Below, piece by piece: positions 1 to 64,000 of a DNA stretch of 64,000 nucleotides. The stretch is taken from assembly GCA_945900755.1 (NCBI GenBank), contig CAMDKS010000013.1, forward strand, positions 1 through 64,000, given 5' to 3'. Numbering within the stretch: position 1 is the first letter of the stretch; every line of letters begins with the position of its first letter. Source of the DNA: Bdellovibrio sp. ZAP7 (GTDB lineage Bacteria > Bdellovibrionota_B > Oligoflexia > Oligoflexales > RGVZ01). A model generated the notes under the pieces. That model saw only the letters and a program-made list of their open reading frames with translations. It was not told the origin of the DNA and ran no database searches. The translations under genes were made by a program, and so were the position numbers.

Positions 1-3000
1 GCGGCAGGTACCGCGCCTGCCTGGAGCTCTGCTAGCAACGTTCATACGCTGCAAATTCCTATGGCCTCTGCCGCCACGGTAACGGCGGGACTTTTAAGTA
101 AAACTGATTATGATAGTTTTGTGGCTAAGCTTGATAAAACAGGCGGAACCATGTCAGGCAGTATTAATTTAGGTGGTAATGATCTTCGTAATATCGCCAA
201 TGTTATTCTTGGTACAGGTGACAGTACGGGTACACCAGTGGCGGGGACCTTTATGGGACCTTCCGGGTTGGGTACTGATATTTCCGGTACTGATTTAACG
301 TTTGATGCTTCTAAAGGTACCGGAAGTTCTGGATCTGGAGGTTTCGCGTTTCGCGTAGCTCCTTCCGGCGGTGCGTCGGGTGCGACCGCTAATACCCTTG
401 CAACCGCAATGAAATTATCGAATCAAGGATTTTTGGGAATTGGGACGACATCACCAACTTCGAGTATTGATGTTACGGGCGCAATAACCCAGAGGGGAAT
501 CGCGGCTCCTGCTGTCAGTGCTTCAGCTCAGGGCCGTATATATTTTGATTCTACGACTAATAAATTCATGGTTTCAGAACATGCAGGAGCCTATCAGCCT
601 CTTGTTGGCGCTGGTACCGTAACCTCCGTATCTGGAAGTGGTCCTATTTCTGTTGCAACAGGAACAACAACACCAGCGATATCTATAACTCAAGCCGATT
701 CGACTCATGATGGTTATGTAAGCTCGACAGATTGGAATACGTTTAACAATAAAATATCTTCAACCCGAACGATTACGGCTGGAACTGGACTATCAGGTGG
801 TGGTGATCTTTCTGCGGATAGGACCCTTAGTTTAGGCGTAGCCACTAACACAACCCTCGGCGGAATGAAAGCTACAACCGGAAAAATCACGTTAGATGGT
901 GCTGGAGCAATCACAAATATCGCGGCTGATACAGCGGCTAGTGTCACGGGCACTGTAGCGATCGCCAACGGTGGTACAGGTCAAATTACTGCTGGTGCGG
1001 CACTTACGGCATTATTGCCGACTCAAACAAGTAATAGCGGCAAAGTTCTGACGACTGACGGCACTTCAGCGTCATGGACAACCGCTACAGGAGTTCAAAG
1101 TCTTAACGGATTAACTGGCGCTACACAAACGTTTGGAATTAATACTGCTTCAGGAACCGCGCCAGCGTGGGGCTCTGCAACTACTGTTCATACACTCACT
1201 ATTCCGATGGCGTCAGCTACTAGCGTAACAGCTGGTCTACTTAGCAAAACGGATTACGATAGCTTTGTTGCTAAACTGGATAAAGCCGGCGGCACCATGT
1301 CAGGCAGTATCAACATTGGTGGTAATGATTTGACGAATACCGCTAATATTGTACTCGGCACCGGCAATGCCACCGCAACTCCAGTAGGAGGAACGCTTTC
1401 AGCACCTAATGCAACTGGTACAGATATTTCTGGTTCTAATTTGACGTTTGACGCGTCTAAAGGTACTGGAAGTTCTGGATCTGGCGGATTTATCTTTCGT
1501 ACAACAGCTTCCGGTGGAGCAAGTGGAACTACTGCAAATACACTTGCAGCGTCTATGAAATTGACTAATGCAGGATATCTTGGGATTGGGACCACGAGTC
1601 CCTCGGCAGTATTGCATCTTAAAGCTGGAACTGCGACAGCAAGCACTGCCCCTCTAAAATTGACATCAGGCACAGTTTTAACAACTCCTGAAGCTGGAGC
1701 CATTGAGTATGACGGTACTAGCCTCTATTACACGGACAGCACCGCCACTCGCCAAATGATCTCAACTTCCTCAGGGGCGACCACCTATACCGGTGCTATC
1801 ACAATGAGTGCAGCAGGCACAGGTCTTGCCGTCACCAATAATGCGACCATTGGCGGAACCCTTGCAGTCACAGGAGTCGCCACTCTATCGGGCGGCGCAG
1901 CGGTCGGAGCTAACCAAAATTTTGCGATGGCTTCAGGTACCGGAACATTCAACCAAACCTATACCGGGACAACCACATCGGCATCGACAATCATTGCCGA
2001 CTCGGTAACAACAGCCCCCGCTCAACAAATCAGTGCTGATGGTCTAACGAGCGGCAGCATCATGTCCCTCAGCTCTACGTCAACAGCCGCCGCTGCCGGC
2101 AACACTGGACTCGATATTGGTATTTCTGGTGCTAACGCAACGTCATCCATCACTCGTTACGGAATGAAGTCCTCAGTCACAGCAACCGGTACCACTTCCA
2201 CCAACGTCGGGGGCTACTTTACGGCGTCTGGTGCAACTAATAACTATGGACTCATTGTTGATAGCGGAAATGTTGGAATTGGGACTACTGCTCCAATCAC
2301 TAAACTTGAAATTATTGATAATACTAACGGCTCGCTAATAACACGTATTTACAATAGTAATAGCGGTTCAGGTGCATACGCAGGATTGCAAACCAGAAGT
2401 GATACTGCCGTTGCCAATCTGATGACATTTTCTTCTACCTATGGTGGAAACCTTGCAAATACTACGATGCTTTATTCTGGTGGTGCGTGGCCTATTGCCC
2501 TCGGGACCAATAGTGCTGAAAGATTTAGAATTGACTCAAATGGCAATATAGGTATCGGTACGACATCCCCACTTTACCAGCTACACATGGCAAAAACGAC
2601 AGGTGATAACGTCCTTTACGTAAGTGCAGGAACGCCAACTACTACTGCAGGAGATTCATATTTGATGCTTGCTTCCTCCAGAGCAGATACCGGTGTCGGA
2701 CATGTCGTTAAAATCCAGTCAGTAGCACCGTCAGTTGGTAAGGCTGATATGGCATTTCTAACTCAGCCTTCAAGTGGCGTTTTCACTGAGAGAATGAGGA
2801 TTGATAATGCGGGCAACGTGGGTATTGGTTACACCAACCCGCTCGACAAGTTGGTGGTCGCGGCCGACGCTGACGGCAACGCAGTGTTTACCGGCAGGTC
2901 TCCCGGCGGAGTTGGGAACAACAATCGATTCAAGCTTTTGGCCTATTCGCATGGCGGCGGATCTGGATACGGAGGCGGTTTGAAGATTCAGACCACAACT

Positions 3001-4917
3001 CCCGCCAATGCTTTCGCGGATCGGCTTACGATCGACTCCTCCGGCAACATCGGGATTGGCACCACGTCTCCCACCGCAGTACTCCATCTTAAAGCTGGCA
3101 CTTCGACTGCAAACACTGCACCACTAAAATTGACATCGGGACCGGTATTAACAACAGCTGAAGCAGGTGCCCTTGAGTACGACGGTACGAGTCTGTTTTA
3201 TACCAACGATTCTGCGCAAAGGCTCACAATTGCAACAACAGCGGGTGCCTTAAGCTCCTTAGCGGTGACAAGTAACGCCACCGTCGGCGGCACACTCGGT
3301 GTCACTGGTGCCACGACTTTTAGCGGTGGCGCAACGGTTGCGGCGAATCAGAACTTTGCCATGTCATCAGGTACCGGAACATTTACGCAAACATATACTG
3401 GCATAACAACGGGCGCACAAACAATTACTGCTAATTCAGTGACTACCGCTTCGGTTGAGTCAGTAAGCGCAAATGGATTAACAAGTGGAAATATTTTAAA
3501 TCTTACTTCGACGTCAACAGCCGCCGCCGCAGGTAACACGGGTCTTAACATTGGCATCTCTGGTGCAAACGGCACTTCTTCTATTACTCGTTACGGGATG
3601 CAGTCCGCGGTAACGGCGACAGGTACTTCGTCGACTAACGTCGCAGGATACTTTTCGGCTTCTGGCGCAACTAATAATTATGGATTGATCGTAGCTAACG
3701 GAAATGTGGGAATCGGCACGACATCTCCAGCGGCTAAGCTTCATGTCGATGGTGATGGGGAGTTGCTTCGAATTGGTGACAGCGCTCTCACAGATAAATA
3801 CATCACGTTCCGAGATACCTTGCAGGGAGTCATGTTTGGACTTGATGCTGATCTGGGCGGACTACTAGGTGCTGCGTTGATTCAGGCAGGTACCAACAAA
3901 GGTTTCGGAGTTACGGTCGGCACTTCGACGTTTGGCACAGGCACGCCATCGTTTTATATTGATAAACTCGGGGCCGTCGGTATCGGCACGACATCACCAG
4001 ATTACTTGCTAGATGTCACTGCCAGCACGACCGGCGGAACTGTCATTCAGGTCAAAAATCCTACCGCCGGTACGGGAAACTACGCAGACTTAAGGGTGGG
4101 GACCGATGCTGGGACCCTTGATATTGTGACTACATCCAGCACATGGACCACGAATGGCTGGAACGTCCAGGCCGGAACTTCGATTGGTGCAAACGGTCTT
4201 GGCGGGCTAAGCATTGGAGCGAGCAATTCCGTGGGTATCCTGCGCTTCTATACGGGTGGTAGTGCGGACACCAACGAGCGTATGCGGGTCGACGCTAGCG
4301 GCAACGTAGGTATCGGCACGACGAGTCCATCCGCAATGGTGCACGTGTTGAGTAGCGATAGCGCTACGGCGGCGTTAGAAGGTGGTTCAGGAAATTCACG
4401 ATTAAATTTTCGCAACACGGCCACCGGATCTGTCGGCACCGATGGCTCTTTTCTTGGTATTACGTCCACTGGCAACACGCAGCTTTGGAACTATGAAAAT
4501 GCTTTTATCCAAATAGCGACTAACGACACTGAACGCGTCCGCATTGACCCTGCGGGCAACGTCGGTATCGGGACGACAACTCCAGGACAAAAGCTCGACG
4601 TTGCTGGGTCAATCACGGCCGCGATGAACTCTGTGACCTTTAGCGCGACGCCGACATTCAATGCGGCCCTTGGCAATACCCAAAAAATCACCTTAACAGG
4701 TAACGTCACTAGTTCGACCTTGTCTAACGCAACGGCGGGGCAAATGCTGTATTTCATCATCTGCCAAGACGCGACGGGGTCACGCACATTCGCTTGGCCG
4801 GCCAATGTCAAAAATGGAATGACTATTGGGACAACACTTAGCAAATGCAATGCTCAAAATTTTATCTTTGACGGAACCAATGCGTATGCCCTAGGGCCAG
4901 GATCAACTAACATGTAA
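1..4917 (+). CDS. Mosaic trimeric fibre/adhesin (MAT-like), 5'-truncated by window edge
   Basis: The frame is open from base 1: codons before the first ATG (61) encode AAGTAPAW...VHTL, matching an internal repeat (ASGTAPAW...VHTL from about 1147), so the true start lies upstream. The visible part is about 1,638 residues, rich in Gly/Thr/Ser/Ala. It carries ten G-I-G-x-T-x-P motifs (near 439, 1583, 2277, 2551, 2821, 3052, 3711, 3979, 4309 and 4564), each followed by a short xxLxV strand. This is the phage-tail-fibre-like pattern of Bdellovibrio mosaic adhesive trimer proteins. Larger duplications have offsets of 1146 nt (1 vs 1147) and 1470 nt (1601 vs 3071). The last ~100 residues form a distinct domain with two cysteines and a TGNVTSSTLSNATAGQ segment. 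The inferred role is a surface or periplasmic fibre for prey or surface recognition. The family call is by motif only, and no secretion signal is visible. Confidence 0.75.
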   Translation, partial: AAGTAPAWSSASNVHTLQIPMASAATVTAGLLSKTDYDSFVAKLDKTGGTMSGSINLGGNDLRNIANVILGTGDSTGTPVAGTFMGPSGLGTDISGTDLTFDASKGTGSSGSGGFAFRVAPSGGASGATANTLATAMKLSNQGFLGIGTTSPTSSIDVTGAITQRGIAAPAVSASAQGRIYFDSTTNKFMVSEHAGAYQPLVGAGTVTSVSGSGPISVATGTTTPAISITQADSTHDGYVSSTDWNTFNNKISSTRTITAGTGLSGGGDLSADRTLSLGVATNTTLGGMKATTGKITLDGAGAITNIAADTAASVTGTVAIANGGTGQITAGAALTALLPTQTSNSGKVLTTDGTSASWTTATGVQSLNGLTGATQTFGINTASGTAPAWGSATTVHTLTIPMASATSVTAGLLSKTDYDSFVAKLDKAGGTMSGSINIGGNDLTNTANIVLGTGNATATPVGGTLSAPNATGTDISGSNLTFDASKGTGSSGSGGFIFRTTASGGASGTTANTLAASMKLTNAGYLGIGTTSPSAVLHLKAGTATASTAPLKLTSGTVLTTPEAGAIEYDGTSLYYTDSTATRQMISTSSGATTYTGAITMSAAGTGLAVTNNATIGGTLAVTGVATLSGGAAVGANQNFAMASGTGTFNQTYTGTTTSASTIIADSVTTAPAQQISADGLTSGSIMSLSSTSTAAAAGNTGLDIGISGANATSSITRYGMKSSVTATGTTSTNVGGYFTASGATNNYGLIVDSGNVGIGTTAPITKLEIIDNTNGSLITRIYNSNSGSGAYAGLQTRSDTAVANLMTFSSTYGGNLANTTMLYSGGAWPIALGTNSAERFRIDSNGNIGIGTTSPLYQLHMAKTTGDNVLYVSAGTPTTTAGDSYLMLASSRADTGVGHVVKIQSVAPSVGKADMAFLTQPSSGVFTERMRIDNAGNVGIGYTNPLDKLVVAADADGNAVFTGRSPGGVGNNNRFKLLAYSHGGGSGYGGGLKIQTTTPANAFADRLTIDSSGNIGIGTTSPTAVLHLKAGTSTANTAPLKLTSGPVLTTAEAGALEYDGTSLFYTNDSAQRLTIATTAGALSSLAVTSNATVGGTLGVTGATTFSGGATVAANQNFAMSSGTGTFTQTYTGITTGAQTITANSVTTASVESVSANGLTSGNILNLTSTSTAAAAGNTGLNIGISGANGTSSITRYGMQSAVTATGTSSTNVAGYFSASGATNNYGLIVANGNVGIGTTSPAAKLHVDGDGELLRIGDSALTDKYITFRDTLQGVMFGLDADLGGLLGAALIQAGTNKGFGVTVGTSTFGTGTPSFYIDKLGAVGIGTTSPDYLLDVTASTTGGTVIQVKNPTAGTGNYADLRVGTDAGTLDIVTTSSTWTTNGWNVQAGTSIGANGLGGLSIGASNSVGILRFYTGGSADTNERMRVDASGNVGIGTTSPSAMVHVLSSDSATAALEGGSGNSRLNFRNTATGSVGTDGSFLGITSTGNTQLWNYENAFIQIATNDTERVRIDPAGNVGIGTTTPGQKLDVAGSITAAMNSVTFSATPTFNAALGNTQKITLTGNVTSSTLSNATAGQMLYFIICQDATGSRTFAWPANVKNGMTIGTTLSKCNAQNFIFDGTNAYALGPGSTNM

Positions 4918-4946
4918 TGGTCGTCTGGCTCCGGCGAAAATAATAT

Positions 4947-6803
4947 CTAATGACCAACTTTTTCATTCTTGGATTTTTTATCTTTTAAATTTTCACTTTT
5001 CGAATTGCTTTGGCTATGTGTGTTTTTAGCTTCAGTGACTCCTGAAGAACCACTCGCTTTACTGTCGCCGGACTGTGCGACTGGCGGATCTGTTTGAGGA
5101 ATACTGCTTTCAGCGGCCCAGCTAAAGTTTGCGTCTGCGGTGTAGACATTCGTCACCTTTATGATTTTACCATTTGTGTCGTAGACTGTATTTGCGATAG
5201 GGCCGATCTCGTTGGCTTCTGATTTTTGCACTCCGCCAGTGACAGCCTCAGAGGACACTTCCTCAACTCGCCCTGCATAGTCAGTCGTGCGGCGAAATTC
5301 TTTGACAGGTTGATTGAGGTTATTAATTGTCTTCTTGATGATTTCCGATCCACCAGATTTGTCTTTTTGCTCTGATTGAGTCGTGGATGTTTGCAGATTC
5401 GAGGTGATGGTGGTTTGGCTGAAGCCTTGGTCAATATTTCGCGTGCCGATATTGCCAACAGAATCATAGACGACAGAAATATCCTTGGTTTGTTTATTGG
5501 TGGTTTCCTCGACCTGATGAATGGGCCTTCCGAGATCGTCAAATTTATCGATGGCAATAGTATGCGTGGACTCCGGGCCAACGTCTTTTTGGTTTGTCGC
5601 GCGGCCTTTGTTATCGTAAACATACGTTGTCGTTGTCGGACCAGCGTTAAACGTTAAAATTTGCCCGAATTGATTAAATTCCGTTTTGTTAATTTGTTTA
5701 GTTGTTCCCGCTATGTGATTCAGTACGGCCACTGCATGGCCATAACTATCAAATTCAAAAGATGTTTTTCGGCCATTAGCATCTTCAACGGAAAGGATTC
5801 TTCCGTAATCATCTCGAACAAATGTTTGATTTTCGATTGGCGAAGCTCGGTGCACTAGCCGATTGTTCTGAAATTGAGCCGTGTATTGCATGCGGCCAGT
5901 TTTGCTATCTTTCACTAATACTTGACCATTGCCGCCAGTTAAATTGCTTTCAAGGGCGATCCCGAAACCGTTGTTTAAGGCGGTTTTGAGAAGGCCGTTT
6001 TGATAGGTGAATTCTAATTTTTTGTCACCAAAAATAATTGCTGTTACCAAATTCGGATTCTCTGACGTTCCACGAATTAAGTATAAAGTTGGTTTTTGAC
6101 CTTCGCTTACTTGAATCGATTTTTCAGAGGATTCTATCACAAACATTCTTTGGCTGTTCGCCATTTCGATTTTGGTGGGCATTCCTTTGTCGTCGTAACT
6201 GACGTTTATAGTGTTAAGGGGGTCTTGCCGTGATTCTAATAGGCCATTGCTATTGTATTTGAAGGTGGTAGATAAGTGTGTTTTGGGGTCAATAGACTTC
6301 GTCATGCGCATGTTTTTGTCATAGGTTCTATAAACATCAGTACCATGCCCATCGAGGAATCCCGTAAAAGTCTCATCAGAGTTTTTAACCACTTCGCGCA
6401 AGCCATTTATGGCATTTACGGCCACAAAACGGGCGTCAGATTCCTTGACTAAGAATTGTTCAGGGCCCGTGCCATCTGAAACAATCATATTGTTGTCATT
6501 GGTGTAACGTAATCTTTGAGGTTGGCGCGCCTCTACTAAATTTTCATTTGGTTTTTTTGAGCTGTTGTAAACTAAAATATCTAAATCACAAGTAATGCTG
6601 CTTGTGCGCAGCGTGATAATACAGGGCGCAAAATCAATACTACCGCCGTCCTCGCCCGATATTCCTGCGGTTTGAATATTTTGAAGCATGCTAGCAGCGA
6701 TGGTTGGAGATATTTTTCCTATCGTTGTTTTCTGACCTGCGCCCCGAGTAAACCATTGGCAACTGGAAGTGAAGGCTACAAGTCCAAAAATTAATAATTT
6801 CAT
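4947..6803 (-). CDS. YD/RHS-repeat lipoprotein
   Basis: The 618-residue protein begins with a lipoprotein signal (MKLLIFGLVAFTSSC, Cys15), so it is probably anchored in a membrane. A GAGGAC Shine-Dalgarno stands before ATG 6803. Residues ~120-480 hold degenerate YD repeats (YDDKGMPTKI, YDNKGRATNQ, YDSVGNIGTRN, FDSYGHAVAV) of the RHS type. No complete RHS core or C-terminal toxin domain follows. The tail is a charged, Lys/Ser/Asn-rich stretch. It converges on the fibre gene, with 29 bases between stops. RHS repeats usually form a shell or sugar-binding beta structure; the role here is unknown. Confidence 0.7.
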   Translation of the reverse strand: MKLLIFGLVAFTSSCQWFTRGAGQKTTIGKISPTIAASMLQNIQTAGISGEDGGSIDFAPCIITLRTSSITCDLDILVYNSSKKPNENLVEARQPQRLRYTNDNNMIVSDGTGPEQFLVKESDARFVAVNAINGLREVVKNSDETFTGFLDGHGTDVYRTYDKNMRMTKSIDPKTHLSTTFKYNSNGLLESRQDPLNTINVSYDDKGMPTKIEMANSQRMFVIESSEKSIQVSEGQKPTLYLIRGTSENPNLVTAIIFGDKKLEFTYQNGLLKTALNNGFGIALESNLTGGNGQVLVKDSKTGRMQYTAQFQNNRLVHRASPIENQTFVRDDYGRILSVEDANGRKTSFEFDSYGHAVAVLNHIAGTTKQINKTEFNQFGQILTFNAGPTTTTYVYDNKGRATNQKDVGPESTHTIAIDKFDDLGRPIHQVEETTNKQTKDISVVYDSVGNIGTRNIDQGFSQTTITSNLQTSTTQSEQKDKSGGSEIIKKTINNLNQPVKEFRRTTDYAGRVEEVSSEAVTGGVQKSEANEIGPIANTVYDTNGKIIKVTNVYTADANFSWAAESSIPQTDPPVAQSGDSKASGSSGVTEAKNTHSQSNSKSENLKDKKSKNEKVGH

Positions 6804-7131
6804 TTAAACGTCCTCAGTTAGATGATGAATATATTTCGAGTACTAATTAAATTTTTGCGCCGTACGTAATATGAATATAATATAATATTATTGCGGCAAT
6901 ATCTATAGCGTCCCGGAAAAAGGCAAATAGAGTTTTTAGCACCCATCTGCGTCAGCCCTCTGTGTCAAAAAGGATGAGACAGATATGTGAACAATCAGAA
7001 AGTCTGGTGGAGCAAGGCCAACGCTATGATTTGAAACGACTTCTGTCGTTCATTGTATTTGATATTAGGTCGCTCCTATCTTGCGACTTTCGCCCCCTTC
7101 CTGGCAATAGGATATCGGCCATTGCTAGATT
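6804..7131. other. AT-rich gene-free stretch
   Basis: There are 328 bases between the YD-repeat lipoprotein start and the gene remnant. The part from 6838 to 6900 is very AT-rich (runs such as ataatataatattatt) and may hold the promoter of the minus-strand lipoprotein, but I could not fix -35/-10 boxes. A short plus-strand frame from 6962 has no convincing start or composition. Confidence 0.4.
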
Positions 7132-7684
7132 TCAATTTATATCCGACAACGACGCAAGGAAAAGCATGTAACCGTTTTCAATAAAAGTCTTTGAATAGCC
7201 TGCCAGCGGGAAACCAATATCAGTAGCCAGAATTTCGCCATTTATGACGCTGGTAATATCTTTCAACATCGCTTGGTGACGCGACGCTAGAAGAGTGTTG
7301 TATTTCGACAACGAGTTCTCATACACTGATCGCGCATACAATGTAAAACGGCGTGCATGGATACTGAGCTCTAAAAGTGTCAAATACTGGACCTGTCAAT
7401 TTTTTGTTTTCGACTATGCGCAAAACTCTGGCCAGAGAATAGAGAAACTGCGACGTGTAAAGTACAACCTCATCGCCTTTATTTACATAGGTCCGATCAA
7501 CCCAAAGGAGTTTTCCATCCGCACGTTTCGTCAAAAATCCGTAAGCTTTGTTAAATTCAGCGACTATGTTCTCGAGTATATAAGTTTGATTGCAACGATC
7601 TGCGAACTCTACAAGAGACGCGGTACTCAGTTGCGCATTATAGTTTTGACAAAGTACCCCATACAAACGTAAATGGGCACGTGC
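7132..7684 (-). pseudogene. Frameshifted, N-terminally truncated gene remnant
   Basis: Two minus-strand frames read as one helical protein. The first (7684 down to ~7377) gives LVEFADRCNQTYILENIVAEF and ends LTGPVFDT. The second (from ~7376 down to 7132) continues LLELSIHARRFTLYARSVYE. Removing one base from the A4 run at 7373-7376 (T4 on the coding strand) joins them. The first frame has a stop just upstream (7685-7687) and no ATG or clear ribosome site, so its 5' end is also lost, or it uses TTG at 7666. No family was recognised. A sequencing error in the homopolymer could mimic the shift, but not the missing N-terminus. Confidence 0.55.
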
Positions 7685-7710
7685 TCAGCCAGTCCCGACT
7701 TCCTGTACAC

Positions 7711-8046
7711 CTAGGATTCGCCCCCAGGTGAGGACTTCAGCCATGCGACCATCAATTGTTTAATGATCCTTTGATAAGGTGTTTTTTCTCGTTCGGCCTT
7801 AAATTTGAAGGCAGCAAGCAGAGGTTCAGGAATTTTGATACTGATTAACTTGCTTTTGTGTTGAGCCCGGGGATCGGTCAGTTGGCGAAAATTCTCCAAA
7901 AATTCCACGATCGCGGAAACATCCTCAACATCGTGTTGGACTATTTGTGAATTGCTGGCTAATTGCAAGGGGCGGCTGTTCCCAGCATTTTTTTTCTCAC
8001 GTGACGCAGACCGATCACTAACGAGGATTTTAGGTATCTTCTTCAT
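7711..8046 (-). CDS. Small protein with ribbon-helix-helix-like C-terminus, antitoxin-like
   Basis: The 111-residue protein has a charged, low-complexity N-terminus. A C-terminal stretch (KLISIKIPEPLLAAFKFKAE followed by RIIKQLMVAWL, residues ~65-104) has the strand plus two-helix pattern of CopG/BrnA-type ribbon-helix-helix proteins. Its ATG overlaps the stop of the nucleotidyltransferase by 4 bases (ATGA), so the two are translationally coupled. The pair resembles a nucleotidyltransferase toxin with a small DNA-binding partner. Here the NTase comes first, the reverse of many modules. Calling it an antitoxin is inference. Confidence 0.6.
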   Translation of the reverse strand: MKKIPKILVSDRSASREKKNAGNSRPLQLASNSQIVQHDVEDVSAIVEFLENFRQLTDPRAQHKSKLISIKIPEPLLAAFKFKAEREKTPYQRIIKQLMVAWLKSSPGGES

Positions 8047-8510
8047 TTTTGAAGGGCCTTCAATACTTTAACGTCCTCTAAATCCTGTGGTCGTCCCGCA
8101 TCCATCTTCATTTTAATCAAGTCCTCGATGCTCAATACATTGATTTTCCCTAGGCCAAATTTCTTGGTGACGCTTTTCATGCGGCTCAGGTCGTGCGTAA
8201 TGATCACATCCAACACCTCCAATGGATTTGTCGGATTGTAAAAACTCCAAGCAATGAGATTTCTTTTAGCGATATATTCTTCTTTAAAATGAAAAATCTC
8301 TTTTGCGGTAACAGGAAGGCGCGGGCTGAAGCCTAGATCCTTCATGCATTGCTCCACCGATTTAAAAAAGTCCTCCGAATGCCTGACAACGATATCAATG
8401 TCCACCGTACCCCTTGGGGCGCCATGGAGCGCAACCGCATACCCCCCAACGAGAGCGTATGGAATTTTTCGTGCCGTGAAGCCTGTGACAATTCGTTCTA
8501 GGAAATTCAT
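8043..8510 (-). CDS. Nucleotidyltransferase-fold protein (MNT/AbiEii-like)
   Basis: The start was set at ATG 8508-8510 because GGGAGG lies 10 bases upstream; a longer frame to 8630 would run through the promoter. The 155-residue product has the pol-beta NTase signature: GG at residues 22-23 (ALVGGYAVALHG) and D37-x-D39 (TVDIDIVV), with a C-terminal LSIEDLIKMKMDAGRPQDLED segment. That tail is typical of small nucleotidyltransferases paired with antitoxins or used as domestic substrate modifiers. It is first in a two-gene unit with the RHH-like protein. Toxin activity is inferred from family and context only. Confidence 0.75.
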   Translation of the reverse strand: MNFLERIVTGFTARKIPYALVGGYAVALHGAPRGTVDIDIVVRHSEDFFKSVEQCMKDLGFSPRLPVTAKEIFHFKEEYIAKRNLIAWSFYNPTNPLEVLDVIITHDLSRMKSVTKKFGLGKINVLSIEDLIKMKMDAGRPQDLEDVKVLKALQK

Positions 8511-8532
8511 AGATTCATGGCCTCCCAGCGTT

Positions 8533-8552
8533 AGTATATACCAGTATATACC
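8533..8552. repeat. Tandem 10-bp operator-like repeat
   Basis: Two perfect head-to-tail copies of agtatatacc (8533-8542, 8543-8552) overlap the -10 box and start region of the NTase/RHH promoter. Ten-base spacing puts both on one DNA face, as expected for cooperative binding of a ribbon-helix-helix repressor. Confidence 0.65.
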
Positions 8553-8571
8553 ATGTGCCATCAAAGTACAA
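8543..8571 (-). promoter_or_regulatory. Sigma70-like promoter for the NTase/RHH pair
   Basis: Read on the minus strand: TTGTAC (8571-8566), a 17-base spacer, then TATACT (8548-8543), about 33 bases before the chosen ATG at 8510. The -10 lies inside the tandem 10-bp repeat. Confidence 0.65.
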
Positions 8572-8583
8572 TAGTATTTTGAA

Positions 8584-8605
8584 TGGGCATTTTCACAAAT
8601 GCCCA
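8584..8605. repeat. 9-bp perfect inverted repeat (hairpin)
   Basis: tgggcattt / aaatgccca arms with a 4-base loop. It lies between the secreted protein gene (stop at 8762) and the NTase promoter. It could terminate the upstream minus-strand transcript (a weak U-rich tail follows) or act as an upstream regulatory site. Confidence 0.45.
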
Positions 8606-8761
8606 AGCTCCCCATAGAGTGTTTTCCCATGCAACCTCCGAAGATTGGGAGATCGCTGTGCGTCCAACTCGAAAGACGATTCTTTGCTTTTCCGGCTCCT
8701 CAAAAATATTTTAGGTGCTCTCAAAATTCCCAGCGCATCGTCTCAAATGAACTCAATGTCA

Positions 8762-9628
8762 TCAAAAATCAAATTCAGGCACATCACCGGTTTCAATGAC
8801 GTTGAATTTTGAATCAACGGTCCGCCAAACATAAATTGAACCTTCTGGACATTCGCCTACCCACATCCTGATTTCGTGGTCATAATAGCAACCATCACCA
8901 GTATAAACCGCTGGCGCCGTGATATAAATTTTAAAGCCAAATATCGTTGAATCTTGCACCAAGAGATGCACCTCCTCCGGCTTTGCACCCGTCATCAACC
9001 CTACTTCACCTTCAAGGATGGTGTCGCCCCAAAGAATCTCCTCTTCATCCACAACATTTTGGATCGAGGTTTTGAATGCCTCAATGTCAGGAATCAAATT
9101 TCCTGCGTCGTTGATACTAACCGAACGAACACTCGGGTTGGTCTCGACGTCAAGAAACAATTTCTTGGAATTGTCACCAAGACAGTCAAACTCTTTAAGA
9201 CTCGACTCACTCCCAAAAATATTTTGCACCCCCGCGAGAATTTCGAGGTCTGCGACTAATAGCTCTACAAATTTATTGAGTAGTGGCTCGCTACCCAAAA
9301 GAGCCAAAACATTGCGTCCTGACGTTTCAAAGTTGCTGCGCAATTCAGGCTGAACGAAAACAAGTCCTTTCGTCAAGCCAAACATTGTCCTTGCCTCCTC
9401 AACTAGCGCTGTTGCAGAACTCACCGCTACTTTTACGGACTCAGTGCGCCTTCGTGTCGAACGTGAAAACTTATCCAGTGCAGGCGCAAACTTCGCCATG
9501 ACCGGCAAAGCGCTGGTGCAGCTGACCGGATTCTCGGAAGCCAATGAATGGGTCTGGGCAGCTTGGGCCAACCCACAAGTAAAGTTTAAAACCACACAAA
9601 TGACGATGGCTACCGAACGACTGCTCAT
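8762..9628 (-). CDS. Secreted protein of unknown function
   Basis: The 288-residue protein has a classical signal peptide (hydrophobic VAIVICVVLNFTCGLAQA, cleavage after about residue 24). GGAGG lies 9 bases before ATG 9628. The mature part has a predicted helical N-terminal half (residues ~45-150) and a more beta-rich C-terminal third with cysteines (CYYDHEIRMWVGECPEGS) that could form a disulfide. No family was recognised. It is monocistronic as far as the spacing shows. Probably periplasmic or exported. Confidence 0.6.
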   Translation of the reverse strand: MSSRSVAIVICVVLNFTCGLAQAAQTHSLASENPVSCTSALPVMAKFAPALDKFSRSTRRRTESVKVAVSSATALVEEARTMFGLTKGLVFVQPELRSNFETSGRNVLALLGSEPLLNKFVELLVADLEILAGVQNIFGSESSLKEFDCLGDNSKKLFLDVETNPSVRSVSINDAGNLIPDIEAFKTSIQNVVDEEEILWGDTILEGEVGLMTGAKPEEVHLLVQDSTIFGFKIYITAPAVYTGDGCYYDHEIRMWVGECPEGSIYVWRTVDSKFNVIETGDVPEFDF

Positions 9629-9807
9629 GATTCATACCCTCCGTTGATTGTTTACGACAATACCCTCGAACCCTCAAATCCGAGGTGTAATGTATTTGCG
9701 TATCCGTGTCCACAACAAAACGATTAATTTTAAGGCAAAATTGCTTCTGCTCCGGCCGGAAACTAAACACGGACAATATAGATTAACAAACCAATCAAAA
9801 GTGAGGT

Positions 9808-9852
9808 GTACTACCGCCTTATTAAGCTAATGGCTTAATAAGGCGGTAGTAC
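9808..9852. repeat. 20-bp perfect inverted repeat, 5-base loop
   Basis: The arms 9808-9827 and 9833-9852 are exact reverse complements (start gtactaccgcc, end ggcggtagtac). Loop is taatg. There is no T-run on either side, so a classical intrinsic terminator is doubtful. It lies downstream of the carbonic anhydrase gene and upstream of the secreted protein gene, both on the minus strand. Confidence 0.7.
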
Positions 9853-9928
9853 GGACGTCAATCAGCGCACGCTAAAATATCGAGATTGCTCATTGAGATA
9901 GAAAGTCAGAATTCCTATATTCGCCGAG

Positions 9929-9973
9929 ATCCTTCGCTGCGCTAAGGATACGCGCCTGGCGCTTTCGCGCCAG
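9929..9973 (-). terminator. Two GC-rich hairpins after the carbonic anhydrase gene
   Basis: The first hairpin is atcctt/aaggat around cgctgcgct. The second, 9956-9973, is ctggcgc-tttc-gcgccag. Both lie just past the stop at 9981. They lack a clear U-tract, so they are either a terminator-like mRNA end or a REP-type repeat. Confidence 0.4.
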
Positions 9974-9980
9974 AGACTAA

Positions 9981-11039
9981 CTATAATGTTGCGGTCACAA
10001 TTTGATCAGCCAATAAAGCGGCTGTCGTTTCTTGATCATTGGGATTTTTTATCGCCATCGCAATTCTTAGGGCTAGAGCTCGCAGTTCTGTGATGTCTTT
10101 GGGCGGAGCTCCAAACGATGATGAGGCCAGGCCTGCATTTCCAGGGAAACATGGCACCGCCCTAACATGCATATCTCTAGGATCCAGCACGCCGTAAACG
10201 ACTCCTACTGCAGCCACAGTCTTGACGCCCTCTTCGGCCACTCGGTCCATCAATTCTCTTGCCCCCCACGCACAGTGAACGTAGGAAACAAGTTTGCAAA
10301 GCATGCCTAAATTATCTAGAACTTTGGATGAATTTTTTCCGTTTACTTCATCAAAAGCTTCTGCTGAGACGATCAGTGCCGGAAAAACAATATGGCCAAG
10401 GAGTGCCGCTACTGCACCCGTGGCCACTGGCCGATTTTTTTCGCAAGTTTGAAAAGATCGAACAGCCTCGGTCACAGCGCCGCACCCTTCGTGGCCAAGT
10501 GATACGACCAGTCGCATTCTTTTTTCGCGGCTAGGTTCAACAGGTCTTTTTACCTCGCCCGCTGAATCATGGTGGTCATCGAACACCAGGTGGCGAAGCG
10601 CATACTGAATGCTGCCGATGCACTCCTCTGCGACGACGTTGCCGGCAAGCCTGACATTAAAAATATCGTTAACAAACTCCATACCAAAAATTATTTCTGC
10701 GGGTGCCCTAGCATCGACGCAGCCAAGGATCACGGTAAGTGGAAGTTGGACCGGGTATCCATGGTCATCAACGGGTTCAAGGCAGATATCAGAATCACTT
10801 AACTCAATAATCTGCGAGCCATATTTGAGAGGCTCTCCTCGAGCCGCCTGGCCGCAATCTTTGATGTAGCGAACAACCTTTAAGTTTCCTTCAATGAGCG
10901 TTCTCGCCACGCAAAGCCATTCGGGATCTCCGTTGTTGACATGCGCAGGGTCTCGGGAAGGGCGATAAAGTGCTGGCGCACGGCCAGGTTGATAGCGGTA
11001 CGTGTAGTCAACATAGGTTGGTCGATGGCAAACAGTCAT
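9981..11039 (-). CDS. Beta-class carbonic anhydrase-like protein with N-terminal extension
   Basis: Zinc-site motifs of beta-carbonic anhydrases are present: C107-x-D109-x-R111 (ILGCVDARAP) and H183-x-x-C186 (SLGHEGCGAV). The RLAGNVV stretch that follows the first motif in this family is also there. The reaction is CO2 hydration to bicarbonate in the cytoplasm. The protein is 352 residues, against ~200-230 for typical enzymes. The extra length is ~95 residues before the first motif and a C-terminal tail after residue ~290. GAGG lies 8 bases before ATG 11039. It appears monocistronic. The unusual length could mean a divergent subfamily with another substrate. Confidence 0.8.
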   Translation of the reverse strand: MTVCHRPTYVDYTYRYQPGRAPALYRPSRDPAHVNNGDPEWLCVARTLIEGNLKVVRYIKDCGQAARGEPLKYGSQIIELSDSDICLEPVDDHGYPVQLPLTVILGCVDARAPAEIIFGMEFVNDIFNVRLAGNVVAEECIGSIQYALRHLVFDDHHDSAGEVKRPVEPSREKRMRLVVSLGHEGCGAVTEAVRSFQTCEKNRPVATGAVAALLGHIVFPALIVSAEAFDEVNGKNSSKVLDNLGMLCKLVSYVHCAWGARELMDRVAEEGVKTVAAVGVVYGVLDPRDMHVRAVPCFPGNAGLASSSFGAPPKDITELRALALRIAMAIKNPNDQETTAALLADQIVTATL

Positions 11040-11299
11040 AGCTAGGCCTCAAAAGCAGGACTCTCATAAGTAAGAAACCCTATCCTACCATGGAACACAA
11101 ATTTTTGAGTTATAAAGTAGACGTTTTAGTGCCTTAGCGTCTGTCGATTTTCTAGGTGGATAACTTGTGTGGTTTTTTAGCCATAGGCACATGGGTAACC
11201 CTTTATTAAAATTGTATTTTTTGAGTATTGATAATTTATCCTCAAGTTTCAATCGTCAAATGCCGATAGGGGGGGAGATTTTTGGAGGAACTTAATTAT

Positions 11300-12583
11300 A
11301 TGAAACAGCATAGCCAATATCGTTCTAGGATTTGGGTAATCCAAACAGCAATAGTCATATCATTTGTCGGGTTCGTGGGGTGCCGTGGAGCGAAACCGGA
11401 TGCTGTTAGTCGTACTAAAATAGATGATGGCGCTTTTATTGATAAGGAGTCAGCCAATAAAGTTGACGGCGTCTTCTATACGATGACGACGTCGATCGGA
11501 GCAAACTCTGGCGGAGCTTGCACGGGTACAGCGGTAAGTACAAATACAGCTATGACGGCGGCCCACTGTGTCTACGACTCCGGCCAACGCCTTGATGCAA
11601 ATCATGGACTTTCCGGAAAACAATTTTGCATAAATAATTCAATTTACCAAAAGATTTGCTCAACTAATATTTTTGTAAATCCTGGATTCCCTGCCAACTC
11701 GCAAGACGCGGGTGGTGGACACGACACAGCATTTGTCGTCTTTCCTGAAGGAACATTTAAGACTTATTTTGAAATGGCATCATCGGCTCCAGCGATTGGT
11801 GATCAAGTCTTACTGATTGGCTACAGTGAGGATCAGCTGACCGAACAGGGGCGGGGGTCAAAGCGATTTGGTTATACTAAAATAAAGACGTTTGATAATG
11901 ACGCACAAGGCGACATCATTACCTCGAGTACAGGAAGTTTTAACGGAGTTGCAGTCTCTCCTGGTGATTCGGGTGGGCCGTTGTTTAATGGCTGTAAAAT
12001 TACTGGTGTTGCATCAAGAATGGCTGAGAGTGGAAGTGGTAAGTCTAGCATTCACACAAATTTAACGCATGCTGTGACCCAAGAGTTTTTAAAAACGACA
12101 GCAGCCAAAGTCGGAGGCTATATTTGCGGTGTGTCTGGGATGGACGCAGTGCATTGCCCAAGCCATGCGAAATTTGAATTAGATCAATCTAAGTGGGAAG
12201 ATCAAAAAGAAGTTCCTTGCGCAGTGGCAGGTGGAAGTGGATCTAATCCAAATCCAAATCCAAATCCAAATCCAAATCCAAATCCAAATCCAAATCCAGA
12301 CCTAAATCCAATTCCGAATCCAATTCCTAGCATTGGTGAGTTATTTGCAGCGATCACCGGTGATGTCGCATTTGAAGTCGAGATCGCGCCAAAAGGCGAT
12401 TGGACAAATCTAAAAGTTTGTCTTGGCGGTACAGTAGACATTGCAAAATCTTGTAGTCAAGTACCAACGGCAACTAAAAACGGTGAACGCTATAAGGTTA
12501 ACGTGGGTCCCATCGCCAATTCATTCTTTATGCATATTAAATCAGATAAGAGTGAAAAGACGTTGAAGTTCACCAAGAAATAG
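11300..12583 (+). CDS. Trypsin-like serine protease lipoprotein with Asn-Pro repeat linker
   Basis: ATG 11300 was chosen because GGAGGA stands 10 bases upstream (a TTG at 11282 would overlap it). A hydrophobic segment ending FVGFVGC (Cys28) suggests a lipoprotein, though Phe at -3 is unusual. The chymotrypsin-fold triad is complete: H89 (TAAHC), D142 (HDTAFVVF) and S224 (GDSGGP). After the protease domain (~55-290) come (Asn-Pro)n repeats (~residues 316-340), encoded by a 6-bp tandem repeat. A C-terminal ~90-residue beta-rich domain (DVAFEVEIAPKGDWTNLKVC) follows. Bdellovibrios carry many secreted trypsin-like proteases; a digestive role is inference. Confidence 0.85.
   Translation: MKQHSQYRSRIWVIQTAIVISFVGFVGCRGAKPDAVSRTKIDDGAFIDKESANKVDGVFYTMTTSIGANSGGACTGTAVSTNTAMTAAHCVYDSGQRLDANHGLSGKQFCINNSIYQKICSTNIFVNPGFPANSQDAGGGHDTAFVVFPEGTFKTYFEMASSAPAIGDQVLLIGYSEDQLTEQGRGSKRFGYTKIKTFDNDAQGDIITSSTGSFNGVAVSPGDSGGPLFNGCKITGVASRMAESGSGKSSIHTNLTHAVTQEFLKTTAAKVGGYICGVSGMDAVHCPSHAKFELDQSKWEDQKEVPCAVAGGSGSNPNPNPNPNPNPNPNPNPDLNPIPNPIPSIGELFAAITGDVAFEVEIAPKGDWTNLKVCLGGTVDIAKSCSQVPTATKNGERYKVNVGPIANSFFMHIKSDKSEKTLKFTKK
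12245..12298 (+). repeat. Hexanucleotide tandem repeat (aatcca) x9
   Basis: Nine perfect copies of aatcca encode Asn-Pro in the protease linker, followed by a few degenerate units to about 12325. Unit changes would alter linker length without a frameshift. Confidence 0.9.
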
Positions 12584-12625
12584 GATTATGTGTTGAACCA
12601 AAACTTACTTGATTCCAGCATGTTA

Positions 12626-12697
12626 AATCTAGGTAAGCACAGCTCGTCCAGGACTTCCCATTACATGATATCCACAGTCGACGTGTAAAATTTCGCC
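12626..12697. repeat. Left copy of 72-bp direct repeat (displaced fabI 3' end)
   Basis: Identical base for base to 13403-13474, which holds the last 67 bases of fabI (including TAG) and five more. On the minus strand it reads GEILHVDCGYHV...AVLT-stop. Sequence beyond 12697 no longer resembles fabI, so this is an exact-edged partial copy that marks one side of the hicAB islet. Confidence 0.9.
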
Positions 12698-12769
12698 CAG
12701 GTGCGAACCCAGACATTCGGGAAATTGGTCGGCCAATGATGGCCGCATCTATTTCCCCCTCCCTTCCTG

Positions 12770-12798
12770 TTGTCAATGAGAGTTGAATGGAGTATACT
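12770..12798 (+). promoter_or_regulatory. Sigma70-like promoter of hicAB
   Basis: TTGTCA (12770-12775), a 17-base spacer, then TATACT (12793-12798). The -10 lies within tggagt-atac-tggagt, a short direct repeat that could be an operator. The leader to hicA is ~120 bases. Confidence 0.65.
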
Positions 12799-12876
12799 GG
12801 AGTGCGAGCTTTAACATCTATAGGTATTAGATGGTTGCATACAACACCGAGAAAATATTAACGCTGAGGGGGGCTT

Positions 12877-12933
12877 ATGTCAGAACCAAAATGGTTCCTA
12901 CTGCTAATGAGAGTCCATAAAATTGAAGATTAA
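12877..12933 (+). CDS. Possible 18-residue leader peptide upstream of hicA
   Basis: ATG 12877 is preceded by gagggg. The frame encodes MSEPKWFLLLMRVHKIED and stops 8 bases inside hicA in another frame. The overlap would allow translational coupling to the weak TTG start of hicA. It also contains gaacca-aaa-tggttc, a small inverted repeat. This is very short and may be chance. Confidence 0.25.
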   Translation: MSEPKWFLLLMRVHKIED

Positions 12934-13120
12934 AGATATTTTGACTTTAGTCGAAGCGGATGGTTGGTATCTAGTCCACACCAAAGGCAGCCATCGTCAA
13001 TTTAAACATACTTCGAAGGCCGGACGAGTCACTATTGCAGGTAAGCCCAGTGATGATCTGCCGCCAGGAACATTGAATAGTATTTTGAAGCAAGCGGCCT
13101 TAAAACAAGCAAAGAGGTGA
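12923..13120 (+). CDS. hicA: HicA family mRNA interferase toxin
   Basis: The 65-residue protein has the compact dsRBD-like HicA fold and the catalytic histidine motif G22-S-H24-R-Q. The preceding ...LVEADGWYLVHTKGSHRQF pattern is typical of the family. HicA is a translation-independent mRNA endoribonuclease neutralised by HicB. The start is TTG 12923; the only in-frame alternatives before the stop at 12908 are poor codons. It lies 4 bases before hicB in the toxin-first order usual for hicAB. The module is bracketed by the 72-bp direct repeats. Confidence 0.92.
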   Translation: MKIKDILTLVEADGWYLVHTKGSHRQFKHTSKAGRVTIAGKPSDDLPPGTLNSILKQAALKQAKR

Positions 13121-13124
13121 AGCT

Positions 13125-13352
13125 GTGTTTAGATTCTTAATCGTTATTGAAAAAGCAAAAAATAATTATGCGGCGTATAGCCCCGATTTACCGGGTTGTG
13201 TCGCCACAGGCAAAACTCGCGAAGAAGTTGAAAAGAACATGTATGAAGCAATTCAGCTACATATCGTTGGCATGAAGGAAGACGGACTGGCGATTCCAAG
13301 ATCTGAATCATTCGCAGAGTTTTTTGCGATTCCCGAAGTAGTAAATGGGTAG
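13125..13352 (+). CDS. hicB: HicB family antitoxin
   Basis: The 75-residue protein starts at GTG 13125, with gaggtga just upstream overlapping the hicA end. It has the partial RNase H-like HicB fold: an N-terminal strand (FRFLIVIEKAKNNYAAYSPD), then LPGCVATGKTREEVEKNMYEAI and a helix. It ends ~75 residues in and lacks the C-terminal HTH or RHH domain of longer HicB proteins. DNA binding, if any, must come from elsewhere. It pairs with and inhibits HicA. Confidence 0.9.
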   Translation: MFRFLIVIEKAKNNYAAYSPDLPGCVATGKTREEVEKNMYEAIQLHIVGMKEDGLAIPRSESFAEFFAIPEVVNG

Positions 13353-13402
13353 TTTTAGGCTTCTGAAATACTTACTTTAAGACTGAGTCAGACACATCGA
13401 TG

Positions 13403-13474
13403 AATCTAGGTAAGCACAGCTCGTCCAGGACTTCCCATTACATGATATCCACAGTCGACGTGTAAAATTTCGCC
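13403..13474. repeat. Right copy of 72-bp direct repeat (functional fabI 3' end)
   Basis: Overlaps the fabI stop (13406-13408) and its last 22 codons. It is a perfect match of 12626-12697, with copy starts 777 bases apart. It is the right boundary of the hicAB islet. Confidence 0.9.
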
Positions 13475-14209
13475 TGTGGTGGCAGAGGCCATATCGCTAA
13501 GAAGAAATCCCGCCGAGCGACCAACTTCCTCATTAGTAATGTTTCGAGCCATTGGCGCCATAGCTGAATAAAGATGCAGCATATCGCCTGCACCCACGGC
13601 GGAAGATGCGAGAGTTTTGACCGGTCCTGCACTAACAGCATTGACACGAATGCCTTTTGGGCCGAGATCCCAAGCCAAATACTTGGTTGCAGATTCCAAG
13701 GCCGCTTTACAGACTCCCATTAAATTATAGCCGCCTACCACACGTTCACCGCCGTAGTAGGTCATAGTGGTCATCGCTCCGCCTTTGTCCATCAACGGAA
13801 CGGCAGCTCGTGCACAGGCGATAAAGCTGTAAACACTAATATCCATGGCAGTGAGAAAACCCGCTCGGCTGGCATCGATCGTGGCGCAGCGAATATCATC
13901 TAAGGGCGCAAACGCAATCGAGTGCACCAGAAAATCGATGGATCCAAACTGTTCGCGAACCTCGCCGAAAAATCGGGCGATATCCGCATCATTGGCCACG
14001 TCACATGGACGCACAAAAGTAATTCCAAGTGGCTCGGCGACACGCATGACGCGGCGAAGCATTTTTGCGGGGCCGCCCTCTTTATCGGGCAGGTGACTGA
14101 AACCGATTTCAGCACCCTCCTTTTTCAAAAACTCTGCAACACCGGCAGCCAGCGAATGCTCGTTGGCAACGCCCATTATGATGCCTTTTTTTCCAGTAAA
14201 AAGTCCCAT
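13406..14209 (-). CDS. fabI: Enoyl-[acyl-carrier-protein] reductase (NADH), FabI
   Basis: The 267-residue SDR enzyme catalyses the last step of each fatty-acid elongation round, reducing enoyl-ACP. FabI-specific features are the glycine-rich GVANEHSLAAGVA cofactor loop (residues ~13-25) and the Y161-x6-K168 catalytic pair (GGYNLMGVCK), preceded by TYYGGERVV. The SAGPVKTLASS segment and C-terminal CGYHVMG are also present. Length is standard (~260). The downstream side is the hicAB islet, whose outer boundary repeats this gene's last 67 bases, so the gene was a recombination or integration target but remains intact. Confidence 0.95.
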   Translation of the reverse strand: MGLFTGKKGIIMGVANEHSLAAGVAEFLKKEGAEIGFSHLPDKEGGPAKMLRRVMRVAEPLGITFVRPCDVANDADIARFFGEVREQFGSIDFLVHSIAFAPLDDIRCATIDASRAGFLTAMDISVYSFIACARAAVPLMDKGGAMTTMTYYGGERVVGGYNLMGVCKAALESATKYLAWDLGPKGIRVNAVSAGPVKTLASSAVGAGDMLHLYSAMAPMARNITNEEVGRSAGFLLSDMASATTGEILHVDCGYHVMGSPGRAVLT

Positions 14210-14310
14210 GCGTATGATTCTCCCGTGCCTAATTTAGCTGGCAGCGCTCCAATTTTTCTTATCTGCCTGCAAACTAGCGGAGGATGAGCGATAGGACAAC
14301 CAAAAAAGTA

Positions 14311-17310
14311 TTAAAATAACGCATCGAAGCCAAAAGACCAATATCCCTGCCACGACCGAGTCAAAACTTGACCAGCCCCGAGTCCGACATTGAAGCGAAC
14401 TCCTTTATTATCCATGAAAAGATCTAGAGTGTAGCCCTGTGCAGCAATCAAATCTTGTTGGAGTGGCATTTCATTGCCTCGCCACGCTGTACCATAATTT
14501 AGGAAACCACTGATATTAAGTTGATCAATATAGACAAGACTCTTGAACTTGTCGATGTCCTGTATCAGGGGATGAGTGGCTAGGAGTCGTGCACGAGCTT
14601 GATTTTCACCAAAGACTGGGGTGAATAGTCCTTGATCAGGCGTTACAGCAAAGCTTGCTTGATTAAAGCCCCCACCAGATCCAGGAATTAATGTTTTAAG
14701 GGGTGAATACATTTCTTGAAGGTCTCGACGTTTAGGCCCACGAGTTCTGCTTCCATCTAATCCTAATTCTAGGCGACCACTACCGATCTTTGAGCCGGTC
14801 GTGACATTTGCTCGCAGAATGTCGTAGTGAAAATCATGATTAATACCTGGAGCTGCGACGGCGCCTGCCACAGAGGTTGATGCGAAAAGTATTCCACCAT
14901 TATTAACACTGGCACTCACGCCAACAAAGGTTTCGTTCAGATGCCCCACACGGCGTGCGGGGCCAATATATTTTTTCAACACAGCCGATTTTAGGCCCCA
15001 ATTCCATTCCACGGCCAGACGATTCCAAAACTGAACATAGCTACCGTCAAGGTGTGATCCTTTTTCCTCTAAGTATTTAGAAAGAATAAATCCCGATGGC
15101 TGCTCGCGGTACCGTCCGTTGTATGTTTGTGCGCGGTAACCTGAGAGTGACCAAGTTGGCTTGAAGCGGTTGGAGGTCAAGGTGATTTCTTGATAGGGAA
15201 ATCGACTGACTGTGCCTAAAAGAAATGTAGCTCGTACGGTTTCATTTTGCATTTCGTCCATGAGAGGAACAGTGATTAGACCAATTTGCGGTCCCAGCGG
15301 ATCATCGCTTGCGATCCACGGGAATGCGAAAATTGGCCGGCCTCGCCAGGCCGCGGGCCTTGCTTTCGGCGTTGTCACGTCAGCGCTCACGTCAGCGCTT
15401 ACGTCCGTGGGCACGGGCGCTGCTCCTATAGCCTGGGTGTCCAGAACAGGACTAGCATCGCGTTTGCCTATCTCCGTTTTATTTTCTGGGCCCGGAGCCA
15501 TACTCCAAATGCTTGACGACAGAACCGCTTCCGCAAACGTCAGTGGTTTAGGAGATAGCATCGCCGCCAACAATGGGGACGTCCGTTCAGAAAGCTGGTG
15601 GCACGGCATCACAGGAAATTTAGCAGCATCTAAGCCCCGCGCCACATATCCATCTACGGTAAAAAGCACGACATAGGGCAAACCTTCGGCGGAGCTAACA
15701 ATTCTGGCAGGATAATCAGAAATTTCAATCATACCAACGCATGCGTTGTTTCCATCAAGCTTTAAAATATGACGCCTTGAGCGGTCAGCGGTCAGCATCC
15801 ACGTCCCGGAATTGGTTGTGGCCATACTGATCGGCCGCCCCCCTACCGGTGATTTAAGAGTTTTAATCGTATAGGCCGACAAATCGACCTCTAAGATTTC
15901 GTTCACGTCACCTTTCAGTGTTTCGGTGTCACGAGCGATCCAAAGAGACGTTGTCGTTTTTGACGAATCATCATGACGCTCCCCAATCATTCGCAGGTGA
16001 GCCGGCATGGTGCCTGTGAGCAGGCAGGTTACATTCGCTTTCTTAAAATTCTGGCGAGGTGCGCGACAAAGTTTCGAGGATTGAATATAGGTCTCAAGCC
16101 ACCAGACATCCGTGGTTGTGAGCCAAGGGCCGTCGATCCACTGGCTTTCCCGGGGTAGCCACATGACGGGCTGCTTCGTCTCACCCGAAGCTTGTAATCC
16201 AATTCGGTAGCTACGCAGATTGGCTTTAGGAAAATAGGAGTTGGTCCAGGCTGTAGCGTTCGTCGATGTTGCCACTTGCACACTTGCCGAGTCTGCGGGA
16301 GGTTTTGTTTTCGAGAGTTTCGAATTCTCAAATTGCCACGACCACGCACTGCTCGTGACCTCTTTTTCCTCCACTTTACCGGATAGCAGTGGCGCGGTAC
16401 TAACACCCTTCCAGTAGGTGGTTGCGTCCATTTTGTATTGGGTGTAGAGCTCCTTGCCTGATTTTCCAGTCATGGATTTTAAAGCACTATCCATTGGCAA
16501 AAAACTGTTGAACGGCATGACCGCCCACGGCCAATACCAAGGCATTGAATCTGAGCGAAATGTTTTCAACATCTCTGGAAGTTTCGACGCATCGTGAGTG
16601 CGCAAAATCCAGCTCACAAACGAGCCACTCGTTGCATAGCCCCGAAAATTAAATGGGCCGCTGTTATAAAGACTATGGAGGCGGTCCCAGGTCGGCCAAT
16701 TATTCGTCAAGGCTTGGTACCTCTCCACACCGGCTTGCTCATCAGAACCAATAGAAACACTGACAGCCTCCGCCAGCCCCTCAAGAAACCAAGCCTCCAT
16801 CCACGGCAAATGCAATATTGAACCGGCGGGTCCAAACAAATTATCCAGTTGCCGATACATCGTGGAGTGCGTGTATTCATGCCATGCGAGGTCGCGACCG
16901 CCCTGCCCTAACGTTTGCAATTCAATGGAGTCGGTCACAAAATTTGCAAAAGATGCGTTGTCACTCATCGCCGACATATTCACGACCAAAGGAGATGATC
17001 GCGATACGCCAAACCACCTCTCGACATTTGGCCTCGCCGCTTCTAAGGATCTCATGGCAAGCTTCGCATCATCTGGGGCCCGGCGATCGTGATACAAAGT
17101 GAAATTTTTTGACGACAATTCATCAAATTTAACATCCCCTTGATTGTAGCCGTAGCCAATCGGGAGCGCTGACGCTCTAGGAATACTGAGCACGTCAATG
17201 AGCAGCGAGAAACCAACGGCACCCCACATATAGATCGTAACGATACGAGCAGCCCCGCTTCGACCCCTAAAGGTTTCCAATGTCATTAAATACTTAAGGG
17301 GATTTCGCAT
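14311..17310 (-). CDS. Outer-membrane gluzincin-like metalloprotease with C-terminal barrel-like region
   Basis: The 999-residue protein has an N-terminal signal or anchor (~residues 22-48, ending near ASALP). Residues 144-148 are HEYTH, a zinc HExxH site, and WFLEGLAEA (~174-182) supplies a glutamate ligand as in gluzincin/peptidase MA-like enzymes. The central ~300-600 region looks like a beta-propeller. The last ~250 residues are rich in alternating strands (GYRAQTYNGRYREQ, RFNVGLGAGQVLTRSW) and end in Phe, the usual beta-barrel C-terminus. It starts 8 bases after the hybrid kinase stop, so the two are probably one operon. The fused protease-barrel architecture is inferred from sequence character. 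Confidence 0.6.
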   Translation of the reverse strand: MRNPLKYLMTLETFRGRSGAARIVTIYMWGAVGFSLLIDVLSIPRASALPIGYGYNQGDVKFDELSSKNFTLYHDRRAPDDAKLAMRSLEAARPNVERWFGVSRSSPLVVNMSAMSDNASFANFVTDSIELQTLGQGGRDLAWHEYTHSTMYRQLDNLFGPAGSILHLPWMEAWFLEGLAEAVSVSIGSDEQAGVERYQALTNNWPTWDRLHSLYNSGPFNFRGYATSGSFVSWILRTHDASKLPEMLKTFRSDSMPWYWPWAVMPFNSFLPMDSALKSMTGKSGKELYTQYKMDATTYWKGVSTAPLLSGKVEEKEVTSSAWSWQFENSKLSKTKPPADSASVQVATSTNATAWTNSYFPKANLRSYRIGLQASGETKQPVMWLPRESQWIDGPWLTTTDVWWLETYIQSSKLCRAPRQNFKKANVTCLLTGTMPAHLRMIGERHDDSSKTTTSLWIARDTETLKGDVNEILEVDLSAYTIKTLKSPVGGRPISMATTNSGTWMLTADRSRRHILKLDGNNACVGMIEISDYPARIVSSAEGLPYVVLFTVDGYVARGLDAAKFPVMPCHQLSERTSPLLAAMLSPKPLTFAEAVLSSSIWSMAPGPENKTEIGKRDASPVLDTQAIGAAPVPTDVSADVSADVTTPKARPAAWRGRPIFAFPWIASDDPLGPQIGLITVPLMDEMQNETVRATFLLGTVSRFPYQEITLTSNRFKPTWSLSGYRAQTYNGRYREQPSGFILSKYLEEKGSHLDGSYVQFWNRLAVEWNWGLKSAVLKKYIGPARRVGHLNETFVGVSASVNNGGILFASTSVAGAVAAPGINHDFHYDILRANVTTGSKIGSGRLELGLDGSRTRGPKRRDLQEMYSPLKTLIPGSGGGFNQASFAVTPDQGLFTPVFGENQARARLLATHPLIQDIDKFKSLVYIDQLNISGFLNYGTAWRGNEMPLQQDLIAAQGYTLDLFMDNKGVRFNVGLGAGQVLTRSWQGYWSFGFDALF

Positions 17311-17318
17311 AGTCCGGC

Positions 17319-18884
17319 TTAATTTCGTTTCAACAATTTTGAAACAACCTCTAAAAGCTCTGCGGAGACAAACGGCTTTGAAAGGTAGGCATCAGGATTA
17401 AAATTTTGCTTAATGGTGTCCTCACTCATCTCCTCGAGAGCGCCAGAAATGAGAATTAGTCCAGTCTTACCGTTAGCAACTCTAATATCATGGAGCAGTT
17501 CTAGGCCATTTTTTTCCGGCATTCTCATATCGGAAATAACCACATCAGGATCCCACGTCTGAAATAGACGCAGACCCTCTGCGCCGTCAGCTGCCGTACG
17601 AATTTCGAAGGGCAAACCACGGAAAACATCGACAATCATGTCGCGAATATCCTCGTCATCATCGACCACCAGAATCTTCGAATGCCCTTTGATGGTTTCT
17701 CTGAGGGACTCGACTCGAAGAATCGACGCATTAGGAAGGGTCACCCCAAAGGTGGCTCCAATCCCACGCATATCGCCTCCTCCGAGCACAAAAATTTCTC
17801 CATTGTGCAACCTGACCAATTGCGAGACGATCGATAGGCCAAGCCCGACACCAGAGGCAGCACCTTGCTGGTTGTCGAGTTGAGTATATTTGTCAAAAAC
17901 ACTTTTCAATTGTCCCTTAGGAATACCTGGACCCTCGTCCATGATTTCAATGCGAAGGGCTTTGTTATGACGTTTAAAATCGTCTATCAATTTCGTCGTG
18001 ATCGTGACTTTTGTTCCTGACGGAGAAACCTTGAATGCGTTGGTCACGAGATTATCGATGATTTGGCCAAATTTCAAGCGATCCACTTGAATTCCGACCG
18101 AGCCGCACCAGTTTGTGATGAGACCTACGCCATATTTTTGCGTGCCTATCATGGCCAAATTAAGTGTTAACTCGTTGAGTACAGAGTGAATTTCAACAAT
18201 TTCAAGATTGATATTCATTCCGTCATTTATTTTGGAAAAATGCAGAAGATCTTCGGACATGGCGACACAGCGAGCGATATTTCTTTTGATGGTGGCAATA
18301 AAATTCAAATGTGATTCAGGCAGATTTTTGTTCTGCAATTGCAGCATGTCGCAACAAGCCCCGATCGCCCCCAAAGGAGATCTTATGTCGTGGAGTAAGA
18401 TTCCCACAAAGTCATCGCGATTTTTAATTTTTTCTTTTGCTTGAACCAATTCTTCAAATTTCGATCGATAGGCCTGAGTCATGGCTGACAGTGAATTGAG
18501 GACCCACAGGATGCCGACGGGTTTGTCATTTTCAGTAATTGGAATAAACCGGAAAGCATGTTGAATAAAAATTTGACAGGCCTCGTGGTGAGAAGCCGTT
18601 GACGGCAGACTTATCGGACAGGGAGTCATAATATCGTGAGCTTTTAAACTTACAGATTTTTTTACCGCAGCAAGCAATTCTACACTTCCCACACTTCCTA
18701 CGAGCAGGCCAGCCTCATCGACGACGAGCATGACTTCCGCTTTCCTTAACCTCTCGTCTTGAAGAAGTTCCTCGAGGGACGTGTCCTGCGGAATGACTCC
18801 ATAAATTGGCGACATCAGGGTCGACACTTTTTGAGAATCATGCGTGGCCTGCTGGGGCGTTGAATTGGGAATCGTTGAAGTCAT
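17319..18884 (-). CDS. CBS-domain hybrid histidine kinase/response regulator
   Basis: The start was set at ATG 18884 (AGGAAAC upstream), giving 521 residues; a longer frame to 19016 has poor character. Order: a CBS pair (~20-135; STLMSPIYGVIP, AHDIMTPCPISLP), a short coiled linker, a HisKA with H165 (LLHDIRSPLG), HATPase_c (N-box NLVTNAF, DEGPGIP, GVGLGLSIV), and a receiver domain with DDD at the start, phospho-acceptor D452 (VISDMRMP) and K503 (LSKPF). No transmembrane segment is present, so it is a soluble sensor. CBS domains commonly bind adenine nucleotides or SAM. It is followed at once by the metalloprotease gene, which it may control or share expression with. Confidence 0.88.
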   Translation of the reverse strand: MTSTIPNSTPQQATHDSQKVSTLMSPIYGVIPQDTSLEELLQDERLRKAEVMLVVDEAGLLVGSVGSVELLAAVKKSVSLKAHDIMTPCPISLPSTASHHEACQIFIQHAFRFIPITENDKPVGILWVLNSLSAMTQAYRSKFEELVQAKEKIKNRDDFVGILLHDIRSPLGAIGACCDMLQLQNKNLPESHLNFIATIKRNIARCVAMSEDLLHFSKINDGMNINLEIVEIHSVLNELTLNLAMIGTQKYGVGLITNWCGSVGIQVDRLKFGQIIDNLVTNAFKVSPSGTKVTITTKLIDDFKRHNKALRIEIMDEGPGIPKGQLKSVFDKYTQLDNQQGAASGVGLGLSIVSQLVRLHNGEIFVLGGGDMRGIGATFGVTLPNASILRVESLRETIKGHSKILVVDDDEDIRDMIVDVFRGLPFEIRTAADGAEGLRLFQTWDPDVVISDMRMPEKNGLELLHDIRVANGKTGLILISGALEEMSEDTIKQNFNPDAYLSKPFVSAELLEVVSKLLKRN

Positions 18885-19123
18885 TTCGAAGTTTCCTAGG
18901 GGACCATGGATTAACAGCACTACCACACTCGATACTCTGAATTGAGCCTGCACAAGTACAGTATTCTTCTTTAATAATATCATGTTACCAAGAAATACGT
19001 CCAACTTGGTCGGCACTTATTTTTAGGTAAAATGGCAAAGTCCTCTGAAATCTATGGATATTTGCTGGTTTTTAGGCGAAAAGTCATCGACGTTGCAGCT
19101 CACTTAAATGGGATCAGTCCTCA

Positions 19124-20170
19124 GTGCAAAACCTTGGTATTAAATTTCCATACATGATCGCGCCTATGGTGGGGATTAGTCACGTGGCCTTCAGGGAATT
19201 AGTGCGCTCGTATACTCCTTCGCCTATTGAGGCTCTTCGATTTACCGAGATGCTGTCGACGCGAAAACTTCCTAGCGAAAAATTGGATCTGACCCCACAG
19301 CTACGCGTATCAGAGGGGGAAAGATTTTTCATTCCGCAGCTCCTAGGAAATGAAGAAAAATTTATCGGGCCAAGCGTCAAAAAGCTCTTACCCTTATCTC
19401 CGTGGGGTTTTGACATTAACATGGGGTGCCCACAGACCCATATTCTTCGTCACAATTGGGGCGTGCGACTCATGGGGGATTCAGCTTATGCGGCTGAGGT
19501 GGTCAGAATGGTCAAGCGCCATACGAACATCCCTGTAAGTGTTAAGCTCCGCGGCGGCGCCGATAAGGATATTGATAAAAATTATTTGCTCGATTTTACG
19601 GCCGCGCTTGAAGATGCGGGAGTCGATTGGCTGACGATTCACGCCCGGCCACGCGCCGCAAAACATGAAGGCCCCGCCAACTGGGACATAGTCGGTGAGG
19701 TGGCACAGGCGAGAAAGATTCCGGTGATCGCAAATGGCGACATTCAAACGTCGGCCGATGCCATTAAAATTGTAAGAGACTACAACTGCGCTGGTGCGAT
19801 GATTGCCAAGGCCGCGACGGCGCGTCCTTGGATTTTTTGGCAAATCGCAGAGGACCTTGGACTCAATGGTGCCCCCCCAGGTCGCGAAGGTGAGCGCGCC
19901 CCACGAACCCCCGAAGAAGAAGGCCGCGAGTTTCACCGTTCTTTTCTTACCTTAATCGACCTCGTCGAACAATATTTCGGAACGGGTGACGGCGTCGAAG
20001 AATACGGCATGCAAAAATTGCGTTTTTACGCCGCCCTCGCAGCCAAGTGGTTTTTGTTTGGCCACAGCTTTTGGCGCGTAACCACCAAGGCCAAAACGTT
20101 TCAACAAATGAGAGAAGGCGTCGCCCACTATTCCGAGACTTATACACAGGAAATGTACGCCCGCATTTAA
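19124..20170 (+). CDS. dus: tRNA-dihydrouridine synthase
   Basis: The 348-residue flavoprotein reduces uridine to dihydrouridine in tRNA D-loops using NADPH. Family signatures are IAPMVGISHVAFR (FMN-binding start), the catalytic-cysteine segment NMGCPQTHILRHNWG, SVKLRGGADKD, the LTIHAR motif, VIANGDI and GAMIAKAATARPW. A GTG start (19124) is used; a shorter ATG at 19154 would cut into the first strand. It is of the DusB/DusC type, but the exact subfamily was not resolved. It stands alone, divergent from the hybrid kinase and convergent with the multicopper oxidase. Confidence 0.9.
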   Translation: MQNLGIKFPYMIAPMVGISHVAFRELVRSYTPSPIEALRFTEMLSTRKLPSEKLDLTPQLRVSEGERFFIPQLLGNEEKFIGPSVKKLLPLSPWGFDINMGCPQTHILRHNWGVRLMGDSAYAAEVVRMVKRHTNIPVSVKLRGGADKDIDKNYLLDFTAALEDAGVDWLTIHARPRAAKHEGPANWDIVGEVAQARKIPVIANGDIQTSADAIKIVRDYNCAGAMIAKAATARPWIFWQIAEDLGLNGAPPGREGERAPRTPEEEGREFHRSFLTLIDLVEQYFGTGDGVEEYGMQKLRFYAALAAKWFLFGHSFWRVTTKAKTFQQMREGVAHYSETYTQEMYARI

Positions 20171-20214
20171 TGGCTCCAGCGGCCTCTGGCCGTTCTCAGG
20201 GCTACCTGGGTCGG

Positions 20215-21798
20215 TTACCGCACCTCAAAGCCGAACATCATTCCCGTACCAAGATGCTCACTGATGTGACAGTGCCCCATCCACCGGCCTGGATTCTGGT
20301 TGTCAAGAACCACGTCCACTGTCTCGCCTGCACGAACTAACACCGTGTCTTCCCAGCCCACGGTCTCCTCAGGCAAACCATTGCGAGCCAACACAATAAA
20401 TCTCTGGCCGTGGAAGTGCATGGGGTGCTGCATCGGGTGATGCTTGCCGTCGTTAATAATTCTGATTTTGACCGGTTTATTTTTTGTGAACAGCCAATTA
20501 ATCGCCATGTTTTCTTTACCGGTCGCAGGATCTATAACACGCCACGTCACATCTTTATCCGACATGGCTGCGTTCATCTCGGACATTGAATCCTCCCACT
20601 CTATGCCCTCAGCGCCTGCGCCCTGACCCATCATGTGTTCGGCATGTTGGCCACGAAGTGTCGCATCTATTTTCATAGTGAAATCAGGCTTCGCCGCCGC
20701 CAACGACAACAACGGTTGAAACATATCACTGAGCTCCTTGCGTTCCTGCAGGCGTTCAAAGTTGGCCCCTAGCTTTGCTCGCTCAAGGGTCGTGAATTTT
20801 GGATTTTTTGCCACGAAAATCTTACCTAATACTTGTTTCTTCTTTGGACCAATATTTTCAAGGGTGACTGTTTTTGGATTCAAAAAAAACACATCCACTA
20901 CCGCTCGTTCACTCGGGGCCAAAATCAATTCATCGATCATACGATCTTTTGCGTACGGTCCGGAATCACCGCCAATAAGTTTCATTTTAGCACCCGAGAA
21001 CGTAAGCTTAAACGGGCGTGCATTTGCGGTATTTGTCATCCAATAACGGACTACAGAACCAAGTTTTGCTGTCGAGCTCCAATTGGATTTATTATTTACC
21101 AGATTAAAATTTCCATATCGGCCCATCAATGCATACGATAGTTTTCCACTTTTGAACTCTGGCAGCTGGCCTTCTCCCACCAACAAATCATCGACTACGA
21201 TCACTTCATCGCGATCAACAGCAGGCATTTTCGAAAGGTCAGTATCCATGACCCAGTAGTTACCCTGAAGCCCCATTTCCTGCCCATACTCATCACTCAT
21301 GTGTGGGTGATACCAAAAAAGTCCCGCGTCAGGAAATTTTAGATCATAGGTATGAGATTCGTTATTCAAGATCGGATCTTGACCAATGCCGACGACGCCG
21401 TCATTTTTATCGTCCACACGCAACCCATGGGAATGCAAGCTTGTGGGCTCCCCCGTTTGATTTGTAAGTTTCAATTTTATTTTGGTTCCCTGTTTCGCAA
21501 CGATCATGGGGCCGGGAATCATGCCATTATACGCAAGCCTTGTGAGCCATTTCCCGTCAACTTTATCACGTACAAAACCCGCAATTAATTCAATCGAATC
21601 ACCGTCCGAAACTTTAATGATTTTAGTGGCCGTCACCGGCTTAAGATGAACGGACTCGGGAATGGTTCTGGCCTCAGCCCCTTGGCCCACTAAGCTGGCG
21701 CCTAGGATGGTAGCAAGACTCAAAACCATGAAAACCAGCCGTCCCAAGGCTCCCACGGACTTCCGGTCGATACAAATATACATAAATAAATTCAACAC
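20215..21798 (-). CDS. Multicopper oxidase (laccase/CopA-like)
   Basis: The 527-residue exported enzyme has a signal peptide (~residues 18-43, ending QGAEA). All four copper-ligand motifs are present: H122-S-H124-G, W-Y-H164-P-H166, HPMHFHGQ, and H509-C510-H511-ISE-H515-LGTG-M520, with a Met axial ligand at the T1 site. Such enzymes oxidise Cu(I), Fe(II), Mn(II) or phenols with O2 reduction in the periplasm. A Met/His run (AEHMMGQGAGAEGIEWEDSM) lies mid-protein and recalls copper-tolerance oxidases. GTG 21798 was chosen because AGGGG is just upstream; ATG 21783 is an alternative. Divergent from apaG. Confidence 0.92.
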   Translation of the reverse strand: MLNLFMYICIDRKSVGALGRLVFMVLSLATILGASLVGQGAEARTIPESVHLKPVTATKIIKVSDGDSIELIAGFVRDKVDGKWLTRLAYNGMIPGPMIVAKQGTKIKLKLTNQTGEPTSLHSHGLRVDDKNDGVVGIGQDPILNNESHTYDLKFPDAGLFWYHPHMSDEYGQEMGLQGNYWVMDTDLSKMPAVDRDEVIVVDDLLVGEGQLPEFKSGKLSYALMGRYGNFNLVNNKSNWSSTAKLGSVVRYWMTNTANARPFKLTFSGAKMKLIGGDSGPYAKDRMIDELILAPSERAVVDVFFLNPKTVTLENIGPKKKQVLGKIFVAKNPKFTTLERAKLGANFERLQERKELSDMFQPLLSLAAAKPDFTMKIDATLRGQHAEHMMGQGAGAEGIEWEDSMSEMNAAMSDKDVTWRVIDPATGKENMAINWLFTKNKPVKIRIINDGKHHPMQHPMHFHGQRFIVLARNGLPEETVGWEDTVLVRAGETVDVVLDNQNPGRWMGHCHISEHLGTGMMFGFEVR

Positions 21799-21940
21799 AT
21801 TACCCCTAGGACTAAAAAATATTCAATGCCCCAAAACCTTCATGCTCGTATTTTATCATGACTTGGTGTATAGTTTCTATAGAATCCCGATGTTTTTAAA
21901 CTCGGTTTTATTAATAAGTTCATCTCCCCAAGACCACGAC

Positions 21941-22390
21941 ATGATGAGGTATTCCTTGCCAAATATTGGACCTACAATTGGAGAACCTGCTGCCAACGGA
22001 CTCTTTGGTTGGCATGTCACATCAAACACGATGAACGTCCGTGTCGTGCCTGAGTATTTGCCCAAGCGATCAAGTCCTGAGCAAGATTTTCACGCTTTTT
22101 CTTATCATGTCACGATTACTAATTTAGGCCATGAGTCCGTGCAGTTGCTACGACGCCAATGGACGATTACAGATGGGAATGGAGTGATCGACATCGTTGA
22201 GGGCGAAGGAGTGGTTGGTATCCAGCCCAGGATTAAGCCTGGCGAATCATACGAATATCATAGCGGCTGCCCGCTTCGAACGACTACGGGCTACATGAGT
22301 GGTTGGTATTTTTTTGAAACTGAAAAAGGCGCAGCCTTCCGATGCAGAATTCCTGCCATTTTTTTGCGACACGATAAAGTTCGTCATTGA
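21941..22390 (+). CDS. apaG: ApaG domain protein
   Basis: This matches the single beta-sandwich ApaG domain: VRVVPEYLPKRSSPEQ, FSYHVTITNLGHESVQLL, RRQWTITDGNG, EGEGVVGIQPRIKPGESYEY and SGCPLRTTTGYMSGWY. The function is uncertain; it is genetically linked to ribosome-biogenesis and Ap4A-hydrolase loci in enterobacteria. The frame is open far upstream into the oxidase promoter. I place the start at ATG 21941 (149 residues), and ATG 22031 would give the ~120-residue family minimum. No strong ribosome site favours either. Confidence 0.85.
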   Translation: MMRYSLPNIGPTIGEPAANGLFGWHVTSNTMNVRVVPEYLPKRSSPEQDFHAFSYHVTITNLGHESVQLLRRQWTITDGNGVIDIVEGEGVVGIQPRIKPGESYEYHSGCPLRTTTGYMSGWYFFETEKGAAFRCRIPAIFLRHDKVRH

Positions 22391-22409
22391 AATTTATTCC
22401 GCTTTAAAA

Positions 22410-22865
22410 CTAGGTTCGACCCTTGGTATTTTCCAAAAGTTCGCGGCGGTAGAATGGTTTTCCATTTACGGCTAGTGAAACGTAAAATCCGTCGAGATCA
22501 TACCCAAGCTGCGAAATCATCGCACGAAGTTGCGGCCACAAAACAGCTTCAGGGATCCCCAAGATATTTGGGGCATGAGGAGCGATATATCCGACCACAG
22601 CGGTTGCTGGCTGAAATTGGCCGGGGATCATGACAAAGGAAATTTCACCAACAGGATCAGCCAATACGCGGCCATCGCTCAATACTCCACGAATGGTCCA
22701 AACTTCAGCTTGCTCAGAAATCACCATGCGATCACCAAGGCCGACCACTAGAATTTCCCCAGCCACAGCTTCGGGCGTTTGTGTGTCGTTTTTGTCAGAA
22801 GGCGTTGAGCTATTCAAGACTTTTAGGCGGCTTGTTCGGCTTTTTGTCGTGTGGTCAGTAAACAT
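22410..22865 (-). CDS. Hypothetical protein, 151 aa
   Basis: I do not recognise it. It is a soluble, mixed alpha/beta protein with a Ser/Thr/Lys-rich N-terminus (~25 residues). A compact C-terminal part has strand-like stretches (GEILVVGLGDRMVIS, VWTIRGVLSDGRVLADP, FYVSLAVNGKPFYRREL). There is no signal peptide and no cysteine. The start is ATG 22865 with a weak ribosome site. It converges on apaG with 19 bases between stops. Confidence 0.6.
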   Translation of the reverse strand: MFTDHTTKSRTSRLKVLNSSTPSDKNDTQTPEAVAGEILVVGLGDRMVISEQAEVWTIRGVLSDGRVLADPVGEISFVMIPGQFQPATAVVGYIAPHAPNILGIPEAVLWPQLRAMISQLGYDLDGFYVSLAVNGKPFYRRELLENTKGRT

Positions 22866-23031
22866 TAATCACCATGTAAGTTTCAGAGTCATTGATTCTT
22901 TTATTTTGCTTAAGGAGCAACAAATCGCAAATGCCCCCACCCTGTCAAGGAAAAGTCGCAATCTACCAGAAATGTTATACCTAACAAATTTTAAGGAGTG
23001 AGATTTGGTTAATTTTTAACCTGATCGAAAT

Positions 23032-23892
23032 CTATTTGGATGCCGCTACATTACGACCATTTCCCGAACGCTTGGACAAATTTTTGTGGTGGCGTGGCTT
23101 AACTTTGCTTGAAGCCAATGCGCCCTTATTTCGCGAGTGACCAACTTTAACCACCGATTTGTGATGAAGATAGAGCTCAGGATCAAGAGGTTTATTGTCG
23201 AAGTTTCGCAATTCAAAATGCAGGTGAGCTCCCCTTGCATTCCCCGAACGTCCGACTTTTGCAATTAAATCACCTTGGCGCACCTTACTGCCCACCCTTG
23301 CAATCAATTTACTGGCATGGGCATAAAGAGTCATAAATGCACCATGGTCTATGATAACCGTCAGGCCATATCCTCGTTGCCGCCCACTAGCAATCACCTC
23401 ACCATCACCTGCAGCGATGATGGGGGTTCCGACATTTGCAGCAAGGTCGATTCCCTTATGATTTTTACGCCCCCTCTTACCGAAGTGGCTCGAAATTCGG
23501 GATTCCACAGGATAAATTAAGGAAACTGGCTCTTTGGACTGAGGCCCAACAAGCAAACCTTTGTTAGGACGCTTTAGAAAATCTAAGTCTTCATCATCGA
23601 GATCCTCTTCTGGAGAAGATTCGGGTTCATGTGTCTCAGCAAGGAGCGGTTGCGAGTCTGGATTCCCAGCAATTTTTAGGACTTGACCTTCCTGAAGGCC
23701 TTGCGCCAATGTTGGTTGATTCAACTGTACGATGGACTCCCAGGTTACGCCATGTGCGTCGGCAATCGTCCTTAGGGTCTCATTTTTTTTCACGATAACG
23801 GTAACGGTATTTGAACCACTACGAAGGGATGCACAACTCACGCTCATAAAGAATAAGAAAACGGTGATCAAACCAATTTGGATACGACTCAT
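23032..23892 (-). CDS. nlpD: NlpD-like lipoprotein: LysM plus M23 (LytM) peptidase domain
   Basis: ATG 23892 is supported by AAGGAGAG upstream. The lipoprotein signal ends FFMSVSC (Cys20). A LysM peptidoglycan-binding domain follows (~30-75; TVIVKKNETLRTIADAHGVT), then an acidic linker, then the LytM fold (~150-250). The latter has HFGKRGRKNHKGIDLAA, HGAFMTLYAHASKL and GAHLHFELR carrying the zinc/catalytic histidines. It either hydrolyses cell-wall cross-links or activates amidases. The C-terminus is a basic tail (HHKNLSKRSGN). It follows surE by 49 bases, the same linkage as in E. coli surE-pcm-nlpD. Confidence 0.85.
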   Translation of the reverse strand: MSRIQIGLITVFLFFMSVSCASLRSGSNTVTVIVKKNETLRTIADAHGVTWESIVQLNQPTLAQGLQEGQVLKIAGNPDSQPLLAETHEPESSPEEDLDDEDLDFLKRPNKGLLVGPQSKEPVSLIYPVESRISSHFGKRGRKNHKGIDLAANVGTPIIAAGDGEVIASGRQRGYGLTVIIDHGAFMTLYAHASKLIARVGSKVRQGDLIAKVGRSGNARGAHLHFELRNFDNKPLDPELYLHHKSVVKVGHSRNKGALASSKVKPRHHKNLSKRSGNGRNVAASK

Positions 23893-23941
23893 TTTGCTCT
23901 CCTTTCTGCTTAGCTTGGTGTGAGAAATCCTTTTCCCACTG

Positions 23942-24724
23942 CTAAAAATGCTGATCAAAGGCCCCCGCCATTTTCGCTTTAAGCAGAGAGTTACTCTGCT
24001 CATCCAAGAAACTAGGTCGCAGCACCGATGCGGTCACAAATCCTTGATCAATCAAAACACAGTCCGAATCTGGAATATCATCGAACATCTCACCGCCGGC
24101 ACCAATCCAATAATAAGCCCGACCCCGAGGATCGGTGCCCTCTTGCATTCCTTCTTCATACACACGCCGCCCAAGGCTGGTTACGGCGATACCCTTTAAC
24201 TTCCCGAACGGAAGGTTTGGAACGTTGATGTTGAGCAACGAGTTTATCGGCACGGTATCCATAATATCTTGCCGCTCAACCAGCATCCGAACAACCTTTG
24301 CAGCCGCTTCATAGTGAATAGACTCCCTGGCTGAACCATACGAAGACACCGCTATCGAACGAATCCCATGGAGAGTTCCCTCCATCGCCGCCCCAACTGT
24401 TCCTGAGTAAATAGTATCTACACCTAGATTAGCACCTCTATTAATGCCACTCAATACCCAATTTGGCTTACGCCTCAACAACTTACGGATTGCCAACATA
24501 ACGCAATCGGCGGGAGTGCCCTCAACGGCATAGGTATTCGACGAAATTTGTTCCATTCTCAAAGGAGAATAAATAGTGATCGCATGGCTTGAGGCTGAGC
24601 GTTCAACGTGAGGCGCGACAATAACGACGTCACCCATATCCTTAAAAGCAGCAGCCAGAGCAAGCATCCCAGGGGCGTGAACTCCGTCGTCATTGGTTAT
24701 GAGAAACAATGGCTTTTGTGACAA
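23942..24724 (-). CDS. surE: 5'/3'-nucleotidase SurE
   Basis: The 260-residue survival protein SurE is a divalent-metal phosphatase acting on nucleoside monophosphates in the cytoplasm. Signatures are LITNDDGVHAPGM (metal-binding Asp-Asp near residues 12-13), VVIVAPHVERSASSHAIT, VEGTPADCVMLAI and the SGINRGANLGVDTIYSGTVGAAMEG block. The start is TTG 24724 with AAGGGGC upstream; no in-frame ATG fits. Upstream gene of the nlpD-like lipoprotein. Confidence 0.95.
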   Translation of the reverse strand: MSQKPLFLITNDDGVHAPGMLALAAAFKDMGDVVIVAPHVERSASSHAITIYSPLRMEQISSNTYAVEGTPADCVMLAIRKLLRRKPNWVLSGINRGANLGVDTIYSGTVGAAMEGTLHGIRSIAVSSYGSARESIHYEAAAKVVRMLVERQDIMDTVPINSLLNINVPNLPFGKLKGIAVTSLGRRVYEEGMQEGTDPRGRAYYWIGAGGEMFDDIPDSDCVLIDQGFVTASVLRPSFLDEQSNSLLKAKMAGAFDQHF

Positions 24725-24876
24725 TTGCAGCCCCTTATCATAAAAATAGATGCGGCAAATCTACTTAAGGTTACGACAATGCGCAAGGTAACCACCAATA
24801 TTAGAAGGCGATTAAAGTCTTAATGTACAAAAAAAGTGCGAATATATAATGGCTTGCCTACATTACAAACAACGAT

Positions 24877-26610
24877 TCAGGGGGCCTGCCTAGAAGCAAC
24901 GCACACCATGTAGCCGTCAATGTCACGACACGTTCGGTCGGGACGAGGCGACAACAGCTCCGCGGGTGCGCCCCTTCGAACAACGTATAGACTATCGGCT
25001 GCAAGCGGGCCGGCCAAAAATTCGTAATACTGTGACGTGCAGTAAAGCTTCGACACGAGTTCGTCATAACGCGCGAGCACGCCACTATTCTCTGTCATGT
25101 TATGGAGTGCGGCAAATTTGGCCAATTCTGGCCACTCATAGTGATGGTGAGCCCACATTGGTTCGCAGTAGCCGCCCTCTTGGTAGGGAGGAATAAGCTT
25201 AATATGTGAATATTTCGTCGCCTCATTCTCCCAAAATGGACTCGTCAATTTTTGACGTTCAAACTTTGGAAAACGCTTTGAACGCCCAGCCATCCAGGGA
25301 CCCAGATCGATCGCTTGCAAAAGTAAGGCTCCTGCAAAAATATACCTCGCTCTTTTTTTGTCATAGAAATTTGCGGTCGCAGCCATCGCTGTAAGAATTA
25401 AAAGGTAGTAACCCGGCCATACGAAGCGGCCAGCGACCCGCACCGACGTGGTGATTGCTTTTAACGGGAGCCAAAAAGCCTCTAAATCAACAATCCAAAA
25501 CGTGCCAATAAACAGTCGTTCGCCAAACGCATAAAACCACATCATGCCACATGCAACCAAAATTCCTCGGTAGCTTGGCTCTCGCATAAAGTCACGGAGT
25601 TTGCCACGCACGCTCGGCATCATCACAGAAATCAAGAATAACCAACCGCCCACCCCAGGCCACGCATAACCCTCATAGAGCCCTGCCTTTCGCCTAAAGG
25701 AAGGTAAAAAAGAACTGGTCGAAAAATTATTGAAAATAGCGAGTAAATCACTGCTAAACCAATGAAATCCATCCATTTTTGAGGCGCCACTTAACAATCC
25801 AAACAGACCCAAAACCACAAATAGCGAAAGCATCAAACCTGCGGTTGCCAACAGCAAACTGAACATTGATTTTCTTAACTCAGCTGGTCGTCTTTTTCGC
25901 TCGCCAAGAAAGCGCGACAACGGCATTGCCCAACATAGACCCGCCACCATTAAGGCAATATACGGCTGAATGAGTGTGGCCATCGCCAAAACTAGGACCG
26001 AACGCCACTTAGGCACTTTGCCCTCAGCGCCGTGCTTCGTCGATTCGAAGTACTCACCATTCAAGTCAATGCACCACAAAATGAGCCAATGCGACATTAA
26101 GGCAATGTGATTCCACCGATAGACTAATACGGGGCTAAGAGCCATCATGACCACGCCAATAATTAGGCAGAATCGATCCTTGATCCACCGCCGCAAGATC
26201 CTATAGGCAAACACACTTTGCAGTACGAAACATAGTAGCACCCACCACCCAAAATACTGGAAGTCTTCTGGCAACCAAGCACTGATGGCGCGAAATGAAA
26301 AAGCGGCGAGCGGAATAGAGTCCGTATAGGCTGTATAGGTATCGAGGGGAGCCATGAAATTTGGAATCGACCCAAGAGGAAACGACATCGGCGCATGGCG
26401 CAAAAAATACCAGCCTAAATAATAAAGAGTGATGTCGACCGTGGGCAAATAAGTGGTCGACGGCGGATGGAACAACCAATCCAAATTTGTCGGATCTAGG
26501 ATGTAAAGTGGCATCGTCAACGCAAAAGCTAGGAAGCCTAAAAAAACCGCTCCCACCATCATCATCCATGAATGACCTGAGGCCCCGGACCCACTGTTTT
26601 TCAACGTCAT
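24877..26610 (-). CDS. Polytopic membrane protein, DUF6311-like (glycosyltransferase-C-type fold possible)
   Basis: About 577 residues from ATG 26610 (GGTGGGGC just upstream; GTG 26646 is an alternative). There are about ten transmembrane segments, then a soluble C-terminal ~130 residues with several cysteines. The N-terminal HPPSTTYLPTVDITLYYLGW region and FPLGSIPNF resemble the bacterial DUF6311 family, whose members sit in surface-polysaccharide loci. Diverges from a glycosyltransferase/methyltransferase pair, so a lipid-linked sugar role is plausible. The enzymatic activity is unknown. Confidence 0.6.
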   Translation of the reverse strand: MTLKNSGSGASGHSWMMMVGAVFLGFLAFALTMPLYILDPTNLDWLFHPPSTTYLPTVDITLYYLGWYFLRHAPMSFPLGSIPNFMAPLDTYTAYTDSIPLAAFSFRAISAWLPEDFQYFGWWVLLCFVLQSVFAYRILRRWIKDRFCLIIGVVMMALSPVLVYRWNHIALMSHWLILWCIDLNGEYFESTKHGAEGKVPKWRSVLVLAMATLIQPYIALMVAGLCWAMPLSRFLGERKRRPAELRKSMFSLLLATAGLMLSLFVVLGLFGLLSGASKMDGFHWFSSDLLAIFNNFSTSSFLPSFRRKAGLYEGYAWPGVGGWLFLISVMMPSVRGKLRDFMREPSYRGILVACGMMWFYAFGERLFIGTFWIVDLEAFWLPLKAITTSVRVAGRFVWPGYYLLILTAMAATANFYDKKRARYIFAGALLLQAIDLGPWMAGRSKRFPKFERQKLTSPFWENEATKYSHIKLIPPYQEGGYCEPMWAHHHYEWPELAKFAALHNMTENSGVLARYDELVSKLYCTSQYYEFLAGPLAADSLYVVRRGAPAELLSPRPDRTCRDIDGYMVCVASRQAP

Positions 26611-26825
26611 TAGCCCCACCAAAAACAATAATGATTTATTGCGCACGTTTATACGACTATAAAAAAATGAGACTAGTTTATTAACTATACAAAATCAACT
26701 CCTCTCTACCTTTGTTGCCCTCTCAAAGATATCGACAAACACGAGTTAAAACACTATCCTCCCTTGGCCTGCGGGCAATGACTCTTATTTGAAATCGAGC
26801 GACTACTTGGCGAGGCCACTATACG

Positions 26826-27605
26826 ATGATGCAAGGTAAAAAAATTGTGGTGGTAATGCCTGCTTATAATGCAGAGAAGACTCTTCGGAAAACGGTTGCC
26901 GAAATAGATCGGACGATCGTCGATGAGGTCATTCTTGTTGATGATTGCAGCAAAGACAAAACGGTCATGATTGCCAAGGAACTCGGCCTGCATGTTGTCG
27001 TTCATGACAAAAATCGCGGTTACGGCGGCAATCAGAAATCCTGCTATGCGAAGGCTCTCAGTCTCGGAGCCGATATTGTGGTGATGGTCCATCCTGACTA
27101 TCAATACACCCCAAAATTAATTCCAGCGATGGCTGCTGTTTTGTTAAGTGATGAATTTGATATTGCTCTTGGATCACGAATTTTGGGTGGTGGGGCTTTG
27201 CGTGGCGGAATGCCTGTCTACAAATATATTGCAAATCGATTCCTAACTCTTGCCCAGAATCTACTTACAGGAATGAAACTCTCTGAATTTCACACCGGCT
27301 ACAGATCATTTACCCGAAAAGTATTGACGACTTTGCCGATCCACAACAACAGTGATGATTTTGTTTTTGATAATCAAATGCTTCTTCAGGCCCATTACGC
27401 GGGATTTTTCATCGCATAGATTACCTGCCCGACCAAATATTTTGATGACGCATCGTCCATCAATTTTGCTCGAAGTGTGAAATATGGACTTGGATGCCTC
27501 GGCGTGGCCGCACAATACTTTTTAGGCAAACGCGGAATGACCAATCCTAAAATATTTCACGGCATGACACTTGCCAGCACCACGAAAGCTAAGGAGTCTG
27601 TGTGA
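26826..27605 (+). pseudogene. Family 2 glycosyltransferase interrupted by an in-frame TAG
   Basis: The first 197 codons encode a GT-A dolichol-phosphate-mannose-type transferase: VVVMPAYNAEKTLRKTV, VDD near residue 39, NRGYGGNQKSC, MVHPDYQYTP and GSRILGGG. It stops at TAG 27417-27419. The same frame continues without a shift for 61 more codons with family-typical sequence (ITCPTKYFDDASSINFARSV, KYGLGCLGVAAQYFLGKRGM). It ends at TGA 27603-27605, overlapping the next start by 4 bases. Relatives usually have Glu at the stop position (IAEI.CPTKYF), so GAG to TAG is the simplest change. It may be inactive, truncated but active, read through, or a base-call error. Confidence 0.8.
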
Positions 27606-28465
27606 CTAGCAAACCAGAGCTGTACGACAGCAACGATTACTACAACGGCGACGGTCAGGCGAGTCGACTTGCGCCAGGTTTGAATGGATTTTTGTACTTT
27701 TTGGATTGGTTTAAGGCGTGGAATTTTGTCCGCGTTTCGGGACTACTCACCAAATCAAAAACATCAAGGGAGCGGCCCCTTCGGGTCATTGATATCGGCG
27801 CTGGTGACGGTAAATTTTTGTATTTCGTTAAACAATTTGGTTTCTTTCCCCAAGGCACCACAGCCTCCTCCATTTCTCAGCAAGCAGCAAAATCAAAGTA
27901 TGAAATTTCTTTACATTTGAGCAAAGAAATCCCGGACGAACTTCAAAAAGAAAAAATTGATGCCATCACCTATTGGCACGTGTTTGAGCACCTTGAAGAA
28001 CCCGATTCTCACGTTAAAATCTGGTCTAAAATCTTGGCCGACGACGGCGTGGTCATGATTGAAGTTCCCAATATTGACGGCTTCGGGTCGAAACTATGCT
28101 ATCCGACTTGGCTTGGCAGTGATGATGTCCATCACATTAATCACATGACGTCTAACGCCCTTGACGAGCTCCTAGGGAAGCATGGCCTAGCGGTCTATCG
28201 CAGGGAAGGCTTCTCCCTAAAATTTACCTACGTATACCTTTGGAGTGCACTGCTGGGCCGACTTTTTGGGGAGAAAGACTATTCGTTTGAAACGGTCTTT
28301 GGCGTCCTGAAAAATCCGGCAACAAGTCTTAAAAACAATCCTGCGATGACCATTAATTCGATACTTTCGATTGGTTACCTAGCACCTTTAATCATTTTAA
28401 TCGGAGCGATTGGAGTTCTCACCAACCGCGGAGAAATCATTAGACTATATGCTCGTCGAGCGTAG
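27602..28465 (+). CDS. Class I SAM-dependent methyltransferase with C-terminal membrane segment
   Basis: The 287-residue protein starts at GTG 27602, overlapping the glycosyltransferase frame's stop by 4 bases (GTGA). The Rossmann motif I is VIDIGAGDGKFL (residues ~60-71). Then come a Methyltransf_23-like core (YWHVFEHLEEPDSH, VMIEVPN) and a hydrophobic C-terminal helix (LAPLIILIGAIGVL) that likely ties it to the membrane. Such enzymes methylate surface glycans or lipid-linked sugars. It converges with gltG, with 8 bases between stops. Confidence 0.82.
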   Translation: MTSKPELYDSNDYYNGDGQASRLAPGLNGFLYFLDWFKAWNFVRVSGLLTKSKTSRERPLRVIDIGAGDGKFLYFVKQFGFFPQGTTASSISQQAAKSKYEISLHLSKEIPDELQKEKIDAITYWHVFEHLEEPDSHVKIWSKILADDGVVMIEVPNIDGFGSKLCYPTWLGSDDVHHINHMTSNALDELLGKHGLAVYRREGFSLKFTYVYLWSALLGRLFGEKDYSFETVFGVLKNPATSLKNNPAMTINSILSIGYLAPLIILIGAIGVLTNRGEIIRLYARRA

Positions 28466-28473
28466 AGATTCGA

Positions 28474-30717
28474 TTAGCCTGCAGGACTAAAGCTGAATGG
28501 ATAGCTGACTTCCACTGGCTGCCCACCGCGCGGACTTGGGAACGACCAACGCTTAACGACACCAGTTATACAGCCACGAGTAACGACATCCGACAAGGTA
28601 GCGGCCCCAATAGTAGCGACCGATACACGTCCTGAGAGGGCAACAGTAAAATTAACTTCGACTCTTCCTGCCGAGTTTGGAGCGCGCTGAATAAGTTGTT
28701 CGTAGCAGTGTCTAATTTCGTTAATGTGAGCATTAATAACGGCACGAATCTCTTGTTGAGTAAGTCCTGCTTCCACTGTCGGATCTCCGGGCGCAATTGA
28801 AACGTCTGCGCGTCCGTGACCGCCTCCGGCTCCTTTTCCGTTGCCATTATGTCCAAGGCCACTACCGCCGCCTAAGCCGCCCAATCCTCCTGAGCCGCCT
28901 GCACCACCACCCGCACCGCCAGAGCCTCCGTTACCGAAGTTATTGGCTGCACCGGCTGCGCCCGCCAAACCAAGAGATTGACCGCCGCCAGGACCACCCA
29001 TGCCGTATGTTTTACTTGCAGATCCAGAGCCACCGCCAGCACCACCAGCACTACTGGTAAAATTGGTGTGAATGGCTCCAGCTCCCGTTTTACTTGATAC
29101 CTTACCTGCGCCGAGCCCGAGCTTAGAAAGATTGACTCCGGAAGCTTTCGTATTGTTTACGCCCTCGACTCCCTGAACGCTTGTTGCTTGCTTTCCTTTA
29201 ATAGCTCCACCGGTTTTATTATTACCTCCACCTTTTGTGCCGGAGGCTCCAAGTGGTTTTGCCGATTTTTCGCCAGCAAACTTAAAGTCAGGTTTTACAG
29301 CACCAGTCGATGGCGTTCCCGCAGACGGCTTCGTTAAGGCTGACAAATTCACGGCCGGCTTCGCAACCGGTGTTGGTTTTACGACAGGGGTAGGCTTAGC
29401 AACCGGAGCTGCTGCTGCTTTTGCAACCGTGGGAACAGGTGAAGGCGTTACCATGGCTTTTTCCACGGGCTTTTCCACGGGCTTTTTTTGCTCGACCTTT
29501 TCGGGCTCCACAGGCTTCTTAGGCTCCACTGGCTTCGGCTTTGGTGGCGGTGGTGGCTTCGGCGTTTTTGGCGGCTCTGGTTTTTCCTCTACTTTAACAG
29601 GAGGTTTCTTTGGCTCGGGCTCTTTTTTTACCGGTTCAGGCTTTTTTTGCTCCAAAGGAACTTCCGCATAGGCGAAAATTTCGTCTTCTTCCTTCTTTTC
29701 GACAGGTGGCGTCATCCAAACAACTGGAAGAATTAAGGCGAACAAAAGCAAACAAGCTAGAGCAATAGAAACAATAACAGGATCCCTAGGACCAGCCCTA
29801 TTCAAATCGATTTCAGGCGGACGTACAAACAATAAAAAATAGCGCACGCTACCGAATTTTATATGTGCGATATCACGTCTCTCGAGTGAGACCCTGCCCT
29901 CGCCATCAATTTTTTCAATTTTTCCACCACGTCTAATCCGCGTGTCCATTCCTTTTAGAAGCTTTAACTTATAGCCACCCGTTGAGCTAAACTTTGCGAG
30001 CGTATGCTTTAAAAAATGCTGTTCTCCAGCTGCGATAAAATTCGCAATTGGCGTAACACCGATGGTGACGTGATCAAAGTCTTTAAATTGTGGGTGAAAA
30101 AGATCTACATCCAGTACAGAATCACCCCAGTATGCGACCACCTCTAGGATGTCGCCCGTTGGTCGAGCATCGCGTGGAGAGAATAAAATATGTTTGGGAA
30201 TTCGGCGCTCTGAATTTTGATCAAGGGTTTCCTTGCGCACAGTAGTTTTGTGTGCACCTTGCGCTAAACTCTCTGTCGAACCTGCTGGAACTGATGCCTT
30301 TGAAACCTTACCCTGGTCAGCAAGTTGCGCTGTCGAAAGGTGAGGAACAGGACGGAGATCTGGTGGAGTTTGAATACTTGAGCCCACAATACCAGGATGC
30401 GGAGGCAATGGAATATTTACGATTTGGTGAACAAACTCTAGAATAACACTACCAATTGCTATTTTATCACCAGATCTTAGTGGACATTCAACGTCAATGA
30501 TGACCCCATTAACCTTGACTCCTGTCTCACTGCCAACATCTGTCACGATCCATTGATCATTACCAATGTCTTCAATCAATGCATGAATCGGATCAACACC
30601 TGCTGCCCGTATTACAATATGGTTCGACGGCAAAGTACCAATCATCATCCGTGACTGATCCATGGGAACAGTTCTTGGAAGTTGACCTGAAATCTGGAAT
30701 CGTAACTCAAATGCCAT
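28474..30717 (-). CDS. gltG: GltG-like motor coupling protein: FHA, one TM, Pro-rich and Gly-rich spans, AgmX/PglI C-terminal domain
   Basis: 747 residues in this order: an FHA domain (~1-100; RMMIGTLPSNHIVI, HALIEDI...ETGVKVNGV); a second soluble part; a single TM near 312-330 (VSIALACLLLFALILPVVW); a TonB-like Pro/Lys/Glu stretch (~340-440); a Gly/Ser-rich span (~500-640). Last comes the AgmX/PglI-type energy-transducer domain (~645-747; EIRAVINAHINEIRHCYEQ). This is the architecture of Myxococcus GltG/PglI, an inner-membrane component that reaches across the periplasm from the Agl motor. It is separated from the other cluster genes by 213 bases with 13-bp repeats, so it may have its own promoter. 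The FHA domain implies phospho-threonine signalling. Confidence 0.85.
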   Translation of the reverse strand: MAFELRFQISGQLPRTVPMDQSRMMIGTLPSNHIVIRAAGVDPIHALIEDIGNDQWIVTDVGSETGVKVNGVIIDVECPLRSGDKIAIGSVILEFVHQIVNIPLPPHPGIVGSSIQTPPDLRPVPHLSTAQLADQGKVSKASVPAGSTESLAQGAHKTTVRKETLDQNSERRIPKHILFSPRDARPTGDILEVVAYWGDSVLDVDLFHPQFKDFDHVTIGVTPIANFIAAGEQHFLKHTLAKFSSTGGYKLKLLKGMDTRIRRGGKIEKIDGEGRVSLERRDIAHIKFGSVRYFLLFVRPPEIDLNRAGPRDPVIVSIALACLLLFALILPVVWMTPPVEKKEEDEIFAYAEVPLEQKKPEPVKKEPEPKKPPVKVEEKPEPPKTPKPPPPPKPKPVEPKKPVEPEKVEQKKPVEKPVEKAMVTPSPVPTVAKAAAAPVAKPTPVVKPTPVAKPAVNLSALTKPSAGTPSTGAVKPDFKFAGEKSAKPLGASGTKGGGNNKTGGAIKGKQATSVQGVEGVNNTKASGVNLSKLGLGAGKVSSKTGAGAIHTNFTSSAGGAGGGSGSASKTYGMGGPGGGQSLGLAGAAGAANNFGNGGSGGAGGGAGGSGGLGGLGGGSGLGHNGNGKGAGGGHGRADVSIAPGDPTVEAGLTQQEIRAVINAHINEIRHCYEQLIQRAPNSAGRVEVNFTVALSGRVSVATIGAATLSDVVTRGCITGVVKRWSFPSPRGGQPVEVSYPFSFSPAG

Positions 30718-30761
30718 AAAAAAATTCTACCTCAATAGGACTATTGGATCGTGTAACAAAC

Positions 30762-30804
30762 CACTGAAACCAATCACTGAAACCAATCACTGAAACCAAT
30801 CACT
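30762..30804. repeat. 13-bp tandem repeat, 3.3 copies, upstream of gltG
   Basis: Unit cactgaaaccaat (30762-30774, 30775-30787, 30788-30800, then cact). It lies 45-87 bases before the gltG start. The core ACTG..CCAAT is shared with the repeat at 39552-39603 upstream of aglR. Confidence 0.85.
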
Positions 30805-30930
30805 TAACAAAATGTCTTCGCCAAAACTTAATTCATGATTTTGATTCTATTATCCCATAAATTTCCAAACTTACCAAACCTCTTCAAAAAACTTATTACA
30901 TAGGCCACAGGCCGATGCCTTATTTTAGGA

Positions 30931-32013
30931 TCACGGCTTGGCTGGGGGCTCTCCTGCCGAACTCTTCCCAGACGGGGCTGCCTTGGCTTTGTCGGCCGCA
31001 TCACGATTGGCAGCCTCCTTAAGGGACTTCTCTTGCTTGGATCTATCCTCATCCCTGTCGATCGCCACTAGAATTTTGCCTGCTTTTTCATCCCAAACCA
31101 GAGCTCCGCCAGGAATGACCAATGCCTTATTCAGCATTTCTCGGGCCTTTGCATAATCCTTTTTGCCCTGCCAAGCATTAATGCCGCAATTGATTAGAGT
31201 TTGCTTATGCTTGGGGTGGGCGCCCAAGATTTTTTCACAAGAGGCGTCCGCCTTTTCTGAATCACCTAGTAGGCGATTAACTGAGATTAGGCCAGCCTCG
31301 GCGTACCAATCCCCTTCGACACTGGCAAGCGACTTTTGCGCTGTCTCTACATCTCCGCCTTGAAGGGCCAGAAAACCCATATTTAGTAGTGCAGGCTTAT
31401 AATCACTGTTTATGGCGATGGCCTCTTTAAATAACCCCATCGCCTCGGGAATACGCTCCATACGCACGGCCATAACACCCCTCGCATTTAATATGGCGGC
31501 GCGAATGCTCGCATTTTTCGACTTGTATAATTTATCAAACCAAAACTCCGCAAAAGCCAATCTGCCAGTTTGAACACCGGTGAGTGCAAGCTCAAGTTGA
31601 ACGGACTCGGGAAGCTCTTTGTCTACGCCCGCCAACATCACACTGTCTGCAATTCGTTTAGCTACGGCCAATGTTTCCTCTACGGATCGACCAGCAAGCC
31701 TATTTGCGGACAAAATAGCAACAAGCATATTGAGGTCATTCGACTTGCCATTGCTGTCCTGAGCTACAAAATCAGCTGCTTTTGTACGGTCAATAGCCCT
31801 TGAAGTGAGCGGGTTGTTACTGATGCTCGTCACCAAAAATCGGCGATCGCCATCTAATTTAGCACCGCTTTCTTTTTCGGCTGCAGCGGGAGCCGCACTT
31901 GTGCCGCCTCCATCTACGGGATCTTGTGCTGCATTTTTCGACTTATTGCCGGCACAGCTATTCATGGCCACAACAACAAAAATGATCCTCATAGGGTTCA
32001 CTAATTTTTTCAT
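30931..32013 (-). CDS. TPR lipoprotein, GltE-like
   Basis: The 360-residue protein has an N-terminal hydrophobic signal ending VVVAMNSC (Cys20; the lipobox is atypical at -3). Tetratricopeptide-like helical hairpins span ~140-320 (ALLNMGFLALQGGDVETAQK, AGLISVNRLLGDSEKADASC, TLINCGINAWQGKKDYAKAR). The tail is charged and Lys/Ala-rich. Start and upstream stop share one base (TAATG), so it is coupled to the large TPR protein. Its size, lipidation and position match the outer-membrane TPR lipoprotein GltE/AglT of the gliding machinery; assignment is by context. Confidence 0.65.
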   Translation of the reverse strand: MKKLVNPMRIIFVVVAMNSCAGNKSKNAAQDPVDGGGTSAAPAAAEKESGAKLDGDRRFLVTSISNNPLTSRAIDRTKAADFVAQDSNGKSNDLNMLVAILSANRLAGRSVEETLAVAKRIADSVMLAGVDKELPESVQLELALTGVQTGRLAFAEFWFDKLYKSKNASIRAAILNARGVMAVRMERIPEAMGLFKEAIAINSDYKPALLNMGFLALQGGDVETAQKSLASVEGDWYAEAGLISVNRLLGDSEKADASCEKILGAHPKHKQTLINCGINAWQGKKDYAKAREMLNKALVIPGGALVWDEKAGKILVAIDRDEDRSKQEKSLKEAANRDAADKAKAAPSGKSSAGEPPAKP

Positions 32014-35000
32014 TATTCACCCCCTTTTTTATTTTGGACGGCTTGCACGAGGGACTCCGCCACGTCACTGCCAATGAAATCTGGCATTAGTGCGACGTCA
32101 TCAAAACTTAAATTCTTCCCTGATGTCCGCTCTAATCCGCTCACAGCCTTTGCCGCCCATTCATTGTAGACATTGAACGCTTTAATAGAGTCGACCGCAA
32201 ATTTAAATAATTTCTTTGCCTCGTTGCGATTTATCACGACTTTTGGAGCAAGCTGCGCTTTTACATCCTCAATTTTGGCGCCGGTGATTCCTGGAGGATT
32301 CTCAAAATCTTTAGCCAATAGTTCGCGTGCGACACCCATTTGATATAGTGCGGCCACCCCCCAAAAAGCATCTTTCGTCCCCAAGACTCCTTGGAAGGAC
32401 TTGTCGACAACAGCGACTGAAGACTCTTTCCGGTCTATCGTTTTCAACAAGTTATCTACCGTACCTCCTGTGAACTTCATCGCCGCAAATTTTGGCATTA
32501 CTTGCTTGGCCTCTGCAAAGGCAAGTTCAGCCACATAGCGCCCCGCCTCTGGATCTAGCTTTCCGCCACCAGCTCTATTTGCTGCTAGTATCTCTTTTCC
32601 CGCCTGCTGTGCTGCGGGCCCAGTGCCGTTTGCTGCATTAAAAATTCGGTGAAATGCGATAATTCGCTCACTCGGGGAAAGTTTAAACTTCAAGTACTCT
32701 TTAATCGTCTGCTGCATTTTCGCGTAATTTTTGGAAAACTCCGCCTCTCGAACAATCCGATCTACAAGTGGCTGGGCTCCTGCGGGATCTGATTTAGCCA
32801 GAATCATGCATGTAGAGAGGGCTTTATCATCGCCGATTGCAACCTTCAATTCACAGGCACGACCGATCGAGGGTAAGGCACTCTTATCATTTGGATATTT
32901 TGAAGCAAAAGCTAAGTAATAAGATGCTGCCGTGGCAAAATCCATTCGTTTCTCTGACAGTTTTGCTAACTGCTTTAGTGACTCAGAAGCCCCCTCAGAT
33001 TTTGGATAATTCTTTAGAACGGCAGCATAAGCTGCAATTCCTGCAACGACCATTCCGGCACCGATGTAGTCGACGCCAGCGTTATACATTAACTTACCTG
33101 ATTCAGGTGAATTTGGATGTTTCATCGCTAACTCCTCCTGAGCCTTTGCACGCTTGCCGCCATCACTAATTTTCTTAATCTCATCAACCTCAGCGCCACG
33201 CTTCAGATCACGCAACTTGTCGCCCAATTTACCTTTTTGGTAGGCGGGAATTTTCAATAAAGCGTTTGAAATTTGAACCAGAGCTTTTGTTTCGCCCGAG
33301 TAAAGGGGTATTAAAGCATCCACGGCCGCAGGTCCGATTTTCTCATTGGGGTACTTTTGGGACAAATTAAACAGTAGTTTTTTTGACTTCTCTTTATCGG
33401 CACTGTGGTAGTAAATATCCGAGGCGTATATATCGCACGATTTAGCTGCCTTTAAGTCTTCAGGATAATATTTTTGGTATTCACTACAAGCTTGAATATA
33501 GCTCCCCGCACGGGGAGACAAAGCACGGGCAGGCTTACTAAAATTAGGGACAATCGTTAAAAGAACTTTATACTCAGGCTCGAAGTCCAATCCGTAGCTG
33601 TCAAGCATGTAAGATGCCGCCTCTTTATGAAGAGGCACGACCTTATTGCCTGGCTGCTTAATTTTTATAGCTTTTTCTTTACCTAATGCAACTACCGCCA
33701 AGTAAGCTTTGCCAGCTTCACGATATTTTTTTTCCTGAAACAAAACGTCACCCACATTGAATTTAACTTCGGGCATTTCTTTGGAATTTGGATAGTGCTT
33801 TAAAAACAAGTCATACCCACGCAGGGCCTCATTATAGGTGCGAGTGTCGTCGTTACTCTGCCCTCTCTTATGAAACGTTTTAGCGTAAAATATAATTGTA
33901 TCTTTTATTCGCAATTGAGTGCTGTCAACAGAGCTTTGATCTACTTTGTTTGCTGCATACCATGGACTAGCCGGACCATAGGCTGCGGGGTATGCGGAAA
34001 GCTCCTTCCACATTTCAGGAAGTTTATTAAGATCGTAGTAAAGCCCAATGATTTCTTTTTGAGTATCCGGTGTATCCAAAGCAGTTGGATAGATTTGTTG
34101 ATATCTCTTATAGACTCGAATAGCCTCTGGAAATTTTCCCGCATCAACCAATGCCGAGCCCAATTGATTGAGAAACTTTCCTATGAACTTCTCGCCGCCA
34201 TGTTGCCGATAGTAATTGATGGCCACCTCGGTGTTTTTGATTTCAACCCAAGCATTGACCATGTCTTTTAGAGCACTATCCCTAAGAGTGTCACTTCCTT
34301 GAACCTTTTTAGACATCGCTTGAGCGACAGTCTTTTTCCAGTAATCAAGGGCTTCAGGATAATTTTGGAGATTATAGGAACACCATCCGAGCTTCCATAA
34401 AGACAGCCCGTAACCTCTGCTGCCCTTAAAAGATAAAGCCTTTTTGTAATTGTTACTCGCATTTCGAAAGTTTTTCTTATCGAAAAAGAATTCTCCTAAC
34501 TGAAAATAGGCATCTCCAGACTTGTCGCTATTTGGATATTTTCGAATAAGGTCACTATAGACAGCAGCCCCTTCTTTTTCCTTACCCAAATACTGAAGTG
34601 CCAAACCTTGATTAAACATTAAAGCATCGGCACCAGACGTGTTTGGAAATTGTTTCAATACTTCAGCCGCTTTCGACGCTACCTTTGCCCATGCTGCCCT
34701 TGATTTTGTAGAATTTACTTGCGGGGCTTTTCCCTTGCTGCCTGCTTGCTCCCAGTTGGCAAAGGCTTTGTCATACGCTCGAAATTCCGCATTGGACTCA
34801 TAGCCCGCAAGCTCCACGTAACGATCCAAAAGTCGTTTAAGAAAGTTGACTCGTTGACTTGATTTTTTTGGAAGAGTACGCTCACTGCGCTCATAAAACG
34901 CAATCGTTTTTTCTAATTCACCAGAAAGCTTACCCTCGGTCGCGGCGATAAATGCCTCGCCACGCGATTCGGTTGGGCCAGAGACTTTTTCTACATTGCC

Positions 35001-35144
35001 CGTTTCTCTTTTCTTGGTTTGGAGACTGTCGAGATCCACATCCTTGTGCGCTTTTTCGCGGTCATCTGCGCTCGCCGCAAACGATAGACTAGCACTTAAG
35101 GCAAATAGTACCAGTACTCTTAAAAATCGGCTTATAAATAGCAT
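32013..35144 (-). CDS. Large periplasmic TPR protein, GltD-like
   Basis: About 1,043 residues from ATG 35144 (GAGG 8 bases upstream). A signal peptide (LFALSASLSFAASA) sends it to the periplasm. Almost the whole length is TPR/HEAT-like helical repeats (DALMFNQGLALQYLGKEKEG, DAYFQLGEFFFDKKNFRNAS, VKFNVGDVLFQEKKYREAGK). It is encoded between the 516-residue TPR protein and the TPR lipoprotein. Size and place fit GltD/AgmU, the periplasmic scaffold of the Glt complex. Confidence 0.68.
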   Translation of the reverse strand: MLFISRFLRVLVLFALSASLSFAASADDREKAHKDVDLDSLQTKKRETGNVEKVSGPTESRGEAFIAATEGKLSGELEKTIAFYERSERTLPKKSSQRVNFLKRLLDRYVELAGYESNAEFRAYDKAFANWEQAGSKGKAPQVNSTKSRAAWAKVASKAAEVLKQFPNTSGADALMFNQGLALQYLGKEKEGAAVYSDLIRKYPNSDKSGDAYFQLGEFFFDKKNFRNASNNYKKALSFKGSRGYGLSLWKLGWCSYNLQNYPEALDYWKKTVAQAMSKKVQGSDTLRDSALKDMVNAWVEIKNTEVAINYYRQHGGEKFIGKFLNQLGSALVDAGKFPEAIRVYKRYQQIYPTALDTPDTQKEIIGLYYDLNKLPEMWKELSAYPAAYGPASPWYAANKVDQSSVDSTQLRIKDTIIFYAKTFHKRGQSNDDTRTYNEALRGYDLFLKHYPNSKEMPEVKFNVGDVLFQEKKYREAGKAYLAVVALGKEKAIKIKQPGNKVVPLHKEAASYMLDSYGLDFEPEYKVLLTIVPNFSKPARALSPRAGSYIQACSEYQKYYPEDLKAAKSCDIYASDIYYHSADKEKSKKLLFNLSQKYPNEKIGPAAVDALIPLYSGETKALVQISNALLKIPAYQKGKLGDKLRDLKRGAEVDEIKKISDGGKRAKAQEELAMKHPNSPESGKLMYNAGVDYIGAGMVVAGIAAYAAVLKNYPKSEGASESLKQLAKLSEKRMDFATAASYYLAFASKYPNDKSALPSIGRACELKVAIGDDKALSTCMILAKSDPAGAQPLVDRIVREAEFSKNYAKMQQTIKEYLKFKLSPSERIIAFHRIFNAANGTGPAAQQAGKEILAANRAGGGKLDPEAGRYVAELAFAEAKQVMPKFAAMKFTGGTVDNLLKTIDRKESSVAVVDKSFQGVLGTKDAFWGVAALYQMGVARELLAKDFENPPGITGAKIEDVKAQLAPKVVINRNEAKKLFKFAVDSIKAFNVYNEWAAKAVSGLERTSGKNLSFDDVALMPDFIGSDVAESLVQAVQNKKGGE

Positions 35145-35209
35145 TTCAATCCCTCGGTGCTGAATTTGCACTCCACAATGATCCCTCGAGCAAACGCATT
35201 GAAACTACT

Positions 35210-36760
35210 TTACTTCTTGCCATTAGACGGGCCTGCTGAAGCATTGCAGCGGTCGTCCAAGTTATAGACATAGTAGCCGAGCTCATCTTCCCAATACTCA
35301 CCTTGGAACGGCCAGTATTCGATCTGCTGGTCAACCTTTAGCGGCTGTAAACCCCCGATAAAAACTTTACGGTCATTCGCTTGAGTAACGTTGAGGCTTC
35401 TCCTAATCGTATCCACCTGCCCCTCAAATCTTTCAGCTTGAATTCCTTTAGTCTGTTGAACTAGGTCACGCATATAAGCCACAGACGAAGCGGCCTGCTC
35501 AAATAACTGCACACCAGAGTCTACTTTAGCGACCGCTTTCTTTTTCGCTAAAAAACCTTTTAAATCATCAATCAGCCCGGTAGAGACCCATTTTCCACCC
35601 ATTCCGGACAACCGCGCAATTTCTGCATCTGAGTAACGAACGGCCCGATAAGCCTCTTTATAGGCATCAGAACGGCTGAGGGAGTCCAATATAGCCCAAG
35701 CACTACGATAACTGGAGAGCGAGCCGTTTCGGTAGTCGTAAACTAGCTTAAATAGCTCTGATTTTTTGGATTTGTATTCGGTCAGCACTGCTGAAATGTC
35801 TTTGAATACAGGCTTGTTCTTGTCTCGAAAACTTTCCAAACTAGACTGCACTTTGTCAAATCTGCAAAGCCTTAGATACGTGATCGCTTCGAGGAGATAG
35901 GACTCTGGGAAAAAACGATTTTCGAAAAATGGGGAGTGAAGGGTATGGATATTACCTAATACGTTATTATGCTTGGCCATCATAAAAAATGCCCAGGCGG
36001 ACTCGAATATGGCTTCGAGCCAGTTATCAGATTCTCTTGGGATTTGCGCGTAGTATTTCAAAGACTCCGCAAAATTCTTTGTTTCGTAATGAACTCGCGC
36101 AATATTCAAAGCACTTTGTTCACGGACCCAAGCATCAGCGCCCGCCGCTTCACGAGTCGACTCAAAGTAACTAATGGCACGACTATGCGCCCCAGCTCGA
36201 TTTGCAATGACGCCCAAGTGAAACTGAGCTTTACTATAATATGAGCTAGCGGCAGGCACTCGCTTGAACATGTCCGAAGATTTTTCATATTTTTCCTTTA
36301 TGAAATTTTCTTCGCCCAAATAGTAGAAATAGAACCCACGGGCCGCAGCAGGAATAGATTCCGGCGCAAGATTTTCGCCTTTAACTAGCTGCGAAATGTG
36401 CGATTTCCCCAAGGCGACCGTGTTGTTGATCTGCCCCAATTCTTCGAGGCTCCTGCGGAAATATGGATTTACCGCCGTCGGCCCCCGCCTGACAATTTGC
36501 GAAAAATATTTAGAAGACGAGTAGTAAAAACCCAAGGATTGAAGACTTTTTGCCAAGCCCCATTCTGAAAACACCTTTTCCTGTGCAGACCTAGGAGACG
36601 AATAGGACTGAAAATACTCTGCGGCGGCACCTGCAAAGTCTCGGCCTGCGGTTAATTTCTGACCTGCTTCATAACCAGCAAAGCTATTCGTGGATAGCAT
36701 AGAAATGCTAATCCCCGCGGCCAAAATCCATGCCGACCTTGAACTGGTCAAGCCCCTCAT
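35210..36760 (-). CDS. Periplasmic TPR-type protein, GltC-like
   Basis: The 516-residue protein has a signal peptide (WILAAGISISMLSTNSFAG). Solenoid helices follow to ~400 (DFAGAAAEYFQSYSSPRSAQ, HLGVIANRAGAHSRAISYFE), then a short C-terminal part ending in a Trp/Tyr-rich acidic motif (EYWPFQGEYWEDELGYYVYN). Its ATG overlaps the stop of the barrel gene by 4 bases. By position between the barrel and the large TPR protein it matches GltC; assignment is contextual. Confidence 0.65.
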   Translation of the reverse strand: MRGLTSSRSAWILAAGISISMLSTNSFAGYEAGQKLTAGRDFAGAAAEYFQSYSSPRSAQEKVFSEWGLAKSLQSLGFYYSSSKYFSQIVRRGPTAVNPYFRRSLEELGQINNTVALGKSHISQLVKGENLAPESIPAAARGFYFYYLGEENFIKEKYEKSSDMFKRVPAASSYYSKAQFHLGVIANRAGAHSRAISYFESTREAAGADAWVREQSALNIARVHYETKNFAESLKYYAQIPRESDNWLEAIFESAWAFFMMAKHNNVLGNIHTLHSPFFENRFFPESYLLEAITYLRLCRFDKVQSSLESFRDKNKPVFKDISAVLTEYKSKKSELFKLVYDYRNGSLSSYRSAWAILDSLSRSDAYKEAYRAVRYSDAEIARLSGMGGKWVSTGLIDDLKGFLAKKKAVAKVDSGVQLFEQAASSVAYMRDLVQQTKGIQAERFEGQVDTIRRSLNVTQANDRKVFIGGLQPLKVDQQIEYWPFQGEYWEDELGYYVYNLDDRCNASAGPSNGKK

Positions 36761-37524
36761 AGAAAGTACCCCGCACCAAGCTGCATGGTTATGTTTGTTT
36801 GAGTGCCTGAACTTGTATCTGCCGTTAGAGGATCACAAGCACCGTCACCCTTATTATAGCTAAAGAAATGACTGCGAATGTCCCAACGCAAACTAACATT
36901 CTTGTCCAAGAACACCCTTTGACCCAGCCCAAGAAAACCGGTTGGATAGGACGCTGTTTTAGCCGCCGGAGGAGCAGTAACCGTCACATCAGAGGGCACG
37001 TCAGAAGGTTTTGGGCAATGATCATATAGATACTCCACCCCCGTCATTCCCCCACCAGCTGCCACAAACAAATCTAAATAAATTAGCGCTCCAGACGATA
37101 ATTGATACTTGCCGTAGATTGGCGTGTAAAGCAACCCGCCCTCAGCGAAGTACTTAGTACGAAGAATTTCGGTTTTAATTTTAAAATTTGAATCAAGGTT
37201 TTTTTTGTCATCCTTATCTATGGTCAATCCGAAAGCTCCTGCACCCTCAATGGCGATCGACTCACTAAAATGAAAGTCAAGAATCCCCGTCGCCAAATAG
37301 GTATAAATAAACGATTGGTTCATGACCACAGACATTTGAGCCGAGGTCTCCAAGCGTCCCGATTTTGAAAAAAATCTTGGGCGAATGACTCGCACTTCAG
37401 AGGATGAAAATTGCTCTGCGGAAACCATAGTAGGGAATGCACCACTGCAGAATATTACAGCAAAAATCGCCAAGCATGCTTGACTACGCCGCCAAATAGA
37501 ATTTTTCCCCGTCACAAGGCCCAT
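36757..37524 (-). CDS. Outer-membrane beta-barrel, GltA/GltB-like
   Basis: The 255-residue protein has a signal peptide (AIFAVIFCSGAFPTMVSA). The rest is alternating strands typical of an 8-10-stranded barrel (FIYTYLATGILDFHFSESI, VSLRWDIRSHFFSYNKG) and it ends AGYFL. A Pro/Ala-rich loop with one cysteine (~190-205) may be extracellular. Its length matches the ~250-residue Glt barrels that anchor the motor in the outer membrane. It lies 4 bases after the TolR-like gene. Confidence 0.68.
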   Translation of the reverse strand: MGLVTGKNSIWRRSQACLAIFAVIFCSGAFPTMVSAEQFSSSEVRVIRPRFFSKSGRLETSAQMSVVMNQSFIYTYLATGILDFHFSESIAIEGAGAFGLTIDKDDKKNLDSNFKIKTEILRTKYFAEGGLLYTPIYGKYQLSSGALIYLDLFVAAGGGMTGVEYLYDHCPKPSDVPSDVTVTAPPAAKTASYPTGFLGLGQRVFLDKNVSLRWDIRSHFFSYNKGDGACDPLTADTSSGTQTNITMQLGAGYFL

Positions 37525-37528
37525 AGCG

Positions 37529-38032
37529 TTACAATTCCTTTTGAACCATCAGCTTAAATTGCACGAAATCTGCTTGCTGAGCTGAAAGCATAATTCTTTT
37601 CATAAGTTTAAATCTATGTCCCTTATCCATCTCCATGGTTAAGGCGCCAGTAGAACCCATCGCATTTGGATCATTTGACTTAATGTTTTTCGCAAGACGC
37701 TTGTTGGCCTCACCCAACTTCTCCAACTCAGTAAAGACCGGTTGAATGGCGCCCTGTGTTCGGTCTTTTTCCGGAACATCACCGGCCACTATGTCCGCAA
37801 TTTTTTTGCCATTGATCACGATTTCTGTTTTTGTGACAACCACTGTTGGGACTTCGTCGAGAGCCACGATAGTCGTAGATTCAGGCAGCTCAATCCCCGC
37901 ATCTACGTTATGAGTTACAGGATCACTTGAAAAACTCATTAAAAGAAATGTAATAAGAATTGAAAAGATATCAAGCATCGGGTTCAAGTTTAGAAACAAG
38001 GTATCTTTGCTACCCCCACCTGCACTAGCCAT
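37529..38032 (-). CDS. aglS: TolR/ExbD-like proton-channel subunit (AglS-like)
   Basis: The 167-residue protein has one N-terminal TM (~15-35; LNLNPMLDIFSILITFLLMS) carrying Asp21, the protonatable residue of ExbD/TolR/MotB-type stators, and a periplasmic C-terminus. It is the second of two TolR paralogs after a TolQ homologue, matching the aglR-aglQ-aglS order. The symbol rests on gene order, and Q and S could be exchanged. Confidence 0.8.
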   Translation of the reverse strand: MASAGGGSKDTLFLNLNPMLDIFSILITFLLMSFSSDPVTHNVDAGIELPESTTIVALDEVPTVVVTKTEIVINGKKIADIVAGDVPEKDRTQGAIQPVFTELEKLGEANKRLAKNIKSNDPNAMGSTGALTMEMDKGHRFKLMKRIMLSAQQADFVQFKLMVQKEL

Positions 38033-38092
38033 CGAATGCTCCCCATACCTAGTAATTAAAACGATTAAGAACTGTCTTACTCAAATCCAAAT

Positions 38093-38647
38093 TCACTTGA
38101 GCATGACGCTACCCATCACTATTTTTTGATAGAGAAAAGTCTTGGCATCCAACTCTGCTTTTGCCAGATTCTTGGCGTCCTTAACAGGTGCAAAAATTGG
38201 GTCTCCTTCCACTCGCAAAATCATAGCATCTAGCACCAAAGAAAGAGACTCCCAGGTAACCTCATCGTCGCTGTATACGGTCGCTTTATCTATCGTACTA
38301 TTTTGCTTACGTACATCGGCGAGCTTCTGATGAAACGTCTTAAGGCCCTCTTTAGTATTCTTAAATGGGAATTTCTGTAGCTGTTCAGGCGCCTTCGTAA
38401 AGGAAGTTTGAATCTCCACATTTTCCTTTGAGACGTCAACGCTCACTTGAAAGGCCCTAGTATCCTTTTGATCCTCGGGCGGCGCATTCGACAAAAACGG
38501 AATCTGAACTTCCAAGATACCAACAGATAAAAATACAGCACTAAACAATAGAAATGTATTAAGCATGGAAAAGATATCGATGAACGGCATGATGTTCAAT
38601 TCGATATCTTTATACTCTCCTGGTTTTCTTTTCTTTCTCCTGGACAT
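38093..38647 (-). CDS. aglQ: TolR/ExbD-like proton-channel subunit (AglQ-like)
   Basis: The 184-residue protein has a basic N-terminus (MSRRKKRKPGEYKD). One TM follows (~18-42; ELNIMPFIDIFSMLNTFLLF) with Asp24 in the stator position, then a periplasmic domain. In Myxococcus the AglR/Q/S channel uses proton flow to drive the gliding machinery. It lies 57 bases after aglR and 60 before the second TolR-like gene. Confidence 0.82.
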   Translation of the reverse strand: MSRRKKRKPGEYKDIELNIMPFIDIFSMLNTFLLFSAVFLSVGILEVQIPFLSNAPPEDQKDTRAFQVSVDVSKENVEIQTSFTKAPEQLQKFPFKNTKEGLKTFHQKLADVRKQNSTIDKATVYSDDEVTWESLSLVLDAMILRVEGDPIFAPVKDAKNLAKAELDAKTFLYQKIVMGSVMLK

Positions 38648-38704
38648 CCTTGTCCTCCAATTATTTTTCTAAGTATCGTTCAAATCAGAAAAGCATTGAA
38701 TTGA

Positions 38705-39370
38705 TTACTCGCTTCGATCTGAACCGCCGCGGTGAATCTTCATCTTACGGTTGTAGAGCATATGAAGGAGGCGAGCTGAATTCGCATTGATGTCATCGAC
38801 GATCGATGTCTGCTTGACCATGAGGATACCGAAGGTAAGCAGAATGACGAGAGCTGTTCCGAGACCATACGAGGTCGCGACGAGTGCTTCCGCGATACCC
38901 TCCGCAAGCAACGTAGACTTCTGGGCACCAGTAGCATTCGCTGCAGCAGCAAAAGACTTCATCAGTCCAAACAGTGTGCCGAGCAAACCACAAAGAGTGG
39001 CAACGTTGGCGGTTGTACCAAGAAAGCCAAGCCATTTAGTGACCTTAGGCACAGCTTCGAGAGTCGCGTATTCCATAGCCAGCTCGATTTCCTCAACAGA
39101 ATCGTTGGCACGCATGAGACCTTGAACCAAAACTTCAGGGAGCAGCTTTGGCTTAGCGCGACGACAAAGGCGAATGGCATTTTCTATAGAATTATTCATG
39201 ACCATTTTTTGAATATTACTCATGAAAACAGAGCTATTTGCTAAGTCATACTGTACCCAGTACCGAATGACACGCTCACAGATTAGGCCCAGTGAAATAA
39301 TAGCGGTAATTGTAATGGCCAACATGACCTGCCATCCGCCCTTATGCACTAATTCAACAATTTTATCCAT
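38705..39370 (-). CDS. aglR: TolQ/ExbB/MotA-like motor protein (AglR-like)
   Basis: The 221-residue protein has three TMs (~12-33, 113-137, 158-185). The MotA_ExbB signature is TTANVATLCGLLGTLFGLMK followed by EALVATSYGLGTALVILLTF. It is the first gene of the minus-strand run aglR-aglQ-aglS-barrel-TPR-TPR-TPR lipoprotein. GAGGGAG precedes the ATG and a sigma70-like promoter lies upstream. General TolQ or ExbB function is the alternative, but the glt-type neighbours favour the gliding motor. Confidence 0.85.
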   Translation of the reverse strand: MDKIVELVHKGGWQVMLAITITAIISLGLICERVIRYWVQYDLANSSVFMSNIQKMVMNNSIENAIRLCRRAKPKLLPEVLVQGLMRANDSVEEIELAMEYATLEAVPKVTKWLGFLGTTANVATLCGLLGTLFGLMKSFAAAANATGAQKSTLLAEGIAEALVATSYGLGTALVILLTFGILMVKQTSIVDDINANSARLLHMLYNRKMKIHRGGSDRSE

Positions 39371-39423
39371 TTCGCCGACTCCCTCAACCGATTGAATATT
39401 GCTAATATATCGCTTTTACTAAT

Positions 39424-39453
39424 ATTTTACGAAATAGAGACCATCACTGTCAA
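39424..39453 (-). promoter_or_regulatory. Sigma70-like promoter of the aglR operon
   Basis: On the minus strand a perfect TTGACA (39453-39448), an 18-base spacer and TAAAAT (39429-39424), 54 bases before the aglR ATG. The 13-bp repeat array lies ~100 bases further upstream. Confidence 0.6.
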
Positions 39454-39551
39454 TGTTCTGAGAATTATATTCTTGAGGCTGGAATTAAATTGGACTCTGG
39501 TTTAGAATATTACTCATAATAGCCGAATAATGTTGATTAATTAGGCAACCG

Positions 39552-39603
39552 AACTGTGCCAATCAACTGTGCCAATCAACTGTGCCAATCAACTGTGCCA
39601 ATT
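39552..39603. repeat. 13-bp tandem repeat, 4 copies, between aglR and nuoB
   Basis: Units aactgtgccaatc at 39552, 39565 and 39578 are identical; the fourth (39591-39603) ends in t. It lies ~100 bases upstream of the aglR -35 and ~47 bases before nuoB. It shares ACTG..CCAAT and the 13-base period with the array before gltG. Confidence 0.88.
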
Positions 39604-39650
39604 AATAGAGTTGTGAACTGTAGCGCCAATTTGCGGGGAATGCACAAGCC

Positions 39651-40136
39651 ATGAAGCACAATCAATCAGACAGCGAACTTCCAATTTTTCTCACCAAGCA
39701 CAAAGAGCTCGTCGCCTGGGCGCGCAAGAATGCACTGTGGCCATACCCTTTTGGAACAGCCTGCTGTGGAATCGAGTACATGTCGGTTGTTGGACCTAAA
39801 TATGATATCGCGCGCTTTGGCGCAGAGGTTGTTCGTTTTTCACCTCGGCAGGCAGACCTGATGATTGTCGCTGGAACCATTACCGAAAAAATGGCGCCCG
39901 TGATCAAGAAGGTTTACGACCAGATGTCAGAGCCCAAATGGGTCATGGCCATGGGCGCCTGCGCCTCAAGCGGCGGATTCTATCGTGCGTATCACGTGTT
40001 GCAGGGAGTTGACCGCATAATTCCGGTTGACGTCTATGTTGCAGGGTGCCCTCCAACACCAGAAGCTGTGATAGCAGGACTATTAACGCTTCAAGACAAA
40101 ATATCTGCGGATGCAAAAAAACCGGTGGAAGTCTAA
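39651..40136 (+). CDS. nuoB: NADH-quinone oxidoreductase subunit B homologue
   Basis: The 161-residue protein carries the four N2-cluster cysteines of NuoB: C38-C39 (GTACCGIEY), C104 (GACASSGG) and C133 (AGCPPTPE). This subunit holds the terminal Fe-S cluster that passes electrons to quinone. Length is usual for a minimal NuoB. No nuoA, C or D lies beside it, which is unusual; the other subunits are presumably elsewhere, or this is a stand-alone paralog. Seven bases separate it from the receiver/HATPase gene. Confidence 0.9.
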
Positions 40137-40143
40137 ACCCATT

Positions 40144-41124
40144 ATGCCCTCGAAGTTGCCAACCATACTATTTTTCGAAGAACCTAGCTTAAAACCTCTA
40201 GGGCCTAAGAACTCGTTGGAAATTGCCGGCTGTGGCTGGGATTGCGTTTTTGAAGATAAACTCCCAGCTGCGATTGCGCTCATTAGATCCCAAATTTTTG
40301 AAGTGCTTGTTACCAATTCACCAAGCCTTGCATTATTAAACGCGGCAAAAGAAGCCCACCCCAATATCATCACTATTTTGGTGACTGATGCGCCGATGCA
40401 TGAGTACACGAAATCTCTGGACTTGCGAGATGTCGAGATCGTAGATCATATTATAGCAAACCTTAGTCTGGAATGGACCCTTTCAGAAATTGCCGTAACA
40501 TTGCAAAAAATCATCCGCAAAGATTTTTTCGGTATTGAAAAATACATTGCTTCGGGTTCTATCATTCACTCCATTGAGGTGAAGGGCTCGTCCAATCGCG
40601 AAGCTTGTAACAATGCCGTTTCTTCTTGGATAGAATCCTTTGGTCTAAATAGAACTGTGAGTCGTTTAGCTTCTGGAATTAGTGAAGAATTAGTTATGAA
40701 CGCGATATTTGATGCGCCCACTGCAGGTGGAAGCGCCAACTACGCCACCTTGCAGCGATCCCAAGCACGGGAGCTTGTTTCCCAGGATTGTCCCATTCTT
40801 CGCTACGGGGCGGATCAACGCCTAGTTGCTATTTCTATCACCGATCCGTTTGGGGCCTTTAAGCGTGACACTTGGTTTACCTATGCCCGCAAGATACTAA
40901 AACGCAATGACGACACCCTGATCGATTCTAAAAGTGGGGGCGCAGGTCTCGGCATTTTTAAAATTCTTTTTGGCAGCCACGCGATCATATGTAACGTGCA
41001 ACCAACAAAAATCACCGAGGTTATTGCGTTAATTTCGATCACTCAACCCATACGCGACTTTGATCACATGCCAAGGTCCATTCACTATTTCAACACAGAT
41101 TCGCATTCGTTAACGTCTATTTAA
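40144..41124 (+). CDS. Degenerate receiver-like plus HATPase-like regulatory protein
   Basis: About 326 residues from ATG 40144. The N-terminal ~125 residues follow the receiver fold ([36 protein letters not shown]), but the phospho-Asp position reads TNSPS instead of D-x-x-P, so it cannot be phosphorylated in the usual way. The C-terminal half resembles a GHKL ATPase of the anti-sigma/RsbW kind ([14 protein letters not shown] as N-box, [14 protein letters not shown] as G-box). No HisKA is present. It follows nuoB by 7 bases and precedes icd by 28. The function is unknown; a phosphate-independent switch is inference. Confidence 0.6.
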
Positions 41125-41152
41125 TTTGTTTTTAAATCTTTCTGGAGTAATC

Positions 41153-42379
41153 ATGTCAAAAATCAAAGTAAAAAATCCGGTTGTCGAATTAGATGGTGAT
41201 GAGATGACTCGAATCATCTGGTCTGAAATTCGAAATAAACTAATTCACCCATTTCTCGACCTAGAGATTAAATACTTTGACCTTGGTATGGAAAACCGCG
41301 ACAAAACCGATGACAAAGTGACGATTGAAGCGGCGGAAGCGATCAAAAAATATGATGTGGGAATTAAATGCGCCACCATTACCCCAGACGAAGCTCGTGT
41401 TGAAGAGTTTAAACTTAAAAAAATGTGGAAGAGCCCAAACGGGACGATTCGAAATATTCTTGGGGGCACCGTTTTTCGCGAGCCAATTATTTGCACCAAT
41501 GTGCCTCGCATTGTCTCGAACTGGAAAAAGCCAATTGTGGTCGGCCGCCATGCCCACGCAGATCAATACAAAGCAACCGACGTAAAGATTCCTGGTGCAG
41601 GAAAACTAAAAATGGTTTTCGAGCCCAAAGACGGAGGCGCCGTTCAGACTTGGGAGGTTATGGACTTTAAGGAACCAGGCATTGCAATGGGCATGTATAA
41701 TACTGATGAAAGTATTGAAGGCTTCGCTCGCAGCTGTTTTGCCTACGGTTTAAATCGTAAATACCCAGTCTATCTCTCCACCAAGAACACGATTCTCAAA
41801 GTCTACGACGGCCGTTTCAAAGATATTTTTGAGCAGGTTTTTCAAAAGGAATTTAAAGATCAATTTGCAAAGGCAGGTTTAACTTACGAGCATCGCCTGA
41901 TCGACGACATGGTTGCATCCGTCCTTAAGTGGGAAGGCGGAATACTTTGGGCCTGTAAAAATTATGACGGCGATGTGCAATCCGATACGGTGGCTCAGGG
42001 CTTCGGGTCTTTGGGACTTATGACCTCTGTCCTTATGTGCCCAAATGGCCGCACAATCGAGACAGAAGCGGCACATGGAACCGTGACCCGTCACTTCCGC
42101 GAGCACCAAAAGGGAAAACCTACGTCAACAAATCCAATTGCCTCTATTTTTGCATGGACTCAAGGACTGGCTCACCGCGGCAAGCTCGACGGCACACCGG
42201 AAGTAACAGAATTCGCACGAAAGCTCGAGCAAGTCTGCGTGGAGACAGTAGAAGCTGGTCACATGACTAAAGACTTGGCCGTTTGTATTCACGGTAATTC
42301 TCCTCCAGCCGGTTCCTTTATGAATACCAACGAGTTCCTCAATAAGCTTGCAGAAAATATGCAAAAGAAAATGCGCTGA
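41153..42379 (+). CDS. icd: Isocitrate dehydrogenase (NADP+), eukaryotic-type
   Basis: About 408 residues from ATG 41153 (GGAG upstream; the frame is open from 41126). Features of the dimeric, eukaryotic-like IDH subfamily are [59 protein letters not shown]-type metal site ([11 protein letters not shown]) and [10 protein letters not shown]. It oxidatively decarboxylates isocitrate to 2-oxoglutarate in the TCA cycle. It is last in the nuoB run and is followed by a strong intrinsic terminator. Confidence 0.95.
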
Positions 42380-42413
42380 ACTTACCCTTTAGTAAAATCC
42401 GCCAATGAATAAT

Positions 42414-42453
42414 AAAAAGAGAGCGTCGGCCAGCTGCTGATGCTCTCTTTTTT
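42414..42453. terminator. Bidirectional intrinsic terminator after icd
   Basis: The stem aaaaagagagc / gctctcttttt flanks an inner cagctg, and a T-run is present on both strands. It sits between the convergent icd and the minus-strand lipoprotein gene. Confidence 0.88.
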
Positions 42454-42467
42454 GTATCGACAATGTT

Positions 42468-43370
42468 CTACTTTACGATGTTGGCGTATTCTTCAACCAT
42501 TGTTGCCAGTACAGATTTAAGCTTTGTCCTTGTAGCTCCTAGCACGGCTCCTGCAACGTTCGAACGAGACCTCGTCAGAACGACTCCTTTAATTCTGCCT
42601 TCGGATTCCCAAAAAAGCACTAAGGAGCTGAATTGCTTTAATGAAGAGTAATTTAGAGGTGCGACCATGGCATCCACTTGCCAATAGATATTTCGTCCGG
42701 CATCCAGCACTCCAAATTTTCCATAATTTTTTGTCGCAAGTAGGTCAAAGCGACTTCCCCAATCATATTTTGCTTCTTGTAAATATTCACATTTCCCTTT
42801 CGTAGAATTGCGCACTCCTTTAAAGGTGTTGCAAAACGCACTTCCAATATTTGACGCTTTATCGAGGGTGCCCGCAGCGGAAATTCCAGCTGCGTAATAC
42901 ATCGTTTGATTGTATTCTTCAAAATACTCCCGAATGCCTCCTGCCCCCATCCCCGCAAGCGATGATGCGTTTAAAGCTGCAAATCCACCGAGGTCACAAA
43001 GCCAGCGAACTTGGTGCGCAATGGATTGCTGTTGGAAGCTTTTGCCTTTAAGCGCAGTACAAATTTTATCAAAATTTACTGGGCCATTCGGCTGGGACGG
43101 TTCGACCACCGCCACGACACCGGTCGGTGGCTGGGGCAAGACTCCTAGAGTCGTCTCTGCTTCCATCGCAGGCTCTGGGAGTGTGGTGTCGGTCGCTAGT
43201 CCCGTATCAATCGCATAGCCAATGTTGCTCGCGTTTCCTGTGTCGGCATTTGGGATGTGCGAATCGCCCTTAGTTTTGGCCTGTGAGGAACGATGCCCCG
43301 TAGATTTACAAGATCCCAGGATTCCTATTAAAGCAACAGCCACAAAATAATCTCGGGATAACGGCTTCAT
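42468..43370 (-). CDS. Putative lipoprotein of unknown function
   Basis: About 300 residues from ATG 43370 (AAGGAG upstream; the open frame to 43466 has no such site). The signal ends LIGILGSC (Cys21). A Ser/Thr/Asp-rich linker to ~80 is followed by a globular part with an even spread of cysteines (FDKICTALKG, WLCDLGGFAAL, SAFCNTF, KGKCEYLQ). A C-terminal longin/roadblock-like strand-helix region (RNIYWQVDAMVAPLNYSSLK to VLATMVEEYANIV) ends the protein. No family was identified. Probably membrane-anchored in the periplasm. Confidence 0.6.
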   Translation of the reverse strand: MKPLSRDYFVAVALIGILGSCKSTGHRSSQAKTKGDSHIPNADTGNASNIGYAIDTGLATDTTLPEPAMEAETTLGVLPQPPTGVVAVVEPSQPNGPVNFDKICTALKGKSFQQQSIAHQVRWLCDLGGFAALNASSLAGMGAGGIREYFEEYNQTMYYAAGISAAGTLDKASNIGSAFCNTFKGVRNSTKGKCEYLQEAKYDWGSRFDLLATKNYGKFGVLDAGRNIYWQVDAMVAPLNYSSLKQFSSLVLFWESEGRIKGVVLTRSRSNVAGAVLGATRTKLKSVLATMVEEYANIVK

Positions 43371-43586
43371 TGATTTTCTCCTTTGCATTGATGTCACAAC
43401 AACTCCATAAATCTCCTCCATTATCGGTAATAAACGCACTTCCTTAAGACCCTGACTGGATCTCAACGTTTTTCAATTGATATTTAGCGAAAAAAGGTCC
43501 GAAAAATCAATGAATCTACTTGTCGTCAATCAGACGCCAGAAATGCATGCTGAATAGTGCGCTATTTTTTTCCGCTCGACGATTGT

Positions 43587-44249
43587 TTACTTGTCTGTTT
43601 TGACCAGCCACCGGGTGCGGATCCATCGCCCGGCATCCAACTGGCACCAGTCGCCATTAGTTTTGACATGGACTTCTGTTCCACCCTTTAGGTAGCCGAT
43701 GATTTTCGAATGCCGATTTGGTTGTGAACGAATCGTCAAGATTGCGGCTTTGATAAAAAATGTTTGTGGGCCAGATCCCTGCTTGCTCATGGACCCACTT
43801 TCTACATGATCAACCCCTTCGTCGGCTGAATTTGAAGTGGTCTCTTTACTGGTGGCCACTGGCGATGAATCTGCCGTTGGCTGAGAAACAACTGCCGTAG
43901 GCGGCGCGGAGGAGGCCGGCCTTGTCACTTCGGACAAAGTAACTGACTCAGTGTTCACCAAAGGAACCGTTGGTATAGGGACTACCGCTGGCTGATTCAG
44001 ACGTTGGTTTGATCCGACCTCGACTTCTTTGGGGTACGCCTTTTGATCTGGATCGATGGCGGGTATGTCTAGGCGAGTCTGCTGGTTCGTCAAATGATCG
44101 GCCGATACTGGGTCAACGGAGCCGTCCTTTGTGCATGCAAATAAGCCGAGCAAGGACGTAAATACCAGCTGATGGAAATATCTATATTGAGGGCTTGATC
44201 GCCGCCGTTGCCTCGCAAACTGAATTTCAGTCGGATACACTAATTGCAT
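43587..44249 (-). CDS. Lipoprotein with C-terminal bacterial SH3 domain
   Basis: The 220-residue protein has a basic N-terminus and signal ending SLLGLFAC (Cys39). A long low-complexity Pro/Ser/Thr/Val linker (~45-150) leads to an SH3b domain (~155-218; AAILTIRSQPNRHSKIIGYL then EVHVKTNGDWCQLDAGRWIR). SH3b domains in envelope proteins bind peptidoglycan peptides. GGGGTG lies before ATG 44249. Function unknown. Confidence 0.72.
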   Translation of the reverse strand: MQLVYPTEIQFARQRRRSSPQYRYFHQLVFTSLLGLFACTKDGSVDPVSADHLTNQQTRLDIPAIDPDQKAYPKEVEVGSNQRLNQPAVVPIPTVPLVNTESVTLSEVTRPASSAPPTAVVSQPTADSSPVATSKETTSNSADEGVDHVESGSMSKQGSGPQTFFIKAAILTIRSQPNRHSKIIGYLKGGTEVHVKTNGDWCQLDAGRWIRTRWLVKTDK

Positions 44250-44301
44250 TCTGAGGCACCCCGAATGTTAGAACCAAAAATAGTAGAAACAAACTCAAAA
44301 C

Positions 44302-44619
44302 CTAGAGAGCGAAAGCATCGTCGACCATTTTTTTGAGCTTTTCAAGACCTTTAAAGCCTTCAAAACGCCCCTTTTGCTGTTTCCCTGCGAACACAAAGAA
44401 TACCGGAAGCACCTCGGTCTCCGCTATCTCCAAAATTTCAGGATGATCGTCTGCACTAATTTGTCCAAAAACAAGAGCATGCACATTTGCCGCTTCAAGA
44501 CGCTCAACCGCAGGCACCGACAACTTGCAGGCACCGCAGCCATTTTTCCATAACTTCAAAAACACAGCATCACCTGCAGCTAGGTGCGTTTGTAAGTCTT
44601 CAGGGGTCCAATTCTTCAT
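44302..44619 (-). CDS. Thioredoxin-like protein with CGAC active site
   Basis: About 105 residues from ATG 44619 (GGAGG 8 bases upstream). The thioredoxin fold is supported by FLKLWKNGCGAC (C28-x-x-C31), the cis-Pro loop EVLPVFFVFAGKQQ and the final helix. CGAC replaces the CGPC of classical thioredoxin, which would change redox potential. No signal peptide, so it is cytoplasmic. Confidence 0.82.
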   Translation of the reverse strand: MKNWTPEDLQTHLAAGDAVFLKLWKNGCGACKLSVPAVERLEAANVHALVFGQISADDHPEILEIAETEVLPVFFVFAGKQQKGRFEGFKGLEKLKKMVDDAFAL

Positions 44620-44690
44620 GACGACATCCTCCAAGTAAGTTATAGGCACTGCCAGTTCGGAGTTCAGTGATATACAAACTAATTTCGTAT

Positions 44691-44719
44691 TTCAATTGAT
44701 TACGCACATGCCTTATAGT
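44691..44719 (+). promoter_or_regulatory. Candidate promoter of the iron ABC operon
   Basis: TTCAAT (44691-44696; weak -35), a 17-base spacer and TATAGT (44714-44719), ~90 bases before the binding-protein ATG. No Fur box was recognised. Confidence 0.4.
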
Positions 44720-44778
44720 AGCGTGCTCGCGGTCTTAGTAATTTTGCAAAGTACATGCTGCTCTTTATTTAATCATCA

Positions 44779-44789
44779 CCCCCCCCCCC
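44779..44789 (+). repeat. Homopolymer of 11 C in the operon leader
   Basis: The C11 tract lies between the candidate promoter and the AGGAAAG ribosome site (44791-44797), 17 bases before the start at 44807. Such tracts are prone to slippage. Confidence 0.85.
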
Positions 44790-44806
44790 TAGGAAAGATA
44801 ATATCA

Positions 44807-46147
44807 ATGAAATCAAACCGCTCGTTTTCAGCGCAGAAAAAATGGATTTCGGCCACGTTAAGCCTTGCTGCCCTTATGTTCACGGCTCCAGTACACGCAG
44901 GGGATTCACTGACGATCATTTCTCCACACCGCAAGTCCATTCAAAATGAATATGTGCCGGCATTTACAGCTTGGTACAAAGAAAAATATAAGACAGACGT
45001 CCTCGTTGATTGGATTGACCAGGGAGGCAGTAACGATGATGTGAAATTCATTAAAGCTAAATTTGCGGCCACTCCCAAAACCTCGGGCATCGATATCTTT
45101 TGGGGAGGCGGCACAACCACTCACGCAGAGATCGCAAGCGCAAAATTAAGCGATAAACTCAACCTCTCTGCTCCCCTAAAAAAGCAATTGCCAAAAGCGA
45201 TTGGTGGGTCGAATCTTTCAAATGATGAGGGAACTTACATTTCCACAGCTCTGTCTTCTTTCGGTATTTTTTACAACATTCCGATGCTTGCATTGGAGAA
45301 AACCCCGGCGCCAACCACCTGGGAGTCGCTGGCCACAGCACAATACAAAGACAAAATCATCCTCACGGATTCTCGCAAATCGGGAACGGCGAGCGTTATG
45401 AACCATGTTATTCTGGAGAGTGCTGGCTGGGAAAAAGGCTGGGAATTGTTGACCGCCATGAGCGGAAATGCCCGTCAATTTACGGCCTCTAGTTCCGACG
45501 TGATCAAGGCCGTCGTTGCGGGTGACGCTGCGGCAACCCTTGCCATCGATTTTTATGCCCTTGCTAAAATTGGAGACCTTGGTGCAGATAAACTAGGCTT
45601 CGTCCTTCCTACCGGAAAAACGATTATCGAGGGCGATCCCGTTTCCATTCTTAAGGGAGCCCCTCATCGCCAAGTGGCAGACCGCTTTGTCGAATATATT
45701 CTATCTGTCGAAGGCCAAACCATACTGATGCTTAAAAAGGGCGACGTTGGCGGCCCCAAAATCGAAACTCTCGCCCGCTTGGCCGTTAACTCTGACGCTT
45801 ACAAGGCTACGGAAGGAAAACGAGTTAACCCTCTCAATCCAAATACGGTCAAAGGGTTCCTTAAGTATGACACCGACAAGCAAGCGGCCGTTCGTCACGT
45901 TTTAGACGACCTAATTGGCACCCAGTTAGTGGATAGCCACAAAGAACTACGCGCAGCATGGAGCAAAGTCATTAAAGACGGCGCGAAACCTGCTGACGTT
46001 AAATCCATCTCTAAAGCTCCCGTCACTGCAAGCGAGCTGACAACTCTCGCCGCTAAATGGGATAATGCCGTATTTAGAAATGAAAAGATCAACGAGTGGG
46101 TTAAATTTGCACAGGCCAAGTACGCTAGTGCCGGTAAAGCCAAGTAA
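44807..46147 (+). CDS. Fe(III)-type ABC transporter substrate-binding protein
   Basis: About 446 residues from ATG 44807 (AGGAAAG upstream; the longer frame from 44696 crosses the C11 tract). The signal peptide cleaves near TAPVHA-G. The type-II periplasmic binding fold of the FbpA/ferric-binding group follows: LTIISPHRKSIQNEYVPAF, IDIFWGGGTTTHAEIASAK, GTYISTALSSFGIFYNIPML, DSRKSGTASVMNHVILE and a DFYALAKIG segment near the ligand-closing region. It is ~100 residues longer than FbpA, with a C-terminal helical extension. First gene of a three-gene transporter operon. The substrate (iron or another anion/complex) is inferred. Confidence 0.83.
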   Translation: MKSNRSFSAQKKWISATLSLAALMFTAPVHAGDSLTIISPHRKSIQNEYVPAFTAWYKEKYKTDVLVDWIDQGGSNDDVKFIKAKFAATPKTSGIDIFWGGGTTTHAEIASAKLSDKLNLSAPLKKQLPKAIGGSNLSNDEGTYISTALSSFGIFYNIPMLALEKTPAPTTWESLATAQYKDKIILTDSRKSGTASVMNHVILESAGWEKGWELLTAMSGNARQFTASSSDVIKAVVAGDAAATLAIDFYALAKIGDLGADKLGFVLPTGKTIIEGDPVSILKGAPHRQVADRFVEYILSVEGQTILMLKKGDVGGPKIETLARLAVNSDAYKATEGKRVNPLNPNTVKGFLKYDTDKQAAVRHVLDDLIGTQLVDSHKELRAAWSKVIKDGAKPADVKSISKAPVTASELTTLAAKWDNAVFRNEKINEWVKFAQAKYASAGKAK

Positions 46148-46305
46148 TCTTACTGAGCGAGGGATCTTTCGTGGCAAACCTTTTCATGGCCTAACTTTTA
46201 GGAACTCTTTCTTGAGGCTTTGAAGGAAATTGTGTTATGAGATTAGTCCCTTAGAATTCCTACATCAGTAAATAATGAAGCTATCAGTGCAAGCGGAGCT
46301 AATCG

Positions 46306-47409
46306 ATGGAAGTCGTCTTTAAGAATGTCACAAAACGCTACGGAAAAACCGTTGCGGTAGAAAACTTCAATCTCACGATTGAATCAGGCGCGCTTCATTT
46401 TTTATTGGGGCCGTCTGGCTGCGGTAAAACGACAACCCTGCGGATGCTCGCAGGACTTGAAACTGTGACTCAGGGTCAAATTCTATTCGATGGAAAAGAC
46501 GTGACGAAGAGTCCAGCGGCAGAGCGTGGCATTGGCATGGTATTTCAGAACTACGCACTGTGGCCACACATGACCGTACTAAAAAACATTGAGTACGGAT
46601 TAAAATTAAGAGGACTTTCCAAAGAGGCCCTAAACGAGCGCGTCAATGAAGTTCTTCAGATCACGCAACTCGTGCGTTTTGCAGACCGCCTTCCGGGCCA
46701 ATTATCAGGTGGCCAACAACAACGTGTGGCCCTAGCTCGCGCATTGGCCATTCGTCCTAATGTTTTACTTTTAGACGAACCCCTTTCCAATCTCGACGCA
46801 AAACTACGCCACGAGATGCGTGACAATATTTGCCGTATTCACAAACAAACTGGCATTACGACTGTTTATGTAACTCACGATCAAAAAGAAGCCCTTAGCA
46901 TGGGAACCAACATCTCGGTCATGCATTCAGGATCTCTCATTCAAACCGCCCCACCCAGAGACCTTTATAACGAGCCTCGGTCGCCGTTTGTCGCAGGCTT
47001 CATCGGTGAAACTAACCTCATTGCTGGATCGTTCGCAGGTAGTGACAATAAAGTTGTCGGTGGCTTGCATAGCGTCAATACTGATTTAGGACTCATTCAA
47101 ACCACAAGAAAAATTGGCCATTTTAAAGTTGGCGATAAGGTCATGGTTTCTATTCGTCCTGAAGCTATCGAACTCGCCCTGACGTCAACTCAAAGTGACG
47201 TGAATTGTTATGATGTGACCTTAAATTATTTGACCTATTTAGGCGAAAGTGAACAGTTACAGCTTAGCCGTGGCGACACCTTAATTAAGGCGACACTATT
47301 TAACGCCACCACACATCGGCTTACCGACGGCGATGGTGTACGCATTCATTTCCCTGAGCATGCGGCCCTTATTCTTCCGCCCGACGATCAGTTAGGCGCG
47401 GGGACTTGA
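46306..47409 (+). CDS. ABC transporter ATP-binding protein (FbpC/PotA-type)
   Basis: The 367-residue protein has Walker [10 protein letters not shown] (~36-44), Q-loop [11 protein letters not shown], signature LSGGQQQR, Walker [13 protein letters not shown] and the H-loop [11 protein letters not shown]-terminal TOBE/regulatory domain occupies ~240-355. It energises uptake of the ligand caught by the preceding binding protein through the fused permease that follows. It begins 158 bases after the binding-protein gene and ends 4 before the permease; GGAGC precedes the ATG. Confidence 0.92.
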
Positions 47410-47413
47410 GGTC

Positions 47414-49165
47414 ATGACGACAAAACCTGCTGAAAGTGTGTATTTACCTAATCACTCGCTTGAGGGCACATCGTCCACCCAACGCCGTTTAAGCAACATA
47501 ATGGGCTACGGATCTGTCGTGATAACGATTGCGATGATTGGCGTTTTCCTTTTGTGGCCCATGTCAAAAGTCATGGTCAAAGCTTTCTACAACGGCGAAT
47601 CATTGACCCTAGATTATTTCTACCTGTTGTTTGACAACCACCTCATGGTCGAAGCCATTACTAATTCTCTTTGGGTCGCCTTAGCGACCACAATCGTGTG
47701 CACAATCGTCGCCCTTCCTCTTTCGGTGATTGGCAGCAAGTTGGAATTTTTCGGAAAAAGTTTTCTCATGGGCCTGCTGCTCGTGCCGATGGTTATGCCA
47801 CCGTTTGTGGGCGCCATTGGTTTTCAGCGTTTCTTTGCCCGCTACGGCACCATCAATTTATTTTTGATGAATGGAAAAATCATCGATTCACCGATCGATT
47901 GGCTGGCTGACGGCAACAAATTCTGGGCTGTGGTCATTCTTGGGGTCATGCACCTTTACCCAATTATGTATTTGAATCTGGCGGCCGCACTAGCCAATGT
48001 TGATCCCTCGCTCGAAGAAATGGCGACCACCCTGGGCGTTAAAAAATGGCGTCAATTTAAGGATATTGTTTGGCCCCTAGCCCGCCCAGGATATTTTGCG
48101 GGTGCTATCATTGTTTTTATTTGGGCGCTTACAGATTTGGGCACTCCGTTACTTATTGGTTACAACGACGTCATACCGGTGAGAATCTTCAACATGGTTA
48201 GTGACATCAACGAAAATCCAATGGGGTTTGCCCTCGTGTTTCTCGTGATCATGTTAACCGTAGGTTTTTTTCTACTTTCCAAAAGCACCCTGAATGGCAA
48301 AAAATATGACATGATGGCACGAGGCCACGTAACCAGCTCAGTACGCAAAACTGGCCTTTTCGGGACACTTGTCATCTATGCTGTCTTACTATCGGTGATT
48401 GCATTCGCACTGTTTCCTCACATTAGTGTTTTAATCACAAGCCTTTCCCACAAATGGTTTATGACTCCACTTCCCTTAGAGTACACCACCGAGCATTACA
48501 TGAAGGTATTTAGCCAAGATCTACCCGTTCATGGAATCCAAAACAGCCTATTCCTAGCCTCAATGTCAACTCTGACGGACGTAATCCTTGGATGTCTCGT
48601 GGCCTACGTTATCGTACGCAAGCTCATCCCGTTTACCAACGTATTGGATTCAATCGTCATGATTCCATTGGCGCTTCCTGGTATTGTCTTAGCTTTTGGT
48701 TACGTTATTACGTTTTCAGGCACCTTCTTGGACCCCTTAAATAATCCAGTGCCGCTGCTCGTAATCGCCTACGCCATTCGTCGCCTACCGTACATGGTTC
48801 GTTCGGCGTCAGCGGGCCTGCAGCAAACTAGCGTCAGCCTTGAAGAGGCTTCGGCCACGTTTGGCGCAAGCCACTTCTACACCCTTCGCAAAATCACCAT
48901 GCCACTGGTCCTCGCCAATGTCATCGCGGGCGGACTACTCTGTTTTGCTTACGCCATGCTCGACGTTTCTGACAGCATGATTCTAGCCATGAAGGACCGC
49001 TTCTATCCCATCACTAAAGTTATTTATTCCCTCTACCTAGAACAGGGCAGCGGCGAGCTCGTCGCTTCCGCCCTCGGCATGATCTCAATGGCGATCTTAA
49101 CCATCTGCATTATGGGTGCATCCCTTATTTTGGGAAAGAAAATGGGCGAGCTGTTCAAATCCTAA
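47414..49165 (+). CDS. ABC transporter permease, fused two-domain (FbpB-type)
   Basis: The 583-residue protein has about twelve TM segments in two BPD_transp_1 halves. The EAA-type loops read SLEEMATTLGVKKWRQFKDIVWPLARPG in the first half and SLEEASATFGASHFYTLRKITMPL in the second. This is the internally duplicated form seen in FbpB-like iron permeases. GAGG lies just before ATG 47414. It forms the membrane channel of the transporter and converges with the J-domain gene, 19 bases between stops. Confidence 0.9.
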   Translation: MTTKPAESVYLPNHSLEGTSSTQRRLSNIMGYGSVVITIAMIGVFLLWPMSKVMVKAFYNGESLTLDYFYLLFDNHLMVEAITNSLWVALATTIVCTIVALPLSVIGSKLEFFGKSFLMGLLLVPMVMPPFVGAIGFQRFFARYGTINLFLMNGKIIDSPIDWLADGNKFWAVVILGVMHLYPIMYLNLAAALANVDPSLEEMATTLGVKKWRQFKDIVWPLARPGYFAGAIIVFIWALTDLGTPLLIGYNDVIPVRIFNMVSDINENPMGFALVFLVIMLTVGFFLLSKSTLNGKKYDMMARGHVTSSVRKTGLFGTLVIYAVLLSVIAFALFPHISVLITSLSHKWFMTPLPLEYTTEHYMKVFSQDLPVHGIQNSLFLASMSTLTDVILGCLVAYVIVRKLIPFTNVLDSIVMIPLALPGIVLAFGYVITFSGTFLDPLNNPVPLLVIAYAIRRLPYMVRSASAGLQQTSVSLEEASATFGASHFYTLRKITMPLVLANVIAGGLLCFAYAMLDVSDSMILAMKDRFYPITKVIYSLYLEQGSGELVASALGMISMAILTICIMGASLILGKKMGELFKS

Positions 49166-49184
49166 TAGGCCAGTAGAAAACCGC

Positions 49185-50147
49185 TCACCCTCGAGTCGAG
49201 AGATGTCGGTAGCATTTCGCAAGCATTTTAAACCGCGCCTCGTTGCCGCCTTGTCGATCGGGATGCATCTCTAGGGCGAGTGCGTGGTAGCGTTGCTTTA
49301 GCTCCTCCGCGGCTGGGAAATCTTCGAAGCCCATTAGTTTGAGCGATTGAATATCTAACGTAGACTTCGTGATGGAACGATTTATTGAGGCCGTTGCGCG
49401 GCGGTTGCGAAACTCTTGACGCATGTTATCAGCTTGAGTTTGACCCTCGTAGGGAGCGTCTCCGCTTCGCGAGGCACGCAGCCTGGGTGCTGTCGCCCAG
49501 AATCTTTCGGAAGCGTCCACGAGCATGCCTTGGCATTTTTTCAAGATTTCTTTTGCAGTAAGATACTCCAACTTTACGTTGTTAAGAAATGCGCTTAAAG
49601 ATCGGCTATCAAAATCTGACGGCAGAGATTCAGGAAGAGTCTCTAAACGTGGCCATTCGCCAAAATCTCCAAGACGTTCCAATTCAAAATTGAGAGTTAA
49701 AAGCACCTTCCAAAGGCAAGACTCAGTAGCCCTTAATGGATACGCCACGAGATTTGTAAGCCTCCAGCATTCGAGCAATCCAAAGCGGATTTTTTTAGTA
49801 CTATTCTCATCATACTGGGCAAAAATCGGCTCCGGCATTAGGCTCGGCACAAACGGCCCGGTGGCCGTCGTAGCGTTAGCCCGAAACCAAGCCCCTCGCC
49901 GGTCAACGCTAAGGACACTAACCCTAAATTTAATGGTCGTTTCTAACGATCGAATCTGCGCCGACAGTTTACTAAGGGCGTCGCTTCCTGCTGACTGTTG
50001 TTCTCCCAGTTTTTCACTGATCTTTTCGACAAATTTCTCCTTGCGCTTCAATTCGCAAAGCACCTCTGCGAGGCACTCTCGTACGGAGCCATCTTTTACG
50101 ACAGCGTTGATAAACCAATCATTAGAACGGTTAGTCGTTTGCGACAT
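49185..50147 (-). CDS. Protein with C-terminal J domain
   Basis: The 320-residue cytoplasmic protein has an N-terminal coiled stretch (~40-75; KRKEKFVEKISEKLGEQQ). A central ~180-residue domain of unknown kind is followed by a C-terminal J domain (~265-320) with the essential H295-P-D (LALEMHPDRQGGNEARFKML). J domains stimulate DnaK ATPase, so this probably recruits DnaK to the partner bound by the N-terminal part. GGAGG precedes the ATG by 9. Last gene of the minus-strand cluster. Confidence 0.78.
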   Translation of the reverse strand: MSQTTNRSNDWFINAVVKDGSVRECLAEVLCELKRKEKFVEKISEKLGEQQSAGSDALSKLSAQIRSLETTIKFRVSVLSVDRRGAWFRANATTATGPFVPSLMPEPIFAQYDENSTKKIRFGLLECWRLTNLVAYPLRATESCLWKVLLTLNFELERLGDFGEWPRLETLPESLPSDFDSRSLSAFLNNVKLEYLTAKEILKKCQGMLVDASERFWATAPRLRASRSGDAPYEGQTQADNMRQEFRNRRATASINRSITKSTLDIQSLKLMGFEDFPAAEELKQRYHALALEMHPDRQGGNEARFKMLAKCYRHLSTRG

Positions 50148-50191
50148 GCGATTGGCCTCCGAAGTTTTGTATTCTAATTGAATGAAGTCCG

Positions 50192-50671
50192 CTATTTCGA
50201 ATTCTGTTCAAACTGCTGGGACAATTTATTTAGATCCTCTGCAACCTCGGCGAAAGCGTCCCCTTTTCTCAATATTGTTCTGTGTTGATAATTCCCTTCC
50301 GAAATCATCTGCACATGCCTGCGAAATGCGATTGTCGGCCCCACTAAGTGGTGAGTAAACAAAATAGTCATGCCGATATTTATGGCCGCGTAGATCGCAA
50401 CGGCACCGAACACCTGAATTTTAGCAGGGTTAATATATTGGTCCAATAAATCCCGAACTTCCTCCGGCACTCCCGTCAGCTCCACAATTATTTCTAACAA
50501 TTTACCTAGATTAAGGTACAAAATGCCACTCAAAATCACGGCGAATATAAGCGACAATACAACGCTATATACGCCGAGCCTCACTTGAAAATAAGGCTGC
50601 AGGGCGTAATTTTTAACATTTCGAACAAATTTATGTGGACCTTTTTGTCCTTCTGATTTCTTTTTTTCCAT
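50192..50671 (-). CDS. Small membrane protein with HAMP-like cytoplasmic tail
   Basis: The 159-residue protein has a basic N-terminus, TM1 (~32-52; GVYSVVLSLIFAVILSGIL), a short loop of ~40 residues, and TM2 (~87-107; VFGAVAIYAAINIGMTILF). A HAMP-like segment follows (VGPTIAFRRHVQMISEGNYQ with a second helix EVAEDLNKLSQQFEQ). It resembles the stem of a chemoreceptor or sensor kinase without output domain. GGGAG lies 8 bases before the ATG. It may relay conformational change within the cluster. Confidence 0.68.
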   Translation of the reverse strand: MEKKKSEGQKGPHKFVRNVKNYALQPYFQVRLGVYSVVLSLIFAVILSGILYLNLGKLLEIIVELTGVPEEVRDLLDQYINPAKIQVFGAVAIYAAINIGMTILFTHHLVGPTIAFRRHVQMISEGNYQHRTILRKGDAFAEVAEDLNKLSQQFEQNSK

Positions 50672-50695
50672 ATGACCATCTCCCTTGTTGGACCT

Positions 50696-51787
50696 TCACT
50701 TTACATTAAACGAAAACGTCAATTCCCCAATCATATTCTCTTGAACAGGCATTGGAATCTGTTGTAATTCAGTAATTAAGCAATCAATCATGCCCGCATT
50801 TGCTATCGACCCGCGATTTTTCTTCGCCTGCCTGATGGTGCCAGTAATGGATGAAGTGAGAATATGAAAAACGAGGTCCCCCTTCAACTGAAAATCCAGC
50901 TCAAGAGCCGCAAGATAACAACCCCTAAGATTCCGGTCAAAGGCGGTGATGGATGCCAACAAACTTTTGGCGTGCTTTTGATGTTTAAATAGTTCTACTC
51001 TATAGTGCATATCGATATCACGGGTGACAGAGGCGTTTTCATTCATTTGAATTACATTTCTTTCGGATGTGTTTCCCGCTCCCTTGATCGCATTTTTTCC
51101 ACCAATGACCGCTTGAATAGTACCTGTAAATCCACTGATCACTGCGACCACAGCACTGTCATTTACTGAAACCTTTTCTTGGTATGTATTAGGAGCCATT
51201 AAAAACTTTATCGCGAGTTCATTTTCTCCCCTTGGGGATAGTTCCCAAAGACCGAGATTAGACAACATTAAGCGAGAAACTATGACAAACATTGGCGATT
51301 TAGGGTCTCTGGACCATCTCCGTTTTTTGCCCTTATGATCTACAAATTCGACCGATTCAATACGATACTTTCCGCTACTAACCTTCCAAACGTCGTGAGG
51401 CGGAGCCCCCTCCTCTGTTTGCGCATTTAAAAAAACATACGACTGCTTCTCAATAATTCCATAAAGTGTTATCTGTGCATTTCCCACGACACGGCTCGGA
51501 AATCCTGTAGGCCGAATATTTACAAACAACCCTCCTTCCTTTTTCCTAAAAAATTCGCCGTTCCAACTTTTAACCCCTTTAACCGGATTTTCAGGTGGAG
51601 CTCCCCCATAGCCAGTGCTTGCTGCAATGATAATCATGCCGATGATCCATGAGGAACCTAGCCTAGAGCAGCGACTAACTGCGGCCTCCACGAAATAATT
51701 TATTTGGCTCCAAGAATAAAACATCGCACTCCAAATCAACGAAAGAGACACAGCTAATTCAAGAACATCGATGATGCATAGATTCAT
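50696..51787 (-). CDS. Exported protein of unknown function, Ig/energy-transducer-like C-terminus
   Basis: Up to 363 residues from ATG 51787, which has no clear ribosome site; an internal ATG before IIIAASTGYGGAPPEN (~residue 51) could be the real start, giving a shorter signal peptide. The mature part is beta-rich (VVGNAQITLYGIIEKQSYVF, KYRIESVEFVDHKGKKRRWS). The C-terminal ~80 residues (RNLRGCYLAALELDFQLKGD, MIGELTFSFNV) have the CY..L....G.L.F.. pattern seen in AgmX/TonB-type C-terminal domains. That resemblance is weak. It lies 15 bases after the helical lipoprotein gene. Confidence 0.6.
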   Translation of the reverse strand: MNLCIIDVLELAVSLSLIWSAMFYSWSQINYFVEAAVSRCSRLGSSWIIGMIIIAASTGYGGAPPENPVKGVKSWNGEFFRKKEGGLFVNIRPTGFPSRVVGNAQITLYGIIEKQSYVFLNAQTEEGAPPHDVWKVSSGKYRIESVEFVDHKGKKRRWSRDPKSPMFVIVSRLMLSNLGLWELSPRGENELAIKFLMAPNTYQEKVSVNDSAVVAVISGFTGTIQAVIGGKNAIKGAGNTSERNVIQMNENASVTRDIDMHYRVELFKHQKHAKSLLASITAFDRNLRGCYLAALELDFQLKGDLVFHILTSSITGTIRQAKKNRGSIANAGMIDCLITELQQIPMPVQENMIGELTFSFNVK

Positions 51788-51802
51788 TCGAAGTAAACAA
51801 AT

Positions 51803-52810
51803 TTAGAACGTAATTTCCCCAAGCTCTTCCACAACTTCGCTCTGGGCCACTACTTTTTTCAATTCGGAAAGGAACACTCTTTTTGAAGCCGTCATATTGC
51901 GCCGCGCACCCTCTATGAATGCTATTTGCACCCATACCGGCATCCGTGCGAGTGACATAGCCATTCCTGCCTGATTTTTAGCAACAAGTGTTTCAAGCAA
52001 CGACAAGGCTAGGTCACTGAGGCCTGGATTTCTTGAAATAGAATAATAGAAGATGGTCTCAATTAGTGCCTGATTTTGATTTGGCGGATACTTCATCATA
52101 TGCTGCAAGGCGATCGTCGCTGCAAAGAGATTTATCGAAGAAATCGTCATCTGCCGCAATTCTTCAGGCGGACAAAGGGAAAGATATTCCAGGAGATCGT
52201 CACTGGCCTTTTCTGGATTTAACGCCGCCATGGCCAGGGCAAAGGATTCATGATTTGTAGACAAGAGGCCTTGGCGAACTACGGAGTAGGCCGACGCCAT
52301 TTTGTTCGTTTGAACCGCGATCGCCATCGCAGGAATTAATATGGCCTCCTCGTCATCATCAAATAAAGCACGATTTATCTCTGCATTCATCTCAGTACGC
52401 ATGATTTTTCCAGGCAACGCTGTGGCCATTTGCCAGCCGAGTTGACGAACAAGAGCCCGCTCCGACGCTACCATCTTCTTAAACATTCCCCCTTGAGGGG
52501 TTACTGGGCCAGAAAGGTAGAGCATCATCGCATTTGTAATCTGCGCATTTGAATAGTCTGTCATTCCTGCCAATATATTTTTATTCAGGATTTTTTCGGC
52601 CTCTGGCCATTGCTTCCGAACTGTTACAAGCTTTCGAACCTTCGTCCCGGTAACGCCGCCAAAATCAATGCCGGCCGTTAAGGCTTCTTCCAGGGGCATT
52701 GACTGGGATATTTCAGGCGCCAATTTCTCTGACTTACTCCCTTGGGCTGTCGGGGTAACACAGGCTGATGTGGTCATTAAAAAACCTATTATGACGATAC
52801 GTGCGATCAT
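51803..52810 (-). CDS. Helical-repeat lipoprotein
   Basis: The 335-residue protein has a lipoprotein signal ending GFLMTTSAC (Cys17), and GAGGAG lies 7 bases before ATG 52810. The rest is alpha-helical with HEAT-like repeats (REMVASERALVRQL-type helices, DDEEAILIPAMAIAVQTNKM, NPGLSDLALSLLETLVAKNQ). No enzymatic motif. Probably a periplasmic scaffold working with its cluster neighbours. Confidence 0.68.
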   Translation of the reverse strand: MIARIVIIGFLMTTSACVTPTAQGSKSEKLAPEISQSMPLEEALTAGIDFGGVTGTKVRKLVTVRKQWPEAEKILNKNILAGMTDYSNAQITNAMMLYLSGPVTPQGGMFKKMVASERALVRQLGWQMATALPGKIMRTEMNAEINRALFDDDEEAILIPAMAIAVQTNKMASAYSVVRQGLLSTNHESFALAMAALNPEKASDDLLEYLSLCPPEELRQMTISSINLFAATIALQHMMKYPPNQNQALIETIFYYSISRNPGLSDLALSLLETLVAKNQAGMAMSLARMPVWVQIAFIEGARRNMTASKRVFLSELKKVVAQSEVVEELGEITF

Positions 52811-52861
52811 ACGGGCTCCTCTACTGTTAGCACTGGCGATTTACGGTCGCACAGGCACTCA

Positions 52862-53281
52862 TTATGCTTTTTTAAATTGAACGGCTACAGCCCCACCCAA
52901 TTCATCGAGCAGCTTCTGATTTATCTCACTAATTGTACTTGGTTCGTGCCGCAAAATAAAGAAGACACAAGGTTTTTCGCCCCCCTTCACCTCGACACCC
53001 TCCACAAAGGCTCGACGATGCAGCTCAAAACACGCCTGCAGCTTTATTTTTGCGGGATCAAAGAAGTCTAACCGAATTTCAGAATCAAATTCAGCACCAA
53101 TAGCACATGCAAACTGCCTCAATGCCCGAAGTGGCTCGCCCACAAGGATTCTGTTGTCTGACTGAGGTCCACCCCAGTCTCGCCACAACTTAACCATGAC
53201 CTGCAAGCGCAAAACCAAAATGGCAAGGGCCAACAAGACCACTAGCGATGCAAAATGAAATACCACCGACAAATTTCCCAC
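52862..53281 (-). CDS. Single-TM protein of unknown function
   Basis: I set the start at GTG 53281, which shares one base with the protease stop (TAGTG). An ATG at 53404 would lie deep inside the protease gene. The 139-residue product has one N-terminal TM (~5-25; SVVFHFASLVVLLALAILVL) and a soluble domain with two cysteines and an acidic FDSEIRLDFFDPAKIKLQAC segment. Its tight coupling to the subtilase suggests a partner or inhibitor, which is inference. Confidence 0.62.
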   Translation of the reverse strand: MGNLSVVFHFASLVVLLALAILVLRLQVMVKLWRDWGGPQSDNRILVGEPLRALRQFACAIGAEFDSEIRLDFFDPAKIKLQACFELHRRAFVEGVEVKGGEKPCVFFILRHEPSTISEINQKLLDELGGAVAVQFKKA

Positions 53282-55116
53282 TAGGCACCACGCCGGCGAA
53301 GGCGGCAAAGAAGCAGCGGAAGCAGAAGTGCGCAAACTACGGCCCACCTTGAATTTGAGGGCTCCAGCCTGTCGATTCTTCCGCTCGCTCCTATGGCGCC
53401 ACACCCGGCCGTAACCCGGTCAAGCGGCTGTCCCGTCGATACTTTATTGGAATTTAAAATCATGGCATTGACATCTAGTAACCCGCTACCCAGCAGAGGC
53501 CGCCTCGCTGTCTCGTTCGAGATCTTTGGATAATAAAAGGTCACATTAACTTTGCCACCCTCGGTATCTGCACCATAAAGTAGGGCAGCATTCGCCGTGT
53601 TCAAGATCCGGCTTCGAAGTTCTGCAAAACTCAAGTTCGGAGCCGCCGCAAGCAATAAGCCGGCAGAACCAGAGACGATTGGCGTAGCCATTGAAGTTCC
53701 GCTTTTGGGCCCGCTCGTACCTCCAGACAGCGTGGAAACTATGCCAACTCCGGGTGCAGCAATGTCGACCCAAGAACCAAAATTACTAAACGGCGCTTTT
53801 CCAATATAATCCTGATCATTAGTGCGCCCCACTGCCGAGACTGCGATGGCACTAGCTAACGCTGCTGGGTAAGCTCGAATCATTGAATCCTCATTTGAGG
53901 CCGCACCGATGACAAGCGTACCTGACCCGACATGCTTCAGCACATCCACCAGAATAGCAACACTGCGAGACCTAGAGTATTTGCCAAGCGATGCATTGGC
54001 AATTCGAACCGCACTGGTGCCATTTCTACGAAACTTCGTAAGGTATTTAAATGCGCGAATTTGACTCTCGTCATTGATTTGACCTGTGCTCCCGTCAACA
54101 ACCTTTAAGACCATGATTTTACACATCGGGCAAACGCCTCCCACCTGACTAGACGAATCCGGCTTTGCCGCAATTAACCCAGCAACATGGGTGCCATGAT
54201 TGCAGACATCATCGGGCTTTTCACCGCAACTAGTCCCTGGCCCTGACGCGTTAATAGGCCATACGTCTCCATTTCCAAGAGCCCCCTTCGCAATTATAGT
54301 GGTATTGCATCCATGCAAATCGTTGCCACACCCACCGCTTCCAACCGCTGGGTTAGTCCAAATACTGTCAATAAGCTGGGGGTGTTCATAATCAACCCCA
54401 GAATCTAAGACGGCAATGATGGGGGCACTGCTCACGACATCTGCTTCTATGAAATTTTTAGGGTCGGCCAATGTCGCAAATGCCTCTGGAAGTTTGATCA
54501 CTTTATGCCAATCTTGAAGTGCAGCATAGGTTGTGGCAAACTTCGCCAACTCACCTTCATACGGATCGGACATTTCATTTGGCTCAGCATACCAAATGCG
54601 GCCATCTCGCTCCCACTCTCCGAGCATCTCAGCCGCAGACTCGTCGCTCTCGAAATCCACTTTCGCCATAACGCCTGCTGGCGGATTCTCGGAAAATCCT
54701 TCCGCAAAACCTGAGGCCAACTCCAATAGAGCCTCGGGTGCAGAAAAAGATGGCGCCCATTCGGTTTTTTTAATCCAGCTCAAATCAACGGCTGATAATA
54801 CGTCCATGCTTGAGATCCTGGGATCCGCCAAATACGCATCACTCAATGTTGCATAGTGATGAGCGTATTCGCTTGCAAAGGAAGAAAAAAACAAACTCTC
54901 ATTACTATTGGTTTCACGAAACATAACAATATAGCTATGCGGAACTCGATTGGCGGTCGCTCCAGGGACGGAATCTTCTCCCAAACGAACGACCGGCAAG
55001 GGCTTTTGGGCTTCTGACATAAATTCAGGCCCCATCCTGCCACAGGCAAGCAGTCCCGATCCGCCCAATATGAAAGCGAACACTAACAGGCCATTTTTTT
55101 TAATATCGTGATTCAT
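53281..55116 (-). CDS. Subtilisin-family (S8) serine protease lipoprotein with C-terminal membrane anchor
   Basis: About 611 residues from ATG 55116. The lipoprotein signal ends LGGSGLLAC (Cys25). A propeptide-like region spans ~45-190, followed by the S8 catalytic domain with D238 (IAVLDSGVDYEHP), H307 (NHGTHVAGL) and S475 (SGTSMATP). Cysteine pairs near ~253-300 suggest disulfides. The tail has a Cys (TAGCGAIG), a hydrophobic helix (WAVVCALLLPLLLCRL) and RRRG, a layout recalling Cys-TM-Arg C-terminal sorting tags. First gene of a six-gene cluster. Confidence 0.86.
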   Translation of the reverse strand: MNHDIKKNGLLVFAFILGGSGLLACGRMGPEFMSEAQKPLPVVRLGEDSVPGATANRVPHSYIVMFRETNSNESLFFSSFASEYAHHYATLSDAYLADPRISSMDVLSAVDLSWIKKTEWAPSFSAPEALLELASGFAEGFSENPPAGVMAKVDFESDESAAEMLGEWERDGRIWYAEPNEMSDPYEGELAKFATTYAALQDWHKVIKLPEAFATLADPKNFIEADVVSSAPIIAVLDSGVDYEHPQLIDSIWTNPAVGSGGCGNDLHGCNTTIIAKGALGNGDVWPINASGPGTSCGEKPDDVCNHGTHVAGLIAAKPDSSSQVGGVCPMCKIMVLKVVDGSTGQINDESQIRAFKYLTKFRRNGTSAVRIANASLGKYSRSRSVAILVDVLKHVGSGTLVIGAASNEDSMIRAYPAALASAIAVSAVGRTNDQDYIGKAPFSNFGSWVDIAAPGVGIVSTLSGGTSGPKSGTSMATPIVSGSAGLLLAAAPNLSFAELRSRILNTANAALLYGADTEGGKVNVTFYYPKISNETARRPLLGSGLLDVNAMILNSNKVSTGQPLDRVTAGCGAIGASGRIDRLEPSNSRWAVVCALLLPLLLCRLRRRGA

Positions 55117-55347
55117 TGCTATTATTTCAGCAAAAATTAGAGAAATTAGCAAACTTTCAAGCAAGTTAAGTTTCTGGGCGCCCAAACCGCCTATTCATTG
55201 CACCAAATACTGCCATAAGTTATCATAAGATATGGGAACTCGTGAGAAAATTCTCTCTCACAGTCGACTCATGAAAAAGATCCGACACGTTAACGGCAAT
55301 GCAACACAATCTGGCACTATCCTTTCGAATTTGGTTAGGCGATATTA

Positions 55348-56025
55348 ATGAAAAAATTATTCGTTGTCTCCGCACCATCAGGAACTGGCAAAACAACTCT
55401 AAACGATCGGCTAATGTTGGAGCATTCCGGCATCGAGAAGGCCGTTAGCCACACAACGCGCAAGCCTCGAGCTGGAGAAGTGGACTCTCAAAGCTACCAT
55501 TTCGTGACCAACGACATATTTCAATCCATGATTGATAACGGAGAAATGCTTGAATGGGCCAATGTTTTTGGAAATTTTTACGGAACTAGCCATAAAGAAA
55601 TTGAACGCCTATTTGGCAAAGACCATGACGTCCTTCTAGAAATTGACGTTCAAGGATGCCAATCCATCATCCGACGTAGACCAAGTACCGTCACCGTTTT
55701 TATTTTGCCACCCTCGGTTGAAACCCTTTGGAATAGATTGGAGCAACGGGGGACAGATCCACTAAATATTCGCTGGAGAAGGTTTCTTGAGGCCAAGCAT
55801 GAAATTGAGGCCGGCTATATTTACGAACACTTCATCGTCAACGACGATTTCGAACGGGCCTATTCTGAGCTAAAGTCGATTATCCTCGACGGAAAGCACT
55901 CAAGCATAAGCCACAAAGAGGGTCTCGATATTTGCCGAAAACTGATGGCGGAATACCAAACCTCCCCACTCCTTCAAAATCTAAAAGCAAAATTTGGTGA
56001 TGACCTAGGATTATTAAATGTCTAG
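55348..56025 (+). CDS. gmk: Guanylate kinase
   Basis: The 225-residue enzyme phosphorylates GMP to GDP with ATP. The P-loop is SAPSGTGKTT (~8-17). The GMP-binding region is HTTRKPRAGEVDSQSYHFV, with GEMLEWANVFGNFYGTS and VLLEIDVQGC. AGGCGA precedes ATG 55348. The 3' end overlaps spoT by 8 bases. In many proteobacteria rpoZ lies between gmk and spoT; it is absent here. Confidence 0.95.
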   Translation: MKKLFVVSAPSGTGKTTLNDRLMLEHSGIEKAVSHTTRKPRAGEVDSQSYHFVTNDIFQSMIDNGEMLEWANVFGNFYGTSHKEIERLFGKDHDVLLEIDVQGCQSIIRRRPSTVTVFILPPSVETLWNRLEQRGTDPLNIRWRRFLEAKHEIEAGYIYEHFIVNDDFERAYSELKSIILDGKHSSISHKEGLDICRKLMAEYQTSPLLQNLKAKFGDDLGLLNV

Positions 56026-58291
56026 TGCCGAAGCGCAAACTCCTGACGAACTTTATCAAGCCCTTGCAACCTTGGTCGCTAAAAATATTCCAAATTTTAA
56101 CGAACCAAATCTAAGGAAGGCGTATGAATTCGCGGCCAAGTGCCATGGCGATCAAAAAAGGCAGTCAGGGGAACCATACGTCACACACCCGCTTGAAGTC
56201 GCCACAATTGTGGCCTCTTTTAAGGTGGATCAAGCGAGCATCATTGCAGCGTTGCTTCACGACGTCGTAGAAGACACGGACACCACCCTAGAGACCATTG
56301 AAAAAGAATTTGACAAAAGTGTCGCAGAGCTCGTAGACGGACTCACAAAAATCGCACGCATAGAATTCCGCTCCACTCAGGAGCGGCTTGCCGAAAACTT
56401 CCGCAAGATGGTGCTGGCTATGGCCAAAGATATTCGTGTTATTATCGTAAAGCTTGCAGATCGCCTCCACAACATGCGCACCATGAAGTCACTGCCTGAG
56501 GCAAAGCGACTACGTATAGCCCAAGAAACAATGGATATTTATGCGCCTCTAGCCAATCGCCTTGGCATGTACGGCGTAAAAAGCGAGCTAGAGGATCTCT
56601 GCCTTAGGCAAATTAAACCAGAAATTTACTCGGACCTAAAGGCAAAGATTTCGTCCAAAAAAAATCAGCGCCTGCAGTACATTGAAGATGTCAAAGATAT
56701 TTTGATCGCAGAAATGCAAAAATACAGCTTTACTAAATTTGAGGTTACGGGTCGCCCTAAGCACTTCTATTCTATTTACAAAAAAATGCAGGATCGTACG
56801 GTCGTTTTTGAGGACATCAACGATCTGTTTGCCTTTCGAATCATTGTCGAAAGTGTCAGAGACTGTTATGAAGCCTTGGGAGTGGTTCATGCCATGTGGA
56901 AGCCAATGCCTGGGCGGTTTAAAGACTATATTGCCATGCCCAAAGGCAACATGTATCAGTCGCTTCACACGACAGTCATTCGCCCAAGCGGAGAGCCTTG
57001 TGAGATTCAGATTCGAACAAGGACCATGCACGAAGTCTGTGAATATGGCGTAGCGGCGCACTGGAATTATAAGGAACGAGGATCCACGCCTGCCCGTCAA
57101 ACTCCTGAGTCACAAAAAATGGCGTGGCTAAACCAAATTGTGGAATGGCAAAATGAACTCAAAGATCCAGATGAATTCATGGAAGCGGTCAAAGTTGACC
57201 TTTTTGAGGAGGAAATATTTGTCTTTACCCCTAAAGGAGACGTGTTTCAACTTCCGATAAAGGCCACCGCTTTAGATTTTGCATTTGCGGTGCACTCTGC
57301 CGTCGGCCAATCGACCATCGGCGCAAAGGTCAATGGCCGAATGGTGCCAATAAAAAAAGAGCTGAAGAGCGGCGACATCATTGAAATTGTAACGTCCTCA
57401 AAACAGACTCCTAACAAAAACTGGCTATCCTTCGTCACTACGTCACGGGCCAAAAACCGAATCCGATCCTACCTACGCTCAGAGCAGCGCGAAAAAAGTA
57501 AACTGCTAGGAATAGAAATATTGCGTCAAGAACTGAGTGCGAGGCATCTTGATTTCGATAAGATGGATAAATCGGGCGAGCTCTTGGCCCTTTCTAAACT
57601 TGCGAAAGAATCAAATGTCGACGAAATGTGTATTGCTATCGGTTACGGAAAGTGTAATCCAGAAGTCATTTTAGATCGCGCCTTTCCTCAAAAGTCAGTT
57701 CAGACTCTTGCCGAAGCACAATCGACGTCATTGTCTCAACCCGCTTTGACTCCTATACTCACAAACAAAAAAACGGGCAAAGGCTCTAGGATCATGGTCT
57801 CGGGACTGGACAATCTTCTTGTAGTGATGGCTCGATGCTGCAACCCACTGCCGGGCGAAGAAATCGTGGGCTTTATAACTCGCGGCCGAGGTGTCACAAT
57901 TCATCAGTATGAATGTCCACGAGCAAGGGATTTGGATCCTGCACGGCGAGTCGAAGCCACCTGGGGTCATCCCAAAACTTTGGACGGGGTCACCGAGTTT
58001 GCAACTCACCTACGAATTGTAACGGCCGATCGACCTGGGATTTTAGCTCAAATCACAAATATTATTAGCCTTACAGGTGCCAACATTCAGAAGGCACAGG
58101 TACAAGTGGGCAAGGATTCTCTCGGGGTTCTTGATTTTGAGATCAAAGTTCGCGATTCCGCGCAATTGCAAATGATCATGCAAAAAATCGAAGCCACTCC
58201 CTCGGTCATGAGAATTGAACGAAAGATTCCAGGATATAATGTTAAAAAAAGCAAAGCAAAAAAAACCGTCAAAAAGAAAGCAGGGACGTAA
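56018..58291 (+). CDS. spoT: Bifunctional (p)ppGpp synthetase/hydrolase (Rel/SpoT)
   Basis: The 757-residue long RSH protein has an intact HD hydrolase (H43, H57, H81-D82 of LLHDVVEDTD, ~40-190). The synthetase domain (~240-370; GRFKDYIAMPKGN, NMYQSLHTTV, EIQIRTRTMHEVCEYGVAAHW) has the RxKD form typical of bifunctional enzymes. Then come TGS (~400-460), helical and zinc-finger-like parts (MARCCNPLPGEEIVGFITRG) and a C-terminal ACT domain (~670-745). It adjusts (p)ppGpp in response to starvation. It overlaps gmk and is coupled to the next small gene by a shared base. Confidence 0.95.
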   Translation: MSSAEAQTPDELYQALATLVAKNIPNFNEPNLRKAYEFAAKCHGDQKRQSGEPYVTHPLEVATIVASFKVDQASIIAALLHDVVEDTDTTLETIEKEFDKSVAELVDGLTKIARIEFRSTQERLAENFRKMVLAMAKDIRVIIVKLADRLHNMRTMKSLPEAKRLRIAQETMDIYAPLANRLGMYGVKSELEDLCLRQIKPEIYSDLKAKISSKKNQRLQYIEDVKDILIAEMQKYSFTKFEVTGRPKHFYSIYKKMQDRTVVFEDINDLFAFRIIVESVRDCYEALGVVHAMWKPMPGRFKDYIAMPKGNMYQSLHTTVIRPSGEPCEIQIRTRTMHEVCEYGVAAHWNYKERGSTPARQTPESQKMAWLNQIVEWQNELKDPDEFMEAVKVDLFEEEIFVFTPKGDVFQLPIKATALDFAFAVHSAVGQSTIGAKVNGRMVPIKKELKSGDIIEIVTSSKQTPNKNWLSFVTTSRAKNRIRSYLRSEQREKSKLLGIEILRQELSARHLDFDKMDKSGELLALSKLAKESNVDEMCIAIGYGKCNPEVILDRAFPQKSVQTLAEAQSTSLSQPALTPILTNKKTGKGSRIMVSGLDNLLVVMARCCNPLPGEEIVGFITRGRGVTIHQYECPRARDLDPARRVEATWGHPKTLDGVTEFATHLRIVTADRPGILAQITNIISLTGANIQKAQVQVGKDSLGVLDFEIKVRDSAQLQMIMQKIEATPSVMRIERKIPGYNVKKSKAKKTVKKKAGT

Positions 58292-58761
58292 TGCCACTTA
58301 TTAGTACCGAAAAATTTGCCGTTAAAATCAGAATTCTTCCCATTCTGCGACAAAAATTCTTGCCTTTTATTCTCGTCATATCTGCCATAGTTATCGCCAC
58401 CTCACGAGCGAACCCTGCGTTAGCGGCAGGGAAAGCTACAGTGGAGATCACAGCAACTGAATTAAAAAACAAAAAGATAGAGCTTTCGTTTACCACCAAG
58501 GCGGCCACTGGCCTTGTCATCAATCCTGAGGGGCCGTGGAAGCTAACCGTCAAGGATGCTGGCACCATAAAACTGGATAAGATGGAATATAAAAGAGAAG
58601 AGTGGAACGAAAAGAACGCGACCTTTACGGCGACGGGCGTTCCAAGTGATAAAAAAACGACTGACGTCAATTACAAAATGATTGTGTTTGTCTGCACTAA
58701 AGAAAAGTCCCAGTGCTTTCGCGAAGTCGTCGAGGGGCCTACCACCGTCACCTGGAAATAA
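58291..58761 (+). CDS. Exported protein of unknown function, 156 aa
   Basis: The start shares one base with the spoT stop (TAATG), with AGGGA upstream. A long signal sequence (~20-45; FLPFILVISAIVIATSRANP then ALAAG) precedes an Ig-like beta domain with two cysteines (FVCTKEKSQC) that may pair. No family was recognised. It lies in a housekeeping operon between spoT and metG but is itself an envelope protein. Confidence 0.66.
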   Translation: MPLISTEKFAVKIRILPILRQKFLPFILVISAIVIATSRANPALAAGKATVEITATELKNKKIELSFTTKAATGLVINPEGPWKLTVKDAGTIKLDKMEYKREEWNEKNATFTATGVPSDKKTTDVNYKMIVFVCTKEKSQCFREVVEGPTTVTWK

Positions 58762-58805
58762 TCGCATTCCCATTAAAATTTAATTTACCAAATTTGAGAT
58801 TCAAC

Positions 58806-60764
58806 ATGAAACCGACCAATACTTACGTGCCACCAGACATCGCAACCCTCAAAAAAAACGTGTTCCGCCCTAAAAAGGCCGTCGTTACGGCGGGAATGGT
58901 TTACGCTAATGGTCCAGCCCATTTGGGACACCTTGCAGGATGTCATATCCCCGCGGACATCTGTGCGAGATACCTACGAATGCTTATCGGCGCAGAAAAC
59001 GTCTTGTTCCCGTGCGGCACTGATGATCACGGATCCGCCAGTGAGCTTGCAGCGGTCAAGGCTGGCGAAACCATTCAGGAATATATCGGTAAAATTCACG
59101 CCGGACAAAAATCCACGATGGAGCGCTATACCATTAGCTGTGACGTCTACACGGGTACGTCTAGGGACGAATGTTTTCCTATCCACCAGGAAATCTCACA
59201 AGATTTTATTCGCAAGATGCACAAAAACGGCATGCTGGAAAAACGCACGAGCAAGCAGTGGTATGATCCCAAGCTAAAACGCTTTCTCCAAGATCGGTTT
59301 GTGACGGGTAAATGTCCAAACCCTAAATGCGAAAACCAGGGCGCGTACAGTGACGAATGCGACCATTGTGGCACTCAGTATGATCCTACCGAACTCCAGT
59401 CCCCCAAAAGCGCGCTGAGTGACGCCACCCCTGAATTGCGGGACACGGTTCACTGGTGGCTTGATCTATGGAAGGTTGCAGACCCGCTCAGACAGTGGGT
59501 TCAAACCAGAGAAAAAGTTTGGCGAAGTGGCGCCTACTTGGAAGTCATTAACACGGTGCTACCTGGGTTGCGTTTTAGTAATGTTCATGAGACTGCTTAT
59601 AAGCTCTTAAAAGACACCCTACCGAAACACAAAAGTAAGTATGCAGCCGGTAAAAAAATCATGCTCCAATGCGAAAACAAAGCTGATTTGATATCTATTC
59701 GAGCCTTGCTTGACAGCAAAGACTTCGGCACTGAACTTGCCGATGACTGGGCGCACCGCTCCATGACGAGAGATGTATCATGGGGCATTCCCCTGCCCCT
59801 TGATCTCGATCCAGAAATGAAAGACAAAACTCTATATGTTTGGCCTGACTCTTTGATCGCACCCATTTCTTTTTCGAAGGTGGCACTAAAAAAGCAGGGA
59901 CGCGATCCAAACCTTTCTGACGAATTTTGGAAGGATCCTGATGCGCGAATTTGTCAGTTCCTTGGCCAAGACAATGTTTTTTTCTACACCTTGATGCAAG
60001 GAGCCATGTGGCTTGGCACTCAGTCCGACCCCTTGACTTTGCCAACGAAGGGTCAGTATCAGATGACCGATGTTTTCAGCGTCTTCCATTTGATGGTTGA
60101 CGGAGACAAGATGAGCAAGTCTCGTGGAAATTTTTACACGGGCGATCAGTTATTGGACGAAAAGGGATATACCGCCGATCAAATTCGTTATTTTCTCGCC
60201 TTGCTGAGTCTTCCGGAAAAATCGTCCAATTTTGATTTCAACACATTAATTGAACGCAACAAGTTTCTGGCCGGCCCCATGAATGCCGCGTTCGAAAAGC
60301 CTATTTCGGCGTGCCATTCAAAATTTGGGGGAAAGGTTCCTAACGGCAACCTACACCCTAAAATTTTGGATGAGTCGACTAAAATGATTCAGCGTTACCT
60401 GAAATCCATGGAGCGAGCCGAATACGCGACACTCTTGTATGCGATCGAAAACTATGCCCGCGCCATAAATAGCTTATTCACTCAGTTTAAACCTCACGAC
60501 GACCGCTTTCCTGAAGAACAGCGAAATGACGCCTTGTTTACCTGCTTCTACGTTTTAAAAAACATAATCATCATGCTCTATCCATTTGTACCAACGACCA
60601 TGGACAGAGTGCGAGAATCCCTAAACCTGCCTGCCACTGTATTTTCAGTGGATGAACTAGGGGTCCCGATGGCCGGCGGTCACGCCATTGGGCAAAAGCA
60701 GGATTTCTTCCCCGCAGTAGCTGGGACTTCTGTGGGACCGGTCCCGTCCACGTCCGAAACCTGA
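58806..60764 (+). CDS. metG: Methionyl-tRNA synthetase
   Basis: About 652 residues from ATG 58806. This is a class I synthetase charging tRNA-Met: HLGH motif at 39-42, a zinc-knuckle domain CPNPKCENQGAYSDECDHCG, and KMSKS at 435-439 (DGDKMSKSRGNF). The tail after ~620 is short, without the EMAP/Trbp111 tRNA-binding domain of E. coli MetG. It lies 44 bases after the exported protein gene and 6 before the S51 peptidase. Confidence 0.95.
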   Translation: MKPTNTYVPPDIATLKKNVFRPKKAVVTAGMVYANGPAHLGHLAGCHIPADICARYLRMLIGAENVLFPCGTDDHGSASELAAVKAGETIQEYIGKIHAGQKSTMERYTISCDVYTGTSRDECFPIHQEISQDFIRKMHKNGMLEKRTSKQWYDPKLKRFLQDRFVTGKCPNPKCENQGAYSDECDHCGTQYDPTELQSPKSALSDATPELRDTVHWWLDLWKVADPLRQWVQTREKVWRSGAYLEVINTVLPGLRFSNVHETAYKLLKDTLPKHKSKYAAGKKIMLQCENKADLISIRALLDSKDFGTELADDWAHRSMTRDVSWGIPLPLDLDPEMKDKTLYVWPDSLIAPISFSKVALKKQGRDPNLSDEFWKDPDARICQFLGQDNVFFYTLMQGAMWLGTQSDPLTLPTKGQYQMTDVFSVFHLMVDGDKMSKSRGNFYTGDQLLDEKGYTADQIRYFLALLSLPEKSSNFDFNTLIERNKFLAGPMNAAFEKPISACHSKFGGKVPNGNLHPKILDESTKMIQRYLKSMERAEYATLLYAIENYARAINSLFTQFKPHDDRFPEEQRNDALFTCFYVLKNIIIMLYPFVPTTMDRVRESLNLPATVFSVDELGVPMAGGHAIGQKQDFFPAVAGTSVGPVPSTSET

Positions 60765-60770
60765 GACCAC

Positions 60771-61430
60771 ATGACGACGATTCTCCTTTATAGCGATTTT
60801 CGACCGAACATCAGCATCTTAGTTGACGACCAAATGCTACGCGTTTTAGCTGGTACGGCGTGTCGCATCGTCTACATTCCATCGGACTCAGACACCAAAA
60901 GACGATACTTTTCCAAGGTCGTCGATCAGTATGCCAAACTTGGCATTACTGACGTCCACTATTTTGACCTTGGCGAAGAGTTTGACGCCGCAAGTATTCC
61001 TACACTTCTTGCTTGCGACTTGATTCACCTCTCTGGTGGCGATCCTGTGCGCTTCATGGAGTTGATGAAACAACGGAGCTTTAGCGAACACCTAAGAGCT
61101 TTTCTTAAGCGTGGCGGCGTGCTCATGGGGGTAAGTGCCGGAGCCATGATTCTCTCGCGTTCCCTTGGGCTGTTGGCCATCGACGAAGGTCCAAAGAGTA
61201 AATCCGGGCGGAGGGATTCAAAGTCATCCCCAAAAAATAGCACGTTAAAATTTTTAGATTTTGAATTCTATCCGCATTTTAAAAGCGACGAGCAGACGTC
61301 GAAGCACTTAGCCCACTACGCGCGCGCTCAAAAAACCGTCGTCTACGCCTGCGATGACGACGCTGGTCTCATGGTTCAAAATGGTCAGGTCACATCGATT
61401 GGTCAAGTCACTCGGTTTGAACCGTGGTGA
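60771..61430 (+). CDS. Peptidase S51-family protein
   Basis: The 219-residue protein has the S51 (peptidase E/cyanophycinase) fold: IHLSGGDPVRFMELM and the nucleophile elbow GVSAGAMILS with S122. A FEFYPHFKSDEQTSKHLAHY segment provides the histidine region. Family members cleave Asp-X dipeptides or cyanophycin; the substrate here is unknown. It is co-directional and 6 bases after metG, ended by an intrinsic terminator at 61440-61476. Confidence 0.82.
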   Translation: MTTILLYSDFRPNISILVDDQMLRVLAGTACRIVYIPSDSDTKRRYFSKVVDQYAKLGITDVHYFDLGEEFDAASIPTLLACDLIHLSGGDPVRFMELMKQRSFSEHLRAFLKRGGVLMGVSAGAMILSRSLGLLAIDEGPKSKSGRRDSKSSPKNSTLKFLDFEFYPHFKSDEQTSKHLAHYARAQKTVVYACDDDAGLMVQNGQVTSIGQVTRFEPW

Positions 61431-61439
61431 ACTCAGTGG

Positions 61440-61476
61440 TTACGATAGATTAATATTTTCTATCGTAAGGTTTTTT
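61440..61476 (+). terminator. Intrinsic terminator of the gmk-to-S51 run
   Basis: The 9-bp perfect stem ttacgatag / ctatcgtaa, 11-base loop, then gg and six T. It overlaps the last codons of the RIO kinase on the other strand. Confidence 0.85.
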
Positions 61477-62304
61477 AATGACACCGCGTTTGATCAACTC
61501 TTCTTCTTCGACCGCTTTAATTTCGTCAATCATGCCGCGAACATCCGCTTTTTTGGTACTGTGTTGAAAATAGCCCGTTAATTTAGAATCAGGCTTTAGT
61601 TTTCCGTTTTCATAAAGCTTCCAAATCTCATGCGCATAATCACTTGACGCAATCTCTGGAGCAAATCGGCTAAAATAGGCAGCCAGCTGCACTAGATCAC
61701 GTTCAAACAATCGAAAGGCATTGTTAGCTGTTGATTGGATGGCCTGAGGAAGATCGATAATCACAGGACCGTCGTGGGCCATAAGAATATTAAATTCCGA
61801 TAAATCCCCATGGACGTATCCAGCACACAGCATCAAAACAACTTGCCGCATGATTATTGTGTGGCACTCTCGGGCTTTTTCTTTGGTCAACGTCACATCG
61901 TTAAGCCTCGGAGCTGCTTGCCCTTCGGAGTCAACAATCATTTCAAGCAGGATGACACCCTCATAGTAGTCGTAAGTTTTCGGCACCCGAACGCCTGCTG
62001 CTGCAAGCATTGTGAGGGCTTCAACTTCAGTACTTTGCCAATCCGATTCGCGTTCTTCGCGTCCATGGCGACTACCACTATTTTTGGCGCGTGCATCACG
62101 AGAGTTACGAGATTTTCGACCCTCTGTGTACTGAGACGCATTTTTAAACGACCGATTGTTGGCTTCTTTATAAACTTTAGCGCAGCGATATTCGCCATTA
62201 GACAATACAACATACACTTCGGCTTCTTTGCCGCTCTTAAGTTGACCGACAACGTCTTCGATCAAGTTGGCATCTAACAATGGCTGTAAACGGGGTGGCA
62301 TTCT
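61450..62304 (-). CDS. RIO-type atypical protein kinase
   Basis: About 284 residues from ATG 62304. RIO signatures are GKEAEVYVV (nucleotide loop ~27-35), RCAKVYKE (catalytic Lys ~44), VHGDLSEFNIL with D168 and N173, and VIIDLPQAI with metal-binding D185. A basic Ser/Arg-rich insert (~62-88) lies after the Lys. RIO1/RIO2 act in ribosome maturation in archaea and eukaryotes; bacterial members are of uncertain role. Its 3' end overlaps the convergent terminator. Confidence 0.85.
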   Translation of the reverse strand, partial: RMPPRLQPLLDANLIEDVVGQLKSGKEAEVYVVLSNGEYRCAKVYKEANNRSFKNASQYTEGRKSRNSRDARAKNSGSRHGREERESDWQSTEVEALTMLAAAGVRVPKTYDYYEGVILLEMIVDSEGQAAPRLNDVTLTKEKARECHTIIMRQVVLMLCAGYVHGDLSEFNILMAHDGPVIIDLPQAIQSTANNAFRLFERDLVQLAAYFSRFAPEIASSDYAHEIWKLYENGKLKPDSKLTGYFQHSTKKADVRGMIDEIKAVEEEELIKRGVIKKPYDRKY

Positions 62305-62337
62305 CATAGTTATATAAATATACCAATATAAAGACAA

Positions 62338-62487
62338 AAGTCGATAAAAAGTCAGACGCGGATATTTGACGCATTTAAATGAGCAATATCATCAGGTTGA
62401 GTATATTCAAATATATCTATATACAAAAATATTAATATTGCTTAGGATATCACCTGAATAGCTTTCCTTTGTACTAAGGATTTAGAA
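62338..62487. promoter_or_regulatory. AT-rich regulatory region before the SahR-like regulator
   Basis: Divergent region between the RIO kinase and the ArsR-methyltransferase gene. It holds aatattaatatt (62428-62439), a perfect palindrome, and runs such as caaatatatctatatac. These are candidate operator sites; no defined -35/-10 was fixed. Confidence 0.35.
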
Positions 62488-63489
62488 GTGGCAAGTACTC
62501 AATCAAAATCTACCCAGGCATCAAGTGCAGATGGCTTTGCCGCATCCTCTGCGTTAGCTGCGATGTGCAAGGCGTCCTCAGATCCCCTGCGCATTGATAT
62601 CGTAAGAGTGCTAAGCAAGGAGTCTTTTGGCGTGCAAGAGCTCGCTTCGATTTTAGGTGTACCGCAACCAGGAATGAGTCATCATTTAAAAATTCTTGCA
62701 AAATGTGGTCTCTTGGTCACGCGTCGCCAAGGTAATTCCATATTTTATCGGCGAGCTCTACTTCTCGATAGTGAATCACAAAGTCGACTACAATCCAGTC
62801 TTTACACCGCGATTGACGAGATTTCTCTGCCTGACGACTACAGTAAAAGGATCTCGGAAGTCTACGACGAAAGGTCGCTGCAGTCGCGCAACTATTTCGA
62901 CCGAAATGTTGAAAAATTCGCAGAAAATCAGGGGATGCTGTGCGATCTGGGGCAGTATTTAGGCAATCTTCTTGAGTTGCTCGACGTGATGCAACTGCCA
63001 AGAAAAAGTCAGGTTTTGGAAGTTGGGCCAGGGCAGGGCCTCTTCCTTGACGAGCTAGCCAAGCGTTTTGACAAAATCGTCGCCCTCGATAATTCTGGGG
63101 AAATGTTGAAGCTCGCAAAAAGTCGCTCAACTCGACGCAGTGATAATATTCAATTTGTTAATCGCTCCCTCGACGCCTACAAGATTAGCACGCAAGAATC
63201 GTTTGATGCGGTGGTATTAAATATGGTATTGCACCATATGCCCTCTCCACAGCAGGCTCTTAAGAAATTAGGGGACATACTTCAGGTTGGCGGTTTTTTG
63301 CTTATAGCCGATCTTTGCTCTCACAATCAAGAATGGGCTAGAGAATCGTGTGGCGATGTTTGGCTTGGCTTTGATCCAAAAGATGTTGATGAGTGGGCTG
63401 CGAGTGCGGGGTTTAACGTAGAGCAAAGTCTTTATTTAGGTTTGAAGAATGGCTTTCAGATTCAGCTGAAGCTGTTTAGAAAATATTAG
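62488..63489 (+). CDS. sahR: ArsR-type HTH fused to SAM methyltransferase domain (SahR-like regulator)
   Basis: 333 residues from GTG 62488 (AAGGA upstream). An ArsR-type winged helix occupies ~18-100 ([39 protein letters not shown]). A class I methyltransferase-like domain follows at ~165-330 ([41 protein letters not shown]). This fusion is the SahR family, which senses S-adenosylhomocysteine and represses SAM-cycle genes. It lies 56 bases before ahcY, a known SahR target. The name is by architecture and context. Confidence 0.82.
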
Positions 63490-63545
63490 GGTCAATGAAG
63501 AATTTATTAACGCTTTTTAACAGCATAATTAGAAGGAAAAAACAG

Positions 63546-64000
63546 ATGTCAAAACATGATTACAAAGTAGCGGACATGAGCCTCGCCGATTTCGGTCGCA
63601 GAGAAATTATCCTTGCAGAGGTTGAGATGCCCGCACTTATGGGCCTACGCCGCAAGCACAGTGCTGCAAAGCCTTTAAAAGGCGCCAAGGTCATTGGTTG
63701 CATTCACATGACAATCCAGACTGCCGTTTTAATTGAAACTCTCGTTGATCTTGGCGCAGAAGTTCGCTGGTCTTCATGTAACATCTTCTCGACCCAAGAT
63801 CACGCAGCCGCTGCTATCGCAAAAGCTGGCGTAGCGGTTTATGCTTGGAAAGGCCAAACCAACGAAGAAGCTAGCTGGTGTATTGAGCAAACCATTCTTA
63901 AGGATGGCCAGCCTTGGGATTGCAACATGATTTTGGACGATGGCGGCGACCTAACTGAAATGGTTCACCACAAATATCCAAAAATGCTCGATAAGATTCA
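63546..64000 (+). CDS. ahcY: Adenosylhomocysteinase, N-terminal part (3'-truncated by window edge)
   Basis: ATG 63546 has AAGGA upstream, and the frame is open to base 64000. The visible ~151 residues match S-adenosylhomocysteine hydrolase: [68 protein letters not shown] and MILDDGGD. It splits SAH to adenosine and homocysteine. Likely co-transcribed with and controlled by the SahR-like gene. Confidence 0.95.

Follow-up and report, generated by a model that had tools for sequence, protein, structure and literature searches.

An eight-gene locus with homologues of gliding-machinery proteins of Myxococcus xanthus, found in a genome of the class Oligoflexia, raises the question of which machine it encodes and whether that machine serves gliding. 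The locus lies in the window, the whole 64,000-nucleotide stretch of DNA that was analysed, on contig C13 of a draft MAG (2.9 Mb, about 90% completeness) of an uncultured member of Oligoflexales (Oligoflexia). A preliminary description of this DNA presented the locus as a compact, single-locus gliding motor of the Agl–Glt type. The function of a standalone Agl–Glt core has been a question since 2011, and a single-copy operon lends itself to direct knock-out.

Organisation of the locus and identity of its genes

The locus consists of eight ORFs on the minus strand (28474–39370), with coordinates that agree with the preliminary description. In the order of transcription, aglR-aglQ-aglS-barrel-gltC-gltD-gltE-gltG, they are as follows:

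38705–39370, minus strand: AglR-like MotA/TolQ/ExbB-family proton channel subunit, 221 aa (Pfam MotA_ExbB, PF01618, 1.2e-22)
38093–38647, minus strand: AglQ, first ExbD/TolR-type subunit, 184 aa (PF02472, 1.1e-8; gene order and profile)
37529–38032, minus strand: AglS, second ExbD/TolR-type subunit, 167 aa (PF02472, 1.8e-9; gene order and profile)
36757–37524, minus strand: GltA-like outer-membrane 8-stranded β-barrel, 255 aa (TIGR04565, OMP_myx_plus, 2.2e-25; AlphaFold2 model)
35210–36760, minus strand: GltC homologue, periplasmic TPR protein, 516 aa (NF033756, 2.8e-56; alignments)
32013–35171, minus strand: GltD homologue, large periplasmic TPR protein, 1052 aa (TPR domains, position and profile homology)
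30931–32013, minus strand: GltE homologue, TPR protein, 360 aa (TPR; weak NF033758 match, 7e-4; position)
28474–30717, minus strand: GltG homologue, 747 aa (FHA domain, PF00498, 4.5e-11; NF033760, 1.4e-36; AgmX/PglI tail, NF033768, 4.8e-27)

Gaps of 57, 60 and 4 bases separate the first four genes; next come a 4-base overlap, a gap of 38 bases and a 1-base overlap. The 213 bases preceding gltG are the one large gap. Two promoter candidates were noted, both of them consensus matches only, in a region that as a whole shows no excess of such sites over shuffled sequence:

39424–39453, minus strand: candidate sigma-70-type promoter upstream of aglR (TTGACA-18-TAAAAT, 11/12)
30849–30877, minus strand: candidate extended −10 promoter in the 213-base gap ahead of gltG

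The stator, made up of one TolQ-like and two TolR-like proteins, is recognised by Pfam as it had been in the preliminary description, and TPR domains are found by Pfam in three proteins (GltC, GltD and GltE). The AglQ profile matches the second gene of the R-Q-S sets in other genomes. The GltC homologue carries an EYWPFxGEYWEDELGYY motif at its C-terminal end and has a predicted helical-repeat structure (pLDDT 82). GltG comprises an FHA domain (residues 26–89), a membrane helix, a Pro-rich and Gly-rich periplasmic linker and an AgmX/TonB-like tail (653–744). Since the scores of GltC (191 against 450 bits) and GltG (126 against 650 bits) lie below the NCBIfam equivalog cut-offs, these proteins are called homologues and not orthologues. 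GltD and GltE were assigned mainly by position. The NCBIfam profile search of the locus gave no match to a GltD model, and GltD owes its assignment to its position and to profile homology with the proteins that occupy the GltD position in Bdellovibrionales and Myxococcota. The GltE homologue is probably a lipoprotein, judging by its signal sequence. A search of solved structures returned relatives of FHA and TolQ/ExbB proteins only, and no Glt part.

The AlphaFold2 model of the barrel has eight strands (pLDDT 85), and, together with the OMP_myx_plus match, it bears out the single barrel described earlier. The best Foldseek match in the PDB is the OprF barrel (6e-5), and the OmpA barrel is also among the best. 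In those Bdellovibrionales that possess two barrels, a profile of the window barrel scores the one adjacent to GltC at 73–109 bits and the other at 21–67 bits; the protein is thus considered GltA-like by position and score.

The stator belongs to the Agl family

In a tree of 58 proteins, an Agl side comprising Oligoflexia, Bdellovibrionales, Myxococcota and deltaproteobacterial sequences is split from TolQ/ExbB-type proteins with a support of 100/100, and AglR of the window groups with Agl. Oligoflexia AglR proteins form a single clade (100/99). A quick tree with more sequences, including E. coli ExbB, reproduces the split of Agl from TolQ/ExbB (support 99). Asp24 of the first ExbD-type subunit aligns with the catalytic Asp of TolR/ExbD in 21 of 21 sequences, and Asp21 of the second aligns with the proton-carrying Asp, again in all 21; Thr positions in the pore helices of AglR are conserved as well. 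Because the proton-carrying Asp residues of both subunits and the pore Thr residues are retained, the motor is predicted to be active.

A different reading, in which the locus is a duplicated Tol–Pal or Exb system with YbgF/CpoB-like TPR partners, acting in envelope stability or uptake, can draw on the best NCBIfam matches of AglR, which are TolQ and ExbB, and on GltD, which exceeds the cut-off of the YbgF TPR model (94.8 against 90.1 bits). The placement of AglR outside TolQ/ExbB, however, already contradicts it. Moreover, the same genome encodes a separate TolQ/TolR-like pair, the locus has two different ExbD-type subunits and lacks TolB and Pal, and GltC and GltG match gliding families. A Tol or Exb function is therefore highly improbable. 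The Agl–Glt type attributed to the locus holds, as AglR falls in the Agl clade and GltC matches the Glt family specifically, so that the TPR proteins do not point to another system.

Relation to known Agl–Glt systems

The Agl–Glt core complex defined by Luciano et al. in 2011 consists of seven proteins, AglR, AglQ, AglS, GltC, GltD, GltE and GltG (PMC3169522). Its genes were reported to lie together in one cluster in Fibrobacter, Geobacter, several gammaproteobacteria and one betaproteobacterium, including bacteria not known to glide (PMC3169522). All seven parts are present in the window, likewise in one cluster, to which an OMP_myx_plus barrel adjoining GltC is added; an additional gene, which may or may not correspond to this barrel, is mentioned by Luciano et al. 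for other core clusters. As judged from sequence, the window locus is the Oligoflexia version of this core complex, a kind of system known since 2011. Contiguity of the core, to which the preliminary description drew attention, is real and is not new, having been published for other bacteria (PMC3169522) and being found in Bdellovibrionales too. A search for further core clusters on plasmids gave no match.

In Bdellovibrionales (loci L150, L152 and L153), the stator, barrels, GltC, GltD, GltE and GltG are contiguous, as in Oligoflexia, but the order is barrel-barrel-C-D-E-G-R-Q-S with two barrels, whereas Oligoflexia have R-Q-S-barrel-C-D-E-G with one. The AglR and GltC proteins of the two groups belong to separate clades. 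The set Bd0828–0838 was named as the likely gliding set of Bdellovibrio (PMC3169522). In M. xanthus, homologues of the seven core proteins and of the GltA-like barrel are distributed over three separate clusters (G1, G2 and M1), in contrast to the one locus seen here, and GltB, GltF, GltH, GltI, GltJ and GltK have no counterpart at the window locus. Of the M. xanthus group A parts (GltA, GltB, GltF, GltH, GltI, GltJ and GltK), the genome has one GltA-like barrel at the locus and a CglF/GltF-like protein on another contig.

In the unrooted GltC tree, the proteins of Oligoflexia loci 1 and 2, those of Bdellovibrionales and most of those of Myxococcota each fall into a clade of their own, and the branching order of these clades is not resolved; consequently, the suggestion that the contiguous set is ancestral is neither supported nor excluded.

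Conservation and distribution in Oligoflexia

Of 20 relative loci, 18 share exactly the same eight-gene order; another has this order but a split gltG, and the last is truncated where its contig ends. Identity across these loci is 37–95% for AglR and 26–77% for GltD, and conservation of order at such divergence is far beyond chance. With the Pfam and NCBIfam matches, this confirms the eight-gene content described earlier. Every unbroken Oligoflexia locus in a scan of named genomes has the same order. The GltC scan of named genomes returned MAGs of Oligoflexales and Silvanigrellales first, some of them labelled Oligoflexus or Pseudobacteriovorax, and, more distantly, Bdellovibrionales, Bacteriovorax and Myxococcota. 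The fixed order spans both Oligoflexales and Silvanigrellales. Genomes throughout the order each have a single strong copy of AglR, G028 being the one exception; in the genome scan, it is missing from a Silvanigrella-like genus. No report of Glt systems, of experiments on them or of gliding in Oligoflexia was found in the open-access literature, and the present locus extends the Agl–Glt core to this class.

A second Glt set without a stator

The genome contains another Glt-like set. Contig C28 encodes a barrel, GltC-like (1.3e-35), GltD-like, GltE-like (2.8e-11) and CglF/GltF-like (7.4e-8) proteins and a further small protein, with neither a stator nor GltG; sets of this type also occur in relatives. 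The locus in the window does unite eight genes, but the Glt complement of the genome is thus not confined to it, and the "single-locus" part of the preliminary description needs this qualification. Both loci are present in 34 of 58 genomes of the class, the first alone in 15 and neither in nine; the second alone was never seen. Accordingly, the second set accompanies the first locus in 34 of 49 genomes and occurs in 0 of 9 genomes lacking it (Fisher p = 1e-4, a value behind which independence is poor, as eight of the nine genomes represent one genus and the drafts are incomplete).

A precedent is known from M. xanthus, where the Agl motor dissociates from Glt and then powers Nfs, a stator-less set of Glt paralogues (PMC3858216). 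The C28 set resembles Nfs in this respect, whereas the window locus has its own stator. Nfs, however, retains a GltG paralogue (NfsG), which the C28 set lacks. It is conceivable, though short of an even chance, that the window locus supplies its motor and GltG both to its own transducer and to the C28 set, an arrangement compatible with the explanation preferred below. The absence of a stator and GltG from C28 and the distribution of the two loci are in line with such sharing, with the reservation that the dominance of one genus and the incompleteness of the drafts make co-occurrence weak as independent evidence. The second set might instead be powered by another energy source or by the motor on contig C1, where another ExbB-like protein and a protein with an AgmX tail are encoded. 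The C1 locus was considered as the motor of the second set and rejected: genome G011 possesses the second set but no full-length C1-type protein, which also fits a shared stator, and a Silvanigrella-like genus without any Glt set has C1-type proteins, so the two are not strictly linked. The latter observation indicates that the C1 motor is a separate system. The broader proposal, that throughout Oligoflexia one Agl motor with GltG serves two anciently diverged transducers, one linked to it and one unlinked and devoid of stator and GltG, is somewhat more doubtful still. If true, motor sharing would be an old property of Agl–Glt machines and not a novelty of Myxococcus sporulation; with the stator-less set, motor sharing could be tested outside Myxococcus.

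Proposed mechanism and function

The window locus very likely encodes the Agl–Glt core complex of Oligoflexia, a proton-powered force transducer that spans the envelope. Read from sequence, its stator is of the five-to-two type, in which AglR is joined by two ExbD-type subunits and the residues of the proton path are retained. GltG has an FHA domain in the cytoplasm and crosses the membrane with a single helix; in the periplasm it continues as a long, flexible arm with a TonB-like tail. The outer parts comprise a periplasmic TPR scaffold (GltC, GltD and GltE) and the 8-stranded outer-membrane barrel. Proton flow would turn or cycle AglR-Q-S, and this motion would move GltG; contact between AglR and GltG has been published (PMC3169522). 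GltG would then pull the TPR scaffold, to which the barrel is attached, and the pull would push or carry cargo at the outer surface. Binding of periplasmic GltC by the GltA/GltB barrels is known (PMC4488436). The cargo is most likely a surface polymer or adhesin, since a basal role in transport has been suggested for the core and such a role has been shown for Agl–Nfs; movement of the whole cell would not be necessary. In M. xanthus, one Agl motor drives two transducers (PMC3858216).

That the locus is instead a true gliding motor, the sole or main engine of surface gliding under the control of an MglA-like GTPase, is unlikely, even though none of the core parts of the M. xanthus motor lacks a homologue here and expanded core complexes occur in Bdellovibrio, which does glide (PMC3169522). 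According to Luciano et al., motility is unlikely to be driven by the core on its own (PMC3169522), and no account of gliding in Oligoflexia was found, as stated above. GltJ is absent from the whole assembly, where good matches to it are confined to the AgmX tails of other proteins; GltB, GltH, GltI and GltK were not seen at the locus, to which this judgement applies. A search with a Bdellovibrionales MglA protein detected MglA-like GTPases in 46 of 54 genomes of the class, which favours gliding, but none was found in the approximately 90%-complete assembly of the window, even with the protein of a congener as the query; here, a gap in the assembly and a true loss are equally likely explanations. 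An earlier conclusion that MglA is missing class-wide, obtained with the Pfam Arf model (PF00025) at a strict threshold, was dropped after the protein search; PF00025 recognises Bdellovibrionales MglA only at 5e-10 to 2e-7. Of the preliminary statement that GltJ and polarity regulators are lacking, the part on GltJ therefore stands for the entire assembly, while that on the regulators, as far as MglA is concerned, applies to this assembly and not to most of the class. In addition, the Silvanigrella-like genus without Glt has an MglA-like GTPase, so MglA and Glt are not strictly linked. The envelope-spanning force transducer remains the preferred reading: the locus is a real, conserved and probably active envelope motor, for which "gliding" is a label of homology only.

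Conserved neighbours

A link of the locus to sugar-polymer genes was considered and dropped, as relatives lack the glycosyltransferase-like genes that lie next to gltG; there is no polymer-synthesis gene among the conserved neighbours. Two neighbours recur:

23942–24724, minus strand: SurE (PF01975, 3.3e-61), conserved neighbour in 12 of 21 loci
23032–24003, minus strand: LysM and M23 peptidase, NlpD-like (PF01551, 2.7e-30; PF01476, 8.4e-9), conserved neighbour family in 15 loci

In many relatives, SurE directly follows gltG and is itself followed by the LysM/M23 peptidase; in the genome of the window, three genes separate gltG from them.

Additional Glt-like and probable motor genes

Besides the aglR–gltG locus of the window, Glt-like or possible motor-type genes were found at three further places in the same assembly:

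contig C28, L089:4660-12726, another set of Glt-like genes, for a barrel, GltC, GltD, GltE, a CglF-like protein and one more small protein
contig C1, L107:6731-10325, genes for an ExbB-like protein of 300 aa, a pair of small membrane proteins and an AgmX-tailed protein of 543 aa
window 50696-52810, - strand, protein of 363 aa, its tail faintly of AgmX type (1.4e-4), and an adjoining 335-aa putative lipoprotein

The C28 set lacks both a stator and GltG, and sets of this stator-less type are kept in relatives. The C1 locus, adjoined by an FHA/HD-GYP protein, is probably another motor with a force transducer; loci of its type also occur in class members devoid of Glt. The pair at 50696-52810, whose putative lipoprotein had no Pfam match, is possibly another force-transducer pair.

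Genomes G059 and G064, reached starting from loci L152 (a Bdellovibrionales Glt locus) and L178, each contain an AglR-Q-S-first cluster with GltD, GltG and a barrel (L203 and L210, respectively), additional to their main Glt set.

Genes between gltG and surE

window 24877-28465, genes for a membrane protein of the DUF6311 family, a glycosyltransferase and a methyltransferase
window 26826-27601, + strand, ORF for a glycosyltransferase of family 2

The stretch 24877-28465 is a lineage-specific insertion; in the relatives read, these three genes are missing between gltG and surE. The family 2 glycosyltransferase ORF is terminated by an in-frame stop at 27417-27419, past which the apparent remainder of the protein continues in the same frame; either the gene is broken or the sequence contains an error.

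MglA-like GTPase of a congener

L231:1432-2082, MglA-like GTPase, adjoined by a dnaX-like gene

The usual PGQ motif is seemingly missing from this protein, where TLPISS is read, and its GTPase cycle may therefore differ from the usual one.
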